This document shows positions 1 through 64,000 of a stretch of DNA of 64,000 nucleotides, piece after piece. Source of the stretch: Coemansia sp. RSA 487 (Eukaryota; Kickxellomycota; Kickxellomycetes; Kickxellales; Kickxellaceae); contig JANBRJ010000031.1 of the NCBI GenBank assembly GCA_027577595.1, positions 1 through 64,000 of the forward strand, written 5' to 3'. Made by a program: the position numbers and the translations under genes. The notes beneath the pieces were generated by a model that was not told where the DNA came from, ran no database searches, and was given only the letters and a program-made list of their open reading frames with translations. How positions within the stretch are numbered: the stretch's first letter is position 1; each line of letters opens with the position of its first letter.

Positions 1-946
1 GAAAGGAAATAAAAGATAAAACATCATCTGAATACTCCTTGTTATCCATCCCAGGTCCATGCTCGATTCGTCACACAAATTGCTCTTGAATTCTGGTTGT
101 GATCTTGAATTAGCATCTATTAAAATGTTTATTTAACACGCTATCTGAAAAGGCTGATAAATTCACGTCTAGTAAGCAAGATAAGCAGGTACACTGCTTG
201 TTGCATTTTCGGTGTCGCATATGTCCATATGCGAAAACTGGATGCAATGTATGAATAATGCTCTCATATGACCACCGCTAAATCAACTGCAATTTTACAA
301 GCCTAGCAGCACATTTAAATAGCACTTTACATGTGGATGTCAGAAGTCTTCTTTTTTCTAATCAAAAAGGCTGCAAGTCAGCGTTCATCGTTTTTTCAAA
401 GCACCTTTTTTATAAGCCCAGCATGTATATGCCAGCATTTGCTTGGCACATCCACAATTTACGTGGCCACATATTTACAATCAGGCATCGGAAGCAACAG
501 AAATGTTCATATCTGGGTTTTAAACTAATAAATATATAATAGAAGCATCTGTGAGTGCGGTCAAATCCACGATGAGCGGAAAATTCTTCATCGAGTTCCA
601 GATCCGAATATGCTTGAAACCCCAGCAGACTAAGCCATTTCGTTTCACTGGATTACATGCGGTAAAATCTGAATATAGTTTGCGTTGAATTGGCACATAA
701 AATGAGCATCGATTATAAATAGCGCGTTTATGTATATAGCAGTGGGTGTATCTGGATGTGTTCCGAATTGGTATAATTGCTAATATCATGTAATATAAAC
801 CAAATTTTTATCACAGAAATGTTGAAAGCCCTATTATTCAACACTAGGTTTCGAGAATATAAAAAGTATGCGATATTACCGCCATATCATTTAAAACACA
901 TTTCCACCAAAAATCGACCAATTCAAGCAACCAACCAATTTCAATC
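1..946. other. AT-rich intergenic left edge
   Basis: I see no convincing gene in this stretch. Short ORFs occur on both strands, including an 89-codon one on the minus strand at 520-789, but none shows recognisable motifs. The right end carries the TATA box and CA-rich leader of the small ORF that starts at 947. Confidence 0.5.
858..864 (+). promoter_or_regulatory. TATA box for the small ORF at 947
   Basis: TATAAAA lies 89 nt upstream of the ATG, and a CAACCAACCAATTTCAATC-type leader directly precedes the ATG. The same spacing recurs at other small genes in the window. Confidence 0.4.
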
Positions 947-1165
947 ATGCCAGACATTTGTATCAGCCTTGAGCCGAGCGGCAGCGCTGTTTCTAAACTT
1001 ATCTGTCATTTCCTTGTCCCTCCAGGCTCGAAAGCTTCCGCCATTCTTGCACAGTTGCAAAGTGTGAGTAATGTCAATGCTACAAAGATCAGCAAAGATT
1101 CCAATGGCGGTAATGAAGTAGCCAGTGATACATTCACTGCTAGCACAACCCTCTACTATACGTAA
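947..1165 (+). CDS. Small hypothetical protein (72 aa, possibly first exon)
   Basis: I do not recognise this protein. It has no signal peptide or membrane segment. Support for it being a gene is contextual: a TATA box 89 nt upstream and a C/A-rich leader ending ATCATGCC, like the other small genes here. It ends in LYYT, loosely like the Tyr-rich ends of the 53,957 and 55,814 proteins, but the rest aligns poorly, so membership of that family is doubtful. The stop lies inside TACGTAAGCTT, a good splice-donor sequence (GTAAGC at about 1161). An intron ending at the CAG near 1362 would add about 17 codons, so the C-terminus is uncertain. Confidence 0.35.
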   Translation: MPDICISLEPSGSAVSKLICHFLVPPGSKASAILAQLQSVSNVNATKISKDSNGGNEVASDTFTASTTLYYT

Positions 1166-1960
1166 GCTTTAATAATTTTTTATAATCCAATCAAGCTTGA
1201 AATTTTCTGAGGCAATCATCTTTCTGCGTATTTTTGTTTCTCTTAAGTAGATGAATATATAGATAAGTAATTGGTGAAATTAGTAAGTATTATGAAAATT
1301 GAAACATTTGGATGTTGCAAAGATTATAGGAGTTCATGATATGGCTTTCTTGATTATGCAGCTACCAGAGCAACTACATATGTAACGAATTACGAGACAT
1401 ACTCAATACCTAGTCAACAATGCGTAGTTGCTAAAACAATTTTGTAAGCGACTTTCATATATTCACCTCGAAAACTTTGCGCTATGGCTCTGATAATGAT
1501 TTTGGTGCAATTAAAGTTTCCAACTTTTGCTATCGCAATAGTGGCATACGAAAAATAACACATTCGATCTAGCTTATATACAAAAGAATATTGTCTTTAA
1601 CATAACACAAAGGTGCAAACAGGTGGACCAATGCGGCCAACTCTTTTAAACATGTGTTTTCCCCAATGGTTTTGCATAAAAGGAATAATGAGCCAATGTG
1701 CGAAAGAGAGCTATTTCTTTCAAACTAAAAGTAGATACAATCCTTTAACCAAAGAAAGACGTGCTAGCCATTTGCCGCCATTTAAGCAAGCTGTACAAGA
1801 GATAGAATGGGAAATCTTTAAATAAGCAGCTTTGGGCGTGCGACAACAAAAAGTAAAACAAAAATATTTAATAATACTTCTGCTTCAATTAAACACATTA
1901 TTATTACTCCACACGTTTATCTTTTTCAACTTTGTGCTGGACACATAACACATAATTAGT
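1166..1960. other. Intergenic spacer upstream of the first expansin-like gene
   Basis: AT-rich, with no convincing ORF. If the 947 ORF is spliced, its second exon would fall near 1363-1420. The last 100 nt form the leader of the 1961 gene. Confidence 0.4.
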
Positions 1961-2425
1961 ATGAAGACTGTATACACTCTGGTCTTAGCAACGCTTGGAT
2001 TACTGGCAACAGGTGCATATGCTGCACCTTTGCATGGTGCAGTATTGCGGGCAGTGCCAAGTCCCAGTGAAAGTACGGACGGTAGTGCTGGAACTAATCC
2101 GTACACAGGGGTTGTGATTTTATACGACACAGAAGGCAACGTGTGTCCCAATGACCCCGCCAACCAGCTTCCTATCGTTGCCCTCAATGAAAATCAGTTT
2201 GGCGATTTTACTGAAAGCCCGACACCTGCAATGTGCAACAAATGCGTCAGCATCAAGGGTAACGTTGCCACCATTCTTGCTCGCATCGTTGGCGTATGCG
2301 AAGGCTGTGGCGACCAATATCTGGAGATGAAACCAGACCAGATTTCCAAGCTCAATGGTGATGACAACAACCAATTCACCAATGAAGATGTTACCTGGGA
2401 AATCGTCGACTGCAACCAAACTTAG
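1961..2425 (+). CDS. Secreted divergent expansin-like (double-psi beta-barrel) protein
   Basis: 154 aa. Residues 1-21 form a signal peptide (MKTVYTLVLATLGLLATGAYA, then APLHG). After a short Ser/Gly/Pro linker, residues about 45-152 form a small cysteine-paired domain that aligns with the barrels at 4015, 5152 and 8814: CPNDPANQLPIVAL, CNKCVSIKG, VGVCEGCG and terminal VTWEIVDC. These are landmarks of the RlpA-like/barwin-type fold seen in fungal expansin-like proteins, which bind or loosen wall polysaccharide. It lacks a cellulose-binding module. The DLDLSPxAF stretch of the paralogues reads YLEMKPDQI here, so the conserved Asp is replaced and activity may differ. Its closest relative is the dead copy next door. 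Function is inferred from the fold. Confidence 0.75.
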   Translation: MKTVYTLVLATLGLLATGAYAAPLHGAVLRAVPSPSESTDGSAGTNPYTGVVILYDTEGNVCPNDPANQLPIVALNENQFGDFTESPTPAMCNKCVSIKGNVATILARIVGVCEGCGDQYLEMKPDQISKLNGDDNNQFTNEDVTWEIVDCNQT

Positions 2426-3032
2426 TAGTAAATAGTTTGTGAGTTTCCATTGATTAGTCCATAGCTCCATTTTTGCATTTGAAATATTCAACGTGACTAA
2501 ACTTTTAATTTATCAACGATTTACTGATTTAGTAGTATTTTTATTGTGAGGTTGGATATGTAAGTTACCAAATATTCCATGAAATTGTACTGACCTCTTT
2601 GTTGCAATTTGAGCTGTTGCGCTTGGGGAACGTAAAAAGCCAACTGGAATTTGGCTTGACAGCAGATGCATGCCCCTTTATCTCGTGGTGTAAATACCTA
2701 CAATTTGTTTACATGCGCAGAATTATTCTTTTATATATTTTTACACTCTTGCTCGTTTTCTCAGCTTTAAATGTTTATTCAAACAATTTTCTATTAATCA
2801 GTGGCCCAGGACTATAAAAGGCTTTGCAGCCATTAGCCGCCATATTTCTTCAACAAGCCTACTCTCTAGAACGCTCCTCTATTCGTTGACTATATCGATA
2901 TTTTTATGATATAAAAATTTATATAATCTTGTTTAAATTCAGCACATATATTCTATAATTTTGTTCCTTGAACATCATATTATTCTATAATTTCAGCAAT
3001 ACATTGTGTCAACCAAATACTGAACAACTAGA
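2426..3032. other. Spacer between expansin-like gene and its dead paralogue
   Basis: No gene seen. It contains TATAAAAG at 2813-2820, a preserved promoter-like site 213 nt upstream of the lost start codon of the next copy. Confidence 0.45.
2813..2820 (+). promoter_or_regulatory. TATA box upstream of the expansin-like pseudogene
   Basis: TATAAAAG is the best TATA match between the live gene at 1961 and the decayed copy at 3033. Confidence 0.35.
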
Positions 3033-3458
3033 ATAACGTTCACGTACGCTCTGGTCTTGGCTGCATTTGAATACTTTTCAGAAAGTACATATTCTGTGCC
3101 TGCGGGTGGCAATTCAATGTCGGAGAATACAAATACCGAGGGAGACACCGTATGCTCGGGTGATGTTGAACTATATGACGAGTATTATAATGTATGTCCC
3201 AGCGAATCCACCAACCAACTTCCTGAAGTTGTTCTTAGTGAAGAAAAGTTTGGTTTTATCGACGAGAATATGATACCTGCCATGTGCAGCAAGTGTGTCA
3301 ACATTCAGGATAATGTAGCTACTATGCTTGCCTGTATTATCGTCGTGTGTGAAGACTGTAACGACAACAATATCGAGATGTACCAGGATCAGATTAACAA
3401 ACTCAATGGAGATAGAAAAAGCACGTTTACCAGAAACAAAATTAATTGGATCAGTTAA
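3033..3458 (+). pseudogene. Decayed paralogue of the 1961 expansin-like gene
   Basis: The reading frame from 3033 aligns end to end with the 1961 protein: TYALVLAAFEY against VYTLVLATLGL in the signal peptide, then CPSESTNQLPEVVL, AMCSKCVNIQDNVATML, VVCEDC and DQINKLNGD. Where the live gene has ATG this copy has ATA (3033-3035), and no in-frame ATG restores the signal peptide. The hydrophobic core is interrupted by charged residues (FEYFSE). The frame stops at WIS, so the final Val-Asp-Cys of the domain is missing. The long open frame shows the loss is recent. An upstream spliced start cannot be excluded. Confidence 0.7.
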
Positions 3459-4014
3459 CCGCAACCAAGGTCAAAATAGGCAATGGTATGGTAAGCAATC
3501 ATTATTTAGCCACTTTTTATTGAAATACTAAACAAAAATATCTCAACCTGTCAACGATTAACGAACTTGCCATGGCTTTTGTTGTTGTTTTGGATTTGGA
3601 ATCTTTCAAACGTGAGAGGGATAATATACGCAGGTCCCTACATTCTCGCAACTACTTTTTCCATTTTGTTTGGTTTTGTTTTGTTTTACTATCATCATTT
3701 TTATTTGCTCTCTTAAAAAGCGGTTCTAGTGTAAAGGCCAACAAAAGGAAACAAAAGTGAGCCAATAGTAATGAGGCATGTCTAAAGTATTTCCTTGTGT
3801 TAGAAAGTGACATGCAAGGGCTGCATTTTATAAAGAGGTTACCAACGTGCAAGGACTTGCCTGTCAATGGGATAGAAAAGGAAAAGCTGCATCCGTACCT
3901 AAACACAAAATAGTTCTAAATTTTCCGAATGAATCTAATGACATTTTATTCTTTTGCTACCAGTTTTCCAATATATCTTATTTTTATTCTGCTTATAACG
4001 TGTACTTTTAAAAA
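3459..4014. other. Spacer upstream of the 4015 expansin-like gene
   Basis: No gene seen. Contains a T-rich tract near 3650-3710 and TATAAAG at about 3829-3835, 180 nt upstream of the next ATG. Confidence 0.4.
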
Positions 4015-4641
4015 ATGAAATGCCCTTTGCTTGTTCTGTTGGTCGTTATCCTGTTAATATGCATAGTCGACGCATCCAATAGTTTGTCACCAAACAAAAG
4101 CAATATAGGCAATCTCCAGCTGGCAGGAAATAGAAGTGGCAAAACAAGACAAAGGCTTCGTCGCAGGAACTTCCAAGGCCCCAGCATCCAGCCGAATCTA
4201 AACAAGAACGTAAACCAAAACGAGTCAACCACAAGCACACAGCCCTCCTCGACATCTAGTGACATGTATTCAAGTTCCATCAGTGAAACATCTTCTGGTA
4301 ACTATGAAGGTTCGGATAGCGGTTCTGGCGAGATTTTTTCTGGCGACGGCACGTACTTCACGCCGGGACTTGGTTCGTGCGGTAAAACAAACGCTGAAGA
4401 TGAATTTATTGCCGCGATCAACGCACCGCAATATGGCACATACGCAAATCCAAACAATGCACCAGTATGCGGCAGATGTGCTTTGGTAAAGGGTGCTTTG
4501 GGTCGGGTCAAGGTCACTATCACAGACAAGTGTCCTCCTTGCAAGCACGGCGACCTTGACCTTTCGCCTGTTGCCTTTATGGAGATCGGAGACATGGATG
4601 ATGGTCGCATCCCAATTACTTGGTCATTCGTCGATTGCTGA
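4015..4641 (+). CDS. Secreted expansin-like protein with Ser/Thr-rich stalk
   Basis: 208 aa. Residues 1-20 are a signal peptide (MKCPLLVLLVVILLICIVDA). Residues 21-105 form a low-complexity stalk: an Arg-rich patch (RQRLRRRN) followed by Asn/Ser/Thr-rich sequence likely to be O-glycosylated. Residues about 106-208 are a double-psi beta-barrel: GDGTYFTPGLGSCG, CGRCALVKG, ITDKCPPCKHGDLDLSP and terminal ITWSFVDC. The HGDLDLSPxAF block with its Asp is the hallmark of fungal expansin-like proteins. These are secreted, non-hydrolytic or weakly lytic wall-acting proteins. There is no C-terminal carbohydrate-binding module. The barrel is nearly the same as that of the 8814 gene, while the stalk is unrelated. 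Cell-wall remodelling is inferred from the family. Confidence 0.85.
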   Translation: MKCPLLVLLVVILLICIVDASNSLSPNKSNIGNLQLAGNRSGKTRQRLRRRNFQGPSIQPNLNKNVNQNESTTSTQPSSTSSDMYSSSISETSSGNYEGSDSGSGEIFSGDGTYFTPGLGSCGKTNAEDEFIAAINAPQYGTYANPNNAPVCGRCALVKGALGRVKVTITDKCPPCKHGDLDLSPVAFMEIGDMDDGRIPITWSFVDC

Positions 4642-5151
4642 ATAGAGTAAAAAAAATAGACATTACATCTGTTGTTACCACGACACCCTAGATTTCTCTT
4701 TCTTTTGACAATATCCAACATCCCTAGTTTATTAGCGCAGGATTTCCGTTCATTCAATATATCGGATTTCAGTAGCAAATACATGCTGATAAAGCAAAGA
4801 TCCACATCCTTTGCTTTATTTGCTTCTTTGCCATGCTATCCTTTTAATCTTTTCCCTTTTCAGCTTTTCTTTATATTCTGCACCACGTTATATCAAACGA
4901 GAGCAACCCCATGACACACTGGTTTACAAGGAAAGTTTAGCTTTTTTCACTAACTAAAGAAACACAATTTCAGAAAGAACAGGTTTCTTTGAGGTTTTAT
5001 ATTCCTTTATAACTGTTTTTAAGAATAAAAGAAAAGGCAAGCTTAGCAGCAGCATTAATGCATCAACAGAGAAAGCACCTTTGCAAAATAGAATGGCCCT
5101 ATTTTCTATTATATTTCTCTTAACAATATATTCTACTTGTATTAATTAACC
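4642..5151. other. Spacer between two expansin-like genes
   Basis: AT-rich 3' and 5' flanks. An 80-codon ORF at 4672 lacks any recognisable feature and is probably chance. Confidence 0.4.
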
Positions 5152-5715
5152 ATGAAGTGCTTCTTATTTTTTTTGATTATATGCATGATAATACTGTGCA
5201 CGGTTGATGCAGGCACCTTTGCAAACAGCGCCGCAGAAGAGCGTGTCATGCAGATAAGGATGGGACGGCTGCGCCGTCGCCGCGACTGCAATAAGGTGAA
5301 TGTGCAGAATAATAACAATAATAACGAAATAGACCAGAATTACCCGAGCAGCCTGTCTGAGGAAAGTAGTTCTGCCAATGAACCTAGCAGTGAAAGCGGC
5401 GAGGAGTTTACTGGCACCCTTACCAACTACAATGTTGAAGAGAACGAGGGCGCTTGTGGCGGCATGAACACAAACGACGAGATGGTTGCTGCTTTGAATT
5501 CGGCTCAGTTCAAAGCTGATGATAACGGTTCGTCCGTGTACTGTGGTGTTTGCGCGACCATCATGGGCGATAAGGCCACAATTGTGGTCAAGATTGTCGA
5601 TGAGTGCCCAACTTGCCAGGATAATGATCTGGATCTTTCTCCTGCTGCCTTTGCCGCAGCAACCACTGCTGATGGCATGGCAAAGAACATTAAGTGGTAT
5701 TTTACGAAATGCTGA
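5152..5715 (+). CDS. Secreted expansin-like protein, divergent barrel
   Basis: 187 aa. The signal peptide (MKCFLFFLIICMIILCTVDA) resembles that of the 4015 protein, which supports tandem duplication. It is followed by a basic patch (GRLRRRRD), an Asn repeat, and a Ser/Glu-rich stalk. The barrel spans about residues 85-187: EGACGGMNTNDEMVAALNS, CGVCATIMG, IVDECPTCQDNDLDLSPAAF and terminal IKWYFTKC. The DLDLSPxAF block and its Asp are kept, but the preceding His-Gly is replaced (QDN). It is clearly more diverged than the 4015/8814 pair. Same orientation as its neighbours, with its own spacer of about 500 nt, so separate transcription is likely. Confidence 0.8.
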   Translation: MKCFLFFLIICMIILCTVDAGTFANSAAEERVMQIRMGRLRRRRDCNKVNVQNNNNNNEIDQNYPSSLSEESSSANEPSSESGEEFTGTLTNYNVEENEGACGGMNTNDEMVAALNSAQFKADDNGSSVYCGVCATIMGDKATIVVKIVDECPTCQDNDLDLSPAAFAAATTADGMAKNIKWYFTKC

Positions 5716-5959
5716 ATCTGACCCTTTTTATTTTTCCACAAACTGCAAATATATGATCTTCAAATCACGTGCAATTAACTGGAAACGTCTTTTTGTAAAC
5801 AACCAGAGCACTTCTCCACACTATCATAATTTTATAGTAAACAAAAAGAGACTAGCAAAAAGGCGATTGCCCTGAACCGGCAGTTTTTTTCCCTCTCTTT
5901 CATTTTACCTTTTTATATCAGATTTACCGAAATACTCTATTAACTGGTATTCCATATAA

Positions 5960-8188
5960 ATGAAGTCGAATTCGAAAGACAAGAGGGCAAAACAAAAGTC
6001 TTGGGCCAAGGCAGAGCGCAAACGACGCCAGTGTCGTCTCGAACAAGCGTTCGGAATTATTTTCCGCCATATCCTTAGGCAGTCTACAGGAACCACCGGG
6101 TTCGCACACGGCAGACGACAGGAGCCGCTTGCTAGAGTCGTAGCAGGCTTGCAGCCGCTGGCGGCCATATGCAGAAGCTGGAGAAAAGCGGTAGTTCCTC
6201 TGCTTTACCAGACCGCGGTTTGCAGCGTTCACCAGCGGGCACTTTTAATCAATGATGAAGAGTGTGATACGCTGAGATATGTCTGCAGTACCAACGTCGA
6301 CCTGATAGTGCGCGGCGGATACGAGCGGTATGTGCGCCGGCTGGCCATTGACCTTGTGGGCGACGTGGCACCCGGCTTCCCTGTCATGCAGCTCGAGGAG
6401 GCAGGGTTCTCCAGGACCCTCTGGCCGCAGACCAATGAGCTGCAGGTAGATCACTGGCACGGGTACCAGCAACAGCGGTCCAAAATTTTGCCGGAATCGG
6501 TGTCCAAACTCAACGCCTATTTGCTGCACAATTTGCCAAACCTGACATCGGTCGAGTACAATTCACTGGGCGACCATCGCTCTTACGGCGATTTCCCACT
6601 CAACGGTCTACTTGCGTCAACACTGAGCCGACTCACCGAGCTCAGAATACACTCGGGGCTAGTCCCCGATCTTGGCGCAGCGGCATTCCTTCCCATGCTC
6701 TCCTCGCTGACGTTGAATTGCCCTATGGTCTCGTGTGCGGCTCATTTGCCACAGATATTCGCAGAGTCGCTGGCGTATCTTCGCATCGGCTTCTCATCGT
6801 CAGAAACAATCTGGAACAGATTCTATGTGGGCCAGGGAAAGCGGGGTGTCATATTTGCCAAGCTACGCTCCCTGGAGCTCGAGTACACGACACCCGTGAT
6901 CGAAGATCCGTGTAGATGCAAAGGATCTTCAAGGAGAAGATGCACAGGAAAACAAATAACGCTTCTCAGTAGCAAAACATACAGATTAGCTGGTGGTCCA
7001 GATGAGAGTGCATTGGGGCAAGGAGCCAGTAAAGGTGGTAATCGGTTGGACAGCGTCTACTATCATTCAACAGACGATGAAGGTGGTGATGACGCTGCTT
7101 CCAGCTCTGACTATGAAGAGTTTTGGGCTACGTCCAGCGATGGCGAATCGTTGACTGGTAAAGCAGCTAGCAGTGGCTCAAAGAAGCCACGATCTTCAGG
7201 AAAGCCTTCATTCCCACAGCTTGAGAAACTATACATCCGCAAGTACCCGTACCCAGTGACCGACATATTGCAGCACTTTGCAGTGGACAGAATCCCGCAT
7301 GTATCCATACGCGACGTGGGCCGGAGAAGCTGGGTAGCCGGACTGGCCGCCGAGTATGCAGGTAATATGCGAACCTTGCGTGTAGATGTGGCGCGATCAT
7401 CATCGTCATCCGGGCACCATTTGCTACAACGTGAAGAAAGGGAAGAACGGCATTACCAGGTGTGGATCAATCGGTTGTTCTCAATGTCCTCCGCCACGCT
7501 GAAGAATCTGTGGCTAGATGCACCAACCACAGCGCCCGTCACACTTCCCGACATCGTTGGCCTGACCAACCTCACTGAGCTGTCACTTGGCATGAAAATG
7601 GACCTGGGCACAGTGCCCAATCTGCTAGCCAGGTTGCAACAGCTGCATAAGCTAGCCATTCATGTGCATCCGCAAAGTTCCTGGCTAGAGAGAAACGAGG
7701 GTGTGCTTGGTGGAGGTTACGACCAACAAGGAGAGAACGACGACGCACACATGCTTGGCCGACTGCCGTCCCTGAGCACTAGCCTTCGGTGTCTGACTGT
7801 GTACACAGGAATGGTTGATTTTTCCCGCCTGGATTGCCACGGAACTCACAAGAGAAGCCTCAGCACCAGTAACAAATGCTGTCGTCGGCGTTGTAGGTTT
7901 TGCGAAAAGTGTATTGGCATGGCGGCGATGGTTCCTGATCACTGTGAAGACCAATTCACTGACAAGGGTGGAGAGAAGTATGAGGCACTTGGATCGGTGG
8001 TGATGGCTGTGGAGAGGGAGCTTGTATGGATGATTGCTCGAATATCATCACTTGTAGTATTGAAGACTGAGCGGAGCACGAGCCGCGCTATAAAAAAATG
8101 CATCTCTGAGCTCATGTCGCACAAGACTGCTTCTTCTCAAATTGGGAATCTAGACCGCTTACGAATCACCGAATGGGAGTACTACTAG
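5960..8188 (+). CDS. F-box/LRR-like protein
   Basis: 742 aa, intronless, GC-richer than the flanking small genes. Residues about 28-90 look like a divergent F-box: an initial hydrophobic helix (LEQAFGIIFRHIL), then LQPLAAICRSWRKAVVPLLY, the usual ...CRxWR...LLY ending. The remainder has irregular leucine-rich stretches (LPNLTSVEYNSLGD, LSRLTELRIHSGL, LTNLTELSLGMKMDLG), broken by an acidic/Ser region at about 365-415. A Cys-rich patch (CCRRRCRFCEKC) lies near residue 640. F-box proteins bring substrates to SCF ubiquitin ligases, with repeats binding the target. Large lineage-specific sets of such genes are known in fungi. The F-box is weak, so the repeat protein assignment is safer than the ligase role. 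Confidence 0.6.
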   Translation: MKSNSKDKRAKQKSWAKAERKRRQCRLEQAFGIIFRHILRQSTGTTGFAHGRRQEPLARVVAGLQPLAAICRSWRKAVVPLLYQTAVCSVHQRALLINDEECDTLRYVCSTNVDLIVRGGYERYVRRLAIDLVGDVAPGFPVMQLEEAGFSRTLWPQTNELQVDHWHGYQQQRSKILPESVSKLNAYLLHNLPNLTSVEYNSLGDHRSYGDFPLNGLLASTLSRLTELRIHSGLVPDLGAAAFLPMLSSLTLNCPMVSCAAHLPQIFAESLAYLRIGFSSSETIWNRFYVGQGKRGVIFAKLRSLELEYTTPVIEDPCRCKGSSRRRCTGKQITLLSSKTYRLAGGPDESALGQGASKGGNRLDSVYYHSTDDEGGDDAASSSDYEEFWATSSDGESLTGKAASSGSKKPRSSGKPSFPQLEKLYIRKYPYPVTDILQHFAVDRIPHVSIRDVGRRSWVAGLAAEYAGNMRTLRVDVARSSSSSGHHLLQREEREERHYQVWINRLFSMSSATLKNLWLDAPTTAPVTLPDIVGLTNLTELSLGMKMDLGTVPNLLARLQQLHKLAIHVHPQSSWLERNEGVLGGGYDQQGENDDAHMLGRLPSLSTSLRCLTVYTGMVDFSRLDCHGTHKRSLSTSNKCCRRRCRFCEKCIGMAAMVPDHCEDQFTDKGGEKYEALGSVVMAVERELVWMIARISSLVVLKTERSTSRAIKKCISELMSHKTASSQIGNLDRLRITEWEYY

Positions 8189-8813
8189 CCCTCAGTTAAA
8201 ATAAAGAAAACTGGTGCGGCATTTTTGTTAGCCTGTAGATAGATATTCCCTATACATTGTCCCAGTTATAAATAACAATCCAATTTGTGGGTTTATCTAG
8301 CAAGTACATTCCCATTGGTAGAATTTACAAAGTTATTGGGGAATTGATTTTGACTTTACTGGCTTCTGCAAAGTGCTGCCTCAATTTCATTTGCTCTCTT
8401 TTTCGCCACTGTGTTCACTGAAGCGGCAAATCCTATGAATAAGTCCAATTAAAGAGTAATATGACTTGGCCATTTTTGTAGGACAGCAGCTGAATTACAA
8501 ACCTCGAGTGGCAAAGCACTGGTGGGTTTCATGGCAGGCTAGACTTTGTTGGACATGTTGCACAACGATAAACTCGCTCTTAGATATAAATATCCCAGCA
8601 CCCCTGCGCTGGTGCAAGATTTGTTGTTTTTTCTCTGAAGGATATACAGATTCTAAATTTTCTCTTACCATCATCTACTTTAAACGCAGTTTTATCTTAT
8701 TGTGAAGGGGCAGGGACCTTTCCAACAATAAAGCTATCGCGAGACAAATCATATTGTACATTTTATATATCGCACACAACGTAAAAAAACAAGCTCTTAA
8801 CATATCTAGAACG
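8189..8813. other. Spacer with promoter of the 8814 gene
   Basis: AATAAAG near 8200 is a possible polyadenylation signal for the F-box gene. TATAAATA at 8585-8592 is the likely TATA for the next gene. No additional gene seen; an upstream in-frame extension at 8754 would bury the signal peptide and is not used. Confidence 0.45.
8585..8592 (+). promoter_or_regulatory. TATA box for the 8814 expansin-like gene
   Basis: TATAAATA lies about 220 nt upstream of the chosen ATG. Confidence 0.4.
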
Positions 8814-9710
8814 ATGAAGTTTAGCGTTGCTCTTTCGTTTATTGCTGCCGCTGCCTTGGCAGGCTCCGTTTCGGGATCTCTCATGAAGAGGGAGCAAGCA
8901 AATGTCGAATCGCTCAAGGGCGCAGCTGCTTGTCTTGCTGCCAAGCCCAGCCAACAACAGCAACTGACAACTGCTATTCCTAATGCTGGCGCGGCCGCGG
9001 TTGACGTTGTCACCGAAATTGTCACCGTAACTGCTGCTGGTTCCGAGAATGATGGTGGCGAGAACCAAGATGCTCCCGATGTCACTGGCGGCGAATCTGA
9101 TGGCACTTCTGCTGCCGAAGGTGCCATGCTTGAGGATATCACTGCCGAAGGTGCTATTCCCGTCGATTCTGCCGCAGCTGGTGACAACACCGGTGCTGCT
9201 GCTGACAGCACAGCACAGCAGGGCGAGTCCCCGGAAGCAGCTCCCCTCACCGGCGCTGCTTCTCCTTCTGCGGCGGCTACGGTCTCGTCATCGGCACCAA
9301 CTGGCGGCGCCACATCATCCCCACAAGCCGATACTCAAGCAAGCAGCAGCGCCAGCGGTAGTAGCGACGGTGAATCGTCATCGGGAGGCAATTCAGAGAC
9401 ATTCTCTGGCGACGGAACGTACTTTTCGCCAGGACTCGGGTCGTGTGGACAAACAAACACCGATGAAGACCTTATTGCCGCAATCAATGCGCCACAGTAC
9501 GGAGCAACAAGCGGAGACCCCAACTCGGCCTCTGTTTGCGGCAAGTGCGCGCTGGTCAAGGGCGCCAAGGGCCAGGTCAAGGTCACTATCACCGACAAGT
9601 GCCCGCCTTGCAAGCACGGCGACCTTGATCTCTCGCCAGCTGCTTTCAAGCAGATCGGCAACACTGATGATGGTCGCATCCCAATCACCTGGTCGTTTGT
9701 CGACTGCTGA
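8814..9710 (+). CDS. Secreted expansin-like protein with long Ala/Ser/Gly stalk
   Basis: 298 aa. The start at 8814 is chosen because it places a clean signal peptide first (MKFSVALSFIAAAALAGSVS); an in-frame upstream codon would add 20 residues in front of it. Residues about 22-195 are an Ala/Ser/Gly/Thr/acidic stalk without cysteines apart from one near residue 41, probably O-glycosylated. The C-terminal about 102 residues are a double-psi beta-barrel (GDGTYFSPGLGSCG, CGKCALVKG, TDKCPPCKHGDLDLSPAAF, ITWSFVDC). About four-fifths of barrel positions match the 4015 protein by eye. This gene sits 3-4 kb from the other copies, separated by the F-box gene. Wall-loosening is inferred from the family. 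Confidence 0.85.
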   Translation: MKFSVALSFIAAAALAGSVSGSLMKREQANVESLKGAAACLAAKPSQQQQLTTAIPNAGAAAVDVVTEIVTVTAAGSENDGGENQDAPDVTGGESDGTSAAEGAMLEDITAEGAIPVDSAAAGDNTGAAADSTAQQGESPEAAPLTGAASPSAAATVSSSAPTGGATSSPQADTQASSSASGSSDGESSSGGNSETFSGDGTYFSPGLGSCGQTNTDEDLIAAINAPQYGATSGDPNSASVCGKCALVKGAKGQVKVTITDKCPPCKHGDLDLSPAAFKQIGNTDDGRIPITWSFVDC

Positions 9711-10585
9711 TTGCTTATTTTAAAATGTTTTTATTTTTTATTTTACCCCCGACTTCATTCTCTATAAATTATCTTTCTTTGTAATCTACGTTTCAGGAAG
9801 CTGTTAAAGCTGAATTATCAAACCGTGGTAAGAGTACTGTTGACTGCGAATATATAAGGTTTACGGATATATGCTTGTGGCATATTTTTAGTAAGAAACC
9901 GACAATCAGCAAGCTAAAAATTACTCAGAGAGCCCAGTATTTTCAATGCCTCATTGCTCAAGCTGCATATGGAATCAGAAGCTTCTTGGATGCGTAAGCA
10001 CGCCATTGACTGCAAGGCTTTCATCTTGCTGATGTACAGTGTAGGACAAATTTCAGATATCGGATACACATGATTGGTTTCCCTTTAGAATCGCTGATTT
10101 GAATTTTTTATTAACTTATTTCCAACAATCTTTTTAATTTCTAATGTTTTGTTTAAAATAGAAATGGTGTCGTATTGCAAAATGAAATATAAATAGAATA
10201 GTGAGTGGCTGCAGCGTTTGCAGAAGACTTTAGCACCTATTAGATGTCAGATAGAGCGTATTGATAAGAGAATATAAGCTAAAGCGCTTTCTTGTAGTAC
10301 TGGCAGTGCATATGTTTCGAGATTTTACATCCACTCTTCTTTTCCTAGCAAAAAAAGTGACAGGGGTAGCTTTTATAAATTTTAAAGTCTTATATTTTGG
10401 TCGTTTTTGCCATACACTTTTTTTTGCTTTTTAAGTGAATATCCTCCAGCTGTGCAGTCATACAATCTTATATAAATTCAGAAGGGTGGCTCACCGATAG
10501 ATTGTGCAAAACACCATTTTGATTCATTCGTTCAAGTTTCCACCACATACCATTTATAACACCAACTAATATTTAACGTATTATC
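9711..10585. other. AT-rich spacer
   Basis: No gene seen. It carries TATATAAAT at 10469-10477 for the following small gene. Confidence 0.45.
10469..10477 (+). promoter_or_regulatory. TATA box for the 10586 small gene
   Basis: TATATAAAT is 109 nt upstream of the ATG, followed by a C/A-rich leader (TTTCCACCACATACC). Confidence 0.5.
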
Positions 10586-10804
10586 ATGAGTGGAGAGGTG
10601 TCTGAGCATATCCTACTAAGCTTTGAATATCAAAACCTTCCTAAAGGCATGAAACTTGTAGGTAGGACGGTCAAGTGCACGAAGAAAATGAGGGCTGCAA
10701 AATTGGCAAATGTAAAGGAAACAGCCAAGAAAATATATGGATGTCCGGTGGAATGCGAGCTTGCTGATTCCGATAGCAAATATATAATTAAACCCATGCC
10801 CTAG
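10586..10804 (+). CDS. Small orphan protein, FxY/LP...YIIxP family (72 aa)
   Basis: I do not recognise this family. The protein has no signal peptide, is Lys-rich, and reads as alternating strand/helix: an N-terminal strand (ILLSFEYQNLPKG), a Lys/Ala helix (MRAAKLANVKETAKKIYG), then a C-terminal strand (SKYIIKPMP). The layout matches the minus-strand proteins at 42849, 53957 and 55814: MSxxV start shared with 42849, an F/Y-x-F/Y-x-x-L/I-P block, a central AK..Y segment, and a Y-x-I-x-P end shared with 53957 and 55814. All have a TATA box about 110-145 nt upstream. An intracellular role is inferred only from the absence of a signal peptide. Confidence 0.6.
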   Translation: MSGEVSEHILLSFEYQNLPKGMKLVGRTVKCTKKMRAAKLANVKETAKKIYGCPVECELADSDSKYIIKPMP

Positions 10805-11150
10805 CATGGATCTTGATTAGCATTTTAAATAAACCAACTTTTAATTAAATATAAGCTGAATGTCCGAAAATACTAATGAAACTAAACGCACCCGTCATAG
10901 GCTTTATCAGTTATCCAGATTCCAGCCTCTTATATACATGTAGCGTAAAGTATGGTATCTAAGGATCGAGTTGGGTTCTGTGTGTTTGTAATGTGCCTTT
11001 TGCCCATACCTTCTTCACAGGACCAGCAAAGAAACTATTCTTGTCATCGAAAATTGGGATATCGCTGATTCTTGAATACAGCTGATATGCATTCATCGGG
11101 CTATCTGTTAATTGTAAAAAACGAACTGCATCGACTTCACTCTGTAAGCA
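10805..11150. other. Spacer upstream of the taspase-like gene
   Basis: AATAAAC near 10825 may be a polyadenylation signal for the small gene. Nothing else recognised. Confidence 0.35.
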
Positions 11151-12512
11151 ATGGATCTGCCAAAGAACACAAAAACTGACGAACCCAGCACCAATGATAC
11201 CACCGTTCCAAGAGGACGCTGTTACGTAGCGGTGCACATAGGTGCCGGATACCACAGCACCAAGCGAGCCAAAGAGTACCGCACAGCGATGAAAGCCGCA
11301 TGCGCTGCGGCAATGCGTATACTCCGCAGCCAGCAAGATGCTAGCGATGCAGTCGAGGCAGCCATCATGGAGCTAGAAAACGCACCAGTGACCAATGCTG
11401 GTGTTGGGTCTAACCTGAACCGGCTGGGCCAAGTCGAATGCGACGCTGCCATAATGACAGCCGCGCCTCAAGATGCGTTTGGCGCGGTCGGTTGCGTTTC
11501 GGCTATCCGCAACCCGATCCAGGGTGCCAATGCCGTGCGCAAGGCGTATGCCCAAGGGCCAGACACTGTAATTGGTTTGGTTCCGCCCATGTTGCTTGCC
11601 GGATGGGGTGCAGACACGTGGGCTAGGGAACAAGGGATCCAGATGGATCAGAATAACCGCTGCAAGATAACTGAGGACTCTCTGGCGCGGTATGCCGACT
11701 ACATGGACCGCATGGCCAGCGTAACTCCAACCGAGCAAGGCAAGGCGAATTTAGTGGCTACTTGTGATAGTGAGGACCTGTTGATGGACACGGTAGGCGC
11801 CGTGTGTATCGACGCTCGCGGAAACATTGCCTCTGGGGTGAGCTCTGGCGGAATAGCTCTAAAGATTCCAGGACGAGTCGGTGAGGCAAGTATCATGATT
11901 AAACAAGATGGCTCCACTGATGTATAGCTTTTGAACTAACCCCGATAATATGCCGATAATCATAATAATTTGTGTAGGCTGCGATGTTTGGCTGTGGCTG
12001 CTGGGCGGAATCGGGGATCAGAAGCACCGATAGCCAAAAGCTGACTTCTGGATGTAGCGTTAGTGGCACAGGGGAGCAAATTATGTGCACAATGCTTGGC
12101 AGGGACTGTGCGCAACGGACAAAAGATATATTCACAGCGCTCGAAGAATGCTTTGAATCGTTCAATTCCACACCGCTGCTGTCAAGATATGAGCATAGAA
12201 GTGCTGGCCTCATATTACTACGCCAAGCCTCCAGTGACAGTGCTGAAGATTGTGACAAAACGACAGGTAAGCAAATATCAAATTTTGGCCATTGAGGAGT
12301 AATTGTTTTATTCGGTAGACGCTGTGCAATATCTAGTTTGATTACTTACTATCGAGTATGGAGTTTTATGCCTGGTAGAGCTTGGGGTCGCGCACACTAC
12401 ACATAGCATGGGATACGGGTATATGGCGGATAACATGGACGAACCAAAGGCAAAGATATCGCGAAAGCAAAAGGACACTACAAGAACAGCGATATTAGCG
12501 ATCAAATTATGA
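11151..12512 (+). CDS. Threonine aspartase (taspase-1-like) N-terminal nucleophile hydrolase
   Basis: Three exons (11151-11885, 11978-12266, 12379-12512), 385 aa. Family landmarks in order: [10 protein letters not shown] near the N-terminus, [23 protein letters not shown], the autoprocessing site DTVGAV with predicted catalytic Thr214, [29 protein letters not shown], and [13 protein letters not shown] near the end. Asparaginase-2/taspase proteins fold as a precursor that cleaves itself before the Thr, which becomes the N-terminal nucleophile. Taspase-type members then cleave other proteins after Asp. The GCGCWAE motif and the HTT-S-M-GYM block favour taspase over plain asparaginase. Exon 1 joins exon 2 in frame only through a GC-AG intron. 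No fungal substrate is identifiable here. Confidence 0.8.
11886..11977 (+). other. GC-AG intron 1 of the taspase-like gene (92 nt)
   Basis: The donor reads GAG|GCAAGTAT, matching the optimal GC donor AG|GCAAGT, and the acceptor is GTGTAG. A branch-like ACTAAC lies at 11935-11940. This is the only junction that joins GRVGE directly to AAMFGCGCW. Both nearby GT donors (11881 and 11890) shift frame and reach a stop within about 20 codons. Confidence 0.75.
12267..12378 (+). other. Intron 2 of the taspase-like gene (112 nt)
   Basis: The donor is ACAG|GTAAGC and the acceptor CTGGTAG. Splicing is phase 1 and restores ...[15 protein letters not shown], which matches the conserved C-terminal block of taspase. 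Confidence 0.75.
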
Positions 12513-12997
12513 TATTTTCAAAATGGACCAACACACCAACAGTAGTGTTGTACTCATTCATATTATACTAACTCCCTTGCCGTATGATACCTCAGTGTCC
12601 TATTTATTTCAATGACAGACAACATATGTGTGGCCCCTCTGAGAATTGTTTCATTTAATTACCCGAGAAAGCTTTGCAGTTTTCGGGGACAAGCGATCCA
12701 GCTCATCTGCACTGTTGGTACCATTTCCAAAAAATAAATTGCCAAGTGTGGCAGTTAATTTTCAGAGCAAATATTAAAATCAAAAATCAAGGCACAAGAG
12801 TAGGAGGAAAAGAACCAATGAGAAGCAAATGAGGAAAGAGGCAAAAAACGTAAACAAATACAAAATAGAACGACCTTTTTTTTTTCTTCGTCCGAGACAT
12901 TGTTTATTTTATTTAAACTTATTTCTATAAATACAACAAATACGGAACTTACATTCTCTTTTAATTGACATTAACCTTTAAAGGGCACAAAGAAAAC
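12513..12997. other. Spacer upstream of the kinesin gene
   Basis: No gene seen. A T-tract followed by CTTCGTCC near 12875-12892 resembles the pyrimidine-rich leaders of other housekeeping genes here. Confidence 0.4.
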
Positions 12998-15900
12998 ATG
13001 CCGCCGCGTAAAGGAGCAGCGACCGGCAAAACAGGAGCAGCTGGTAAACGAACCACAACACAGCGGAGCACCAACGGTGGTGGCCGCACTGCACGGCAAT
13101 CGAATGCCAGTGCAGACAAAACAGAGACTGAGCACACAGTCGTAACAGTAATGGACGAGACGGACGGTGAAGACACTGGGTCGCACACGCCTCCACTGCA
13201 GAAAAATACGACTTCGCAAAGGGCAAGGCTATCGACGGTACGTCCGGTGATGACTCCGCTGGGTGGGCGGAAGTACGCGCGTGGACACATCGATATAGCC
13301 ACTCCTGTAGTGACACCGAAACGCACTACCGATGCCATGCGCATAGCGGTCTCCCGTACACCGTATACGGCGCGACGGGCCATTGCCGACTACGAGGCCG
13401 AGAAGGACCCAATCAAGACGTACATTCGGCTCAAGCCCGGCGACATCAGCACAATCGGTATCGACAGAAAGGAGCTTCCACGCACCAGTTTATTGCAGGT
13501 AGTAAGCGACAAGGAAGTGGAAGTGGCACGCAGCTCAGCCGAGGATGACATGTGCGAGCGCTACTTGTTCACAGGTGTGGTTCCGTCGTTGTCGCAGCAG
13601 GCGCGGGTGTTTGAGGTATGCGCGGCACCTGTTGTGCGCGATTTGGCCACTGGGTTCAACACTCTGCTGTTCTCTTATGGTGTTAGCAACTCGGGCAAAA
13701 CGTACACAGTTCAGGGCACCGCGGGGGCTCCCGGGATGCTGCCGCGCAGCGTCAAAGCACTTTTGGACGTTATGGACGACCGTGACCAGCAGGGCGACTT
13801 CTGGATCCGCCCGCGATACGCAACGCAGGTCGAGTACTGCTCGGATCCACGCGTAGTCGCTCCCACATTCCGCGTGGCTCCGGGCGAGGATGCATGGGTC
13901 AGCGGCCTGGACGCCGACTGCGCATCCATCGACAGCGAGCAAATGAAGGCAATCGCACGAGCGCTCGACAGCGATGGTGACCGCTCCGAATGGGTGTATC
14001 AGGTATACGTGTCGTACTTTGAAATCTACAACGAGATGGTGTACGATCTTCTGGATCTGGCCACCCTAACCACCGTACATGTAGGCGACGGCGCGCAGAA
14101 ACGGGGGCCCAATACAACGAAGGCAGGCAAGCGGGGACGCAAGCGCAACACAGCGGCTGCCTCGTTTAATGACGACCCGAACGACCCTCTGCTTATGTGT
14201 CCGCCACAGATCGCCAGCCTGCCACGCACTGCGCTGATTCTGCGGTCGTCGGGCGGGCGACGCAACGAGGCATTCGTGGACGGCGTGACTGAGGTGCGTG
14301 TACGCACTACGCGGGATCTTGTGCGCGTTCTGACGCACGGGCAGATGCGACGTGCTGTGCATGCAACAGGGCTCAATGCAGGGTCGTCACGGTCGCACGC
14401 ACTGTTCCAAGCAAAGCTGGTCAAGGTGCGGCGTGACGCGCACGTGGTGCCGCTGGCCCCAGTCCCTGCAGAGGCCCGTGCGTCGGTCCGGACCATGACC
14501 ATGGTCGATTTGGCCGGCAGCGAGCGCGCCAAGCGTACGCAGAACCAGGGCGACCGTCTGGCCGAGGCAGGCAAGATCAACGTCGGGCTGATGACGCTCA
14601 AGAAGTGTTTGGACGTGCGGCGGTACAACGCAACGGATCCAGACGCACCTGTGCAGTTGGTGCCGTACAACGAGTCCAAGGTTACGAGGCTGTTCCAGCC
14701 CGCGCTCGAGGGTGGCGCCAAAACCGTCATGGTCGTGTGCGTCGACCCGTACGAGCACCCCGACGTAGACCCTGCGCATGCGCTGGCCGAAACTAAAAAC
14801 GTTTTGGATTTTGCACGTGTTGCCAGCGAGCTGGTCACACGGGTCAGCAAAGTCGAGGACCCCGAGGTGCCCGAGACCAGCGGCCGTCTATCCATGTACG
14901 AAGACGACGAAGACGATGAGGAGGAGGAGGAGGAGGATGAGGTCTTCTTTGACTCAAAGGGTCGACGCAGCACAGCTATTTCGCGTGCGCCACGCAAGCG
15001 CACAGGGTCAGCTATCGACGCAGATGCACGCATATCGATCGGCAGCAGCGACGACGACATCTTTGATGCGCCCAAACCCAAGGATGCAGAGCCCGTCACC
15101 TCCAAACGCCAGCGCAACGACCTGGGCGGCGCATGGCAGCACCCGACCACTACAGCAACCACTAGCACCCCGCGTGCTGTACGGATGCCGCCAGTGCCGC
15201 CCAGACACACTGGCAATGCACGCCCCAAGCCATCGCAGACTGTCACCGGAAGCATACAAAGATCGGCTGTTGCTCCACCAGGCTCGCCATTCAATTTCGA
15301 GGTTCCAGCCGACCGCACAGCACGCGAAACACCCGTGGCGCTAACGCGTACTCTGCAGCAACAGCAGCTAGGCGAGCACCGGCGTAACGGGGGTGCGGAT
15401 TACGTGGCATTGCGCAGCGCACTGAGTGACGCCCAGGGGCGGATCGACCAGCTTACAAGCGAAAAGGATGCCGAGATCGACGAAATCGCCACATATGCCG
15501 AGCACCTGGAGGCCGCACTGCATGACCTGCGCTCCCGCCACATTGCCACGCAAGAGCGCGTCCTCTGCATTGAGCATGAGACGCGGGCCGAAGTATCGTC
15601 ATTCTTTGTTGCCACCATCGGGCGACTGCAAACGGGTGCTGCCGACCGGCTCAACGACGAGCTGCTTAGGAGCGAAGCTAAGGCTGCGCACAAGATCGAC
15701 ATACTTTCCCGGCTCCGGTCTCTGCACTCGCAAGACGACATGAGCGACCCTGACGAAGATGGCCCTGTGGACTCTGCGCAGGTGCCGACGATATCTCCGC
15801 GTACTGCGACGCGCCGTGCTATGAGCCGCAAGGCCAGCCGCAAGGCCAACAAGTTCACGTCGATTTCGGCAGGTGAGAATGCCGAGATCGCCAACCTTCG

Positions 15901-17968
15901 TGTGCTTGTCGAGTCTCTGGAGGCGCAGCTATCGTCACAGCGCACGCAGCTCGAAATGGTCTCGCAGGCGCGCACAGCGGACCGTGCAGGCCGTGAGACG
16001 CTGGAAGCTGCACTGGTCGAATCCAACGGACGCGCAACAACGCTCGAGGCGCGACTTCTGCGTGCAACCACCGCGCATTCGCGTGAGGCCGAGATGGCCA
16101 TCACCCAGGCACACGACCGCGAAAGGGCCGAACTTGTTGCGCAAATCTCGATGCTCAAGACCCAGCTGCGGGATGCGGAAACGCAGGCTATGCGTGCGCG
16201 CAGACGCTGGGAGACCCAGGAGCTACTGCCCTTGCAAGAGCGGCTGCGTGTGCTTATGGTGAGTTCGCAAGGAACAGAGTTTGCTTCGAAGAGTGCAGCG
16301 CTGCCTGACGTTGCGGAGCAGCTTGATCGTGTCATGAAGCAAAAGGACGATGCGCTGAAGTGGTGGATGAAGGAACAGGCGCGTGTTTCGCAGGTCAATG
16401 CGCAGAACGATGTTCTTATGCGCGAGATCCGCCATCTGCGTGCCAGACTACGCGAGCGCAGCGGAATCGACGCAAGTGCGCCCATACAGAGTGGTGGTGG
16501 TGGTGGTGGCGGGAGTCCGCGGCATAGCATCCATACCGAGAGCACCAGCGACGGCGAGGACGGGTCGTTCTGCAAGATCTCGCTGCGCTCGGTTGATTCG
16601 CTCGAGGCCCTCAATGGCGGCAACCCGATCGGCGTATCGGCACTGGGTGTTGGCCCTGCGCAGTCGATGACCAGCATGCCAACGTCGCAAAACAGCCTGG
16701 TCAGTCCTATACGCGCTCTGGACCGCGTAGTCTCGAAGGGCCGTGTGCTGCACCGAAACCCGCCACCGCACGGGTTCTCGCCCGCCAACCACGATTCCAC
16801 CGAATCCTTCGGCATCCCCACACGCAGCTCATCGAAGCAGCAACTACCAGGAGGCCGTGCTAAGCGTGTGGTCAGCCGTGTGTTCAACCATTTCGCCAAC
16901 GACTCCAAGCGCAGGGTTGCCGATCCTTCAAAGCCTCCGTACATGGCTGGCCGCTTTGCACATACCGATTCAGCGATTGGCAGCTATTCAACTGAGGTTC
17001 TGTCCTTCAACGATGGCGGTGCTGGAGGGGGGCCCCGGTCGCGCGGAAACACAGTTGACTCGATCGACTCGTCGATGGACCCTATGCTCCAGCCGCGTGT
17101 GCGCTCCACCGTATACTCGGGCCCCATTGTATCGCATGCGTCCGGCGGCGTCAGCGTCACTTTCACGTCCGAGGAGATCCACGATATGCCGATAGATGCT
17201 GCTGCTGCTGACCCAGAAGAGGAGGAGGATGGAGACTTTGCTATGCAGTCACCAGGGACCACTAAGCGCTCACGCTCGATGGTGCGCAAACCAGGACAGC
17301 AGATCGCTCACCACCAGTCGCTGCACGAATCGACGATTGCCGAAGTTGAGGACGAAGAGGAGGACGATGGTGAGCTTGCCACCAATACCACCACGGGCGC
17401 CATGCATCTGGGTATCGCCAGCCGTGCAATCTCTCCCAGCAGCAGCTCGTATCCCGAGCGCTCGGCACTCCGTTCGCCGCCACCCGATTCGGTAATGTCG
17501 TCCTCGCTTGGCGACCAAGGGGGCCCTGACATTGGCGGCGACCCTTTGTCTGCGGGTGCCGATTCGCAAGCAACTATCAAGAAGAAGCGCAAGCTCCACG
17601 CTGGCCGCACCGTGCTGAGCGTCGGGTCACCCGACAGTGACAATGAGACCGACAACCGCCTAGTTGGTGCGCCGCCTCCGTCGGATCGCCGCTTAGGCGC
17701 CCCGAGCCTCACACACACCCATTCGTCGTCGCGTGCGGGAGTCTCAAAAGCGGCGGTCCCACAGGAGAACAAGCAGACCGTGCTCTTTACTCCTGTGCGT
17801 GCGCGTGCGAACTCGAAGAACATTGATGCGGATGGCCACGAGCATATGGTTGTTCCTCCCCCTGGCTCCAACACGATGCTTGAAGACAACGCAGGCGAAA
17901 ACCACGGCGAGAGCATCTTCCTCACTCCAATGAAGATGCTCAGCCGTCTGCGCAACCGCAAAAAGTAG
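12998..17968 (+). CDS. Kinesin-6-like motor protein (KIF20/Klp9 type)
   Basis: 1656 aa, single exon. The ATG at 12998 (MPPRKGAATGK) is used because the in-frame codon further upstream is TTG. The motor domain spans about residues 130-625: YGVSNSGKTYTVQG P-loop at 231-237, switch I NAGSSRSH from 460, and switch II DLAGSER from 504, followed by KRTQNQGDRLAEAGKIN. The NSGKT P-loop and the TQNxGxRLxEAGxIN stretch are typical of kinesin-6, which bundles antiparallel microtubules in the spindle midzone and cytokinesis. A Lys/Arg-rich insertion (about 365-390) interrupts the motor. An acidic run follows it (DDEDDEEEEEEDE), then coiled-coil stretches (about 795-1175) and a long Ser/Pro-rich, probably phosphorylated tail. 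Subfamily is inferred from motifs. Confidence 0.85.
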   Translation: MPPRKGAATGKTGAAGKRTTTQRSTNGGGRTARQSNASADKTETEHTVVTVMDETDGEDTGSHTPPLQKNTTSQRARLSTVRPVMTPLGGRKYARGHIDIATPVVTPKRTTDAMRIAVSRTPYTARRAIADYEAEKDPIKTYIRLKPGDISTIGIDRKELPRTSLLQVVSDKEVEVARSSAEDDMCERYLFTGVVPSLSQQARVFEVCAAPVVRDLATGFNTLLFSYGVSNSGKTYTVQGTAGAPGMLPRSVKALLDVMDDRDQQGDFWIRPRYATQVEYCSDPRVVAPTFRVAPGEDAWVSGLDADCASIDSEQMKAIARALDSDGDRSEWVYQVYVSYFEIYNEMVYDLLDLATLTTVHVGDGAQKRGPNTTKAGKRGRKRNTAAASFNDDPNDPLLMCPPQIASLPRTALILRSSGGRRNEAFVDGVTEVRVRTTRDLVRVLTHGQMRRAVHATGLNAGSSRSHALFQAKLVKVRRDAHVVPLAPVPAEARASVRTMTMVDLAGSERAKRTQNQGDRLAEAGKINVGLMTLKKCLDVRRYNATDPDAPVQLVPYNESKVTRLFQPALEGGAKTVMVVCVDPYEHPDVDPAHALAETKNVLDFARVASELVTRVSKVEDPEVPETSGRLSMYEDDEDDEEEEEEDEVFFDSKGRRSTAISRAPRKRTGSAIDADARISIGSSDDDIFDAPKPKDAEPVTSKRQRNDLGGAWQHPTTTATTSTPRAVRMPPVPPRHTGNARPKPSQTVTGSIQRSAVAPPGSPFNFEVPADRTARETPVALTRTLQQQQLGEHRRNGGADYVALRSALSDAQGRIDQLTSEKDAEIDEIATYAEHLEAALHDLRSRHIATQERVLCIEHETRAEVSSFFVATIGRLQTGAADRLNDELLRSEAKAAHKIDILSRLRSLHSQDDMSDPDEDGPVDSAQVPTISPRTATRRAMSRKASRKANKFTSISAGENAEIANLRVLVESLEAQLSSQRTQLEMVSQARTADRAGRETLEAALVESNGRATTLEARLLRATTAHSREAEMAITQAHDRERAELVAQISMLKTQLRDAETQAMRARRRWETQELLPLQERLRVLMVSSQGTEFASKSAALPDVAEQLDRVMKQKDDALKWWMKEQARVSQVNAQNDVLMREIRHLRARLRERSGIDASAPIQSGGGGGGGSPRHSIHTESTSDGEDGSFCKISLRSVDSLEALNGGNPIGVSALGVGPAQSMTSMPTSQNSLVSPIRALDRVVSKGRVLHRNPPPHGFSPANHDSTESFGIPTRSSSKQQLPGGRAKRVVSRVFNHFANDSKRRVADPSKPPYMAGRFAHTDSAIGSYSTEVLSFNDGGAGGGPRSRGNTVDSIDSSMDPMLQPRVRSTVYSGPIVSHASGGVSVTFTSEEIHDMPIDAAAADPEEEEDGDFAMQSPGTTKRSRSMVRKPGQQIAHHQSLHESTIAEVEDEEEDDGELATNTTTGAMHLGIASRAISPSSSSYPERSALRSPPPDSVMSSSLGDQGGPDIGGDPLSAGADSQATIKKKRKLHAGRTVLSVGSPDSDNETDNRLVGAPPPSDRRLGAPSLTHTHSSSRAGVSKAAVPQENKQTVLFTPVRARANSKNIDADGHEHMVVPPPGSNTMLEDNAGENHGESIFLTPMKMLSRLRNRKK

Positions 17969-18601
17969 CACCTCTTTCCTTTCTTATTTGTGCATCTTTC
18001 TCTCGATCATCAATAGCTATTATTGTCAGCTTTACGATTTCTATCAAAAGGTATTTTGCGCGCCTAAAAAGAGCAAAAAAAAGTATCGACTCAGAGTGCC
18101 CAATTCATCCCATTTTTAACGGGAAACTTCTTGCCGTTTGCATGCAAGTTCCAACCGTAGCACGTAATCCGGTCATCGTCGATAAACTTTAATAGTTTGA
18201 AGGAATTTTTGCCTTGCCAAGCATTCGAACCCAGGACATGTCGCCTAAAGGTGACAAACCACAGAACACGAATTAGGTCGCTTGTAAAGTTGACTTCTGA
18301 AAACCAACGGCAGTGTTGATCCAGTAGCCGCTTCCTGTTTTCAAAGAAAAAAATTTCGTATACGCCTTGTACAGTTTAAATATTTCTTTGATTTTTCAAA
18401 ATTTAATGATTACCGGATCATTGCATACTTTTTTTTTGTTAGATTTTTTTCCTTCTTCTAAAGCCTGTGCAAGCCCTTGCTTTCTTGACTTTGACTCTAA
18501 GCGCTCTACTTTTCATCTTTTTCGCCCTGTTGTATTTGATTTTCTTTTTTTTCTTTTCTTTTCTTTTCTATTTGTCAATTTATTCCCAGCTACTTGTGAA
18601 A
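17969..18601. other. Spacer between kinesin and Rok1 genes
   Basis: Contains a hairpin-forming GTCGCCTAAAGGTGAC at 18240-18255 and a B-box-like GCATTCGAACCC at 18221-18232, but no foldable tRNA. A long pyrimidine tract (18540-18575) forms the leader of the next gene. Confidence 0.4.
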
Positions 18602-20374
18602 ATGGACTTTTTCAAGCTGCTTGGCGCAGGTGCAAAGTTCGACAAGCAGCGGTTCAAGGAGGACATTTCAGTGTTCAAGGTAAGTCTCGGCATTGTAGAA
18701 TGGAGGCTTTCGAAAAATGTTGCTGTTCTGCAAATAAATACACTATTAATGACTAATGGAACTGTTATAACTATTAAATTCGTATAGCCGTCGCGTCGTA
18801 CAGAACGTGAAACTGCCGATATTGTGGATAACGTTCCTAAGGAACTGGATTTCTTTGGTGACCATGGGCGGCAAAAGAACAGCGGCAAAGCAGCAAGCGT
18901 ACCAGCAACACAGCTTAGTGGGTCGGCCAGCAGATTTGTTGAGCAAGAGGACGACCATACGCCGTTCCAGAACTCGGAAGAAGTGTCTGCGTTTCTCAAA
19001 CGGCACCGGATCAAAGCAACTGGGTCCGATATTCCACATCCGATCAAATCGTTCGAAATGCTGTGTAAGGAGCACAAATTCCAGCCCTTTGTAGAGCGCA
19101 ATTTGAAGCGTCTTGGGTTCACGCAACCTACCCCTATCCAAATGCAAGCCATACCCATAGCCGTCCACCGCCGTGATCTCATAGCCAATGCGCCGACGGG
19201 GTCGGGGAAGACGCTTGCCTTTCTGCTTTCTATTTTGCACACAGTACACACGGGGGAACGCTCAGGGTATAGGGCAGTCGTTGTTTCGCCGACACGAGAA
19301 CTTGCCACACAAATCCATGACCATCTGCGCAACCTCACTGCAGGAGGCAAGAAACTCAAAACATGTCTGCTTACCAAACCCAATGCAGCGATGCAAGCGC
19401 AGGACCCGGTGATGCGCCAAAAGTTTGACATCCTAGTCACTACGCCCTTACGCCTCGTCCATGCAATCCAGAATAAGGAAGCGGATCTGTCGCACGTACA
19501 TACCCTGGTTCTCGATGAGGCGGACACGCTGATGGACAAGGGCTTTCTGGAGCAGGTCGATGAGATTTTGGCTGCGTGCTCTTCATCTTCCGCAAATCTG
19601 CAGATATCGCTGTTCAGTGCGACAATGCCTTCGAGCGTCGAGGACATGGCCCGCACGATTATGAAGGATCCGATCCGCGTCATCGTTGGCATACAGAACG
19701 CAGCGACCGAGACAATCGACCAAAAGCTCGTGTTTGCTGGCGAAGAGGATGGCAAGCTAGTGCACTTGCGCAACATGATTGTGATGGGCTTCAAACCGCC
19801 ATGCCTGATTTTCGTTCAGTCGATTGATCGTGCAAAGGAACTTTTCCACGAGCTTGTCTTTGAGGGCATCAACGTCGATGCCATTCACTCGGAGCGCACG
19901 CAAACGCAGCGCAACAGAATCATCCAAAAGTTCCGCTCCGGCGATCTGTGGGTGCTCATCTGTACCGAGCTGATGGCCCGCGGTATCGATTTCAAGGGCG
20001 TCAACCTTGTCATCAACTATGATTTCCCGCAGTCCACGCAGTCGTACATCCATAGGATCGGTCGCACAGGTCGTGCCGGTCGGCCCGGTAAAGCCATCAC
20101 GTACTTTACAAAGGACGATGCCCCTTACCTCAAGACCATTGTCAACGTCATGCGCGAGTCTGGGTGCGAGGTTCCCGAGTGGATGCTGACACTAAAGAAT
20201 CCCAAGAACTCGGATAAAAAGAAGCTAAAGAAGGCGCCTATCGAACGCGACTCCCTTAACTCAAAGCCAAAATACGACCTGAAGCAACAAAAGCGCAAGC
20301 AGCAGATCATAGAACAGTCAAAGGCAAAGAAGATCCGTGACCAAGTCTCTAAAAAGCAACCACCTCAGCCTTGA
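18602..20374 (+). CDS. ROK1: DEAD-box RNA helicase Rok1/DDX52
   Basis: Two exons (18602-18679 and 18788-20374), 554 aa. Exon 1 encodes MDFFKLLGAGAKFDKQ, the conserved start of Rok1-type helicases. The full motif set is present: Q motif (GFTQPTPIQMQAIP), I (APTGSGKT), Ia (PTRELA), Ib (TTPLRL), II (DEAD), III (SAT), IV (LIFVQS), V (ARGIDFKGVNLVINYD) and VI (HRIGRTGRAGR). The C-terminal tail is Lys-rich, as expected for a nucleolar RNA-binding protein. Rok1 acts in small-subunit ribosome assembly, unwinding snoRNA-pre-rRNA pairing. The gene lies head to tail after the kinesin and converges with SYF2 across a 95-nt gap. Little doubt about identity. Confidence 0.93.
18680..18787 (+). other. Intron of the Rok1 gene (108 nt)
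   Basis: The donor is AAG|GTAAGT and the acceptor TATAG. It is phase 0 and follows codon 26. A short initial coding exon followed by a canonical GT-AG intron contrasts with the GC-AG introns elsewhere in the window. Confidence 0.85.
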
Positions 20375-20469
20375 TGCCACTAATACACGTCACAAGCAAT
20401 TATTAGTAACTCCTGATATGTTCGGTTAAAGTTTAGAACTGCTTGATTAATAAAAATAAAGGCGAATCT

Positions 20470-21312
20470 CTACAACGCTGTTCCACGTTCAAAGTTATCT
20501 CGGATCTCCTTGGTGTACTTGTCGTATGCACGGTCCATCTTGCGGTTGAATCGAGCATTGCGCTCATTAATATAAGATACGTTTTCGCCTTCCTTTTCAA
20601 CGGATGGCTTGTGCAACGCCGCACGCCGCTGCTGCTGGTCCTCGACAGTCTTCACAAGCTTTTCCACATTCCGATGGTCGGGCTTGTGCTCCATGTCCAA
20701 GGACATCTCGGAGCCTTCGGCTCCCAAAGCCCTTTCTTGCTTCTGTCTTCCGTATGCAGTCAGGTCAGGCTTAATCTTGGCGACATCACGCTCATACTTG
20801 CGCCTGTTGACCTGTGTAAAATCGGTAAATCCGCGCTCGGCATTTTCTTCAATCTTGCGCTTCCTTTCCTCGTATTTTTCGACTCGGTCGATGGAGTACT
20901 CCCAGAATCGAGATCTTTCGTAATCCTGCCCCGAATACTCTTCCTTTTCCTTTAGAATCTCTGCTTCCCGGTGCTTTCTTTCCTGGCGCCGTTGGTCTCG
21001 TGGGTTCTCTCGAAGTCGCTGGTGTTCCTTGTACACGTCGCGCTTATTCTCCTGCGTGCTTTTGGCTAGCCGCTCGCGAATTGCCTTGAGACGGTCGACT
21101 TGTGATTTGAACTGTTCGGGAATATCTTTTCTTTCAGCGATATCCTCGTCTGCATCGCTGTCGTTGGAATCCGATGCCTCGCTGCTATGGTTGCTATCGC
21201 TGTTGCAATGTGCAGCACCTTCATCTGGTTCGACTTTTTTGCCCTTACTCTTGTCACGCGTCTTTTCCATCTTGGCTGTGTTATCTGCTTTCTTAGTATC
21301 ATTGGTGTCCAT
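20470..21312 (-). CDS. SYF2: Pre-mRNA splicing factor SYF2
   Basis: 280 aa from the ATG at 21312 (MDTNDTKK); an upstream in-frame Met would add 26 hydrophobic residues that are not typical of the family. The N-terminal 80 residues are acidic/Lys-rich. From about residue 90 the protein is the charged helical SYF2 domain: ENPRDQRRQERKHREAE, SGQDYERSRFWEYSIDRVEK, FTDFTQVNRRKYERD, IKPDLTAYGRQK, and at the C-terminus NERNARFNRKMDRAYDKYT. SYF2 belongs to the Prp19-associated complex and the activated spliceosome, with links to cell-cycle progression. Convergent with Rok1. Confidence 0.92.
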   Translation of the reverse strand: MDTNDTKKADNTAKMEKTRDKSKGKKVEPDEGAAHCNSDSNHSSEASDSNDSDADEDIAERKDIPEQFKSQVDRLKAIRERLAKSTQENKRDVYKEHQRLRENPRDQRRQERKHREAEILKEKEEYSGQDYERSRFWEYSIDRVEKYEERKRKIEENAERGFTDFTQVNRRKYERDVAKIKPDLTAYGRQKQERALGAEGSEMSLDMEHKPDHRNVEKLVKTVEDQQQRRAALHKPSVEKEGENVSYINERNARFNRKMDRAYDKYTKEIRDNFERGTAL

Positions 21313-21509
21313 TTCATGCGAGTGTCCGTCAATATTAAATAAAACTACAGAATAAATGTTATCCAAAATAACATCAAGCCATCCGCCCACTCCAAAAATA
21401 TCCGGTTTGGACCACGTTTTTTTTACAAATGCGCCTTCAATTATGGCATATACTACACGTGATTGAAATTATGCTTCAATTGGTTCCTGTCACACACTCG
21501 ACCCCAGCC

Positions 21510-22350
21510 TACAGTGGTGTGCCAATGTTTTTCTAATTTCAATATATGTATTGTCTCTTTTACCCATGGCATAACACCAGGCTATGATAAACGTGCAACG
21601 TTTGTAGATACAGCAAGTATGTGTTGTTGTCTTTTATTTTATGAAACATAACAAAGAACTAAAGAGAACAAATTAATATTTAATGGCAAACCCTTTCTTG
21701 CCAATGACCATCTTCATGTGCTTAGACATGCTTTCAGTTAGATTGTTGATATGCTTTAGTTCGATGCTATTCCAGAGTTTGCAAAAAGGTGTTTCCTTGC
21801 CATTGCTTGTCGAGTATCCTAGTAATTCCCTAGAAAATATGTGCTTCAAAATCCCCCACGCATTTTTAATCAGGTTGAGGTCAGATGAATTCGCTGGCCA
21901 TGTTTGTTTTTCAATGCCTTTCAACTGGTGATATTCACGGGAAGCGCTTGATGTGTGTATGTGTGCATTGCCTTCTACAAGTGTTGTGATTTTGTCCTTT
22001 GTCATAGACACCAGTTTAGACGTATATGCTCCTTCCTTGCTACCCTATAAACGATGCCTTCATCTTTCAGAATCATTCCAATGTACTGGCGACAGATATC
22101 GAGCTCTAAATCTCATATGATCTGTTTGTTTGCTATTCTCAGGTCCTTCTTCGCTGTATTCACAGTGTGCCGTCTTGTACGTTTGTTGATATTTGGTTTA
22201 CTGCCGCTCTTTGGCTTAGGCTTCATTGTCTCGTACTCATCGAAATGCTTGATCAAGGCTCGCACAGTCCGCATAAATGAGTCCAAATGCTCAGCTATTA
22301 CACGAGAAGGAAAACCTTGATCCCTCTTCTCAATGACTTTTTTCTAATAG
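21510..22350 (-). mobile_element. Decayed Tc1/mariner-family DNA transposon
   Basis: On the minus strand, 21673-22011 encodes the C-terminal part of a DDE transposase: VEGNAHIHTS, then WPANSSDLNLIKNAWGILK (compare the family's WPxxSPDLNPIENxWGxLK). Further 5' on that strand (about 22020-22320), broken frames give the HTH and N-terminal part (RRTVNTAKKDLR-like and ILKDEGIVYRV-like pieces). At 21510 the sequence TACAGTGGTGTGCCAATGTTTTTC looks like a TA target followed by the terminal repeat. The matching right terminus was not found. The DNA motif has lost its Asp (EGNA) and the last acidic residue reads Lys (IKN), so the element is dead. A relative lies at 55326. Confidence 0.7.
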
Positions 22351-22367
22351 ATAATGGCCAAATCATG

Positions 22368-22393
22368 GTGTGTGTGTGTGTGTGTGTGTGTGT
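22368..22393. repeat. (GT)n microsatellite
   Basis: Thirteen GT units just beyond the decayed transposase. Confidence 0.9.
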
Positions 22394-22864
22394 ATACCTT
22401 GCAAGAATCTAGACAAACGATGAGGTGTTATAAATATTTTGACAGAACTAAAGTCCCTCTTGTCTGTTTATTAAATAAAGCAATGAATTTTATAGCCGTC
22501 AAAACACTACAAAGAAAATATTATGATAATTGGTAAGCACATATTGTGACTCAGCTTGCAAGTTGCTAAGCTGAATTTTTATCACAAGAAGGATGCAAAA
22601 GTCAATTCTAAAATGCTTTCATAAAAATAATCAAGATTACAAAATAGAAAACATCCTTTCCCCACTATATTAATGGCAATTTAGATCACCGTAAGCAACA
22701 TACAAAGTTCAAGCTATCACAGCCACATAATCAACTTGCTTTAAGAGGCATTGGGTTCAAATGACTTACTTGTTATTAATAGAAAAAAACTGCTTCAAAG
22801 TTTAAATTAATTTGTGCCTTTGAAGATAGCTGATAGCTTCAATTTCTTAATCTTAGGCTTAGAC
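22394..22864. other. AT-rich spacer
   Basis: No gene seen. Its end overlaps the alternative-frame tail of the 22865 ORF (down to about 22807). Confidence 0.4.
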
Positions 22865-23140
22865 TTAGACTTTGACTTTGGCTTGGATGTCGACGGAGAT
22901 GGGGATGGGGTTTCTGCATCCAATGATTTGCTGTGTTGGACCTTTGACATTACTGCTTGTGATGGTGCCATTTTTATCCCAGTGTGCATTGTACCCATCT
23001 TTTTCAAGTCCTTCTACTCCACTATTCAAAAGTTCTATAATATTGGAAGACTGACAATAAATTTCATATTTGTCTGGCATTTCTTTGGAAAGTCCCTTGT
23101 AGATGACAAGGTGGTATTTTATAATTAATTCCTTAGCCAT
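22865..23140 (-). CDS. Small hypothetical protein with Lys/Ser overlapping tail frame
   Basis: 91 aa from the ATG at 23140; not recognised. It starts with a strand-like YHLVIYKGLSKE, reminiscent of the small orphans at 10586 and 42849, but lacks their ending. In the overlapping +1-type frame the same DNA (22807 to about 22960) encodes a Ser/Pro then Lys/Ser-rich tail (TSKPKSKSKSKPKIKKLKL) with clear periodic composition. That tail looks more like a real C-terminus than the main-frame end, so an unseen short intron or a frameshift may join the two. It lies downstream of the decayed Tc1 element and upstream of the mannosidase gene's 3' end. Confidence 0.35.
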   Translation of the reverse strand: MAKELIIKYHLVIYKGLSKEMPDKYEIYCQSSNIIELLNSGVEGLEKDGYNAHWDKNGTITSSNVKGPTQQIIGCRNPIPISVDIQAKVKV

Positions 23141-23620
23141 GGTGATACTTCAAATCAAACGAAATGATACTTGGCTGATACTAATAATTGGTTGGATAAG
23201 TTTAAGATGTTGATGAGCAATGCTAGCAACTGGAAATAACCATCCTTTTGAATGTATACATGGTGTAGATACTTGTTTGTGCAACTAAGTATTAATGTTA
23301 CTGAAAATAAAATGTGGAACCTGTAGCTTGGAGACCAAAATATAAGATTTTAAAATCTGCAAAGATTACCCTTTGTTTCTTTGTTAGAAAAAAAACAAAG
23401 AATGTAAAGTCCCCAAATGAATGTGCCAACATTGCTGTAAACAAGAGCTACAGTTCACTTTTTCCTATCGATACACAAAGCTCAATATCCAACAAATACT
23501 AAAGTCTTCTGAAAAACGCTACAAACACTCACCTTCCCATTTATATATTTTCTTTGGATTACGGCCCCCAGTTTCCATTTGAGGCATTCCATTAAAAGCA
23601 AGATGAATGATAGAAGGAAA
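23141..23620. other. Spacer downstream of the alpha-mannosidase gene
   Basis: AT-rich; no supported gene. It contains the presumed promoter of the 22865 ORF and the mannosidase 3' untranslated region. Confidence 0.4.
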
Positions 23621-26600
23621 TTAAAAATAAAACTTTAGAGACACAATCTCAAAAGGCTTGAAGCGAACCTTTACAGTGTCTGAGAAATGCAGTCTTGTAA
23701 GCTCACCAGCACTACAATCGGCGCCCATCGGTTCTTCCAGGATATTCACCTTTTGTACGTGGATGAATGGAAGCTTTGAAGTCAAGAACGCGTTCGCATG
23801 ACCACCATATGCTTCGTAGAGACGCACAACAAATCTACTCCCGTTAACTTCCGCCATTTTGACAGCATCTAGGACAACGTTTCTGGCACCAGAAAGCGAA
23901 AAGTACGGGCTTCCGTTGGTTATGCAAATATCTGGTACTGCGCTAGGTATCTTGAGCAACGGAACATTAAAGTGGTAAGCTTCCTGAACAACATTGGACT
24001 CGTTGAAGCAACCTTTGTGCGGATAGAGCGCATAGCGGAACGAATGCTTGCCCATATCGCAGTGCTCGTCAGGAGACTTTGGCGAGCGCAGAAGCGTCAG
24101 TGACATTGTGTTTTCCAATGTCGAATGTCCGTATTTGCAATCATTTAGAAGCGCAACGCCGTAGCCAAACTCTGACAGATCGGCAAACTTGTGCGCGCAC
24201 ACTTCGAATTTGGCCATGTCCCAGGTCGTGTTGCGATGGGTGGGCCGTTGCACCACGCCATACTGCGTCTCGTAAGTAGCCATGTCGTTATGAATGTCCC
24301 ACGTAAAGGATACTTTGAGGCACTTGCGGTTTTCGTGCCAGTCAACATCGCAGTCAAAATCAAGACGCGGCGAGATAGCCGACAATGAGATGGTTTGGCT
24401 GAGCACGCTCTGGTCGCTGATAGGCACTTTGACAGTGAGGGAGGCAACTAGCGGGCCAGTGTCGCTGATAGACACCTGCACGGCGTCCAGACGCTTGAAC
24501 TTTTCCAACGAGTATATCTCAATGTCCCAAGCGTCCCAGAATATCGGCACGTCATCGTAGAGCTCGAAAACGTTGGCCCGCTCTCTGTTGGGAACGAGCT
24601 CCCGGGACTCTGCAATATCGTAGTAGCTCGCGATCTGTCCGGCTTGGTCTATCACGACACGCACAAAGCGGTTCGCCATTACATAGTCGCCTGAATCGTC
24701 CTGGAACACGCGGAGAGACAGCTCTTCGTCAGTAATCCGAGAAGCAGTGTTTTCAGGGTCAATTGTATGAGCTGCGAATCCAGGTACATCAGCCGCAAGG
24801 GTGAGTACGGCACCATCTCTTTCTCTTATCTGTACAGCACCGTTTTCGCACTGCTGTCTAAAAGGCATTGCCAGGTGGTCTGGTACTGTGACGATGCTCG
24901 AGCGCATCCACCCGGTGGTGTTGAACACAGTAAGATACGTAGCCAGCCCAGGGTCATTCGGTATTGCGCTTTCGCCATAGATGCAGGATACCGCGCGATG
25001 GCGCAGCTTCTCGACAGAATCAAAAATATCCCTGTACATCTTATCGCTGTCGCGGTACACCATATTGATGGCCGATCCGGGGACAACGTCATGGAACTGG
25101 TTCAAGCACACCAGCTTCCAAAGGCGAGTAAGCTCCTTGGCAGGGTACTTGTACTTGTGCTCGTAGTCGTGTTCATTTCTAGAAGCCTGCGTTTGCGCAA
25201 TGGTGCACAAAAGCTCGGTGTCGCGCAAAAGGAACTCTGACTTGCGGTTCCACAGCTTATTGTTTGACTGGGACGTGTACGTCCCGCGGTGCAGCTCAAA
25301 GTAAAGCTCGCCCTTCCACGCAACGAGCTCCTCGGCCGTCTTCTCCACATGCTTGTAGAACTCGCGCGGGTGCGCTTGCTTTACTTGCGGCAGCCCGTCG
25401 ACGTTTTGCATGCGACGCAGGCGCTCAAGCATTGAGCGCAGCGGGCCGCCTCCACCGTCACCATTGCCGAACAGATAGAGGCTTTCGTTCGAGTATGCAA
25501 TGTCTTTGTGTCGCTTCACGCTGTCGATGAGCTCCCCAGGGCGGCATTGCGCGCCATAGGTGTTGGAAGGTGCCATGTGCGTCAGGATGTGGCTGCCGTC
25601 AAGCCCGATCCAGCGGAACGTTGTATTTGGGAAGGTGTTGATGTTGTTCCACGAGAGCTTCTGCGTGAAAAAGTACTTTGCGCCTGCGAGCCGCACGATC
25701 TGTGGCAGCTGCGACGAGTATCCAAAGGTGTCGGGCAGCCAGAACACATCGCATGTTTCGCCGAAATGGCGCTTAAAGTACTGTTGGCCAAGAAGGAACT
25801 GGCGCACCAGGGATTCGCCACTGGGGATGTTGCAGTCCATCTCGACCCAGGTTCCGCCGATCGGGATGAATTGCCCGGTACGTGCCTTGGCCTGGATACG
25901 TTTGAACAGTGACGGGTAGTTCTCGCCGAGCCACTCGAACTGCTGCGCCTGCGATGCTGCAAACCGGTACTCGGGGTAGTCATCCATAAGGCTGAGCTGC
26001 GTTGCCCAGCTGCGCGCCGCCTTGCGCTTGGTCTCGTCAAAGGGCCACAGCCACGCAGTGTCAATATGGCAATTGCCAATGGCATACACTTGGTGCGTCG
26101 AGTCTCCGCCCTGGGCCTCGAAAAATCGCTTTGCGACTGCGCGGGCCGGTGCAACTGTGGAGACGTCGGCGTGCTCAAATATGTTGACGATCTTGTTGGC
26201 GGCCTTCAGCGCCTGCCAGTACCGCGGAGTGTCCTGGGGGAGCCGGTTTGCCATCTCGCTCACCACGTCCATGTCGTGGAACAGCGCCCAGGCCTCCGGG
26301 TTGGGTGCAGCCAGCTCCGCAGAACTCAGCTTGTAGTATATTGCCCGGTCCTGCGGATGCTGGTGGTAGTCGCCGTTCCCAAACAGCCCGTTGCACGCCA
26401 TCTCCATGTAGAACAGGCGCAGTGGCTCGTTTGTCGATGCACTGGGCGTCAGCAGATAGTCAACGTGCCGCTCGCCGCCGCCGCCGCCCGTCAGCCCCAT
26501 TATGGGCTCCCCGTCGGCCGACCATACCATTGCCTCGCTGTTTGTGTCAAAGAGAAATTGCACCGGCTTTCCTTCAAACGAATCGGGGATCCTGACGGTT

Positions 26601-26872
26601 ACACGGAACCAGTGCGTGGTCCACGACGGCCCAAAGACCTGCCCAACCTTGGCCGGACGGTAATCTTGCTTGGCAGCGTGCGAAAACGACGGGCGCTCTT
26701 GGCCAGGCGCAGACCACACCTCGAGCTTTACGTAGGGCTCGCCGCTGACCTTGAGATCAAAGAGGATGGCCTGGAGATTGACATCCTTCCACTGGTTGTC
26801 GCTGGTAAAGTTGTTTATTCGGCTCCGAGTGATGGACTGGTGCTTTTGCAGATAGCTCATATGATGCTGCAT
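23621..26872 (-). CDS. Cytosolic/vacuolar-type alpha-mannosidase, GH38 (Ams1/MAN2C1-like)
   Basis: 1083 aa, single exon. The N-terminal 250 residues are the beta-sandwich typical of Ams1/MAN2C1 proteins (FGPSWTTHWFRVTVRIP, MVWSADGEPIMG). The catalytic barrel begins at NCHIDTAWLWPFDETKRK (from residue 267), with the Zn-binding His and Asp. The nucleophile is Asp381 in FWLPDTFGYSSQLPQI. Further family landmarks are GGTWVEMDCNIPSGESLVRQ and LWKLVCLNQFHDVVPGSAI. There is no signal peptide, so it is expected in the cytosol with delivery to the vacuole, where it trims free oligomannosides. Length fits the family (about 1040-1080). The closest in-frame ATG is used; Met5 is an alternative. Confidence 0.93.
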   Translation of the reverse strand: MQHHMSYLQKHQSITRSRINNFTSDNQWKDVNLQAILFDLKVSGEPYVKLEVWSAPGQERPSFSHAAKQDYRPAKVGQVFGPSWTTHWFRVTVRIPDSFEGKPVQFLFDTNSEAMVWSADGEPIMGLTGGGGGERHVDYLLTPSASTNEPLRLFYMEMACNGLFGNGDYHQHPQDRAIYYKLSSAELAAPNPEAWALFHDMDVVSEMANRLPQDTPRYWQALKAANKIVNIFEHADVSTVAPARAVAKRFFEAQGGDSTHQVYAIGNCHIDTAWLWPFDETKRKAARSWATQLSLMDDYPEYRFAASQAQQFEWLGENYPSLFKRIQAKARTGQFIPIGGTWVEMDCNIPSGESLVRQFLLGQQYFKRHFGETCDVFWLPDTFGYSSQLPQIVRLAGAKYFFTQKLSWNNINTFPNTTFRWIGLDGSHILTHMAPSNTYGAQCRPGELIDSVKRHKDIAYSNESLYLFGNGDGGGGPLRSMLERLRRMQNVDGLPQVKQAHPREFYKHVEKTAEELVAWKGELYFELHRGTYTSQSNNKLWNRKSEFLLRDTELLCTIAQTQASRNEHDYEHKYKYPAKELTRLWKLVCLNQFHDVVPGSAINMVYRDSDKMYRDIFDSVEKLRHRAVSCIYGESAIPNDPGLATYLTVFNTTGWMRSSIVTVPDHLAMPFRQQCENGAVQIRERDGAVLTLAADVPGFAAHTIDPENTASRITDEELSLRVFQDDSGDYVMANRFVRVVIDQAGQIASYYDIAESRELVPNRERANVFELYDDVPIFWDAWDIEIYSLEKFKRLDAVQVSISDTGPLVASLTVKVPISDQSVLSQTISLSAISPRLDFDCDVDWHENRKCLKVSFTWDIHNDMATYETQYGVVQRPTHRNTTWDMAKFEVCAHKFADLSEFGYGVALLNDCKYGHSTLENTMSLTLLRSPKSPDEHCDMGKHSFRYALYPHKGCFNESNVVQEAYHFNVPLLKIPSAVPDICITNGSPYFSLSGARNVVLDAVKMAEVNGSRFVVRLYEAYGGHANAFLTSKLPFIHVQKVNILEEPMGADCSAGELTRLHFSDTVKVRFKPFEIVSLKFYF

Positions 26873-27574
26873 TGTCTTGAGGTGTACGGTTGAAGAAGTA
26901 AAAAAAAAAAAATATATATATATATATATATATTATAGTTAAAAAAGAAGAAAAAGGAAGGGAATGTAAACTCGCTCTGATAGTGCGCACAGACAATGCT
27001 TTATACGGAAACAACGGGAGAGGGGAGAATGCTTCATTCCACATCTCCCTCTTTCGATTGTGCAGTAGCAAAAACGACAACGTGTAGAGCAGAAACATAA
27101 AGACAGCAAAGCACGTGGAAAGACGCATATCCACAAGTCAAAAGAATCCTCCGTGAATGCACAGAGGCGATTCAAGCTGTCAACACATGACCAGCAAATG
27201 CCGACGACTTTGTCAATGTATCCACTTGTAAAGCATTGCTTTGAATTCTCACCACACTCTTTTCTCAAATCTAGATACATGATAAATGGGAGGGGAGGGC
27301 AAAGCGCTGTGTATCGTTGATGTATTTAATTTAGCAGGCGCAGAAAATTTGATGCATGTCATAGTGAATATATAATAAAAATGTCCTTTTTAATAAAAGG
27401 AGGGAAAGTGCCGGTGATCAAACAAAGCTAACGTCCCTGAATGTCGTAAAGATAAAACCTAAAAATAATATCATTGAATGAGTAATGCCCGTGTTGTCGT
27501 CTTGATATCCAATGTCGTTGCACGAAGGCAGTAAAAATGCAAGGAGAAAAAATAAGATATAGGTGATGATGAAA
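26873..27574. other. Mannosidase 5' region and spacer
   Basis: It begins with a poly-A/(AT)n tract (26900-26933), presumably in the mannosidase promoter or leader. The remainder shows no supported gene. Confidence 0.45.
26900..26933. repeat. Poly-A and (AT)n microsatellite
   Basis: About 12 A residues followed by roughly ten AT units, 28 nt upstream of the mannosidase start codon. Confidence 0.9.
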
Positions 27575-27781
27575 TTAAAGCTCTGGGAAAAAGTGGTTTT
27601 CCCTGAGATGAACGCTGGCATCGTCAGGAGATTGGAATATAGCGCCGCAAATATCGCATCTATATGCCACCAAGCTATGGTGGCATTTGCCGGTAAATAG
27701 CTGCTGTGGCTCAAGCACGGCACCGGCGCATTTGGCAAAGGCGGTGGAATGCGATGGCGAGAGTGTGTGAGTGAAGTGCAT
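27575..27781 (-). CDS. Single C2H2 zinc-finger microprotein, HFFP-tailed (minus copy)
   Basis: 68 aa from the first ATG (27781) downstream of a TATATAAA at 27906-27913; the longer open frame starts at TTG. One zinc finger occupies the C-terminal third: YRCDICGAIFQSPDDASVH then LRENH, i.e. C-x2-C-x12-H-x4-H with Phe in the canonical position, followed by a short HFFPEL tail ending at the stop. The N-terminal 40 residues are unstructured with two isolated Cys. A divergent partner at 29473 has the same finger and tail. One finger alone rarely binds DNA specifically, so a protein- or RNA-binding role, or dimeric binding, is possible. Confidence 0.6.
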   Translation of the reverse strand: MHFTHTLSPSHSTAFAKCAGAVLEPQQLFTGKCHHSLVAYRCDICGAIFQSPDDASVHLRENHFFPEL

Positions 27782-27905
27782 TTTCCTAATGGATATGATG
27801 ATGTGAAATGAATGAAAAAGTAGTGTGTTTGTGACCTCCCGGGATGCAATGGACAAGTAATGAGATACAATCTAGAAGCAGTAGGAAGGTGGCCAGAATG
27901 TCGAG

Positions 27906-27913
27906 TTTATATA
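27906..27913 (-). promoter_or_regulatory. TATA box of the minus zinc-finger gene
   Basis: Minus-strand TATATAAA, 125 nt upstream of the ATG at 27781; an inverted CCAAT lies at 27922. Confidence 0.5.
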
Positions 27914-29333
27914 GCTCCCGTCCAATAGATGTTGTTGCTAAACCGGCTGTTTTTTTTGAATCGAGGATAAAAACGTGTATAATGATGAATGTGCAGTAAG
28001 CCGATTTGGAGGCTGGAGCTGTGCTACGGATGCCAATTATTGCGCGATGAAACAAAAAACGTGAGACTAAGGTATGCCAATGATGCCAAACAAAATGAAT
28101 AAAGAAAGGAGGAAATGATATGGAATGAGGAAGTGATTTTAGCAAGAAAACGGGGAATAAAAACGACGCTGAGATTTCAACCTATTTATATGATATCCAT
28201 CGTGCGTGTTGCTTATCTTTCTCTCCAAGATACCTTTTTCTTCATCTCGGAATGATGCATAAAGACATGATGGACAAGGGACCAAAAAAACGCAAGTGAG
28301 CCTGTTCATGTGCATACAGAGTATCCAACCCTGTTTTCCTTCATTTTTCAAATGTCACGCCGAGAATAGAAACAAACGATCCTCCATCTGTCCGCGCATA
28401 ATTGCACCCTCATCCATGTTTATTTGTGTCTCCGCCACCTTTTTGTTGAGTTTGGATTATTCAATTGAAAGAAGGAAATGAGCAGATGACATGCATTATA
28501 TGACAAATGCCGGAAGGAAAAAAAGAACCGGAAATCAGCAACCCACGTAAGAAGCGGACATTTGCACAGTAAGTAAAAATAGAGTATGCTGCTGATCTCC
28601 CAGGAGATGAGGAAAGAACATTCTATTCCACTATATCGCAATTTTTAAAACTGAGGATGAGGGGAGGAGACATATGGAAAACTTGTCGATCATGTTTGAT
28701 GTGGGCATATTTCCCCCACCCCCCAACCTCATCATCCCTTGTCACAGATTGATGCTGTATATTCTTTTCTCACTCCCTAAAAAGTGTCGATCTTGGAAGA
28801 GGGGTTGAATGCACGCATTTCAAAAGACAAAAAGTCCGAATCCCGCAACAGCCGGTATCCTTTTTTTTCAAAGCTAATTTTTCATGGTTTGAAATGTTTG
28901 GCAAAAAGGATCCTTGATTTTCCCATTGCTCCATTCCAGAATACATAAACAGGCATTTCCAGCCATGTGATCAAGACCGTCATGACCTCAAAAAGTTCCT
29001 GTATCAAGTAAATAAAAAGATACTTGTTGACATGCATTTCTTTTTTTTGCGCAGCATAATTCAAGGATGGTCACAGCAGTGGAATTGGGTGTCCCGTGAT
29101 AAGTCCAGAATCGACATAACGGAAAAATCAGTCCTGATCAGCATTATTACGCGAGCGATCGCGGATTTGAATTACTTTTTGAAATTCCTGATGATCGGTC
29201 GGGACGCCAAAAATAAATACCCCCCTTTCATTTTTTCACCGGTGTTCCGCAGCCGGGATTCCTTACAAAATACCAAATAACACTGATGTCATTAATTTAA
29301 AAATGAAATGCTTGGCATGAAATTAGCCAAAGA

Positions 29334-29343
29334 TTATATAAAG
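29334..29343 (+). promoter_or_regulatory. TATA box of the plus zinc-finger gene
   Basis: TATATAAAGG, about 130 nt upstream of the ATG at 29473, with GCCAAAG just before it. Confidence 0.5.
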
Positions 29344-29472
29344 GTTTGTTTGGAAACGCCTTTTGACAGGATTATTCGTTTATCATAAATTCCTACAAGC
29401 ATTTGTAAACAGTAGATAACGAATATTTTGATTGATACGAATCTGAGCATAGAACTAAACTAGCCTTGCCTA

Positions 29473-29616
29473 ATGATCAGTAACCAGACACTTGGACAGC
29501 GCAACTGCTGCTACGCAGACACCTTCCAGTGTACCTTGTGCGGCGCGATATTCAATTCGTCACAGGAAACCAGCGACCACATCAAGGAACGGCACTTTTT
29601 CCCCGACCTCGACTAG
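29473..29616 (+). CDS. Single C2H2 zinc-finger microprotein, HFFP-tailed (plus copy)
   Basis: 47 aa. It starts MISNQTLGQRNCCYAD and continues directly into one zinc finger, FQCTLCGAIFNSSQETSDH then IKERH, and the tail HFFPDLD. Finger spacing C-x2-C-x12-H-x4-H is identical to the minus-strand copy at 27575, and CGAIF and HFFP are shared word for word. Codons in the finger are GC-rich and look protein-coding, unlike the surrounding AT-rich DNA. A preceding 5' exon cannot be excluded, but the TATA box 130 nt upstream supports this start. The Cys pair before the finger (NCCY) could add a metal or disulfide site. Function unknown. Confidence 0.6.
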   Translation: MISNQTLGQRNCCYADTFQCTLCGAIFNSSQETSDHIKERHFFPDLD

Positions 29617-29831
29617 ATCACCTCCCTTTTTGCATTGTATATCACGCAATATAGAACTAGATGCCATGTCCTTTTTCTTTTTTCTTGCATCCAGCTTGCA
29701 TCATCTTCCCCCTTCTCTAGCATTTCCACTATTCACGTTAGAAGATAATATCAATCAATTCAACATTATACTCCATTGAAAAGTAATGCAATCAAGTAGA
29801 AAAACAGGTGCGCTCCACTGGAACCCTTTGT

Positions 29832-31264
29832 TTAATGAAGGTGGACACGCCACTTGTCGTTCTCCTCACGGCCCGGACCAAAGCAAGTAACAGACTGGAC
29901 GTCCTCGGAGATAAGGATCTCGTGTGAATGAAGCGTCATTCCGCTGACATAGTGCCTGAGCACAATGGCGTCGTTTGCGCCCCAAGTTTGGCCATAGGCG
30001 CCCTCGCCCCAGCGCTCGACAACCCAGTGGTCGTTTTCGTCCGAAAAGCCTTCATCGCCATACGCAGTGACCTCGTTCTGGCCAGACTTGTCATGGAAGT
30101 TGTAGTGCGAGTGCAGATGCCTACCGGTTTCCAGATGGCGCAGACGGATTTGCGTACCGTAGGCAACAACGGACCCAGGGACGGGGACATCGTGGTTGGC
30201 CGGGAGCACTTGCCACCAGTCGTTCTGGTCGGGGTTCCAGCGGTACCCGTACACCAGCTGCTGGTTGGACCCCGTCTGCGTTCCGTGCGAGCGGTCGGTA
30301 TGCAGGAAGCGGCCAGTCATGTTGTGCTTGAGCGAGATGACGCTACCGATTTTCATGACAGTGTCGCCGTCATTATGGCGGAGCTGCGGGTACTGGCGCG
30401 GGGTTGGCGAGTTGTCAGAGCTGCGCGAGGGGTCAGCGTTGCGTACATCGTTTTGGTCAAAGCTGTATGCAGGGCGGCCAAACGGTGCAGGAGGAACAAA
30501 GCCTCCATCGTTCCCACCACCATAGTGCGGGGGACGCTGCTGCTGCTGCTGATACCCGCCATATCCAGAATCCTGGCTAGGCGAATACCCACCGCCTTGA
30601 TGCTGCTGCTGCTGCTGGCGGCGCTTCTCTTCCTCGTGACGACGCCTCTCGTCCTCTTCTCTGCGACGCTTCGCCTCCTCTTCTTCCTCTTCATCTTCCT
30701 TGTGCTCACGGTACTCGTGCACGCCATACGCAACGGCTCCAATGGTAGCGGCGCCCAGCGCAGCAATCCCAGCCTTCTTGCCCCAATCCTTGTACTTTTC
30801 GCTCTTCTCGTGCTGCTCAAGCTCCTCTTGCGAGTAGCCGCCGCCGGGAACATTGCCACCGTACTGGGAGCCCCCAACCATGTTGCCGCCAGGGCGAGGA
30901 GGACCACCAGCAGGTCCACCTTGTTGGTGGAACGACTGACCGTAGTGCGACGGTGAAGGACCGCTTTGGAAAGACCCTTGAGGCCCCGGGTACGGCTGCT
31001 GCTGGCCATAGGGACCTGGTCCACCGCCGTACTGCGATGGTGCATTCTCGTCCTTGCGACCAAAGAAGCTGCTATAGTATTTTCCATAAAGCATTTAATA
31101 TTTACATGTCCTTTAAAACAAGCACCAACACAAAATAAACACTAAAGAAATACTTGCCCAAGTCCGCGATCCTGGTCCTGGTTGCCCTGGTCTTCACGAC
31201 GCTGGTACCCGTCGCCTCCGCCGTAGCTATTGTTGTTGTTGTTGTTGTTATCGTAGTAGCTCAT
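29832..31264 (-). CDS. MIR-domain protein with Gly/Gln-rich N-terminus (paralogue A)
   Basis: Two exons (31264-31158 and 31071-29832), 448 aa. Exon 1 encodes MSYYDNNNN..., an Asn run and a Gln/Asp/Gly-rich start. The middle is Pro/Gly/Gln-rich. A Gly/Ala hydrophobic segment (AGIAALGAATIGAVAYGVHEY) follows, then a highly charged Glu/Arg helix and a Gln run. The C-terminal about 190 residues carry MIR-type repeats: VISLKHNMTGRFLHTDRSH, IRLRHLETGRHLHSHYNF, IVLRHYVSGMTLHSHE. MIR domains are beta-trefoils found in protein O-mannosyltransferases and IP3 receptors. Here there is no transferase, so a ligand- or sugar-binding role is inferred. The exons join in frame only through a GC-AG intron. Tandem with paralogue B. 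Confidence 0.75.
31072..31157 (-). other. GC-AG intron of MIR paralogue A (86 nt)
   Basis: On the minus strand the donor is CTTGG|GCAAGTAT and the acceptor ACTATAG|CAGC. Phase 2 joining gives ...DRGLG-SFFGRKDENAP. The only nearby GT (within GCAAGTATTT) gives the wrong phase with this acceptor. The first eight intron bases equal those of the taspase GC intron. Confidence 0.65.
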
Positions 31265-31945
31265 TGTAACTGTATTTCACAGGCGATAGACAGGAAATAA
31301 AAGTATTTTATTGATATAGAAATAGAAGGAAAAATATAAATAATGACGACATGCAAAACGAGCAAATGTGGCTTCCTTTTATAACAGGCCAGAGTGCCCA
31401 CTACTCCAAAACAGAAGGGTTGAAAAAAGAAACAAAGACGTGTGAAAAGCGCAGGATGAGGTTTTTTTTAAGAAATGAATGCGTTCTGCGTAGAACAAAA
31501 ACGCTTGCAGAGAGAAAGATCTGCTGACTATTTTCAGAGACTATCGTGCTTTGAGAAGACGCACACACAGCACATGGAGTTTGAAAAAGCCTCTTGGGAT
31601 CAGGGGAAAAGGATAAAAGCAAGCGCTTCTTTGGGTCTCGTCTCGGCATCAGAGCGAACCGAGTCCACATTGTCCACCTGCTTTGTGCTTCCCTTTTGAT
31701 CCAAAAATAACACAATACACTAAAGATCACCCTTTTAGGATGTGTAGTGCGCAGTTCCGCGGAATATCCTGGCCAGAAAAAAAGATAGTGACATCATGAA
31801 ACAAGGCAGATTAGGTCAAGCCCCCATCAGCCGTGATTTGAAAAGTGGAGTTTGATTTGCAGCCATATCGAATTACCCTTTAAGACAGATAATGCACAAG
31901 TTCGTATACAACTAAAAAGATAAAAACAAAGGTACCTTATAAACT
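31265..31945. other. Spacer between the two MIR-domain genes
   Basis: Contains the promoter region of paralogue A and the 3' flank of paralogue B. No other gene seen. Confidence 0.4.
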
Positions 31946-34192
31946 CTACTTGGACAAAGCAAGCCGCCATTTAGCGTTCTCAGAAGTACCATTTCCGGTG
32001 CACACAACTGACTGCACATGCTCGCGCAGCATCACATCATGCGAATGCAACACCATGCCGCTGACATAGTGTCTGAGCACAACCGTATCGGTGGACTTCC
32101 ACGTTTGGCCGTACGCGCCCTCGTTCCAGCGCTCGACGACCCAGTGGTCATATTCGTCGGAGAGCGTCTGGTCGCCAAACGCAGACACCTCGTTGTTGCC
32201 CATGCGGTCCTTGAATGTGTACTGCGAGTGCAAGTGTCTGCCGGTCTCGAGATGGCGCAACCGGATCTGCGTGCCATAGGCGACGATTGAGCCAGGGACA
32301 GGGATGTCGCGGTTGGCCGGAAGCACTTGCCACAGATCGTTTTCGTCGGCGTTGCTGCGGTGGCCGTACACAAGCTGCTGGTTGGACCCCGAGACCGTGC
32401 TGTGCGAGCGGTCCGAGTGCAGGAAGCGGCCAGTCATCGCGTGCTTGAGCGCAACGATGGTGCCGATCTTGATGACCGGATCGCTGGGGCCCTGACGCAG
32501 CTCTGGGTACGTCTGGGGCGTGCCCGAGTTCTCGGAGTTGCGAGTCGGGTCTGGGTGCCGCACATCGTTCGGGTTGTACGTGTATGGTGGCCGGCCAAAC
32601 GGCGCAGGCGGCGCAAACGTACCTTCGTTGCTATGGTGGCTGTGGTGGCTGCCCACACTGTCTGCGCGCTGCGGACGAGGTGCGTATGCCTGCGACGCGT
32701 ACGCTTGCTGGTGCTGCTGGTGCTGCTGGTGCTGCTGGTGCTGCTGGTGCTGCTGCTGTTGCTGCTGGTGCTGCTGCTGTTGCTGCTGGTGCTGCTGCTG
32801 TTGCTGGTATTGATACTGCTGCTGTTGGTATTGCATGTTTAGGGCCTCCTGTTGCCGACGCCTGTTCTCCTCCTCGCGTCTCCACCGCTCGTATTCCTCG
32901 CGTCGCCGCATCTCCTCCTCCTCGCGCCTGCGACGGGCCTCGGCTTCGCGCCTTTGGCGCTCGATTTCCTGGAGCTTGCCGCTTTTCTTTTCGTTATCGG
33001 GTGAGATATGGTGGTCGACGAGTTCATGCACGCCATAGGCCACTGCTCCGGCTGCCAAAGCGCCCAACGCAATCTTGCCAGCTTTTCCCATGCGGTCGGT
33101 CGACGTTGGCGGGTCCTCGGTTATGTACATTGGCTGGGTGCTCGCCTGGTTCGCGTCGTATGCAGACACTCCACCAAGGCTGGGCGCATAATTTGACTGT
33201 GCGTACCCGGCGTTCTGCTGCTGTACGTTTCCGCTCGTGTTGTAGGGCCCTGGAAGCACGCTGCTGACGATGCTGGCATTGTTGATCCCTCCTCCGGCTG
33301 CTGCATTGGCCGCCGTGTTGGCTGCTGTGTTGAGTGAGTTGTTGTAGCTGAACCCGCTGCTTTCCGACTGAATGTTGATCGTGTTTTGGCGACTGCCGCT
33401 GCTAACGTTGCCACCACCACCAGGCCCGTAGTATGTGCTGTTTACAGTTTCTTGCCGAGGTGCCTGCGATCCGGATTGTGGCCCGTAAAGGCTGGAATTG
33501 GAGGAATTGCCGGTTGTGTACGGCTGCTGACCCTGCTGGTTCTGCGGCTGTTGCTGTGGAGGCGACGGTGACTGCTGGTACTGTGCGCCAGGGGCAGGCA
33601 TGTTCATGTTGCTAGTTGGCGGCCCGCCGCCATATTGCTGTCGGTCGGGCTGCATAGGCTGCTGTGGCTGGCTGTACATGCTAGGGTTGCTCATAGAAAC
33701 CGGCGTATAGAGCTGCGACACTCCCGGGCCAGCAGCGACGCCAGGGCCATATCCAGCAGGCGACGGGTATGCACCTGGGACAAACTGCTGCTGTGAGGGT
33801 CGTGGTCTTGCCGCAGGGCCAGCCGCCACTGAAGCACCACTTGCCGGCGGATACGGCTGGGGCCCGCTTCCCACCGAATTATACGTTGCTGGCGCTTGCG
33901 CATACACAGGACCAGGTGTATTGTTACCACGTGTGGTGTCGGTGGGCGCAGATTCTTCTGCTGCACACTGCGCACAGCTGCCTGAGTCAGACCCAAGCGG
34001 CGGTGTCCTGTTAATGTTGCTGTGCACTTCGTCGTGCTCCCAGTTACTGCCCTCCTGGTGGTTGGCTCCGCGGTGTCCTCCGCCGCCAGTAAGCGCTCCA
34101 CTCATTGCTGGCCCCGTAGTGTGTTGACGCTCATTGTATTGCGATGGCCGCGGCCCAAATGATTCTGCAATCGATACAGAGTCGTCGTTCAT
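31946..34192 (-). CDS. MIR-domain protein with polyQ/H tract (paralogue B)
   Basis: 748 aa, intronless as read. Residues 1-360 are Pro/Gln/Gly/Ser-rich and probably disordered. A Gly/Ala hydrophobic stretch (GKIALGALAAGAVAYGVHELVDHH) follows near 370, then a charged Arg/Glu helix (RRREEEEMRRREEYERWRRE), a long Gln/His repeat, and a C-terminal MIR trefoil of about 200 residues: VALKHAMTGRFLHSDRSH, IRLRHLETGRHLHSQYTF, VVLRHYVSGMVLHSHD. Domain order matches paralogue A, so the two are tandem duplicates whose low-complexity parts have expanded separately. The hydrophobic stretch may insert into a membrane and the charged helix may form a coiled coil. Role unknown. Confidence 0.75.
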   Translation of the reverse strand: MNDDSVSIAESFGPRPSQYNERQHTTGPAMSGALTGGGGHRGANHQEGSNWEHDEVHSNINRTPPLGSDSGSCAQCAAEESAPTDTTRGNNTPGPVYAQAPATYNSVGSGPQPYPPASGASVAAGPAARPRPSQQQFVPGAYPSPAGYGPGVAAGPGVSQLYTPVSMSNPSMYSQPQQPMQPDRQQYGGGPPTSNMNMPAPGAQYQQSPSPPQQQPQNQQGQQPYTTGNSSNSSLYGPQSGSQAPRQETVNSTYYGPGGGGNVSSGSRQNTINIQSESSGFSYNNSLNTAANTAANAAAGGGINNASIVSSVLPGPYNTSGNVQQQNAGYAQSNYAPSLGGVSAYDANQASTQPMYITEDPPTSTDRMGKAGKIALGALAAGAVAYGVHELVDHHISPDNEKKSGKLQEIERQRREAEARRRREEEEMRRREEYERWRREEENRRRQQEALNMQYQQQQYQYQQQQQHQQQQQQHQQQQQQHQQHQQHQQHQQHQQAYASQAYAPRPQRADSVGSHHSHHSNEGTFAPPAPFGRPPYTYNPNDVRHPDPTRNSENSGTPQTYPELRQGPSDPVIKIGTIVALKHAMTGRFLHSDRSHSTVSGSNQQLVYGHRSNADENDLWQVLPANRDIPVPGSIVAYGTQIRLRHLETGRHLHSQYTFKDRMGNNEVSAFGDQTLSDEYDHWVVERWNEGAYGQTWKSTDTVVLRHYVSGMVLHSHDVMLREHVQSVVCTGNGTSENAKWRLALSK
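32697..32832. repeat. CTG/GTG-type trinucleotide tract (polyQ/H in paralogue B)
   Basis: A run of CTG, TTG and GTG triplets that on the minus strand encodes Gln and His in HQQ and QQQQQQH repeats. It also creates a long spurious Ala/Gly ORF on the plus strand. Confidence 0.9.
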
Positions 34193-35438
34193 GCTCCCTA
34201 GCTTGCTTTTCCGGTTTATGGGGTATATGTTTTTTTAGTAATAAAGATTAGGAAGCTCTTCTTTGTTGTGTCTGTTTGTTAGAATAATGCTCCTCTTTGG
34301 CTTTTTTGTCCCCCACCAGTATATTGTTGGTACGCCTTTTACACAACAAAATAAACGTAATCTCCCTTCTTGATAAATGGCAGGAAGTATGTGTATCACC
34401 TGTGGTAAGGAGACAAAGAACAAAATAAAACAAAATAGATAATAATGCAAGTTGAAAAGTATATGCGTGGACAATAAGAATAATATAGATTTGTACGAGC
34501 TGAAAGTAAAAAAAAGAAAGGAAAGCAAAAAAAAGTGTCAAATCTTGTTCATGATACCCAACATGACAAAGGAAAGGGCGAAAAGGGGGAGGAGGATGTG
34601 GGAAGAAGCTTTTTTGTCTTTAAGCTAAAAACAGGATTATTCAGAAACGAAAACGAAAAAAGCTAAAAGCGGACAAAGAAAACACTGGCAAAAAGAAGGA
34701 TTGTGGTTGAGCAAAGAAAAAGATTGCGTGCGTCTATATGATCTTTATATGAAAGATTCACCTTATTGGCATTGCTCTTGTCCTCTTATTGCATTAAACG
34801 GTAGATAAAAAGTAGACAAGCGGAGAAAGAAAAATTTTCATTTCCTCGCCTTGTTCCTGTCCAAATTCGATGCAGTTGCCTGCCTGGCACGCCTCACGGG
34901 GGACTCCACATGTAATGCTTCAGGAGGGTGGTGTGCATTGGCTCACATTTGACCCAACGTTAAATGCTAATCTGTACATACATATACCTCTTGTCCCCCA
35001 AATGTTGAGCAAATAACGGTTTCCAACTGTGCATTCTAAATTTTCTATATCACAGATTGGGGGAGTTCTCTTTATGCGCTATTATAGATATTCTTTTTGA
35101 TCTCATTCTGGCACGGGCCTTCTTCATACACAACGTGCAAAGTCATTGTGGCAATGCAGACTGCATTACTATTTTGGCTTATAAAGAAGTCGAAATAGAT
35201 CTTATCCAGAGATGAACTTTGAATCTAAAAAAAGTACGGATAGTCCCTACACTATTTGGGAGGAAGGGAGGTTTGTATTGGACAAACGTTGACGAGGTAG
35301 GTTTTCGGCGATGTGCGGAAGTCATGTGTAGCCGCCAATGCAAAATGTAGGAAAAGCAGAAGAAAAAAGAAACAATGATGAGTATTAGTAAAAATAGTCC
35401 ATCAGAAACACACAAAACAGCAGCAACAACGGCAAGCA
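34193..35438. other. 1.2-kb spacer
   Basis: AT-rich with poly-A/pyrimidine tracts. It holds the promoter of MIR paralogue B near 34.2-34.8 kb and no supported gene. Confidence 0.4.
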
Positions 35439-35546
35439 TCATTTAGTAGCAACCGCACCAAACGCAACAAACAGCAGCAGAATGCTTGCAACGTAGGGCC
35501 CAAATTTCCTAGATGGGTAAGACACATACGGTCGGGAATGACGCAT
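35439..35546 (-). CDS. Putative 35-aa single-pass membrane microprotein
   Basis: MRHSRPYVSYPSRKFGPYVA begins the protein, followed by a hydrophobic helix of about 17 residues (SILLLFVAFGAVAT) and a final Lys. A basic, aromatic N-terminus followed by one C-terminal membrane helix is the layout of many tiny subunits of mitochondrial or ER membrane complexes. I cannot match it to a named one; resemblance to the end of Kish/TMEM167 proteins (SPYV...) is weak. TATAAAA lies about 130 nt upstream on the same strand (GAGTATAAAACT near 35675), with a short upstream ORF between. It sits downstream of the SHMT gene on the same strand. Without homologues it could be chance. Confidence 0.35.
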   Translation of the reverse strand: MRHSRPYVSYPSRKFGPYVASILLLFVAFGAVATK

Positions 35547-35846
35547 CGTGTCGTACGTATCGATGAAGCAATAGCCAAGCCGGAATTCGCACCCATTCCA
35601 TATAGGTATCAGATACGCTGGCGCTTGGTAGTCGATTTAGAAAGCTATTTTTCACCATTTTATTGTATGGAGTTTTATACTCATCATCTCCTGATCCAAA
35701 ACTCGCTAACAACCAAATATAGCACAGGAGGTTGTATTTATACAAGCCTCCCTTAACAAAAGATAAAAATAAATGAAGAGATTTCCATTACATGAAGGAG
35801 ATAATTTGAGGGAGTGGGTGGGGGCTTTGTGCCCGCATCCTCAGTT

Positions 35847-37355
35847 TCAGTCTTTGTGAACCATTGAATCGACAGAGAAGCCAACGGCAGGGAAGCTGCG
35901 TGAGAAATCGACCACCTCGCTCTTCAGAGTGCTGAGCTCCGGGATTGCGGCAACGTCATCGCCAAGAGCGGCCTTGAAATCGGCAAACTTCTTTGTCGAA
36001 ACTTGCTTGCTGACGTCGCTCGCAATGGATACGGCGCGGTCGACAAACTCAGCAACCTGCTCAAAGTCCTTCTCCTTGAGTCCGCGCGTCGTCATGGCTG
36101 GCGTGCCCATCCGCAGTCCGCCGGGGACCATTGCCGAACGGTCGCCTGGAACCGTGTTCTTGTTAGCCGCAATTTTGGCCAGCTCCAGAACCCGCTCCAC
36201 GCGAGCGCCGTCGATTCCGCGCGATGCCAGCAAGTTGACCAGCAGCAGATGCGTGTCCGTGCCACCCGACACCAGCGTGTACTTGCGGTCGCTAAAGGCG
36301 CGCGCAAACGCCTGTGCGTTGGACAGAACTTGGCTCTGGTACGCCTTGAACTCGGCGCTCTGTGCCTGCTTCAGCGCAACAGCCAAAGCCGCAATCGTGT
36401 GGTTGTGCGGCCCGCCTTGGTGGCCCGGGAACACCGACTGGTTGATGGGCTTTTCCAAGTCGTACATAACCTCGACGCCCTTCTTGTTCACCTTGCGCAC
36501 GCCTTTGCGGAAGAAGATCATTGCGCCGCGTGGCCCGCGCAGGGACTTATGCGTGGTGGTTGTAACGATGTCTGCGTGCTCGAATGGCGATGCCAGGACG
36601 TCGGCTGCCACAAGCCCAGAGATATGCGCCATATCGGCCATCAGGTACGCGTTGACAGAGTCGGCAATCTTGCGCATGCGCGCATAGTCGATGGTGCGCG
36701 CGTAGGCACTGGCTCCGGCCACGATGATCTTGGGGCGGAACAGCTGCGCCGACCGCTCCAGCGCATCGTAGTCGATCAGGCCCGTAGTCTCGTCGCATTG
36801 GTACGGAAGCGTCTCAAAGTACACCGACGAGTACGACACGCGCTTAGTAGGCGTCTGGAACCCATGCGATAGATGTCCACCGTGCGGCAGGTCCAGCCCC
36901 ATCAACCGTTCGTGTGGCTTCAGCAGCGCTCCGTACACGTACAAGTTGGCCGGTGCCCCCGACAACGACTGAACGTTGACGCCCCACTTGTCCGAGCTCA
37001 GTCCAAACGTCTCCAGCGCCCGCTTCTGGCACAGCGCCTCCGACTGGTCAATGTACTCGTTGCCGCCGTAGTACCGTGCACCCGGGTACCCCTCGGAGTA
37101 CTTGTTTTGCATCACTGAACCCAGTGCATCCATCACGGCACGGCTGGTAAAGTTCTCGCTCGGGATCAGGCAGATTCCGCCGCGCTGCCGTGCCTTTTCG
37201 TTCTCGATAATGTCAAACATCTCGGGATCAACCTCAGAGATCGGCTGGTTCAGCACGCTCTCTGTTGATGCAGCTACAGTGTGCTTGCCACGGGCAAGTC
37301 CTTGCGCACGCAGCGATGCGCGAAGAGCGGGGAGAGTCTTGGCAGTCCGGATCAT
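35847..37355 (-). CDS. Serine hydroxymethyltransferase, mitochondrial
   Basis: 502 aa, intronless. The first about 30 residues are Arg/Ala/Ser-rich without acids ([20 protein letters not shown]), a mitochondrial targeting sequence. The rest is a full-length [41 protein letters not shown], and the PLP lysine K270 in [20 protein letters not shown], then [24 protein letters not shown] and [14 protein letters not shown]. The enzyme converts serine and tetrahydrofolate to glycine and 5,10-methylene-THF in mitochondria, supplying one-carbon units. Divergent from RIB7 across a 571-nt spacer. Confidence 0.95.
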
Positions 37356-37926
37356 TTCTATCTTTGCAGAGCTAATAGGCTAGAGATTAAAGAGGAGGTA
37401 AATGTAAAAAAATATGTGAAACAAAGGATAAATGGAAGAGGGAAGAAAGGTCTGGACGGTGCTTTATCTTGGCCGTGCCTTTTTATTCACACGCGGATAG
37501 CCGAAATGTATGCTCTAAATGCTTTGATGTGAGCAATAACAGGAAATGCACAGGTTTTTAGCGTCCAGCAAATAAATACGGAAGGCTCTTTTTCGATTGC
37601 GGGAAATTAGCGCTCTCCCAAACAAAGCAAATAAAATCGACATGGGACACGGTGAAGGCAATATTCACCGCCATCTCTTTTCTTCTTGAAATACCCGTCA
37701 CTATCTCTTTATCTGTTCCCTGATATAGGAGCCACGTGCTGATCATCACCGCCATTGATCCCATACACTCAATTGCTGGATCAGCCAGATCCTAATTACG
37801 CTGGATAACAGCGTAGCTGCTCATCCCATTGGTCACCATGAGTTTTTGCTTTGCGATCCAAGTCTTTTTTATTTCTTTGCCTGTTCCATTGCGCACATTT
37901 TTCATTTTGGATATCATTTCTCTTGG
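37356..37926. other. Divergent promoter region between SHMT and RIB7
   Basis: Both genes point outward from this 571-nt stretch. No ORF with support; no clear TATA box close to either start. Confidence 0.5.
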
Positions 37927-38700
37927 ATGAGTAGTAGCAGTCACGGGGAGATGATGCAACAGCAGCAATGGATCTTCGCCCAAGCCAAAGAGTTCCTCCA
38001 CGACGCTGTTACTTTCAGCACCAACAAAAAACCGTCAGTGACCGTCACGTACGCACAAAGCCAGGACAATATGATTGCCAAACAGAACGAGCAGCTGATT
38101 CTCAGTGGCGCCGAATCAATGGCTATGACCCACCGGCTCCGTGCAATGCACGACGGGATCCTGGTGGGAATAAACACGGTTCTGTGCGACGACCCAAGAC
38201 TTAACGTACGCCTTGTCCCTGAAAATGACGTCCACGGGAGCTTGCAGCCCATTGTGCTTGACTCGCATTTGCAAATTCCCACGTCCGCACGCCTGATAAC
38301 AAGTACCGAGGGCAAGAAGCCATGGGTATTTACAAGCGATAAGTACCCTGCTGACAAACGAAAGGAGCTGGAGAGCCTTGGCGTGCGAGTCATTGTTGTT
38401 CCTACAAACGAGCCGTGCTCAGGTGGCAATGCTCTTTGTCTTACAGCCGTGGTTGATGAGCTGTATGTCCGAGGAATACGCCGCCTGATGGTAGAGGGCG
38501 GTGCTAGCGTCATTTGTGCATTTCTGCGTTCGCAAATCCCCGAAAACCTCGTTGTCACCACTGCGCCTGTTACGGTTGGCGATGGAGGCGTGCGTGTCGT
38601 TTCCGTCGATGATGCAGACTCTGGTTTCTCCATGGTTTCGCCAAAATATCGGACTTTTGGCAACGACGTTGTCATGGCTACAAAGCTAGAGTATAGCTAA
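37927..38700 (+). CDS. RIB7: RIB7, diaminohydroxyphosphoribosyl-pyrimidinone reductase (riboflavin synthesis)
   Basis: 257 aa from the ATG at 37927 (MSSSSHGEMM); the longer open frame starts at TTG. Family landmarks: VTVTYAQSQDNMIA, MTHRLRAMHDGILVGINTV, LCDDPRLNVR, PIVLDSHLQIP, RLMVEGGASVICAFL and the C-terminal VTTAPVTVGDGG. The protein reduces the ribose side chain of 2,5-diamino-6-ribosylamino-4(3H)-pyrimidinone 5'-phosphate to ribityl with NADPH, the second step of the fungal riboflavin pathway. In fungi reduction precedes deamination, and this protein has no deaminase domain, as expected. Cytosolic; divergent from SHMT. Confidence 0.9.
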   Translation: MSSSSHGEMMQQQQWIFAQAKEFLHDAVTFSTNKKPSVTVTYAQSQDNMIAKQNEQLILSGAESMAMTHRLRAMHDGILVGINTVLCDDPRLNVRLVPENDVHGSLQPIVLDSHLQIPTSARLITSTEGKKPWVFTSDKYPADKRKELESLGVRVIVVPTNEPCSGGNALCLTAVVDELYVRGIRRLMVEGGASVICAFLRSQIPENLVVTTAPVTVGDGGVRVVSVDDADSGFSMVSPKYRTFGNDVVMATKLEYS

Positions 38701-38745
38701 TTTCTATTTTCTATTTTTAGCTCGTTGACATATTTACTTAAAGAT

Positions 38746-39057
38746 ATGCACATCTACATCTGGGTGGGTGCATGCTGCATTGCAACTGGTATTTGCAACC
38801 ATGTTGTGATTAGATATATGTATGCTGATCCGGCTATGTTGATTCGGTATATGGTGGATCCAAAAACGGGTGTGAGAATAGTGGGACAAGCTCTCATTAA
38901 AACAAAGGAACCAATTCTTGGCAATCCGTATGGTAGAAAGCGTTCATACTCCAATCGCGCGGATCCTGCAGATGCCAAGCCCAAATATTTCATCATACAT
39001 CTAGCGCATGCATTAGAAGCTGTATGGTCAAAAATAGAAAACAATCCCCAAAAATAG
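38746..39057 (+). CDS. Small membrane protein of unknown function (103 aa)
   Basis: The first ATG in the frame is at 38746; the longer frame begins with TTG. Residues 3-25 (IYIWVGACCIATGICNHVVIRYM) form one hydrophobic helix, followed by a soluble part rich in Pro, Lys and Asp: DPKTGVRIVGQALIKTKEP, ILGNPYGRKRSYSNRADPAD and an amphipathic end. Composition and absence of low complexity suggest a real protein, possibly a small mitochondrial or ER membrane subunit. It starts only 45 nt after the RIB7 stop codon, on the same strand. Its promoter would lie inside RIB7, or the two are read from one transcript. I do not recognise the family. Confidence 0.45.
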   Translation: MHIYIWVGACCIATGICNHVVIRYMYADPAMLIRYMVDPKTGVRIVGQALIKTKEPILGNPYGRKRSYSNRADPADAKPKYFIIHLAHALEAVWSKIENNPQK

Positions 39058-39722
39058 TGTTTTCCAACAAATAAGCTTTACTCTTTTTGCCTTGAACTTT
39101 ATCCTATTAAATTAAAAAGGGGAGCAATGGTCGAACGGGTGTCAACATGCGGAGTGTGCTGTTTGACTGCTTTTGTTTAAGAATGCAAGGATCCAATTGG
39201 GTCTTTGTATCCACTGTGGCCGCATTTGACAAGGTTGTCTTGTTTGTTTCCTCTTGTTTCTTTGTCAGCTTTTTCATATACTTTTTGGCGTTAGAGTGGT
39301 ACATCCCTGCCACAAATGAGGAGACAAAAGAAAAATTTACAACGTCATTCGCTCCATATGCCTTCAAACTTTGCAGCACACGATGCTAGAAGAGTTCAAG
39401 ACGCAAGTCATCTAGCTGTCAGAGAAACACTTGATTTTTTACGTATAAAAGAAACAGATCTTCATGTCTCCGGTTTTGTTTTTCTTTCTTCCATATCAGC
39501 TTTTTTCTTTTCTATCCAAGACAAGTAGATTTTTCTTTACCTCGACATCAGTTTTTGTATTTGCAATAACGGCTCATTTGTACAATCGTTTTCACACGTC
39601 TGAAACCATCATAAGGAGTAGCAAACACCAAACCTCGCTAATCTCATCACTACTACTACAACCACGTTTTCAAGACAAGCTCTATCACCTATTCAGTTCT
39701 GTATCATCACCAATCCATAAAT
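39058..39722. other. Spacer with overlapping unsupported ORFs
   Basis: An 80-codon plus ORF at 39147 and an overlapping minus ORF (ATG near 39304) both look plausible by composition, hydrophobic on plus and Lys-rich on minus, but neither has motifs. TATAAAA at 39444-39450 serves the 39723 gene. Confidence 0.35.
39444..39450 (+). promoter_or_regulatory. TATA box for secreted gene 1
   Basis: TATAAAA about 273 nt upstream of the ATG at 39723. Confidence 0.35.
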
Positions 39723-40238
39723 ATGAAGGTTGTTTTTGCTAGCATCCTTACTTTTACTCTCGCTGCATTCGCCGTTTCTGCCGCGCCTATTGGCGATTCT
39801 GGCGCCCCCGGCGAATCTGCAGCCATAGCAAGCGGTGAATTTCCACCATCAGCACCCTCTGGTGCCCTCCCAAGCGGCATAGAGATCCCACCCCCTCCCG
39901 TAGAGCCCGGTGAGCTATCCGATCTTGAAGATCCAAGCGATATTTCGGGATCTGGAGACGATATGGACTGTGGTGATTTTGGAAGCGACTCAGACGACTT
40001 TGAAGACGCGTCCGATGGCTCTGATTCCGACGATGGCGACGACCAAAGTGCTGATCTCGGTGCAGATGGATCGCCGGGTGGTATCGCTCGTCGCGATGGG
40101 TCTGGAAGGCGCCCCGGAAGCCATAGGAAGCAAAAGGGTAGAGCCTGCAGCCCAGAGATGAGCATGACGCCGCTTGGTGAAGCTTCTGGGTCTGATGATC
40201 TTGTTGCTCCGGAAATCCCCACTAGCGAGGCAGCTTAA
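39723..40238 (+). CDS. Secreted acidic/basic two-Cys protein 1 (171 aa)
   Basis: I do not recognise this family. Residues 1-20 are a signal peptide (MKVVFASILTFTLAAFAVSA, then APIGDSGAPG). The mature protein has four zones. First is a Pro/Gly/Ser zone with GIEIPPPP. Next is an acidic Asp/Ser zone (DMDCGDFGSDSDDFEDASD) with one Cys. A basic zone follows (RRDGSGRRPGSHRKQKGRAC) with the second Cys. Last is a short tail, DDLVAPEIPTSEAA. The same order recurs at 41586 and 45832. The paired Cys could form a disulfide bridging the oppositely charged halves, and dibasic sites (ARRD, GRRP) could be Kex2 cleavage points; both are inference. No transmembrane helix or GPI site seen. Confidence 0.7.
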   Translation: MKVVFASILTFTLAAFAVSAAPIGDSGAPGESAAIASGEFPPSAPSGALPSGIEIPPPPVEPGELSDLEDPSDISGSGDDMDCGDFGSDSDDFEDASDGSDSDDGDDQSADLGADGSPGGIARRDGSGRRPGSHRKQKGRACSPEMSMTPLGEASGSDDLVAPEIPTSEAA

Positions 40239-41585
40239 TTTAGGTTTCTTGTGTGTGTGGCTACTTTTTTCTATAGCAAGTTTATGTTATATAGACAAAG
40301 TTGGCTCTTTATATTTATTAACACTTTTATATATTCATAGGCACAAACGGTACTTTAGAAAAGATATTGCTTAATTTGAACAAGAGTTAATCAATAACGA
40401 TTATGTCACATTTGCTATCCAAAATTAGGTCAATTTTGTGTTGGCTGTAGACAAAAAGCAGTCAACATTTGTGACTCTATGCGGCGATTAAATATATGTT
40501 CTGACTCGCGTATGTTGATTCGGCATTACAAATCATCCTTGTGCGGCAGCCCAGGATCAATTTACAATGACAATAGGATATAGCATATCCGAACAGTATG
40601 AACAGTAAAGCTAATTTGAAGCACAGCCTCCAATCCTTGGCGTCTTGTTTTGTACAAAGTGTATCTCTTTCGCACATTTACTACAGTTGCGTGGATTCCG
40701 AAAATGCCAAGACCATTTCTTTTACATCACCCATGCACATGCGTACTGGACATGAATGGACAGAAAGGAGCTTCTTTCTGTGTATGAATAGACTCAACAC
40801 CGAAAACAGAATTGTAGAACGACTCAACCCCCACAGGAATAGACCATTTTTTCCGCTGCCAAGAAATTATATGCACTGGCCAAAGTGTGCAAAGCCAAAC
40901 GATCGTCAATATCTTAAATATATATTGTGTGTTGTAAGACTGCTTTTACTTAACGTAAAAGCGTAATTGGACATTTGCGTCCAGTATGGTGGCCTCCTTT
41001 TTAAGGTGAAGTCGTGTGCCATTTTTGAGTGGAAAGGGCTTATTCATTCGCCTTTTTTTGACAGCATCCGCATCTGCTCTGTGTTTGAGGCAGTACAACT
41101 GAGACATTTGGAAACACAATAGAAAGAATTAAAGCTTCCATCTACAAATGGACAGGTGGTATGATCATAACGCTTCCTTTTCTATTTGTATAGAAAGCAC
41201 ACACTTTCGGAATAAAGTACGAAAATTACTTTCTCTCTGCCATCAGAATGCTCAATTTTAGAATATATAAGGAAACATGAGCATCTATTTCTGAGCAAAG
41301 CGATTCCCACATCGGGTTTTTCTCTTCACCACATAAACGGACGCATTTCCTCACTCGCTGCAAACAGAACTGGCAGACTTTCTCTTGGTCACCCATCCGA
41401 CACCATCGTTACAACAAAACCCCATTTTCACCATTGTTAATAAATATAGCTGGATCTATATTTATTTCACATTATATATAAAAGCTGCGAGTATCGCACT
41501 TTCACAACTCCCACAACCAAACCAACATCTGAAGGAATTCACTCTGCTTCCTCATTCAACTTTGTACCAACCTTAGTCCATCAAG
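40239..41585. other. 1.3-kb spacer in the secreted-protein cluster
   Basis: No supported gene; a 122-codon ORF at 40598 has no features. It ends with TATATAAAAG at 41475-41484 and a C/A-rich leader for the next gene. Confidence 0.4.
41475..41484 (+). promoter_or_regulatory. TATA box for secreted gene 2
   Basis: TATATAAAAG, 102 nt upstream of the ATG at 41586. Confidence 0.55.
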
Positions 41586-41966
41586 ATGAAATTGTTTTAC
41601 GCTGGTATCCTTACCTTTACCCTTGCGGCATTTACCATTTCTGCTGCACCTGCTGGCGAGGTGAGCAGTAAACTCTCACATAAGGAATCTAGAGGCGTGG
41701 CAAACAGTGAGCATCCGTATGGTTTCCCGTCCGCAGGTGGTTTCTCGGATTGTAGTGATTCTGGAAGCGACTGGGATAACTACGATGCTAGCGACGAGCA
41801 CAGCATGTTCCACCACGAATGGTCTGATGGAGAATCCCATAGTGGAGAGCATAGGAGACGCAGGGGCCGTGGCTGCCATCCACATATGAGCGGGTTCTCT
41901 CATGATGAACATTTTGGCGACGACGGTCTTGTTCCTTCTGAAATTCTTACCGACAGCGCGGCTTAA
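41586..41966 (+). CDS. Secreted acidic/basic two-Cys protein 2 (126 aa)
   Basis: Paralogue of the 39723 protein. The signal peptide is nearly the same (MKLFYAGILTFTLAAFTISA, then APAGE). The acidic zone is FSDCSDSGSDWDNYDASDE with one Cys; the basic zone is GEHRRRRGRGCHPHMSG with the second Cys; the tail (DDGLVPSEILTDSAA) aligns with DDLVAPEIPTSEAA of copy 1. Spacing between the two Cys is shorter than in copy 1, and His replaces many residues in the mature part (EHSMFHHEW). Only the signal peptide, the two Cys contexts and the tail are conserved, so the mature region is evolving fast. Confidence 0.7.
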   Translation: MKLFYAGILTFTLAAFTISAAPAGEVSSKLSHKESRGVANSEHPYGFPSAGGFSDCSDSGSDWDNYDASDEHSMFHHEWSDGESHSGEHRRRRGRGCHPHMSGFSHDEHFGDDGLVPSEILTDSAA

Positions 41967-42848
41967 TACGTTTTTAAATCGTATGTCTCTTTTTATGCTT
42001 ATGTCGCATTTGATGGCATATTTAGTATTTCTATTTCTATTCACTCCACATGTAAACATTCTACTTGCTTGGAAACAATAAATGACAATTGAAATACTGA
42101 AACTACAATATAAAAGTGAATTCACTTTGTGCTGATTATCCTTTCTTTTTATGCACACCATGCTGAAACCAAACAACATTGCTTTATCAAGTGGAAGGCC
42201 TTTTTCGTTTCATGGCATCATTTAAAAACGTGTTTAACAGGTTATCAATATGCGGATATTGAAAGGAAAGTTCTGTTGGTCCATCAAAACATTCACGTAA
42301 TATGCAAATCAATGGCACATTCTCAAAAAATGCAAAACAAATGACAGGTACAAGGGTGAAGGGAATAGCATTCTTGAGCTGTTTTTTGGTGTAAAGTAAA
42401 TGAATAGCCAGTGCAGTGCAGGCCAGGCTTCAAAGATCGTTTGCACATTTTTTTGTCCATGCGCGAAGAAACATTCCAATCGTATGATCCTTTTGTATTA
42501 GAATGAATAAGGAAACAAGATCCGCACGATAATATCAGCCAAGAACTAATGTTTATTTTTCCTATTGGATACGGTAAAGTAATGGCACTGAGCGCTAAAG
42601 GTATTTATGTATCAAAAGTAACTTTATTTAATATATAACACCATAAATGCGTATAAAAACAGAGCGATTAATTGTAAAGTTGAAGATTTAGACTAGTAAT
42701 TCCAACCCTGGGCTATTCAATCAATGCCGGTAAATTCTAAATGTTTAGCTTACCAAAGTAAAAATCCTGTTGGGTCATGTATAGAACAAAGGCAATACAA
42801 TGGCAAATGCTGATTTTTCCAATAGCAGGTTCAAATTCTGTATTACTT
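41967..42848. other. Spacer in the secreted-protein cluster
   Basis: AT-rich; no supported gene. Confidence 0.4.
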
Positions 42849-43118
42849 TTAGGACTTGAAGGATTTTATCACCGTCTTTAGTTTGGACTTGAGCCTGATT
42901 ACAAACGGAATAATTCTTGTTTTTTTTTCAACTACATCGGGATATTGTATATATTTTGCATCACGTTTGTACGTATTCTTGGCATCTTTTACATTCTTAT
43001 CCAAAATTTCCTTAAATTCGAACCATGAAAGTGCATAGTCCTTACATCCTGTCTTTTTCCCTTTGGGGAACCCCTCGTACGTGAGCCTGTAAGCCATTCC
43101 TGGTACTCTGCTGCTCAT
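42849..43118 (-). CDS. Small orphan protein, LP/FPKG family member (89 aa)
   Basis: Not recognised. It starts MSSRVPGMAYRLTYEGFPKG, which lines up with MSGEVSEHILLSFEYQNLPKG of the 10586 protein: MS..V, a strand with alternating aromatic residues, then a Pro-Lys-Gly turn. A Trp-containing helix (SWFEFKEILDKNVKDAKNTY) follows, matching the W...AK..Y segment of the 53957 and 55814 proteins. The C-terminus is longer and Lys-rich (RLKSKLKTVIKSFKS) instead of ending YxIxP, which may be a later extension. A TATAAAT lies 110 nt upstream on its strand. It is antisense-oriented within the secreted-protein cluster and lacks a signal peptide. Confidence 0.55.
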   Translation of the reverse strand: MSSRVPGMAYRLTYEGFPKGKKTGCKDYALSWFEFKEILDKNVKDAKNTYKRDAKYIQYPDVVEKKTRIIPFVIRLKSKLKTVIKSFKS

Positions 43119-43227
43119 CGTAATAACTGAGAAAGCGAGAATGTTACTTGCTAGTTATGTATTAATAATATTGAAAAATGGATAGAGATGAAATTGCGAG
43201 CAATGGGCTAGTGGGCCATCCTTCAAA

Positions 43228-43234
43228 ATTTATA
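43228..43234 (-). promoter_or_regulatory. TATA box of the 42849 small gene
   Basis: Minus-strand TATAAAT, 110 nt upstream of the ATG at 43118. Confidence 0.45.
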
Positions 43235-44175
43235 TTCTACACAGAGAAAAAAGACACAGCGGTCACCAATAGACATATTCGTGCAGTCGCTCAATTAAAT
43301 AGCAGGCATCAAAGTCTTAAGCAAACATTAGCAAGACTTTTCCGTCGATGCTTCCTTTGAACCGCGTCCTAGATTCCGCTATGGTACTTCTGCTGACAGG
43401 AAAGTACACGGTGAAAATAATTTATAAAGGGGGTTTTCAAAGAAGCAACCCTAAAGGACTTCAAACGAACCCTTATTGTCCTTCTGAGAAGGGACAGCCA
43501 TTTACGCTTGGCATCACTGCCACCATTCGCTTCTCCAAATTGTTCGTGGCCTGTCTGTCAGTGCAAGTTATTTTAATAGCCATATGTAAGGTGCATTTAC
43601 ATGTCTATTCGCTGTATTCCACATTCTTGAGCTACAGAAAGTTGTTGTTGCTTGTTTCTTATTAAAGCATCATTTAAATGGTGCTGTAAATCAAATGGGC
43701 TGATTTAGCGATATGTAGCTCTGCTAATTGGCTTTTTGCTCACAAAATGGCGGCGGCCTCCCCCTTCTAGCTACTAGAGTCGCTCACAATCTATTTAGCT
43801 TGCAAGGAACAGCTATGTCTTTCTGATGTAAATATAAGAGCTACATCCTAGAACACAAAGAAAATGATTACGAAATTATGATTCAAATACATGCAGGGGG
43901 AAATGCGAGCAAAGCGCTCTTTTTATCTTTGCAGCGTGCTATATCCATATCAAGAGTTCAAAATATCACTACGCATCTGCTTTCCCAGGACTCAATTTTT
44001 AACACATATACGGAAACACAGCCTTTCACTCAACAGTACATATATCTTTGTACTCTTCAAACAGAATTAACAGAATCACTTTGTAACTGCATATCCAATC
44101 CGACATTACATTTGTAAAAGCAGCTCACACGTAATGATTGTTGTATTTCGGGGTCTGTTTGTCATTAGAATTGGG

Positions 44176-44183
44176 TATAAATA
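44176..44183 (+). promoter_or_regulatory. TATA box for secreted gene 3
   Basis: TATAAATA, 105 nt upstream of the ATG at 44288. Confidence 0.55.
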
Positions 44184-44287
44184 ACAGCGAGAGAAGCACA
44201 TTGGCATTTTTATAGCTTTAACTACAAGTACGACACTCATTTCTTTCTTTCTTCCATTACTCGATTACTTATTTACTGTAGCTTACT

Positions 44288-44815
44288 ATGATGAGATTTT
44301 TGTTTGCTAACATTATTCTCTTCACCTCTGCGACATCCGCTGTTTTAGCCGCTCCTGTTGGCGAATATAGCGACTCTCCCAGTCCCGCATATATAGCAAG
44401 CAACGGGTACTCAGATTCGTTCGGAGACTATGCAACTGCATCACCAGTCCCTTCTGAGATGTCGCCTCCAAGCGAAAAGTATTCGGCACCTTTTGTATAT
44501 TCTGCGGTTCCAGTGCCAACGCCACCAGAGACGCCGCTGCCAAGCGACGAGTACTCGGCACCATTGCCAAGCAATATTGGGCTCTCAGACCTTCCAACAG
44601 AGTCCAAAGGACAACCAGATATCGCTTATTCAAGTTGCTCGCCGGATACGGGAGATTACTTGAAATGCTATGACTTTGAAAGCCAGCCTGAAAGCAGCTA
44701 CTCTGCCATTGATGAATCTACAGACAACGGCAGCATGGGATACAACGACTATGGCAACGACTACGTAGAACCTTCCAATGCAGATGGTACAATCAATTCC
44801 AGTGGTGCGTATTAA
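44288..44815 (+). CDS. Secreted Ser/Pro/Tyr-rich protein 3, divergent cluster member (175 aa)
   Basis: Signal peptide MMRFLFANIILFTSATSAVLA, then APVGEYSDSPSP, matching the AP(I/A/V)G(D/E) junction of copies 1 and 2. The mature part is rich in Ser, Pro and Tyr, with short repeats (PSEKYSAPF, PSDEYSAPL). Two Cys occur close together in an acidic setting (SSCSPDTGDYLKCYDFESQ), but the basic Arg/His zone of the other copies is absent and the end is GTINSSGAY. It is therefore a diverged or incomplete relative. Position, orientation, signal junction and Cys count tie it to the cluster; function unknown. Confidence 0.6.
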   Translation: MMRFLFANIILFTSATSAVLAAPVGEYSDSPSPAYIASNGYSDSFGDYATASPVPSEMSPPSEKYSAPFVYSAVPVPTPPETPLPSDEYSAPLPSNIGLSDLPTESKGQPDIAYSSCSPDTGDYLKCYDFESQPESSYSAIDESTDNGSMGYNDYGNDYVEPSNADGTINSSGAY

Positions 44816-45831
44816 ACACAGTTTTACGCGGAAGCTTTATTTATAGCAAGTTTATGTCATATTGATGTAATTTTGGCTTTCTATTTCTTTTGCGACTCAA
44901 CTTCAACATACAATCATCTCATTTAATAGTGTCAAGCGAAAAAGTAACTTAATTTTTTCTTTCACAAAGATAGAGAGGGAATATGAAAGGAATCCGCACT
45001 CATCCCGGGTCTTAGCGGAAGTGCTTTTCTTAGCAATATCCTCTGCTCGAGTAAACAAATGTGCTTAAACATGTGGAAGGCTGTACATTCATTGTTGGCA
45101 TACATGAACTCGCACCAACATTCTAAAGCAAAATTTAGTCATTATCTTTATACGGGTTTGGGGGGAGGTGCAGTCCGTTTCAAAAAAGGATTCATACAAC
45201 ATGCAACTCAAGACACCTTCGCAACCAGACAATGCACATGGCGAGTGCGATGATGAAATTAGGTGGGGGAAAAGTAATCGCACGAGCGTCGCATTGCAGG
45301 CTTTGTTTATATTTTCCAAACATGGGAGACACTTACCAATCGCAGCGTGTGCATGCTCAAGCCAAAAAAGCATAGCATGGTGATCAGCGGAGACTGTGAG
45401 CAACTGAGACCGAGTGTTTTTTCTTGGACCATCGCGTGGCATCATGCATTAAGATTGTACCAATCACTTTTTCATACACAGACACACCCAGTGTTTTGGA
45501 GGGTAAGAGATCATTTTGCAAGCGATTGACGGGATCTTACAAGCTAGAGCAGAAAAAAAAACCTCAGCAGGTATAAAACGAAGCACAGGTCCTTTGGGTA
45601 TTCACGAATGAGGCTCTTTAGGCAAGCTACTTCGTTCCTCGTTAGACTCTTTCCTCGCTTTACCTCTTTCCTCATTTTCTTTACGCCCCACCATTTCTTG
45701 GAACATATAGCCGGTTCTATATTTCCATTAATCTCGTTCAAAAATTTCGTTACCCACATCCACATACGTCTGTTTTTAGCAACACCTCTTCCTTTGCTTC
45801 AACGCGCCTATTTCCCACTTCACTCGTAAAA
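44816..45831. other. Spacer in the secreted-protein cluster
   Basis: No supported gene. TATAAAA at 45572-45578 is the best promoter candidate for the 45832 gene. Confidence 0.4.
45572..45578 (+). promoter_or_regulatory. TATA box candidate for secreted gene 4
   Basis: TATAAAA, about 254 nt upstream of the ATG at 45832. Confidence 0.35.
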
Positions 45832-46554
45832 ATGAAGCTTCTTTCGACAGCCCTTGCATCCCTTGGTCTTGCCATGGTTGCCATGTCGGCGCCGATTCGC
45901 AGCCATAGAGAATACCAGGCTTCTGATGCTCTGGACAGCACAGATGCTCAGCCAAGCGGCGCTTACGAGCACGGCGGTCACCACTCAGGCATCGAGATTC
46001 CCGAGCACTCGGGTGGCCATGATTACTCGGTTGGCTTCCCGCCCTGGGGAGGCCACCATTCTGGGCACTCGCATTCCTGGGAGGACGACTGGGGCTGTGA
46101 CGACTCTGACGACGAATCCGACAGCGACTCTGACGACGAAGACGACGGCGACGAGGGCGATCACGGGCTGGACAACAGTCTCCTCGAAGCCAGCGACTTC
46201 TTTGACCCCGAAGAGTCCGTGGAGGGCAACGGCGAGCACTACTCCAGCAAGGCCCCGCGCAGCAAAAAGGGCGGCAAGAGGCACCGTGGCAGCCATGGGC
46301 ACCGCAGAAGACACCGCTGCCACAGCGGGTTGAGCGGCTCCCACGAGCACCACGAGCACAGGTCGTCCGACGATGGCTACAGCGTTGACGCAACCTTTGT
46401 TGTTCCGTCGCTCCCCACAGGCATTCCGCTCCCTTCTGATGATGCCACCAGCGCGCCGGCCGTCCCTACTGTGCTGCCGTTCCCGCTGTCAGCTGACCAG
46501 CCAGTCTACTCTACGTACGACGCAAGCCAGATTGCCAGCCTGTTTGGTCTCTAA
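45832..46554 (+). CDS. Secreted His-rich acidic/basic two-Cys protein 4 (240 aa)
   Basis: Largest cluster member and the GC-richest. Signal peptide MKLLSTALASLGLAMVAMS, then APIRSHREY. It shares SGIEIPEHS with copy 1 (SGIEIPPPP). The acidic zone is long (DDWGCDDSDDESDSDSDDED) with one Cys. The basic zone (KKGGKRHRGSHGHRRRHRCH) carries the second Cys, followed by SGLSGSHEHHEHR. His clusters (GGHHSGIE, GGHHSGHSHSWEDD, GSHEHHEHR) flank the charged zones and could bind zinc or copper; that is inference from composition. The C-terminal 55 residues are Pro/Val-rich and unique to this copy. It lies 264 nt upstream of the crotonase-like gene, on the same strand. Confidence 0.7.
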   Translation: MKLLSTALASLGLAMVAMSAPIRSHREYQASDALDSTDAQPSGAYEHGGHHSGIEIPEHSGGHDYSVGFPPWGGHHSGHSHSWEDDWGCDDSDDESDSDSDDEDDGDEGDHGLDNSLLEASDFFDPEESVEGNGEHYSSKAPRSKKGGKRHRGSHGHRRRHRCHSGLSGSHEHHEHRSSDDGYSVDATFVVPSLPTGIPLPSDDATSAPAVPTVLPFPLSADQPVYSTYDASQIASLFGL

Positions 46555-46818
46555 ACGACCTAGCTTTCTTTTTTTTAGTGTTTGTTCTGGCCCGAATATA
46601 CGCATCAATATTAAGTGTGATTGCGGCGATTTTTTTAGCCATCTTGATCACATGCTTTTGCTCAAGAAAATGAACATGCAATTAATTTGTCATCGGTTTC
46701 CAGACCTGACCTCCTCTCCCCCCCTCTATCCGCTGCTTTTCTTTCATCTTGTCGCCAAAGCAATTAATGTTTCTACACTATTTTTTTTTCTGCACTGTAT
46801 TCTGAAGCTAGTACCGAT

Positions 46819-48543
46819 ATGAAAGAAGAGATCGCCCAAGTCGAGGGCTGCTCGTTCACGACCGAGGAGCTGCAGCAGTTCCACCAGTACTACAAGTACC
46901 CATGGGAAACAGCCGAGCTGGACGATGGCGCCGGGATCAACGAGCGGATCGAGTACTTTGTCACGCAGATCGACCCTGCGGCGGACAGCCGCAGGCTACG
47001 CGAATGGCTGCGCACCGTGGGCATCGTCGACGCGAGCGAGCTGTCCGACGAGGCGCAAGTGTACGACAGGTTCGAAAACTACGGCTTTGCGCAGGCTCCG
47101 GGGTTCAACGAGACGCTCGGCGCCGTATACGCTGCGGTTGGTGGCGCAGACAAGCACGAGATCGGCGTACGCATGGAGCAAGCAAAGGCACGCTACTACA
47201 ACAGGCACGTTGAGCCCCTGGACTACGATGCGTACCAGCGATACAGGGAGGCGAATGCGCCAAAGCCCGTGTGCCCGTACCAGCACATGTGGGACAGCGC
47301 CGACTCCAAGAGACGCACTCGGGCGGTGGACGCAAAGGGCTTCAAGCACGTCAAGGTCGTCGATCTGGCCGACTTTGTCGGCCCTGGGGCCGAGCTGACG
47401 GCCAGCACCTTGGACAGGATCCGTGCAGATGTCGTGCGCGGACGCAGCGACGACACGTACCATGCAGTGGCTGTTCTCTCCAGCGACTGTGTTGAAGGCA
47501 GCGACGGAAGCCACGCAGCGTCTGCCGAGCCTGTATTTCTGCCCTCGCTATCACGCGATGCTGCGGATATCCAGCGCACCATGGGGGCGTACGTCCGGCT
47601 CCAGATCGAGCTGCGGCGGCTGAACCAGGCGAAGCCCGTGGTGCTGTTTGCCAGCGGCCGCGTCGACCAGAGCGCACTGGGAATCCTGCTGTCCACCGCA
47701 GATGTCATCACCACCGAAATGTTCTCGGTCGCCGCTGGCCCGCAGGAAGAGTCCGCACAAACGTTCCCGGTGTCCTCGCTATACGACTGGGCCCATCTGG
47801 GCAGCCAGTCCAGAGGAGGAGGAGGAGGAGGCTATCAGGAGGGCACGGCCGAGTACGTTTTATGCAACTCCGATCTGGTGCTGCGTAGCAGCGAGTGGGC
47901 TGCGCTTGGGCTGGGCATGGGTGTCGTGGCGCAGCGCAACATGGCTGCATCGATGGAGCGCATCCTCCTTGCTGCATCGTGCCCACCGCCCCATACGCGC
48001 GACGCCCTGCGCAAGGCGTACATGGTGGAGTCGTCGTACCCAGGCCCCTCGCGGATCGACGTCTGGACGCGGGAGATCGCCCAGCACTTTGCGCCGCTTG
48101 CCGATGGATCGCATTCGGTGGACGACTTGGTTGCAGAGCTCGAGAGCGTCCAGAAGCCCTGGGCCTCAAAGTACTTGGCATTCGCCACCGCCAGCCCCGA
48201 TTCCGCGTCGATTGCTGCCTTGCGCGTGGCTGCCCTGCGCACCACACGCAGGGGGCTGCAGTACTCGGGGGCGCTTGCCACGGAGCTCGGGGCAACCGTT
48301 GCGTGGAGCAGGGGCGAGAGAGGAGTCAAGGCGTTGCTGGAGGCTATCGACGCCGCTTCGGTTGCAGAAGCAGAGGCTGGGAACCACGCATCCGGACCAG
48401 GCGCTGGCTCCGCAAGCAACGCGCCTACCGCTGAGGAGATCCCAGGCGAGTGCCCTTTTGCCCAGATGTACCGCAGAAACCCGGAGCGCTTCAAAAACGC
48501 CGACCTCAAAGCCATATCTGGGCACAGTGCGTTGGATCTTTAG
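46819..48543 (+). CDS. Divergent crotonase (HIBYL-CoA hydrolase/Ehd3-like) protein with two CP motifs
   Basis: 574 aa, GC-rich, no intron. Residues about 175-520 resemble the ECH_2 crotonase fold of HIBCH/Ehd3: LNQAKPVVLFASGRVDQSAL, then TTEMFSVAAGP, a SHSVDDLVAELES helix near 430, and the terminal ALATELGATVAWSRGERGVKALLE. The Gly-rich oxyanion-hole loop of active enzymes (GGGVGLS-like) reads GRVDQSALGILLS here, so catalysis is doubtful and a structural role, as for Ehd3/mS47 in mitochondrial ribosomes, is possible. The N-terminal 130 residues are unassigned. Two Cys-Pro-aromatic motifs (VCPYQHMW at about 154 and ECPFAQMYRRNP near the end) bracket the fold and resemble heme-regulatory motifs. 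No clear mitochondrial presequence. Confidence 0.55.
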   Translation: MKEEIAQVEGCSFTTEELQQFHQYYKYPWETAELDDGAGINERIEYFVTQIDPAADSRRLREWLRTVGIVDASELSDEAQVYDRFENYGFAQAPGFNETLGAVYAAVGGADKHEIGVRMEQAKARYYNRHVEPLDYDAYQRYREANAPKPVCPYQHMWDSADSKRRTRAVDAKGFKHVKVVDLADFVGPGAELTASTLDRIRADVVRGRSDDTYHAVAVLSSDCVEGSDGSHAASAEPVFLPSLSRDAADIQRTMGAYVRLQIELRRLNQAKPVVLFASGRVDQSALGILLSTADVITTEMFSVAAGPQEESAQTFPVSSLYDWAHLGSQSRGGGGGGYQEGTAEYVLCNSDLVLRSSEWAALGLGMGVVAQRNMAASMERILLAASCPPPHTRDALRKAYMVESSYPGPSRIDVWTREIAQHFAPLADGSHSVDDLVAELESVQKPWASKYLAFATASPDSASIAALRVAALRTTRRGLQYSGALATELGATVAWSRGERGVKALLEAIDAASVAEAEAGNHASGPGAGSASNAPTAEEIPGECPFAQMYRRNPERFKNADLKAISGHSALDL

Positions 48544-48654
48544 CTTTCTTTTCTCTTCTTTTTCAATTACGTGTAGTTTTACCAAATCCTCCCCTTTTTA
48601 TACTTAAGATGAACGATGGTAGAAGGCTAAGAATCATCCTCTAAAGGGGGGGGC

Positions 48655-49881
48655 TTATCTGCGTGCAAGTGCAGCAAGGCGGTCGTTAAGAGAGGCAATG
48701 CGTGTATCCAGGTGCCTCATATTGTCTTTCAGAGCATCCGCATTGTCAGCCATCGACGTCTTCAGGCCCACGGCTATATCCTTGATGTTCCCAAGCTCGT
48801 CGCCAATGTTCTGCTGCTCGGACTCGACCCTGCTGATCCGCGCAACAACATCGGACGCCTGGGCATGGAGCTTGGCCAAGCTCTGCAAGCGGCGCGCAGT
48901 AGCCGGCGCCAGCTCAACAAGGGCGTCGATGTTGACCATCTTGTCGTACATTTCGTTGATGCGCTTGACCACGAATGGCTCCAGCGCCGGTGTTTTGCCG
49001 TCAGCCGAATCCCCAGATACACCGGCTTTGGCGGCCTGCGCGCTGGCCATTTCTAGGCGATCCATATCAACCAGCGCTTGCTTAACGCGCCGCTGAATCC
49101 CGTCCACGCGGTGCGGGTCGGCAAGGACCTCGATCTGCTTGCGGAGCCGCGACACCGTATCGACCAACGCATGGCCCACCGATACGTCCCTGGGCGGGTG
49201 CGCCGCACCAGCACCCAGTGTCTTTTCGAGCGCCGCGATCCGAGCCTCTAAGCGACCCACGCCCTCCACACCCGTCGCCACCTGCCTTTTCCTGTGCGTC
49301 CCATCCTCGTTGCCTTCGACCTCTGCTGCCTCTAACCGCTGCCAAAGCTCCTGCGATACTGGCCCGCTGTCGCTCTGACGAACTGTATCGCTAAGCTGCG
49401 CAAGATCGTTGTTTAGTCCGGCAGCCAGCTTCATCAGCGCCACAGCGGTCTGCTTGCCCGAGCCATTGCCATCCGACGCTGCACGTAGCTGCTGCTCTAG
49501 TTCCTGCGTTTCGTACACCAGCCGGCGGAGCCTTTGCTCGGGCGTTTCCTTGACTGCCATTGGTTGCATTGCGCCTGTGGACAGGACCTCAAGGTCTCCT
49601 CCTCCGCCTTGGGAAAGTGACTCTAGCTGCAGCGTGCGAAACAGCGATCGCTGGTACCGTGCCAGAGCTGATTTGCCGTCGACGTCGCCTGAGGACGAGC
49701 GGAACCGCTCGGCTGCCCTGGTGGCTGCTATGCTGGATACAGATATGTCCTCCGACAATGGTTGCTCTGCTGTCTCATCATAATAGTCATCGGCGGGCAC
49801 ATCGGGTGTTTCGTACACATCGGGTTGGTCGACGTCAATGTCTGGTAGATTGGAGTACTTTGAAGCCACGCTTGCTGACAT
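48655..49881 (-). CDS. Dynactin subunit 2 (dynamitin, p50)
   Basis: 408 aa. The N-terminus KYSNLPDIDVDQPDVYETPD is the conserved dynamitin signature (compare KYxxLPxIxxxEPDVYETxD). An acidic stretch follows, then predicted coiled coils: TPEQRLRRLVYETQELEQQL, LEARIAALEKTLG, ISRVESEQQNIGDELGNI and a final short heptad region. Dynamitin forms the shoulder of dynactin and links the p150 arm to the Arp1 filament, which makes it essential for dynein-driven nuclear and vesicle transport in fungi. Convergent with the crotonase-like gene (111-nt gap) and divergent from the Cyc2-like gene across 228 nt that include a GATA-type repeat. Confidence 0.9.
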   Translation of the reverse strand: MSASVASKYSNLPDIDVDQPDVYETPDVPADDYYDETAEQPLSEDISVSSIAATRAAERFRSSSGDVDGKSALARYQRSLFRTLQLESLSQGGGGDLEVLSTGAMQPMAVKETPEQRLRRLVYETQELEQQLRAASDGNGSGKQTAVALMKLAAGLNNDLAQLSDTVRQSDSGPVSQELWQRLEAAEVEGNEDGTHRKRQVATGVEGVGRLEARIAALEKTLGAGAAHPPRDVSVGHALVDTVSRLRKQIEVLADPHRVDGIQRRVKQALVDMDRLEMASAQAAKAGVSGDSADGKTPALEPFVVKRINEMYDKMVNIDALVELAPATARRLQSLAKLHAQASDVVARISRVESEQQNIGDELGNIKDIAVGLKTSMADNADALKDNMRHLDTRIASLNDRLAALARR

Positions 49882-50040
49882 TCTTTAATTTCTTTTAAAT
49901 GTCTGTGGTCGAAACGTAAGAGATGTTTGAAATTAGAGCAAAGCTGTTTAATGGAAGAAGAAAAAAGTAAACAGCAAAAAAAAAAGTGATGACGATCTAT
50001 GGCTTTTTTTTCTGGTTAAAGTTTCATTTCTCTCTTCTAC

Positions 50041-50082
50041 TTTATCTTTATCTTTATCTTTATCTTTATCTTTATCTTTAGC
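50041..50082. repeat. Seven TTTATC units (GATAAA array) in a divergent promoter
   Basis: Perfect TTTATC hexamers; the complement repeats AGATAA, the binding consensus of fungal GATA factors. They lie between the dynamitin and Cyc2-like start codons, ending 28 nt before the latter's ATG. Confidence 0.85.
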
Positions 50083-50109
50083 TTCTTTTTCTTTCTTTAA
50101 AGTACAGAG

Positions 50110-51267
50110 ATGCTTGCACGAGCAGGGCTATACTGTGCCGCAAGACGGCCGCTAGTCATAATCCGGCGCCAGATCCCAGTGAAGCAACGCTCCTTTGGAC
50201 CGAAGCGGCCACGCTTCCACTCGACAGGAACCAATATTCCACCCGAGCCCGTGACCGGTCCGAAGAGCCAACATGAAAGCAGCACACAGCAGGAAAAGGA
50301 AAAGGAAAAGGAAAAGGAAAGGGAAAAGAAAGAGCGGCCGCCGGGAACATACGCGATCTGGGCCATGGAAGCCATTGGCGCAACCGCTGCGTTCCTGTAC
50401 TACTTGCATCTATACACGGATCTTCTCAAGCCCGAAGTCAAGGAGCGGCTGACGCCCACCAAATACACGCCATTCACGTTGCTAGAGAAAGAGCAGCTGA
50501 CTGCAGACACCACGCGGTTCCGGTTCCGCATGAACCGTCCGCGGTTCGACGGCGACCAGGAAAAGCTCATCGACCAGATCAGATCCTCGGGCGTCTGGGC
50601 CGTGGACGTCAAGGACCATATGGTGCAGACATTCAGGACCTACACACCCGTAGACTATCATGTTCCGGAAGCCGTCGATGAGGAAACGGGCGCCCGCCAC
50701 GGATACGTGGACCTGGTGGTCAAGCGGTATCCGCACGGCAGTCTGTCACGCTTCCTTCACGACACGCGTGTCGGCGATCAGGTAGAAATGCGTGGGCCGC
50801 TTTTGTCGTGGCCCTACGAGCCTGGCAAATATGGCTCCGTTTACATGATTGCCGGCGGTACTGGTGTTGCTCCGATGTACCAGCTGGTCGAGACGGTTCT
50901 CGGTGATCCTGCAGACCAGAAAACCCGTCTACGGCTGCTGTATGGCTCGCAGTCGGAGGACAGCGTCATTTATCGCCAGAAGCTCGATGACCTGGCCAAG
51001 AAGCACCCCGATCGCCTCAGGATCGACTATCTTGTGGATCGTGTCCCAGTGTCTGACCATTCGCTGCAGGTTGGTCGGCCAGACACAAGGACAATCAGGC
51101 GGTTCGCTGGCGACTTTGACAAGAGCAGCGACATTGTGCTTGTCTGTGGACCTGATCCGATGCTTGCTTCAGTAAGCGGTGTGCGTCCAATCAATGCTGG
51201 CCAGGGACCACTGGCTGGTGCCCTGAAGGAGCTTGGGGTCCCAGCCACCAGGGTCTTCAAGTTCTAG
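50110..51267 (+). CDS. Mitochondrial membrane-anchored cytochrome b5 reductase-family flavoprotein (Cyc2-like)
   Basis: 385 aa. The N-terminus is basic and Arg/Pro-rich (MLARAGLYCAARRPLVIIRR), a mitochondrial presequence. A Lys/Glu repeat (about 62-74) follows, then one membrane helix (IWAMEAIGATAAFLYYLHLY). The rest is a ferredoxin-reductase-type flavoprotein. FAD motifs are RTYTPVDY and GSLSRFLHD, NAD(P) motifs are GGTGVAPMYQL and CGPDPML, and the end is VFKF. A WAVDVKDHMVQTFRTYTP block resembles the inserted segment of yeast Cyc2, which assists heme attachment to cytochrome c from the inner membrane. A Mcr1-type b5 reductase is the alternative. Family certain, subfamily likely. Confidence 0.75.
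   Translation: MLARAGLYCAARRPLVIIRRQIPVKQRSFGPKRPRFHSTGTNIPPEPVTGPKSQHESSTQQEKEKEKEKEREKKERPPGTYAIWAMEAIGATAAFLYYLHLYTDLLKPEVKERLTPTKYTPFTLLEKEQLTADTTRFRFRMNRPRFDGDQEKLIDQIRSSGVWAVDVKDHMVQTFRTYTPVDYHVPEAVDEETGARHGYVDLVVKRYPHGSLSRFLHDTRVGDQVEMRGPLLSWPYEPGKYGSVYMIAGGTGVAPMYQLVETVLGDPADQKTRLRLLYGSQSEDSVIYRQKLDDLAKKHPDRLRIDYLVDRVPVSDHSLQVGRPDTRTIRRFAGDFDKSSDIVLVCGPDPMLASVSGVRPINAGQGPLAGALKELGVPATRVFKF
50292..50330 (+). repeat. GGAAAA hexamer repeat coding for Lys-Glu
   Basis: Near-perfect GGAAAA units within the Cyc2-like gene encode an EKEKEKEK tract between the presequence and the membrane helix; unit number is probably polymorphic. Confidence 0.85.
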
Positions 51268-51436
51268 TCTCTCCCCATACTTGGAGTTTTCTCCATAAAA
51301 ATCAAACAGCCAAAAAAAAAGAAAAGCTTGGCAGTCAATAATAGATCGAGGCTGCTGTGCTCGCTTTTAGATTATCTTTACGTTTCAGAACCCCTGTATT
51401 CATCTCTTTTATCTTTTTAATGTATCCTTTACGTTA

Positions 51437-53842
51437 ATGTCACGGATCCTTAGATACTGCTCGACGGCTCCAAGGAGCATATCCGGACAAATCAAAGCAG
51501 TCACCGAAAGACACAAGACACCGCTAGCGCTAAGCGTTGCCAGCGGACTGCAAGAAACAGAACGCATCAAACAAGCAGCAAAACAAAAAGTGGCATGGCA
51601 GCAAGCACAACCAAAGTATGCACAGTACTCGGACTTTTTGACCCATGCGATTAATCGCCAGCAATGGCAGCGCATACATGTAGTGCTTAGCCGAATGCTC
51701 GTGGACTCTGTAAGGTGGGGCAAGCCCACGTATGTCGAGCCTTGTTTGCTAGACAGATGCACCGACGACCTGCTACGGATGCTGGTTGATGGTAGGCACA
51801 GATCAACTGCGGGGATCAAGGACCGTACTCTTCTTGATTCGGCCAATTATCTGACCGAGATAGCATGGCGTACAAATCACGACACGGCGATATCGTATCC
51901 GAAGTGGGAGCTTGTTGCGGTGATTGCTGGGGATTTGGAAAATGACAGGGGTGCGCATACCCGAGCTCTGCGCAACCTGGAACTTGCTGTTTGTGCCGGT
52001 GACTGTGTATCTGTTCGTAAGACGCTTTCAATCGTTTTGGAATCGCCGCGGCTGAGCGCTCGGCTGCTTTCTGGCTTGTTTGATATCTGCACGGTTGCAG
52101 ATGGTGTCAAATCCGGTGATCTTTTGACCAGCGACCTGGTTGCTGCCTTCTATCTAGCAGCGCAAAGACTGATTCGCCTGCAACCTACCGATTTGATTGG
52201 TATGACTGGCAAAATCAACGACAGACTTGGTAAACAGCATGACTCGATTATCGACCATCTCTCGAAATGCGAGGCTGAAGGATGTCCTGTAAATGCCGGA
52301 AGAACTGCCGTGTCGTTGGCGCATCTGCATCTGTCTCAAACAAACATAGTGCAAGCGCTCAAGGTTCTTTCCCATTTTGACAAGCTGTCGGTACAGTCTC
52401 GTTGGCCTATGGGTTCCCTTTCCCAATCTGTTGGAATGTTGGTGGCTGCTGACAAGACAGACAAGGCATGCGATCTGCTGCTCTCTATGGCAAATGAAGA
52501 TCATAAGGAGTTTATGCAAATAATCCAAAGCTCGGCGCTGCTGAGCGACAACATTTCAATCTTACGGGCTCTGATCGACGACGAGTTGGCAATTCGGCTG
52601 CATATTCACAAAACCCAGCCGACGTATCAATCTACCGGCACATCAGCATATAGCAGGTTTAATCAACATCCACTACCGCCTATGACTGCATTCTTTGCTC
52701 CAGGTGCGCAGTTGCTTTTGAAAGATCATGGGTGTGTCGAGGTTCTTTTCAAAAAGTACTATGCCAGTGTCCGACATATCATTCAAACAATAGAAGACAA
52801 AAACACGACCGTTAGGATAGCCACAATTCTGGTATCTGAAGCAAGCGCCTGGATGTTCCGCCTACAATCACCGGCTCCGCTTCTTTGGCTTACCCAAGCT
52901 CTGGCAACACGGATCAAAGAACTTGATTCCAACAGTGTATCGCAGATACTGCTTGAGTACACGCGTGCCCTCTGCAACTTTAAAATGCTTCGACATGTGG
53001 CTACCGGAAATGTAGTGAGCGAGACGACCCATACTAGCTACGCAAATACGTTGAATGGATATAGACGTACACGCGAAATCATTCTCAGAGAGTACTTGCG
53101 ACATGGAATCGAGCCACCTCCCGAAGCCCTAGCAACATTTGCACACCACACGAGGATGAGCGGCAAGCACAGGGAAGCCCAGGGCTTGGCGGCGGTTATC
53201 TTGCCGCATATGCTTCCACAGCTGACCGGATCAAGGTATCCAGGCCAGCTGGCCGTGCGTGCTTACTACGAATGGATGCTACGTTTGTGCGGAACCCGTA
53301 GTCGACGGCGGCTGCTCCAGCTTTTTGCGCACCTGATGAGCCACCATGGCGTCGACAGCTTCAGGTTTAAATCCCGCCTGATCGAGCTGACTGTTTGCAC
53401 CTTCTTGCGTCACGAGCATTTCCACGGGATGGGGTTCTACCAGCTGGAACGTGTGTTCGTCAAATATGTTGCCCGCCCGTGGTTCCCTGTCGGGTACTTG
53501 GACAGTGTGCGTCCAAGGTTCTGGGCTCTATATATGTTTTTGCGCCGCCGTAAGTATATCCCACGGCTAAGGATCCGCCCGTATCAGTTTCGCACTACCC
53601 GAAAAGGTTCGTATGAAATTGAAATAACGGCTATTCCCTCAGAGGCCAAAATGAAGGCACAGCGTGTTGATTTTACGCTCAGCCCTGTTGTCAAGGAAGA
53701 TATAGATATCGCCGTTGATATTTTCATGGAATCTCACCCACCCAAACAGCGTGGGCTCGAAAGATTCTCTGTCACATCGATGATAGACAGATACTCAAAG
53801 CTAGTGGCTTCTGGAGCAAAAAAAAATCCAAAGCCTGAATAG
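51437..53842 (+). CDS. Large probable mitochondrial helical protein of unknown function (801 aa)
   Basis: The N-terminus MSRILRYCSTAPRSISGQIK is basic, Ser-rich and free of acids, as in a mitochondrial presequence. The remainder is almost entirely helical with spaced hydrophobic helices, e.g. HAINRQQWQRIHVVLSRMLV, VGMLVAADKTDKACDLLLSM and RREIILREYLRHGIEPPPEA-like segments. These resemble degenerate PPR or other alpha-helical repeats used by mitochondrial RNA-processing or ribosome-associated factors. The C-terminal 120 residues are basic (RRRKYIPRLRIRPYQF). I cannot name it. Same strand as the Cyc2-like gene, 169 nt downstream, with GATA-type TTATCTTT motifs in the gap. Confidence 0.6.
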   Translation: MSRILRYCSTAPRSISGQIKAVTERHKTPLALSVASGLQETERIKQAAKQKVAWQQAQPKYAQYSDFLTHAINRQQWQRIHVVLSRMLVDSVRWGKPTYVEPCLLDRCTDDLLRMLVDGRHRSTAGIKDRTLLDSANYLTEIAWRTNHDTAISYPKWELVAVIAGDLENDRGAHTRALRNLELAVCAGDCVSVRKTLSIVLESPRLSARLLSGLFDICTVADGVKSGDLLTSDLVAAFYLAAQRLIRLQPTDLIGMTGKINDRLGKQHDSIIDHLSKCEAEGCPVNAGRTAVSLAHLHLSQTNIVQALKVLSHFDKLSVQSRWPMGSLSQSVGMLVAADKTDKACDLLLSMANEDHKEFMQIIQSSALLSDNISILRALIDDELAIRLHIHKTQPTYQSTGTSAYSRFNQHPLPPMTAFFAPGAQLLLKDHGCVEVLFKKYYASVRHIIQTIEDKNTTVRIATILVSEASAWMFRLQSPAPLLWLTQALATRIKELDSNSVSQILLEYTRALCNFKMLRHVATGNVVSETTHTSYANTLNGYRRTREIILREYLRHGIEPPPEALATFAHHTRMSGKHREAQGLAAVILPHMLPQLTGSRYPGQLAVRAYYEWMLRLCGTRSRRRLLQLFAHLMSHHGVDSFRFKSRLIELTVCTFLRHEHFHGMGFYQLERVFVKYVARPWFPVGYLDSVRPRFWALYMFLRRRKYIPRLRIRPYQFRTTRKGSYEIEITAIPSEAKMKAQRVDFTLSPVVKEDIDIAVDIFMESHPPKQRGLERFSVTSMIDRYSKLVASGAKKNPKPE

Positions 53843-53956
53843 ATTAAATATTGTAGCATTTCTAAAAATATCAAGGATGTACGCTTAACAGTGTTAAAGT
53901 TTAAAGTGTAGTATTTCATACAAATATTATATCACAAAAAGAAACTCTTGCTATCT

Positions 53957-54178
53957 CTATGAGTCTTTCTTTGGTTCAATTATATAGTGCTTGAGACCAC
54001 TCTTTTTAGTTTTCTCTTTATCCAAATGAACTTCTATATCTTTTCCCTTGTAGTGTGCCTTGGCATCTGCGCAAGTGTTCTTGTAAGCTCTATCCCAATT
54101 TGACTCGACGTACTTTACTTCTTGTACAATTTCCTTAATGTTAGGAATATCTTGAAAATGAAATATGGCTGTTTTCAT
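53957..54178 (-). CDS. Small orphan protein, FxFxxIP...YIIxP family (73 aa)
   Basis: Clear homologue of the 55814 protein. Aligned blocks are MKTAIFHFQDIP against MEKAVFTFDKLP, VKYVESNWDRAYKNTCADAK against VKYKPSDWGQVYESVCVQAK, YKGKDIEVHLDK against YKDQAIQVRKDK, and HYIIEPK against YYTITPA. Predicted layout is strand, turn, Trp-containing helix with one Cys, strand, strand, which would suit a compact ubiquitin-like or cystatin-like fold; that is inference. It has no signal peptide. CATATAAAT 140 nt upstream on its strand serves as TATA box. It converges with the 51437 gene across 114 nt. Confidence 0.65.
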   Translation of the reverse strand: MKTAIFHFQDIPNIKEIVQEVKYVESNWDRAYKNTCADAKAHYKGKDIEVHLDKEKTKKSGLKHYIIEPKKDS

Positions 54179-55325
54179 TGTTACTGTATATGCTATCGTA
54201 AATAAATTATATGCTAATTTCGATTAGAACGTGTCAGTCGTGCAAACTGTCATTGGTATGAGAATAATTAAAGAAAAAAAACAAAAGCTGGAAAGGTCGT
54301 GGCGAATAATGGTCGGTATTTATATGACTAAAACTTCCACTGCTCTGTAGCAGTCATCGATTAGGTGTCAGAAAAATACTGTCTGTTCAACTCAAGCTTC
54401 CAAGATCACAGGTGTTTTCAAGTCCCTTTTAATTTTTCTTACATTCACTAAGCTACTCTTTGTAGAGGTTTCTTTGCTTATTCATAAGGGCCACCTGAGC
54501 TTCATGGCACCACATAACGCGTGATTTCATAACCTTGAAGTCGGAGCACGCCATTCGTATTTTTCAATCCTCCACTTTGCAAGCAGCTTTTATCTTGCAC
54601 GCTGGTGCTATTCACGCTTAGTATAAGTGTATATAGCCAGCACATCACGTTTCTTCATGGTATGAAATTTTTAAGTTTAGTTTACTGAAAGCACAATGCT
54701 TCCCAATTACCTGTTGCTCCTTTTGTTCAGATAATTAATTGTTTCCATGTTTAAACGAGACATCAGCAAAGATATATACTGCCCCCCCTGTTACTACTTG
54801 AAAAAGTATGGTGCCCAAGAAAGTGTAAAAAAATACTGGTGTTGACTTTGGCAACTCTAGTCAAGCATCCGTTCCCAGAAAACTTTACAGTTCTTTGCAA
54901 CTTGTCCGCATCTTTTATTAAAAAGACAGCTCTGCGCCAGTGAGCCAATGTTTCTTCCACGTATAATATATTAATCGTGTTTGAGCCCACAATATCGTGA
55001 CTAAAACAGTCGATTGGCGTGTAAGCGTTGTAAATGCTGTTTTATTATGATTCGGCAAAAAGATAGCAATCAGCGTGGTTGCCAATGATGGGAAGTAGCG
55101 CAAACGCCATTGCATAAAACCAAAGACCAAAAAAACGATGGAAATTCCAAAGTAAACAATCTGGCAGTGTCTACACAAGACAACCACACAAACACTACAA
55201 CTTTATTTGCCAAAAGGTGCGATAAAGAAAGAAACGTCTACAGAACACGGCCACTGAGCTAGCATCTAGTAGTAGATGACATGCTAGCTAGAACAGCCGG
55301 TGGACTTTCTATATGAGCGATAGTA
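54179..55325. other. 1.1-kb AT-rich spacer
   Basis: The promoter of the 53957 gene lies at its left end. No supported gene; short minus ORFs at 54763 and 54918 lack features. Its right edge is the TA target of the Tc1 derivative. Confidence 0.4.
54318..54326 (-). promoter_or_regulatory. TATA box of the 53957 small gene
   Basis: Minus-strand CATATAAAT, 140 nt upstream of the ATG at 54178. Confidence 0.45.
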
Positions 55326-55774
55326 CAGTGATTAGCCAATGTTTTTCTGTTTAACCTTTTTCTAAATTTTATTCCAGAGTTTGTAAAGGAGTGTTTTCTT
55401 GTCATTGCGTTTCGGGTATCTTGTTAATTCCCTGGAAAATTTGCGCTTCAAAATTCCCTACAAATTTCCAATCGGGCTGAGATCGAGAGAATTTACCAGC
55501 CACGTTGATTTTTTACTACCTTGCAACTGACGATATTCTTCGGAAGTATTTGATGTGTGTATGAGCGTTGACTTCTACAAGTGTTTCAAGGTTACTGTTT
55601 TCAATTGAAAGGAACAGTTGAGGCATATATGATTTTTCCTTGCTACCCTAGAAACAATGCCTTCGTCTTTCAGAATCTTTCCAACGTACTGGCGACAAAT
55701 AATAGTAATAAATATTACACAATAAAACATTTGCTCCACATTGTCTAAAAGGGAGAAACATAAGCTCATCACTG
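55326..55774 (-). mobile_element. Internally deleted Tc1/mariner derivative (MITE-like, about 449 bp)
   Basis: It is flanked by TA on both sides (55324-55325 and 55775-55776). The left end CAGTGATTAGCCAATGTTTT matches the left end of the 21512 element (CAGTGGTGTGCCAATGTTTT), and the right end GCTCATCACTG is a short imperfect inverse of the left. Inside is a transposase remnant on the minus strand whose WLVNSLDLSPIGNL block corresponds to WPANSSDLNLIKNAWG of the other copy, with a stop where Trp belongs. Both the segment next to the left end and the N-terminal coding half are missing. Non-autonomous and old. Confidence 0.65.
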
Positions 55775-55813
55775 TATTTTATAGGACTAGTGCAAAAAAT
55801 AACAAAGGAGTTA

Positions 55814-56026
55814 TTAAGCAGGAGTGATGGTATAATACGTGCATTCGGCTGTCGAGTTGGTCTTGTCCTTGCGGACTTGAATAGCTTGATCCTTGTAAAA
55901 TGGCTTGGCTTGCACACAAACAGATTCATAAACTTGGCCCCAATCACTTGGCTTATATTTAACAGTTTGCGTAAATGGTTTCTTGTCACCAGGAAGCTTG
56001 TCAAAAGTAAATACGGCCTTCTCCAT
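55814..56026 (-). CDS. Small orphan protein, FxFxxLP...YYxIxP family (70 aa)
   Basis: The true start is the ATG at 56026 (MEKAVFTFDKLPGDKKP); the longer frame begins with TTG. Homologous over its full length to the 53957 protein: FxFxx(L/I)P, a VKY block, W...Y..xC..AK..YK, DK and a Tyr-rich end YYTITPA. One Cys and one Trp are conserved in that pair. No signal peptide or membrane helix. TATAAATA lies about 146 nt upstream on its strand (56172-56179). It sits 40 nt from the end of the Tc1 derivative. Function unknown; size, simple promoter and repeated occurrence suggest an abundant, regulated small protein. Confidence 0.65.
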   Translation of the reverse strand: MEKAVFTFDKLPGDKKPFTQTVKYKPSDWGQVYESVCVQAKPFYKDQAIQVRKDKTNSTAECTYYTITPA

Positions 56027-57494
56027 TGTACTAAATGTGTTCTTGCTCAAATAGTATTCTTGGTGGTGTTATCTGAGAATAAATTGTCTTTTTTGCAGAT
56101 ATTGATCAGTTATGCGATGTGTAGGGGATGGTGGGAAACTATAGTAAGAACCGGCTTGGGATGAGCAGCAGTATTTATACGCCATTGGCAACAAGTGCTT
56201 CTAGGTCAAACAGCAAATGATCAGTTGTATGATGCTGTGAATTAATTGGTTTACTTGACGTAGATGCTTAGTAGTTAGCCATTTGTGTAAGCTAATAATT
56301 GCTCCTTTTGTTTAATCCAAAGAAAACCCCAGCCTCCAATGCTTGAAATGGTGCATTCTAGTATCACAAGTCTTCTGTTCAATTTATATTACATCATATC
56401 CGCATGGTATTCAGCATTTTTGCATTAAATACAAAAAGTCACCTTTCTTCACATTATTGCAGCAAATGTAACCTGTCATACGATAGACATGATAGCTGCT
56501 TGATTGCATCTTGTCCCCATTTTTCGTAAAACTATTGGTCATTTGCTTGAAACAAAAATAAATCGGACACTAGGGAATATTTAGCTGGATAGTAGCATCA
56601 ATTACTGTCTGAAAAGCTTGTAATTGACAAAAAAAGCAAAAGGAAATACTGGGCTTATAAAAAGAATGACTGCTTTCTTTGGCTTTTCAATCCCCAATTG
56701 CAACATATCTTTTCTGCAAGCGGAAAATCTCAATACCTTGCAGCCACCTGTGATATGTCACATAAAACATGTTAACATATATTAGAAAGCTTGGACATGG
56801 AATTCTAAGAGGTGGTGCTATCAGAAAAATTGTCCGCTTTAAAAGTCAGCGTGTTGGTTCGCACCTTCTTTGCAGAAACCTCTGTAGATAACATGACCAA
56901 TAAGTTTATGAAAAAGGAAAAGGCAGATCTTGCCCTTCGCCCACTTTTCATATTTCAAATATGATCCCTCGACATGTTGCAGCGCAAAACCAGGACATGA
57001 ATCCCACGCCATCCGTTTCCACAGACGAAAACGTCACAATGAGCGGCTGATAATGCACTACTCATCGTTAAGATCTAGTAGTATATCGTCACTAAAATGG
57101 TCTGTTTTCGTCAGCCCTCAACAGTACATAGTGGCTTCAAAACGAATATAGCAGATAGGATAGCTGTATTGAATTCATATATATGATAGCTTGACTCGTT
57201 GTTCATGGCATGGCGATGGTTATTTTTCCATCGGATACCAGTACAAATGGCTCATGTACACTCATTCAAACTTCACGCATTGACAGTGCCACAAAGCGTG
57301 TTTAAGCAATTCTTGATTTAAAAAATAGTGCTATTATAATAAATAGCTTTAGCGACCTATAAATCAGCACATTAATTTAGACTCTAAAATATCACCATTT
57401 ACCACACAAGAATAGAAAGTAAATATAATTTAACAATGACTTATTCTATTTATTGCTCATTAAATATATATGAATGGAAAACATTGTAATTATA
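56027..57494. other. 1.5-kb AT-rich spacer
   Basis: Promoter of the 55814 gene (TATA at 56172-56179) at its left, ABC transporter 3' flank at its right. No supported gene. Confidence 0.4.
56172..56179 (-). promoter_or_regulatory. TATA box of the 55814 small gene
   Basis: Minus-strand TATAAATA, 146 nt upstream of the ATG at 56026. Confidence 0.45.
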
Positions 57495-60400
57495 TTATCT
57501 ATTGGTAGTGGCTGCTAGATACTCGTACTCGCCAGTCTTTTCGCACATGCTTCTAAAGACACCATCCTTCTTCCGAAGCAGGTTCTTTGGCGTGTCAAAC
57601 TCGACTACTTTACCTTTGTCGAGAACAAGCACTCGATCGTAGTCAATAATGGTGTGCAAACGGTGAGCAATGCAGAAAAGCGTAGAGTTGGCAAACTCAT
57701 AGCCACGAATTGTGCGCTGCAGCCTCTCATCAGTGTCAAAATCAACAGATGCGGTAGCTTCATCCATGATGATCAGTTTGGATCTCCTGACAAGGGCACG
57801 CGCCATTGCTACCAACTGCCGCTGTCCAAGCGACAGACTCTGGCCATTTTGTTTGATCTCGTCATCCAAGCTACCAAATATCCCAGCCATCCGCTCCAAC
57901 GCTAGGTTGCCATCGGTATTGGCATCCTCCACTATGCTTGCACTTGCACTAGTCGTTTGACTGTTCTGTTCATGAGTCAGATGTGTGCGCCGCAGTGCAT
58001 CCCAGATTAGCTCATCGGGATACTCCTCGAATGGATCGATGTTGTAGCGAACTGTGCCATTAAACAGAACTGGGTCTTGCGGAATAATGGTGATGTTTCG
58101 CCTTAGATCTTCCAACCCGATCGTGGAAATATCGACACCATCAAGCATAATGCGTCCTTCGCTTGCTTCGATGAAACGCAATAGCACCAGAGACATGGTG
58201 CTCTTTCCAGCACCAGTACGACCAACAACACCAATCTTTTCACCATGACAAACGGACAGCGAAATACCGTGCAATACAGGAACGCCTGGAACATACTCTG
58301 CAACAAGATTTTCAATCTCCACATTACCGGTCTTGGGCCACAATGCCGATGGCTTGTTTTCGGGCGTTGATTCCGACGCTGCCTCTTGATCAATTTTCAA
58401 ATATTGCATAACCCGCTCGACTGCACTCATGTTTTGTTCATTTGAAGTGTAGCCATGAATTGCCCAGAATGTTTCTGACGAAAAAGATGTGGCATACGTG
58501 AGCAAAAAACCAGCCAATCCAGCGTCAACCCAACTGGCATTGAATAGGACGAATACAGCACAGATAAGCGTAAATGCTGAGCTTATAGTATACATACGTA
58601 GCTCTAACCATTGAGATCCCACCATTAGCATAAACCTCAGTCGGTTAGAATTGCTAACCCTGTTTAGCACTTCTTTGATGTAATGGCTCTTTACACCAAA
58701 GGTGCGAATGACTGTAACACCATTGATCATCTCACTGAAAGCAGAAATAACGGGGGACATGCTAGCTGATTGGATCCTTTTTAGTTCTCTTGCCATGGCT
58801 AGATAATAGTGCGCGATTGAGGCATATGCAATCACAATCACAGTTGCTGGAAAAGCAAATATTGGAATCACTGACACTATAATCACAGTTGTCATAGCTA
58901 ATGTCACAAAGCTACTCAACCAGCTCATAAGATTGCTGATAGTCGTCTGGTCTATCGAATTCATATCGCCTGAAAAGCGATTCACTATCCGACCAACTGG
59001 TGTCGAGTCAAAGAACCGTGGTGTAGCATGCATTACTGTTTGAAGGAGCTTTTTATGGATGTCTCTTTCAGCACGGATACCACCATAGCACACGTAGTAC
59101 GTTTGGATTATATCCCAAAAGGCGCGAAGAGTAGATACAAACATGTAGATGCTGAGCCAGTACGTTGGACTGTTTTTAATTGGCATTACCCGATCAGTGC
59201 TGATTCCAGATAAATGCATCATTTTATCGGTCGCTCCATCCATAGTCATGGAGAAATACAGAGATGAAGCAACATTATCTGAGCCGTTTCCATCGTTGGA
59301 CGACACCCACAGCCTAATTGCGTAATTTTTCATCGTCGAAAACAACTCGGCTACAATGGCCGTCACCATTAAAAGTGCCCAGTATCTGCTTCCGCCACAA
59401 ATATCCATAAAGGTCGTCCACACCTCGAATTTGACCTGCCCCTCTCCACACTCTTCCTCCTCGACCAAGATACCTTGCAAAACACCCAAATCAGTGTTTG
59501 GATCCACACTCTGCTGCTCTGTCATCTTTTGTAAGCGCTCTTTAGTGTATTCATCTTCTGATTTTGTATCATTTACTGCTTGCACCATGTCTTTTTCAAC
59601 AGACTTTCCAGCTGTCGCATCAATATTGTCAATATCTTTTCCCTTGTCCTTGTCATCAGCTTGATCTGCTGGCGATTTGCCTTTATCTGCGCTTTCAGAA
59701 CTGCTATCCAGTTCCTTGAGAAGACTTTTGAGAACACCCTGCGTCTTTAGCTCTTGTGGAGCACCTTTCAGCACAACACGGCCATTGTTAAGCATAACCA
59801 TGAAATCAGCGTATGGAAGGCACATTGGGACATGGTGCGTGATCAGAACCCGTGTACGCCCTTGCATCAGCTTGGTGCTGCTCAGCAGGCATTCCATCAG
59901 AATATGCTTACCTGTGTGTGCATCAACAGCAGACAAGCAATCGTCAATCAATAGGATACGATGGCGAGAGTACACAGCGCGAGCTAGCGTAAGTCTCTGT
60001 TTTTGTCCACCAGAAAGTGTCACACCGCGCTCGCCGATTTCTGTCTCATCACCAGCCGGCAATATGCGCAGATCAGGCTTAAGTGCACAGACACGCAACA
60101 CCTCTTCATAGCGCTCCTTCTCGTATGTCTCGCCAAACAGAATATTTTCGCGAATCGTAGCATTGCGTAGCCATGGCTCCTGTGCAACATATGCAATGTC
60201 ATGAAGCGCAAGCCCTTCGTTGGCAATGTCGACGATATCCTTATACTTGCTCCCGCCTGCAGAGGCTATTTTTGAGTCTAATGTCGGCACCATTATGCTA
60301 CCACGAGTAAGAGTCATTTCTCCAATTAGCGCCGAAAGAAGTGACGATTTACCACTTCCTGTGGGTCCAGCAACAATCGAAAACCCACCAATTGGGAACA

Positions 60401-62771
60401 GTACATCAATGCCTTTAAGCGAAAACGGGAGTACATCGTCTAGTTTAGCCAGAGATGCAGATGATACATTGGCAGCCAATGAAACTGGTGTAGATGATGA
60501 TTCGCCCGAAAGAAGTGGCGTTTGCTCTGTTACTGGGCTGTTAACTCTGGTAGTGGTATTGTTAGCGCCACTGGAAGCAGTGTTACTTTCAGCGTTGCCA
60601 TTGTTCTTTTCTTCAGGCGACATCCACTCCAAATCGGCACACTCGAAACCAAGCATGTTTTCAGTGTTTGAAGCAACCCGCTCTTCGAGATCCTGGATAT
60701 GTGAGCTACCTAAATAGGTGTTAATACGGTTGATGGAAACGGATATATCTGTGAAGTTGGTAAAGTAATGCTGGACTCGCAGAATCGCATAGTACACCGT
60801 ATCAAACACCGATAGAGATGTAAACGCAATCTCTGCAGTGAGCTTATTTCCAAACACAACGGTGTACATGTATAGAATAAGAACAAACACCGTCACAGGC
60901 ATAAGTTCTCCCACTATACACAAAAGCGTTCTCCATGCAAATATGACCCACGAGTATTTCAACTGTTTGTCGTGTTGCTCAGCAATGTTTTTCATGAAAC
61001 GTGACTCCCAGCCAAACAGCTTTACAGCCTTGATTCCCTGGAGTACCTCTGTGATCATCGATATGCGTTTATCGCTCATTAATCTTTGAGCTTTCCGGGC
61101 CTTACGCACACCAGTATACATTTTTTTGGACAGTGGAATGTACAAAACAACCACAGACAAGCCGATGAGTGCAGAGACACCAAGGAGCTTGTAAATGTAG
61201 TATAGTCCTAAACTCAGAGATATTGGCAAGTCGAGGACATCTCCTACATAATAAAGAATGTTGGAAACTTCTGATGTATCCATATCAACGAGGTTTACAA
61301 TGCTGCCTTCGTCGTCTGCCGCCTCCTGCTCATCAGCAGTATCTTTATTCTTAGACTTGTCCCACGATCCTTTTCCGCGACGACGAAGCGTTTTTACAGC
61401 TAACTCGCCCTTAAGAATACTTTTGATCCGCATAGAAACGCTCGCAATGATCCAGATTTCCTGGGAACTGATAATTGAATCAAGATTGGCAAAAAAGAAA
61501 AGACCAAACGCATAGAGATATGCACCACGTAGTGTACCTCCATTTTCAATGTCATTGGAGTTTTCAATGAACCGCAGGATATGCTGGAGGAAGAATGGCG
61601 ACGCAAAGTGAAGTAATCTGGTTATAATTGTGTACACTGTTGCAACTAACGACTCGGATAAAAATGTAAATATCAGTGCTGTCAGCAAACAGCGCCCATT
61701 CTTGCGGTGGTGCAAATAACACCTCCAATTTGGAATAGGTGTATCGTCATTGTTGAATCTATACATATCTTTGTTCTCTAACCTACTGGTTACACCTCTA
61801 CGGAAAATCTCTGTTGACCATGAAAACGTTAGCCGGTCAAATAGAGATGATCCTGACTTTGGAGCATCGACTAAGTAGCATTCGTTTGGGTCGTTCTTGT
61901 ATGCAAATGGCGTGGATCCATCGATAGAGGCATCATAGTGATTTTCCATTAGTCCGTTATCTGAAGAAGAGGTGATTGGACGAAGGAAGATGGTATGCCT
62001 CTGGATCAGTGCCAGAACCACTATCATAACCAAGTTGAGTAGTGTGGTGGAAACCAAGTAGTTTGACCTCGACGACGCACTGCGACCAAAAATTGGCACA
62101 GAGTTGGTCTCCGTGGTGAAGAAAGAAAAGTAGACTTCAGCAATACTGCAAAGAAACTGTATAACAAGCGACATAGAAACTGGCCAAGGGAAAAGTCCCA
62201 AGTAAAAAGTGCAATCGCTTTGTACAAAGGCAACGACACTGCAAAGAGACAAAGCTGTAATGAAAGCAGCGTTTAGCGCCGATGCAAATGAGTACATGGA
62301 ATTTGTAGTGTCAGAGCTCTGCCACCAGAAATGCGACAAAACGGTTTGCGCAACTACCAGGAAAACGGCGATGATACCCATGCGTAGTCTGTTGTCAAGC
62401 ATGATTGTAGCACTTGGCGGACGACGCACTGGTAACTTCATGTTTCCAATGTCGAGACGGAATAGGGGTGCACTTCCGTCGGTTGCAAAGGTTGATTCAG
62501 CACTTGGAACTGCTTGGGATAGCATACACAGAGCCAAGACAGATGCTGCTATAGCAGAGGCAAGTAGAAGAAGAGCTGGCCAAAGGAAGCCTACGCGGAA
62601 ACAGTCGCTGCTGAGCGACCAAGCCCAGGGCAAAGCGCCACACAGAGCAGCACGATTATCCTTACTCATAAACATCAAAGCATGGGCAGAAAGTTTGTAG
62701 ATGCTATATACAGCTGCATAAGCAGATGTAGCATATAGTAGAGCTCTTGGAAGCCCCGATGATGAGCGCAT
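57495..62771 (-). CDS. ABCC-family (MRP/Ycf1-type) full ABC transporter
   Basis: 1758 aa from the ATG at 62771 (MRSSSGLPRALLY); an upstream in-frame TTG is not used. Layout TMD0-TMD1-NBD1-TMD2-NBD2, with about five extra N-terminal helices (residues 1-270). NBD1: GPTGSGKSS (802-810), LSGGQKQRLTLARAVYS, and ILLIDDCLSAVD with Asp in place of the catalytic Glu, as usual in ABCC NBD1. A Lys/Asp-rich linker follows. NBD2: GRTGAGKST (from 1517), IIPQDPVLFNGTVRYNIDP, LSLGQRQLVAMARAL and IIMDEATASVD with a normal Glu. One degenerate and one active ATP site is the ABCC pattern. Such pumps move glutathione conjugates, metals or drugs at the vacuole or plasma membrane; which substrate cannot be read here. 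Confidence 0.93.
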   Translation of the reverse strand: MRSSSGLPRALLYATSAYAAVYSIYKLSAHALMFMSKDNRAALCGALPWAWSLSSDCFRVGFLWPALLLLASAIAASVLALCMLSQAVPSAESTFATDGSAPLFRLDIGNMKLPVRRPPSATIMLDNRLRMGIIAVFLVVAQTVLSHFWWQSSDTTNSMYSFASALNAAFITALSLCSVVAFVQSDCTFYLGLFPWPVSMSLVIQFLCSIAEVYFSFFTTETNSVPIFGRSASSRSNYLVSTTLLNLVMIVVLALIQRHTIFLRPITSSSDNGLMENHYDASIDGSTPFAYKNDPNECYLVDAPKSGSSLFDRLTFSWSTEIFRRGVTSRLENKDMYRFNNDDTPIPNWRCYLHHRKNGRCLLTALIFTFLSESLVATVYTIITRLLHFASPFFLQHILRFIENSNDIENGGTLRGAYLYAFGLFFFANLDSIISSQEIWIIASVSMRIKSILKGELAVKTLRRRGKGSWDKSKNKDTADEQEAADDEGSIVNLVDMDTSEVSNILYYVGDVLDLPISLSLGLYYIYKLLGVSALIGLSVVVLYIPLSKKMYTGVRKARKAQRLMSDKRISMITEVLQGIKAVKLFGWESRFMKNIAEQHDKQLKYSWVIFAWRTLLCIVGELMPVTVFVLILYMYTVVFGNKLTAEIAFTSLSVFDTVYYAILRVQHYFTNFTDISVSINRINTYLGSSHIQDLEERVASNTENMLGFECADLEWMSPEEKNNGNAESNTASSGANNTTTRVNSPVTEQTPLLSGESSSTPVSLAANVSSASLAKLDDVLPFSLKGIDVLFPIGGFSIVAGPTGSGKSSLLSALIGEMTLTRGSIMVPTLDSKIASAGGSKYKDIVDIANEGLALHDIAYVAQEPWLRNATIRENILFGETYEKERYEEVLRVCALKPDLRILPAGDETEIGERGVTLSGGQKQRLTLARAVYSRHRILLIDDCLSAVDAHTGKHILMECLLSSTKLMQGRTRVLITHHVPMCLPYADFMVMLNNGRVVLKGAPQELKTQGVLKSLLKELDSSSESADKGKSPADQADDKDKGKDIDNIDATAGKSVEKDMVQAVNDTKSEDEYTKERLQKMTEQQSVDPNTDLGVLQGILVEEEECGEGQVKFEVWTTFMDICGGSRYWALLMVTAIVAELFSTMKNYAIRLWVSSNDGNGSDNVASSLYFSMTMDGATDKMMHLSGISTDRVMPIKNSPTYWLSIYMFVSTLRAFWDIIQTYYVCYGGIRAERDIHKKLLQTVMHATPRFFDSTPVGRIVNRFSGDMNSIDQTTISNLMSWLSSFVTLAMTTVIIVSVIPIFAFPATVIVIAYASIAHYYLAMARELKRIQSASMSPVISAFSEMINGVTVIRTFGVKSHYIKEVLNRVSNSNRLRFMLMVGSQWLELRMYTISSAFTLICAVFVLFNASWVDAGLAGFLLTYATSFSSETFWAIHGYTSNEQNMSAVERVMQYLKIDQEAASESTPENKPSALWPKTGNVEIENLVAEYVPGVPVLHGISLSVCHGEKIGVVGRTGAGKSTMSLVLLRFIEASEGRIMLDGVDISTIGLEDLRRNITIIPQDPVLFNGTVRYNIDPFEEYPDELIWDALRRTHLTHEQNSQTTSASASIVEDANTDGNLALERMAGIFGSLDDEIKQNGQSLSLGQRQLVAMARALVRRSKLIIMDEATASVDFDTDERLQRTIRGYEFANSTLFCIAHRLHTIIDYDRVLVLDKGKVVEFDTPKNLLRKKDGVFRSMCEKTGEYEYLAATTNR

Positions 62772-63696
62772 AATGTGTTCTAAAAGTGTTTTCAAAATAT
62801 AGAGAAATAGTATGATGAAACAACAAACCGAGCATGCAAGAACTTCAAACGCTATTTATAGTATATGGTTAACATAGATTATTTTCGCACACTGCACAAA
62901 GCCTGTGTAAGAAACATTGTAGTTTCTTGTTTCTATATACTCTTTAAACTCGACAATTAATTATAAAGATTTCGTTAAAAAAGAGCATGGTTATGTATGC
63001 TGCGGCTGCCGCTGCAATTACAGAGACTTTAACTCTATTAGCTTTTACACAGAGGTAAAACGATATTTTCAAGAAATTGACCGTTTAGAGCTGCTTCAGC
63101 ATACTAATTTCAATAACGTACTTTATGGAAAAACAGCACTACTGGTATGTTAAATGAACTGGTAGGTAAATGACGTGCAGTTGACAACATACCTTCAAAC
63201 AAAATATATAGATATGATTGTGAAATAGATGCTAACTACTAAGTGGTATTGTATCTATCGAGTATCTGTTGTGTTATTTAACACGCTATGCATATTTACC
63301 AAAGCAATGTGCTATATCAGAAGCTGTGTATCCAGAGAACACGGATTTCCAGTTGTGTTTGGTTTGAAATTGTAGCCACGATTAAGCACGTAGCGTTAGT
63401 ACAGAAGCAACAAGATTAAAATTATCCACAGAAAGACAAAAGAAATGGATGGCCTTTATAAAAAAAGCTTTAAAAACAAAAAAATAGTATTCCTATAATA
63501 TCAATCGCACTCTTTGCAGCATTTGCACAGGCGTGGCAAGTCATTTGCGTCGGTTGGCGCTATATTTGCGCTTGGAAGCAAGAGGCGCAAACCGAGCTTT
63601 GTGGGGAGAGCTGTTTGCTACACGCCTATTGTTTCACACTAAAATGGATTGGCTTCTCGATTTCTGTGCTTTTAACGTGGTTAGCTAACATTGATC
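62772..63696. other. ABC transporter promoter and spacer
   Basis: TATAAATAG on the minus strand at 62852-62860 lies 81 nt upstream of the transporter ATG. The rest shows no supported gene. Confidence 0.45.
62852..62860 (-). promoter_or_regulatory. TATA box of the ABC transporter gene
   Basis: Minus-strand TATAAATAG, 81 nt upstream of the ATG at 62771. Confidence 0.5.
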
Positions 63697-63966
63697 TCAG
63701 CAAAACCTAACAGTCTGAAGAAATACCACCACTACCTTGAACAAGAACCCAACTGCAGTGCTGGCAAGTATCAAGAAGGGTCTATGTGAAGCATCCAACG
63801 GCCTGGCTATATAAGTGTCAGTACTAATAATCTGTGTTTTCTCGTGTTTTCCTGTTTTGCACCGACGTATGTCCCACGCCTGTGCAAACGAGTTTTCTTG
63901 GATCGCAGAATGTGCTATCGCTACCGCAAAAATTCCACCATTCGACATGTATACATCATCAGACAT
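63697..63966 (-). CDS. Hypothetical protein near window edge (89 aa)
   Basis: An ATG-started frame (MSDDVYMSNGGIFAVAIAHS) with a hydrophobic C-terminal helix (FLILASTAVGFLFKVVVVFL). Not recognised and without visible promoter inside the window; an intron or chance ORF are both possible. Confidence 0.25.
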   Translation of the reverse strand: MSDDVYMSNGGIFAVAIAHSAIQENSFAQAWDIRRCKTGKHEKTQIISTDTYIARPLDASHRPFLILASTAVGFLFKVVVVFLQTVRFC

Positions 63967-64000
63967 TGCTGGTCTTTCTTGTTGCTAGTTGCTTTGTAGG

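What the first reader, a model, noticed from the sequence alone, without database searches (positions are those of the whole stretch)
39723..46554. Cluster of four secreted proteins with an acid-Cys / base-Cys architecture
Seen: four co-oriented genes (39723, 41586, 44288, 45832), each with a signal peptide ending ...A-AP(I/A/V)(G/R). In copies 1, 2 and 4 an Asp/Ser tract holding one Cys (MDCGDFGSD, SDCSDSGSD, WGCDDSDDE) is followed by an Arg/His/Lys tract holding a second Cys (KGRACSP, GRGCHPH, RHRCHSG). Copies 1 and 2 share a tail (DDLVAPEIPTSEAA / DDGLVPSEILTDSAA); copies 1 and 4 share SGIEIP. Copy 3 keeps the signal junction and two Cys but lacks the basic zone. I know no named family with this order. 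Inference: the oppositely charged halves may pair intramolecularly around a disulfide, or basic sites may be Kex2-processed to release peptides.
Basis: partly seen in the sequence, partly recalled or inferred. Interest (0 to 1): 0.75.

Follow-up and report, generated by a model that had tools for sequence, protein, structure and literature searches.

The report
Tandem family of acidic secreted proteins
A fungal-type chromosome carries three, probably four, duplicated genes for unstructured, very acidic secreted proteins; three of them keep one cysteine on each side of a likely processing-protease site, which could make two-part molecules, but no function has been shown.

Summary
Copies 1-3 are tandem paralogues. 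Copies 1 and 2 align beyond shuffles (0 of 1000), and flanking DNA was duplicated with them. Copies 1 and 3 share signal-peptide DNA and a 3' block. Copy 4's protein resemblance is no better than local composition allows, but it shares an upstream element with copy 2, holding the window's only two ATATAG-N(4-12)-CTATAT inverted repeats. Pfam, NCBIfam and PDB gave no credible relative; fungal databases could not be searched.

"Oppositely charged halves" is not supported: halves of copies 1, 2 and 4 sum to -19/-7, -7/-5 and -30/+1. What recurs is dibasic (kexin-type) sites between the two Cys in copies 1, 2 and 4; copy 3 has no dibasic site and its Cys are ten residues apart. The shared AP(I/A/V) junction fits the Erv29p/Surf4 ER-export tripeptide, so it is weak evidence of kinship.

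Most likely: disordered acidic extracellular proteins exported via Erv29, with kexin nicking copies 1, 2 and 4 into disulfide-tethered chains. Processing, disulfides and function are inferred. Interest is modest.

The parts
39723..40238 (+). copy 1 (c1), 171 aa secreted acidic protein
   Evidence: no Pfam or NCBIfam match
41586..41966 (+). copy 2 (c2), 126 aa
   Evidence: homologous to c1
44288..44815 (+). copy 3 (c3), 175 aa, no dibasic site, Cys 117/127
   Evidence: homologous to c1 at signal peptide and 3' flank
45832..46554 (+). copy 4 (c4), 240 aa, His- and Asp-rich
   Evidence: kinship to the others uncertain at protein level
39783..39791 (+). c1 inferred mature N-terminal tripeptide API
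   Evidence: sequence; cleavage site inferred; compared with the Erv29p/Surf4 motif of PMC6097701
41646..41654 (+). c2 inferred tripeptide APA
   Evidence: as above; APA is the Pry1p tripeptide tested in yeast
44351..44359 (+). c3 inferred tripeptide APV
   Evidence: as above; APV is the Pry2p tripeptide tested in yeast
45889..45897 (+). c4 inferred tripeptide API (cleavage one residue later, giving PIR, is not excluded)
   Evidence: as above
39918..40067 (+). c1 Asp/Ser tract with Cys83
40089..40148 (+). c1 basic tract, RR123-124 (IARR-D) to Cys142
40149..40235 (+). c1 acidic tail shared with c2
   Evidence: alignment
41745..41801 (+). c2 Asp/Ser tract with Cys56
41850..41876 (+). c2 basic tract HRRRRGRGC with Cys97
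41877..41963 (+). c2 acidic tail shared with c1
44636..44668 (+). c3 Cys117 to Cys127 (ten residues apart)
46081..46161 (+). c4 Asp/Ser tract with Cys89, partly a 24-bp tandem repeat (46101-46152)
46264..46320 (+). c4 basic tract KKGGKR to RRRHRC with Cys163
41429..41463 (+). upstream element of c2 with inverted repeat ATATAG-N6-CTATAT
   Evidence: blastn E 0.004
45689..45724 (+). the same element upstream of c4
40272..40292 (+). core of the 3' block of c1 (TATAGCAAGTTTATGTYATAT)
44842..44862 (+). the same 3' block core of c3
38801..40336 (+). one copy of the c1/c2 duplicated unit (upstream flank plus c1)
   Evidence: five collinear blastn matches
40479..42061 (+). the other copy of the unit (diverged upstream flank plus c2)
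   Evidence: five collinear blastn matches

Best explanation
A small tandem gene family (copies 1-3; copy 4 probably an older or converged member) encodes secreted, mostly disordered, strongly acidic proteins. Proposed path: the signal peptide is removed, leaving A-P-(I/A/V), a tripeptide of the kind that Erv29p/Surf4 binds to export acidic or aggregation-prone cargo quickly. In copies 1, 2 and 4 the two Cys form an intramolecular disulfide, and a Golgi kexin cuts at the dibasic site between them. The result is an acidic Asp/Ser chain (one Cys) tethered to a shorter chain (one Cys) that carries what is left of the basic tract and an acidic tail. Copy 3 has no basic tract or kexin site and holds its two Cys ten residues apart, so it stays one chain. 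The likely site of action is the wall or extracellular matrix, through the Asp/Ser tract, which looks like a Ca2+-binding polyanion. Shown: genes, duplication of copies 1-3, Cys and dibasic positions. Inferred: cleavage, disulfide, Erv29 use, Ca2+ binding, site of action.
For: Duplication. Constraint: over three ungapped c1/c2 blocks, chosen from the alignment, synonymous change exceeds nonsynonymous (rounded 29 of 52 against 50 of 179 sites, Fisher p 0.0002, from counts). Two Cys in 4 of 4 copies; KR/RR between them in 3 of 4, and every KR/RR of those three lies there; the fourth has neither split Cys nor dibasic site. The c1 site IARR fits the stated kexin preference for Arg at P1, Lys or Arg at P2 and an aliphatic P4 (PMC8528282 passages). 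APA and APV are the tripeptides of the acidic yeast proteins Pry1p and Pry2p, whose ER forms increase in erv29-deletion cells; acidic DSPP made in yeast needed Erv29p and was apparently cut by Kex2 (PMC6097701 section 8). Predicted disorder. No family.
Against: Exact dibasic positions are not conserved: c1 has RKQKGRAC where c2 has RRRRGRGC, and c1's RR sites lie in a segment absent from c2. In the basic-Cys plus tail block alone the synonymous excess is not significant (p 0.08). Copy 4's protein kinship is not above local composition and tblastn with it finds no other copy. c1/c3 beyond the signal peptide is 58 of 1000 against block shuffles. The low-pLDDT model rests on four sequences. No expression or protein data exist here.
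Confidence: 0.4

Rival explanations
1. Kexin pro-domain type: the acidic N-terminal part is a disordered pro-domain that is cut off, and the C-terminal Cys-bearing segment is the active secreted peptide, perhaps paired as dimers through its single Cys.
For: Disorder ahead of a KR/RR site is a criterion given for Kex2-processed pro-domain effectors (PMC8528282 passages); in c1/c2 the C-terminal block aligns well.
Against: The cut lies in the second half of the protein, outside the first half searched for that class. The C chain is not cationic (c1 -1 or -2, c2 -5, c4 -3 or -7), against an acid-shielded cationic antimicrobial peptide. The acid part also keeps its Cys in c1 and c2.
Confidence: 0.2
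2. Unprocessed acidic wall or matrix polyelectrolytes: the Asp/Ser and His tracts bind Ca2+ or other metal ions or matrix, and the basic patch anchors to an anionic polymer; no cleavage matters.
For: Strong net acidity of the four mature parts (-26, -12, -21, -29); predicted disorder of c1; dibasic positions not exactly conserved.
Against: His content is not conserved (1, 11, 0, 21), so a His-metal role is not a family trait; dibasic sites recur between the Cys in three copies.
Confidence: 0.25
3. No common function: copies 1-3 are drifting duplicates whose low-complexity tracts grow by slippage, and copy 4 is an unrelated acidic secreted gene of similar composition.
For: The c4 Asp tract contains a 24-bp tandem repeat; c4 resemblance is explained by local composition; copy 3 lacks the architecture; GC at third positions is 0.71 in c4 against 0.44-0.46 in c1-c3.
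Against: Synonymous excess over the three c1/c2 blocks together; shared upstream element of c2 and c4; all four ORFs are intact.
Confidence: 0.15

Closest known systems
KEX2-processed repeat proteins (KEPs)
   Same: Secreted proteins with KR/RR sites
   Different: No repeated peptide between sites; copy 3 has no site; the published pipeline asks for at least four fragments and at least three repeats (PMC6339444 passages)
Kex2-processed pro-domain (K2PP) effectors
   Same: Disordered stretch ahead of a KR/RR site
   Different: Cut would fall late in the protein and between two Cys; no folded domain predicted after it
Dentin sialophosphoprotein and yeast Pry1p/Pry2p as Erv29p/Surf4 cargo
   Same: Acidic secreted proteins with a hydrophobic-Pro-hydrophobic N-terminal tripeptide; DSPP made in yeast is apparently also cut by Kex2
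   Different: Resemblance in export signal and charge only; no sequence homology shown
Orphan tandem arrays of small secreted proteins in fungi (recalled as a general kind)
   Same: Tandem duplication, divergence, no Pfam family
   Different: Acid-Cys/basic-Cys order with kexin-type sites between the Cys

Membership tests
KEX2-processed repeat proteins (KEP) | signal peptide | tested here: met
   hydropathy and AXA-like scan, (not SignalP)
KEX2-processed repeat proteins (KEP) | cutting at KR/RR gives at least four fragments, with at least three repeats of a motif | tested here: not met
   judged from site positions and tandem repeats (none in the c1-c3 ORFs; in c4 only the Asp tract and a 19-bp stretch of 9-bp units); criterion from PMC6339444 passages; the published pipeline itself was not run
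Kex2-processed pro-domain effectors (K2PP) | disordered pro-domain in the first half followed by KR, RR or LxxR | tested here: inconclusive
   KR/RR begin at residues 123, 129 of 171; 90-92 of 126; 149, 158, 159 of 240; none in c3, so not in the first half; LxxR was not scanned
Kex2-processed pro-domain effectors (K2PP) | folded mature domain after the cut | tested here: inconclusive
   AlphaFold2 on c1 shows no fold, four sequences only
Erv29p/Surf4 cargo with ER-ESCAPE tripeptide | hydrophobic-Pro-hydrophobic first three mature residues | tested here: met
   API, APA, APV, API with cleavage sites inferred; motif from PMC6097701
Erv29p/Surf4 cargo with ER-ESCAPE tripeptide | export depends on Erv29p | not testable with these tools
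   needs a deletion strain
Disulfide-tethered two-chain kexin products (a recalled kind, from no call) | one Cys on each side of a kexin-type site | tested here: met
   met in c1, c2, c4; not met in c3
Disulfide-tethered two-chain kexin products (a recalled kind, from no call) | actual cleavage and disulfide | not testable with these tools
   needs mass spectrometry

The most novel reading that the evidence does not exclude
A distinct, lineage-specific family, copy 4 included, of kexin-nicked, disulfide-tethered two-chain secreted proteins made only of disordered acidic and basic segments and held together by one Cys on each side of the cut, with one paralogue (copy 3) that has lost cut site and split Cys together. 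(Lower odds than the best explanation because it also needs copy 4 to be a relative and the family to be absent elsewhere, which was not searchable.)
Probability: 0.22. Interest if true: 0.6.

Novelty: new member of a known kind. Interest (0 to 1): 0.32.

Why it matters
If processing and disulfide are real, this would be a simple two-chain secreted protein without a folded domain, and the cluster shows how such an arrangement can arise or be lost by tandem duplication. If not, it is an ordinary orphan secreted-protein cluster.

Tried and rejected
Whole-genome search: no genome is held for this window. Related loci: the four-sequence alignment had no stretch conserved enough. Single proteins c1 and c2 in viral contigs and c4 in genome contigs gave 43, 2 and 222 pattern matches but no relative by tblastn at E 1e-3; c3 was not scanned. 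These collections are viral or prokaryotic, so the negatives say little about fungi. The PDB profile search gave one weak match (FAF1, E 0.37), taken as acidic composition. Weak Pfam matches of c4 (Nop14 E 0.78, CDC45 E 4.3, both below cut-off) were taken the same way. A PDB search with the serine hydroxymethyltransferase, meant to place the organism, did not name a lineage and is not used.

Rejected: acid-shielded cationic antimicrobial peptide (C chain not cationic); KEP (no repeats); His-metal binding as the family trait (His 1, 11, 0, 21). A second structure job was not run, as it would again have had few sequences.

Results against kinship: with the strict scoring used, 5 of 6 pairs of 320-bp upstream stretches did not stand out from Markov resamples (c1-c2 122 of 300 among them, although blastn finds c1-c2 similarity next to the start codon); c2-c4 did (1 of 300). 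Of 6 downstream pairs, c1-c3 (0 of 300) and c2-c3 (2 of 300) did. In one search one control segment for c1 overlaps c1's own upstream stretch (score 118); the c1 row of that upstream test is not used.

Papers: PMC6339444 and PMC8528282 seen as passages; PMC6097701 as abstract, passages and section 8; all others as search listings. No title or abstract in those listings described such a family, but most listings were capped (15 of 261, 8 of 56, 10 of 37, 10 of 56 and 10 of 50 papers), the library is open-access only and none was a search by sequence, so absence from print is not claimed.
Full report
Setting. No genome is held for this window. Its genes (kinesin, SYF2, dynamitin, GH38 mannosidase, serine hydroxymethyltransferase, a RibD_C-domain protein, DPBB-domain secreted proteins) fit a fungus; that is an inference, and I could not name the lineage.

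Observation. All four ORFs exist at the stated coordinates. Each begins with a hydrophobic segment and an A-P-(I/A/V) junction. Each protein has two Cys. In copies 1, 2 and 4 the first Cys lies in an acidic and the second in a basic context (-5/+3, -3/+5, -8/+4 within 7 residues); random placement of two Cys equals this in 0.0603, 0.0103 and 0.0178 of ordered pairs. Copies 1 and 2 are related, so these are not independent. Copy 3 has -3/-3.

Kinship. Window self-comparison found c1/c2 homology around the start codon (39635-39796 with 41494-41659, 68%, E 1.6e-12) and at the C-terminus and 3' flank (40122-40336 with 41850-42061, E 3e-5), and c1/c3 homology at the signal peptide (39723-39833 with 44291-44401, E 1.2e-5); it listed no match between c4 and another copy. 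By tblastn, c1 and c2 find each other (E 1e-6 and 1e-9), c1 and c3 find each other weakly (E 0.03 and 0.015), and c4 finds only itself and one chance antisense match. Mature similarity was reached, in full and block shuffles of 1000 each, by 0 and 0 for c1/c2; 0 and 58 for c1/c3; 5 and 432 for c1/c4; 124 and 151 for c2/c3; 12 and 124 for c2/c4; 55 and 104 for c3/c4. So at protein level only c1/c2 is secure beyond the signal peptide.

Noncoding evidence. c1 and c3 share a 54-bp 3' stretch (0 of 300 Markov resamples; 0 of 162 control segments from either side). c2 and c3 share a weaker one (2 of 300; 0 of 162 from either side). c2 and c4 share an upstream stretch (1 of 300; 0 of 162 controls from c2 and 1 of 162 from c4; blastn E 0.004) containing ATATAG-N6-CTATAT, which with a spacer of 4-12 occurs only at these two places in the window. 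The patterns were written from the sites themselves, so their chance expectations (0.04, 0.00, 0.00) are circular and only show that no third site exists. Three further collinear matches (E 4e-6, 1e-5, 2e-4) show that the flank upstream of c1 was duplicated with it; in 39 control segments the best E was 0.011. A match downstream of c2 and c3 (42171-42360 with 45053-45257, 58%, E 0.003) is weak.

Selection. Over three ungapped c1/c2 blocks, chosen from the alignment, synonymous change exceeds nonsynonymous (rounded 29 of 52 against 50 of 179 sites, p 0.0002). The signal peptide alone gives p 0.005, the basic-Cys plus tail block alone p 0.08, and the c1/c3 signal peptide p 0.04; the short acid-Cys block was not tested alone. 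The mature part is therefore at most moderately constrained.

Architecture. What recurs is a short basic tract ending at the second Cys, with the KR/RR sites of copies 1, 2 and 4 lying between the two Cys (starting at residues 123, 129; 90, 91, 92; 149, 158, 159). Copy 3 has no dibasic site and its Cys are ten residues apart. A cut at the sites examined would leave one Cys in each chain and a C chain of net -1 to -7. Exact dibasic positions differ between copies 1 and 2.

Structure. AlphaFold2 for copy 1 with the four-row alignment gave mean pLDDT 52, pTM 0.16 and only the signal helix. With four sequences this is weak, but it agrees with the composition.

Junction. PMC6097701 (abstract, passages and section 8) reports that Erv29p/Surf4 binds the first three mature residues, strongly when hydrophobic-Pro-hydrophobic. 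In yeast, ER forms of the acidic Pry1p (APA) and Pry2p (APV), both of pI 3.4, increase when Erv29p is missing, and DSPP made in yeast needs Erv29p and is apparently cut by Kex2. Copies 1-4 have API, APA, APV and API at the inferred site (for copy 4 a cut one residue later is not excluded). The secreted ORF at 1961 has APL, while the three DPBB proteins at 4015, 5152 and 8814 do not show the motif at the site I infer by eye. I read the junction as an export signal under constraint, so it is weak evidence of family membership.

Known families. For the four proteins, Pfam gave no match for c1-c3 and two below cut-off for c4; NCBIfam, a prokaryote-centred library, gave none; the PDB gave one match at E 0.37. 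KEP criteria are not met as judged from site positions; of the K2PP criteria the KR/RR part is not met in the first half and LxxR was not scanned. A TATAWAW lies within 350 bp upstream of 4 of 4 cluster genes against 5 of 17 other genes looked at, not corrected for AT content.

Verdict. A real, fairly ordinary tandem family of orphan acidic secreted proteins, with one unusual and testable trait, the kexin-type site between two Cys. Mechanism beyond the anatomy is inference.

Noticed in passing
window 1961-2425 and about 3042-3465: A secreted ORF without Pfam match (by eye like the DPBB proteins nearby) and a similar stretch downstream that looks decayed by eye (blastn 2138-2572 with 3189-3610, 64%).
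   Followed up: partly
window 4015-4641, 5152-5715, 8814-9710: Three secreted DPBB-domain (barwin/expansin-like) proteins; by eye those at 4015 and 5152 have Arg-rich, kexin-like tracts soon after the signal peptide.
   Followed up: no
window 21768-22098 and 55370-55701: Two stretches 76% identical over 335 columns, 33.6 kb apart and outside the ORFs of 150 aa or more chosen; possibly a dispersed repeat.
   Followed up: no
window 29832-31094 and 31946-34192, minus strand: Neighbouring pair of MIR-domain proteins, DNA 72% identical over 666 columns.
   Followed up: no
window 38746-39057 (+) and 42849-43118 (-): Two short ORFs of 103 and 89 aa beside and inside the cluster. The first had no NCBIfam match (not scanned with Pfam), and DNA in and after it is partly duplicated between copies 1 and 2. 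The second had no Pfam match and one NCBIfam match far below cut-off.
   Followed up: partly
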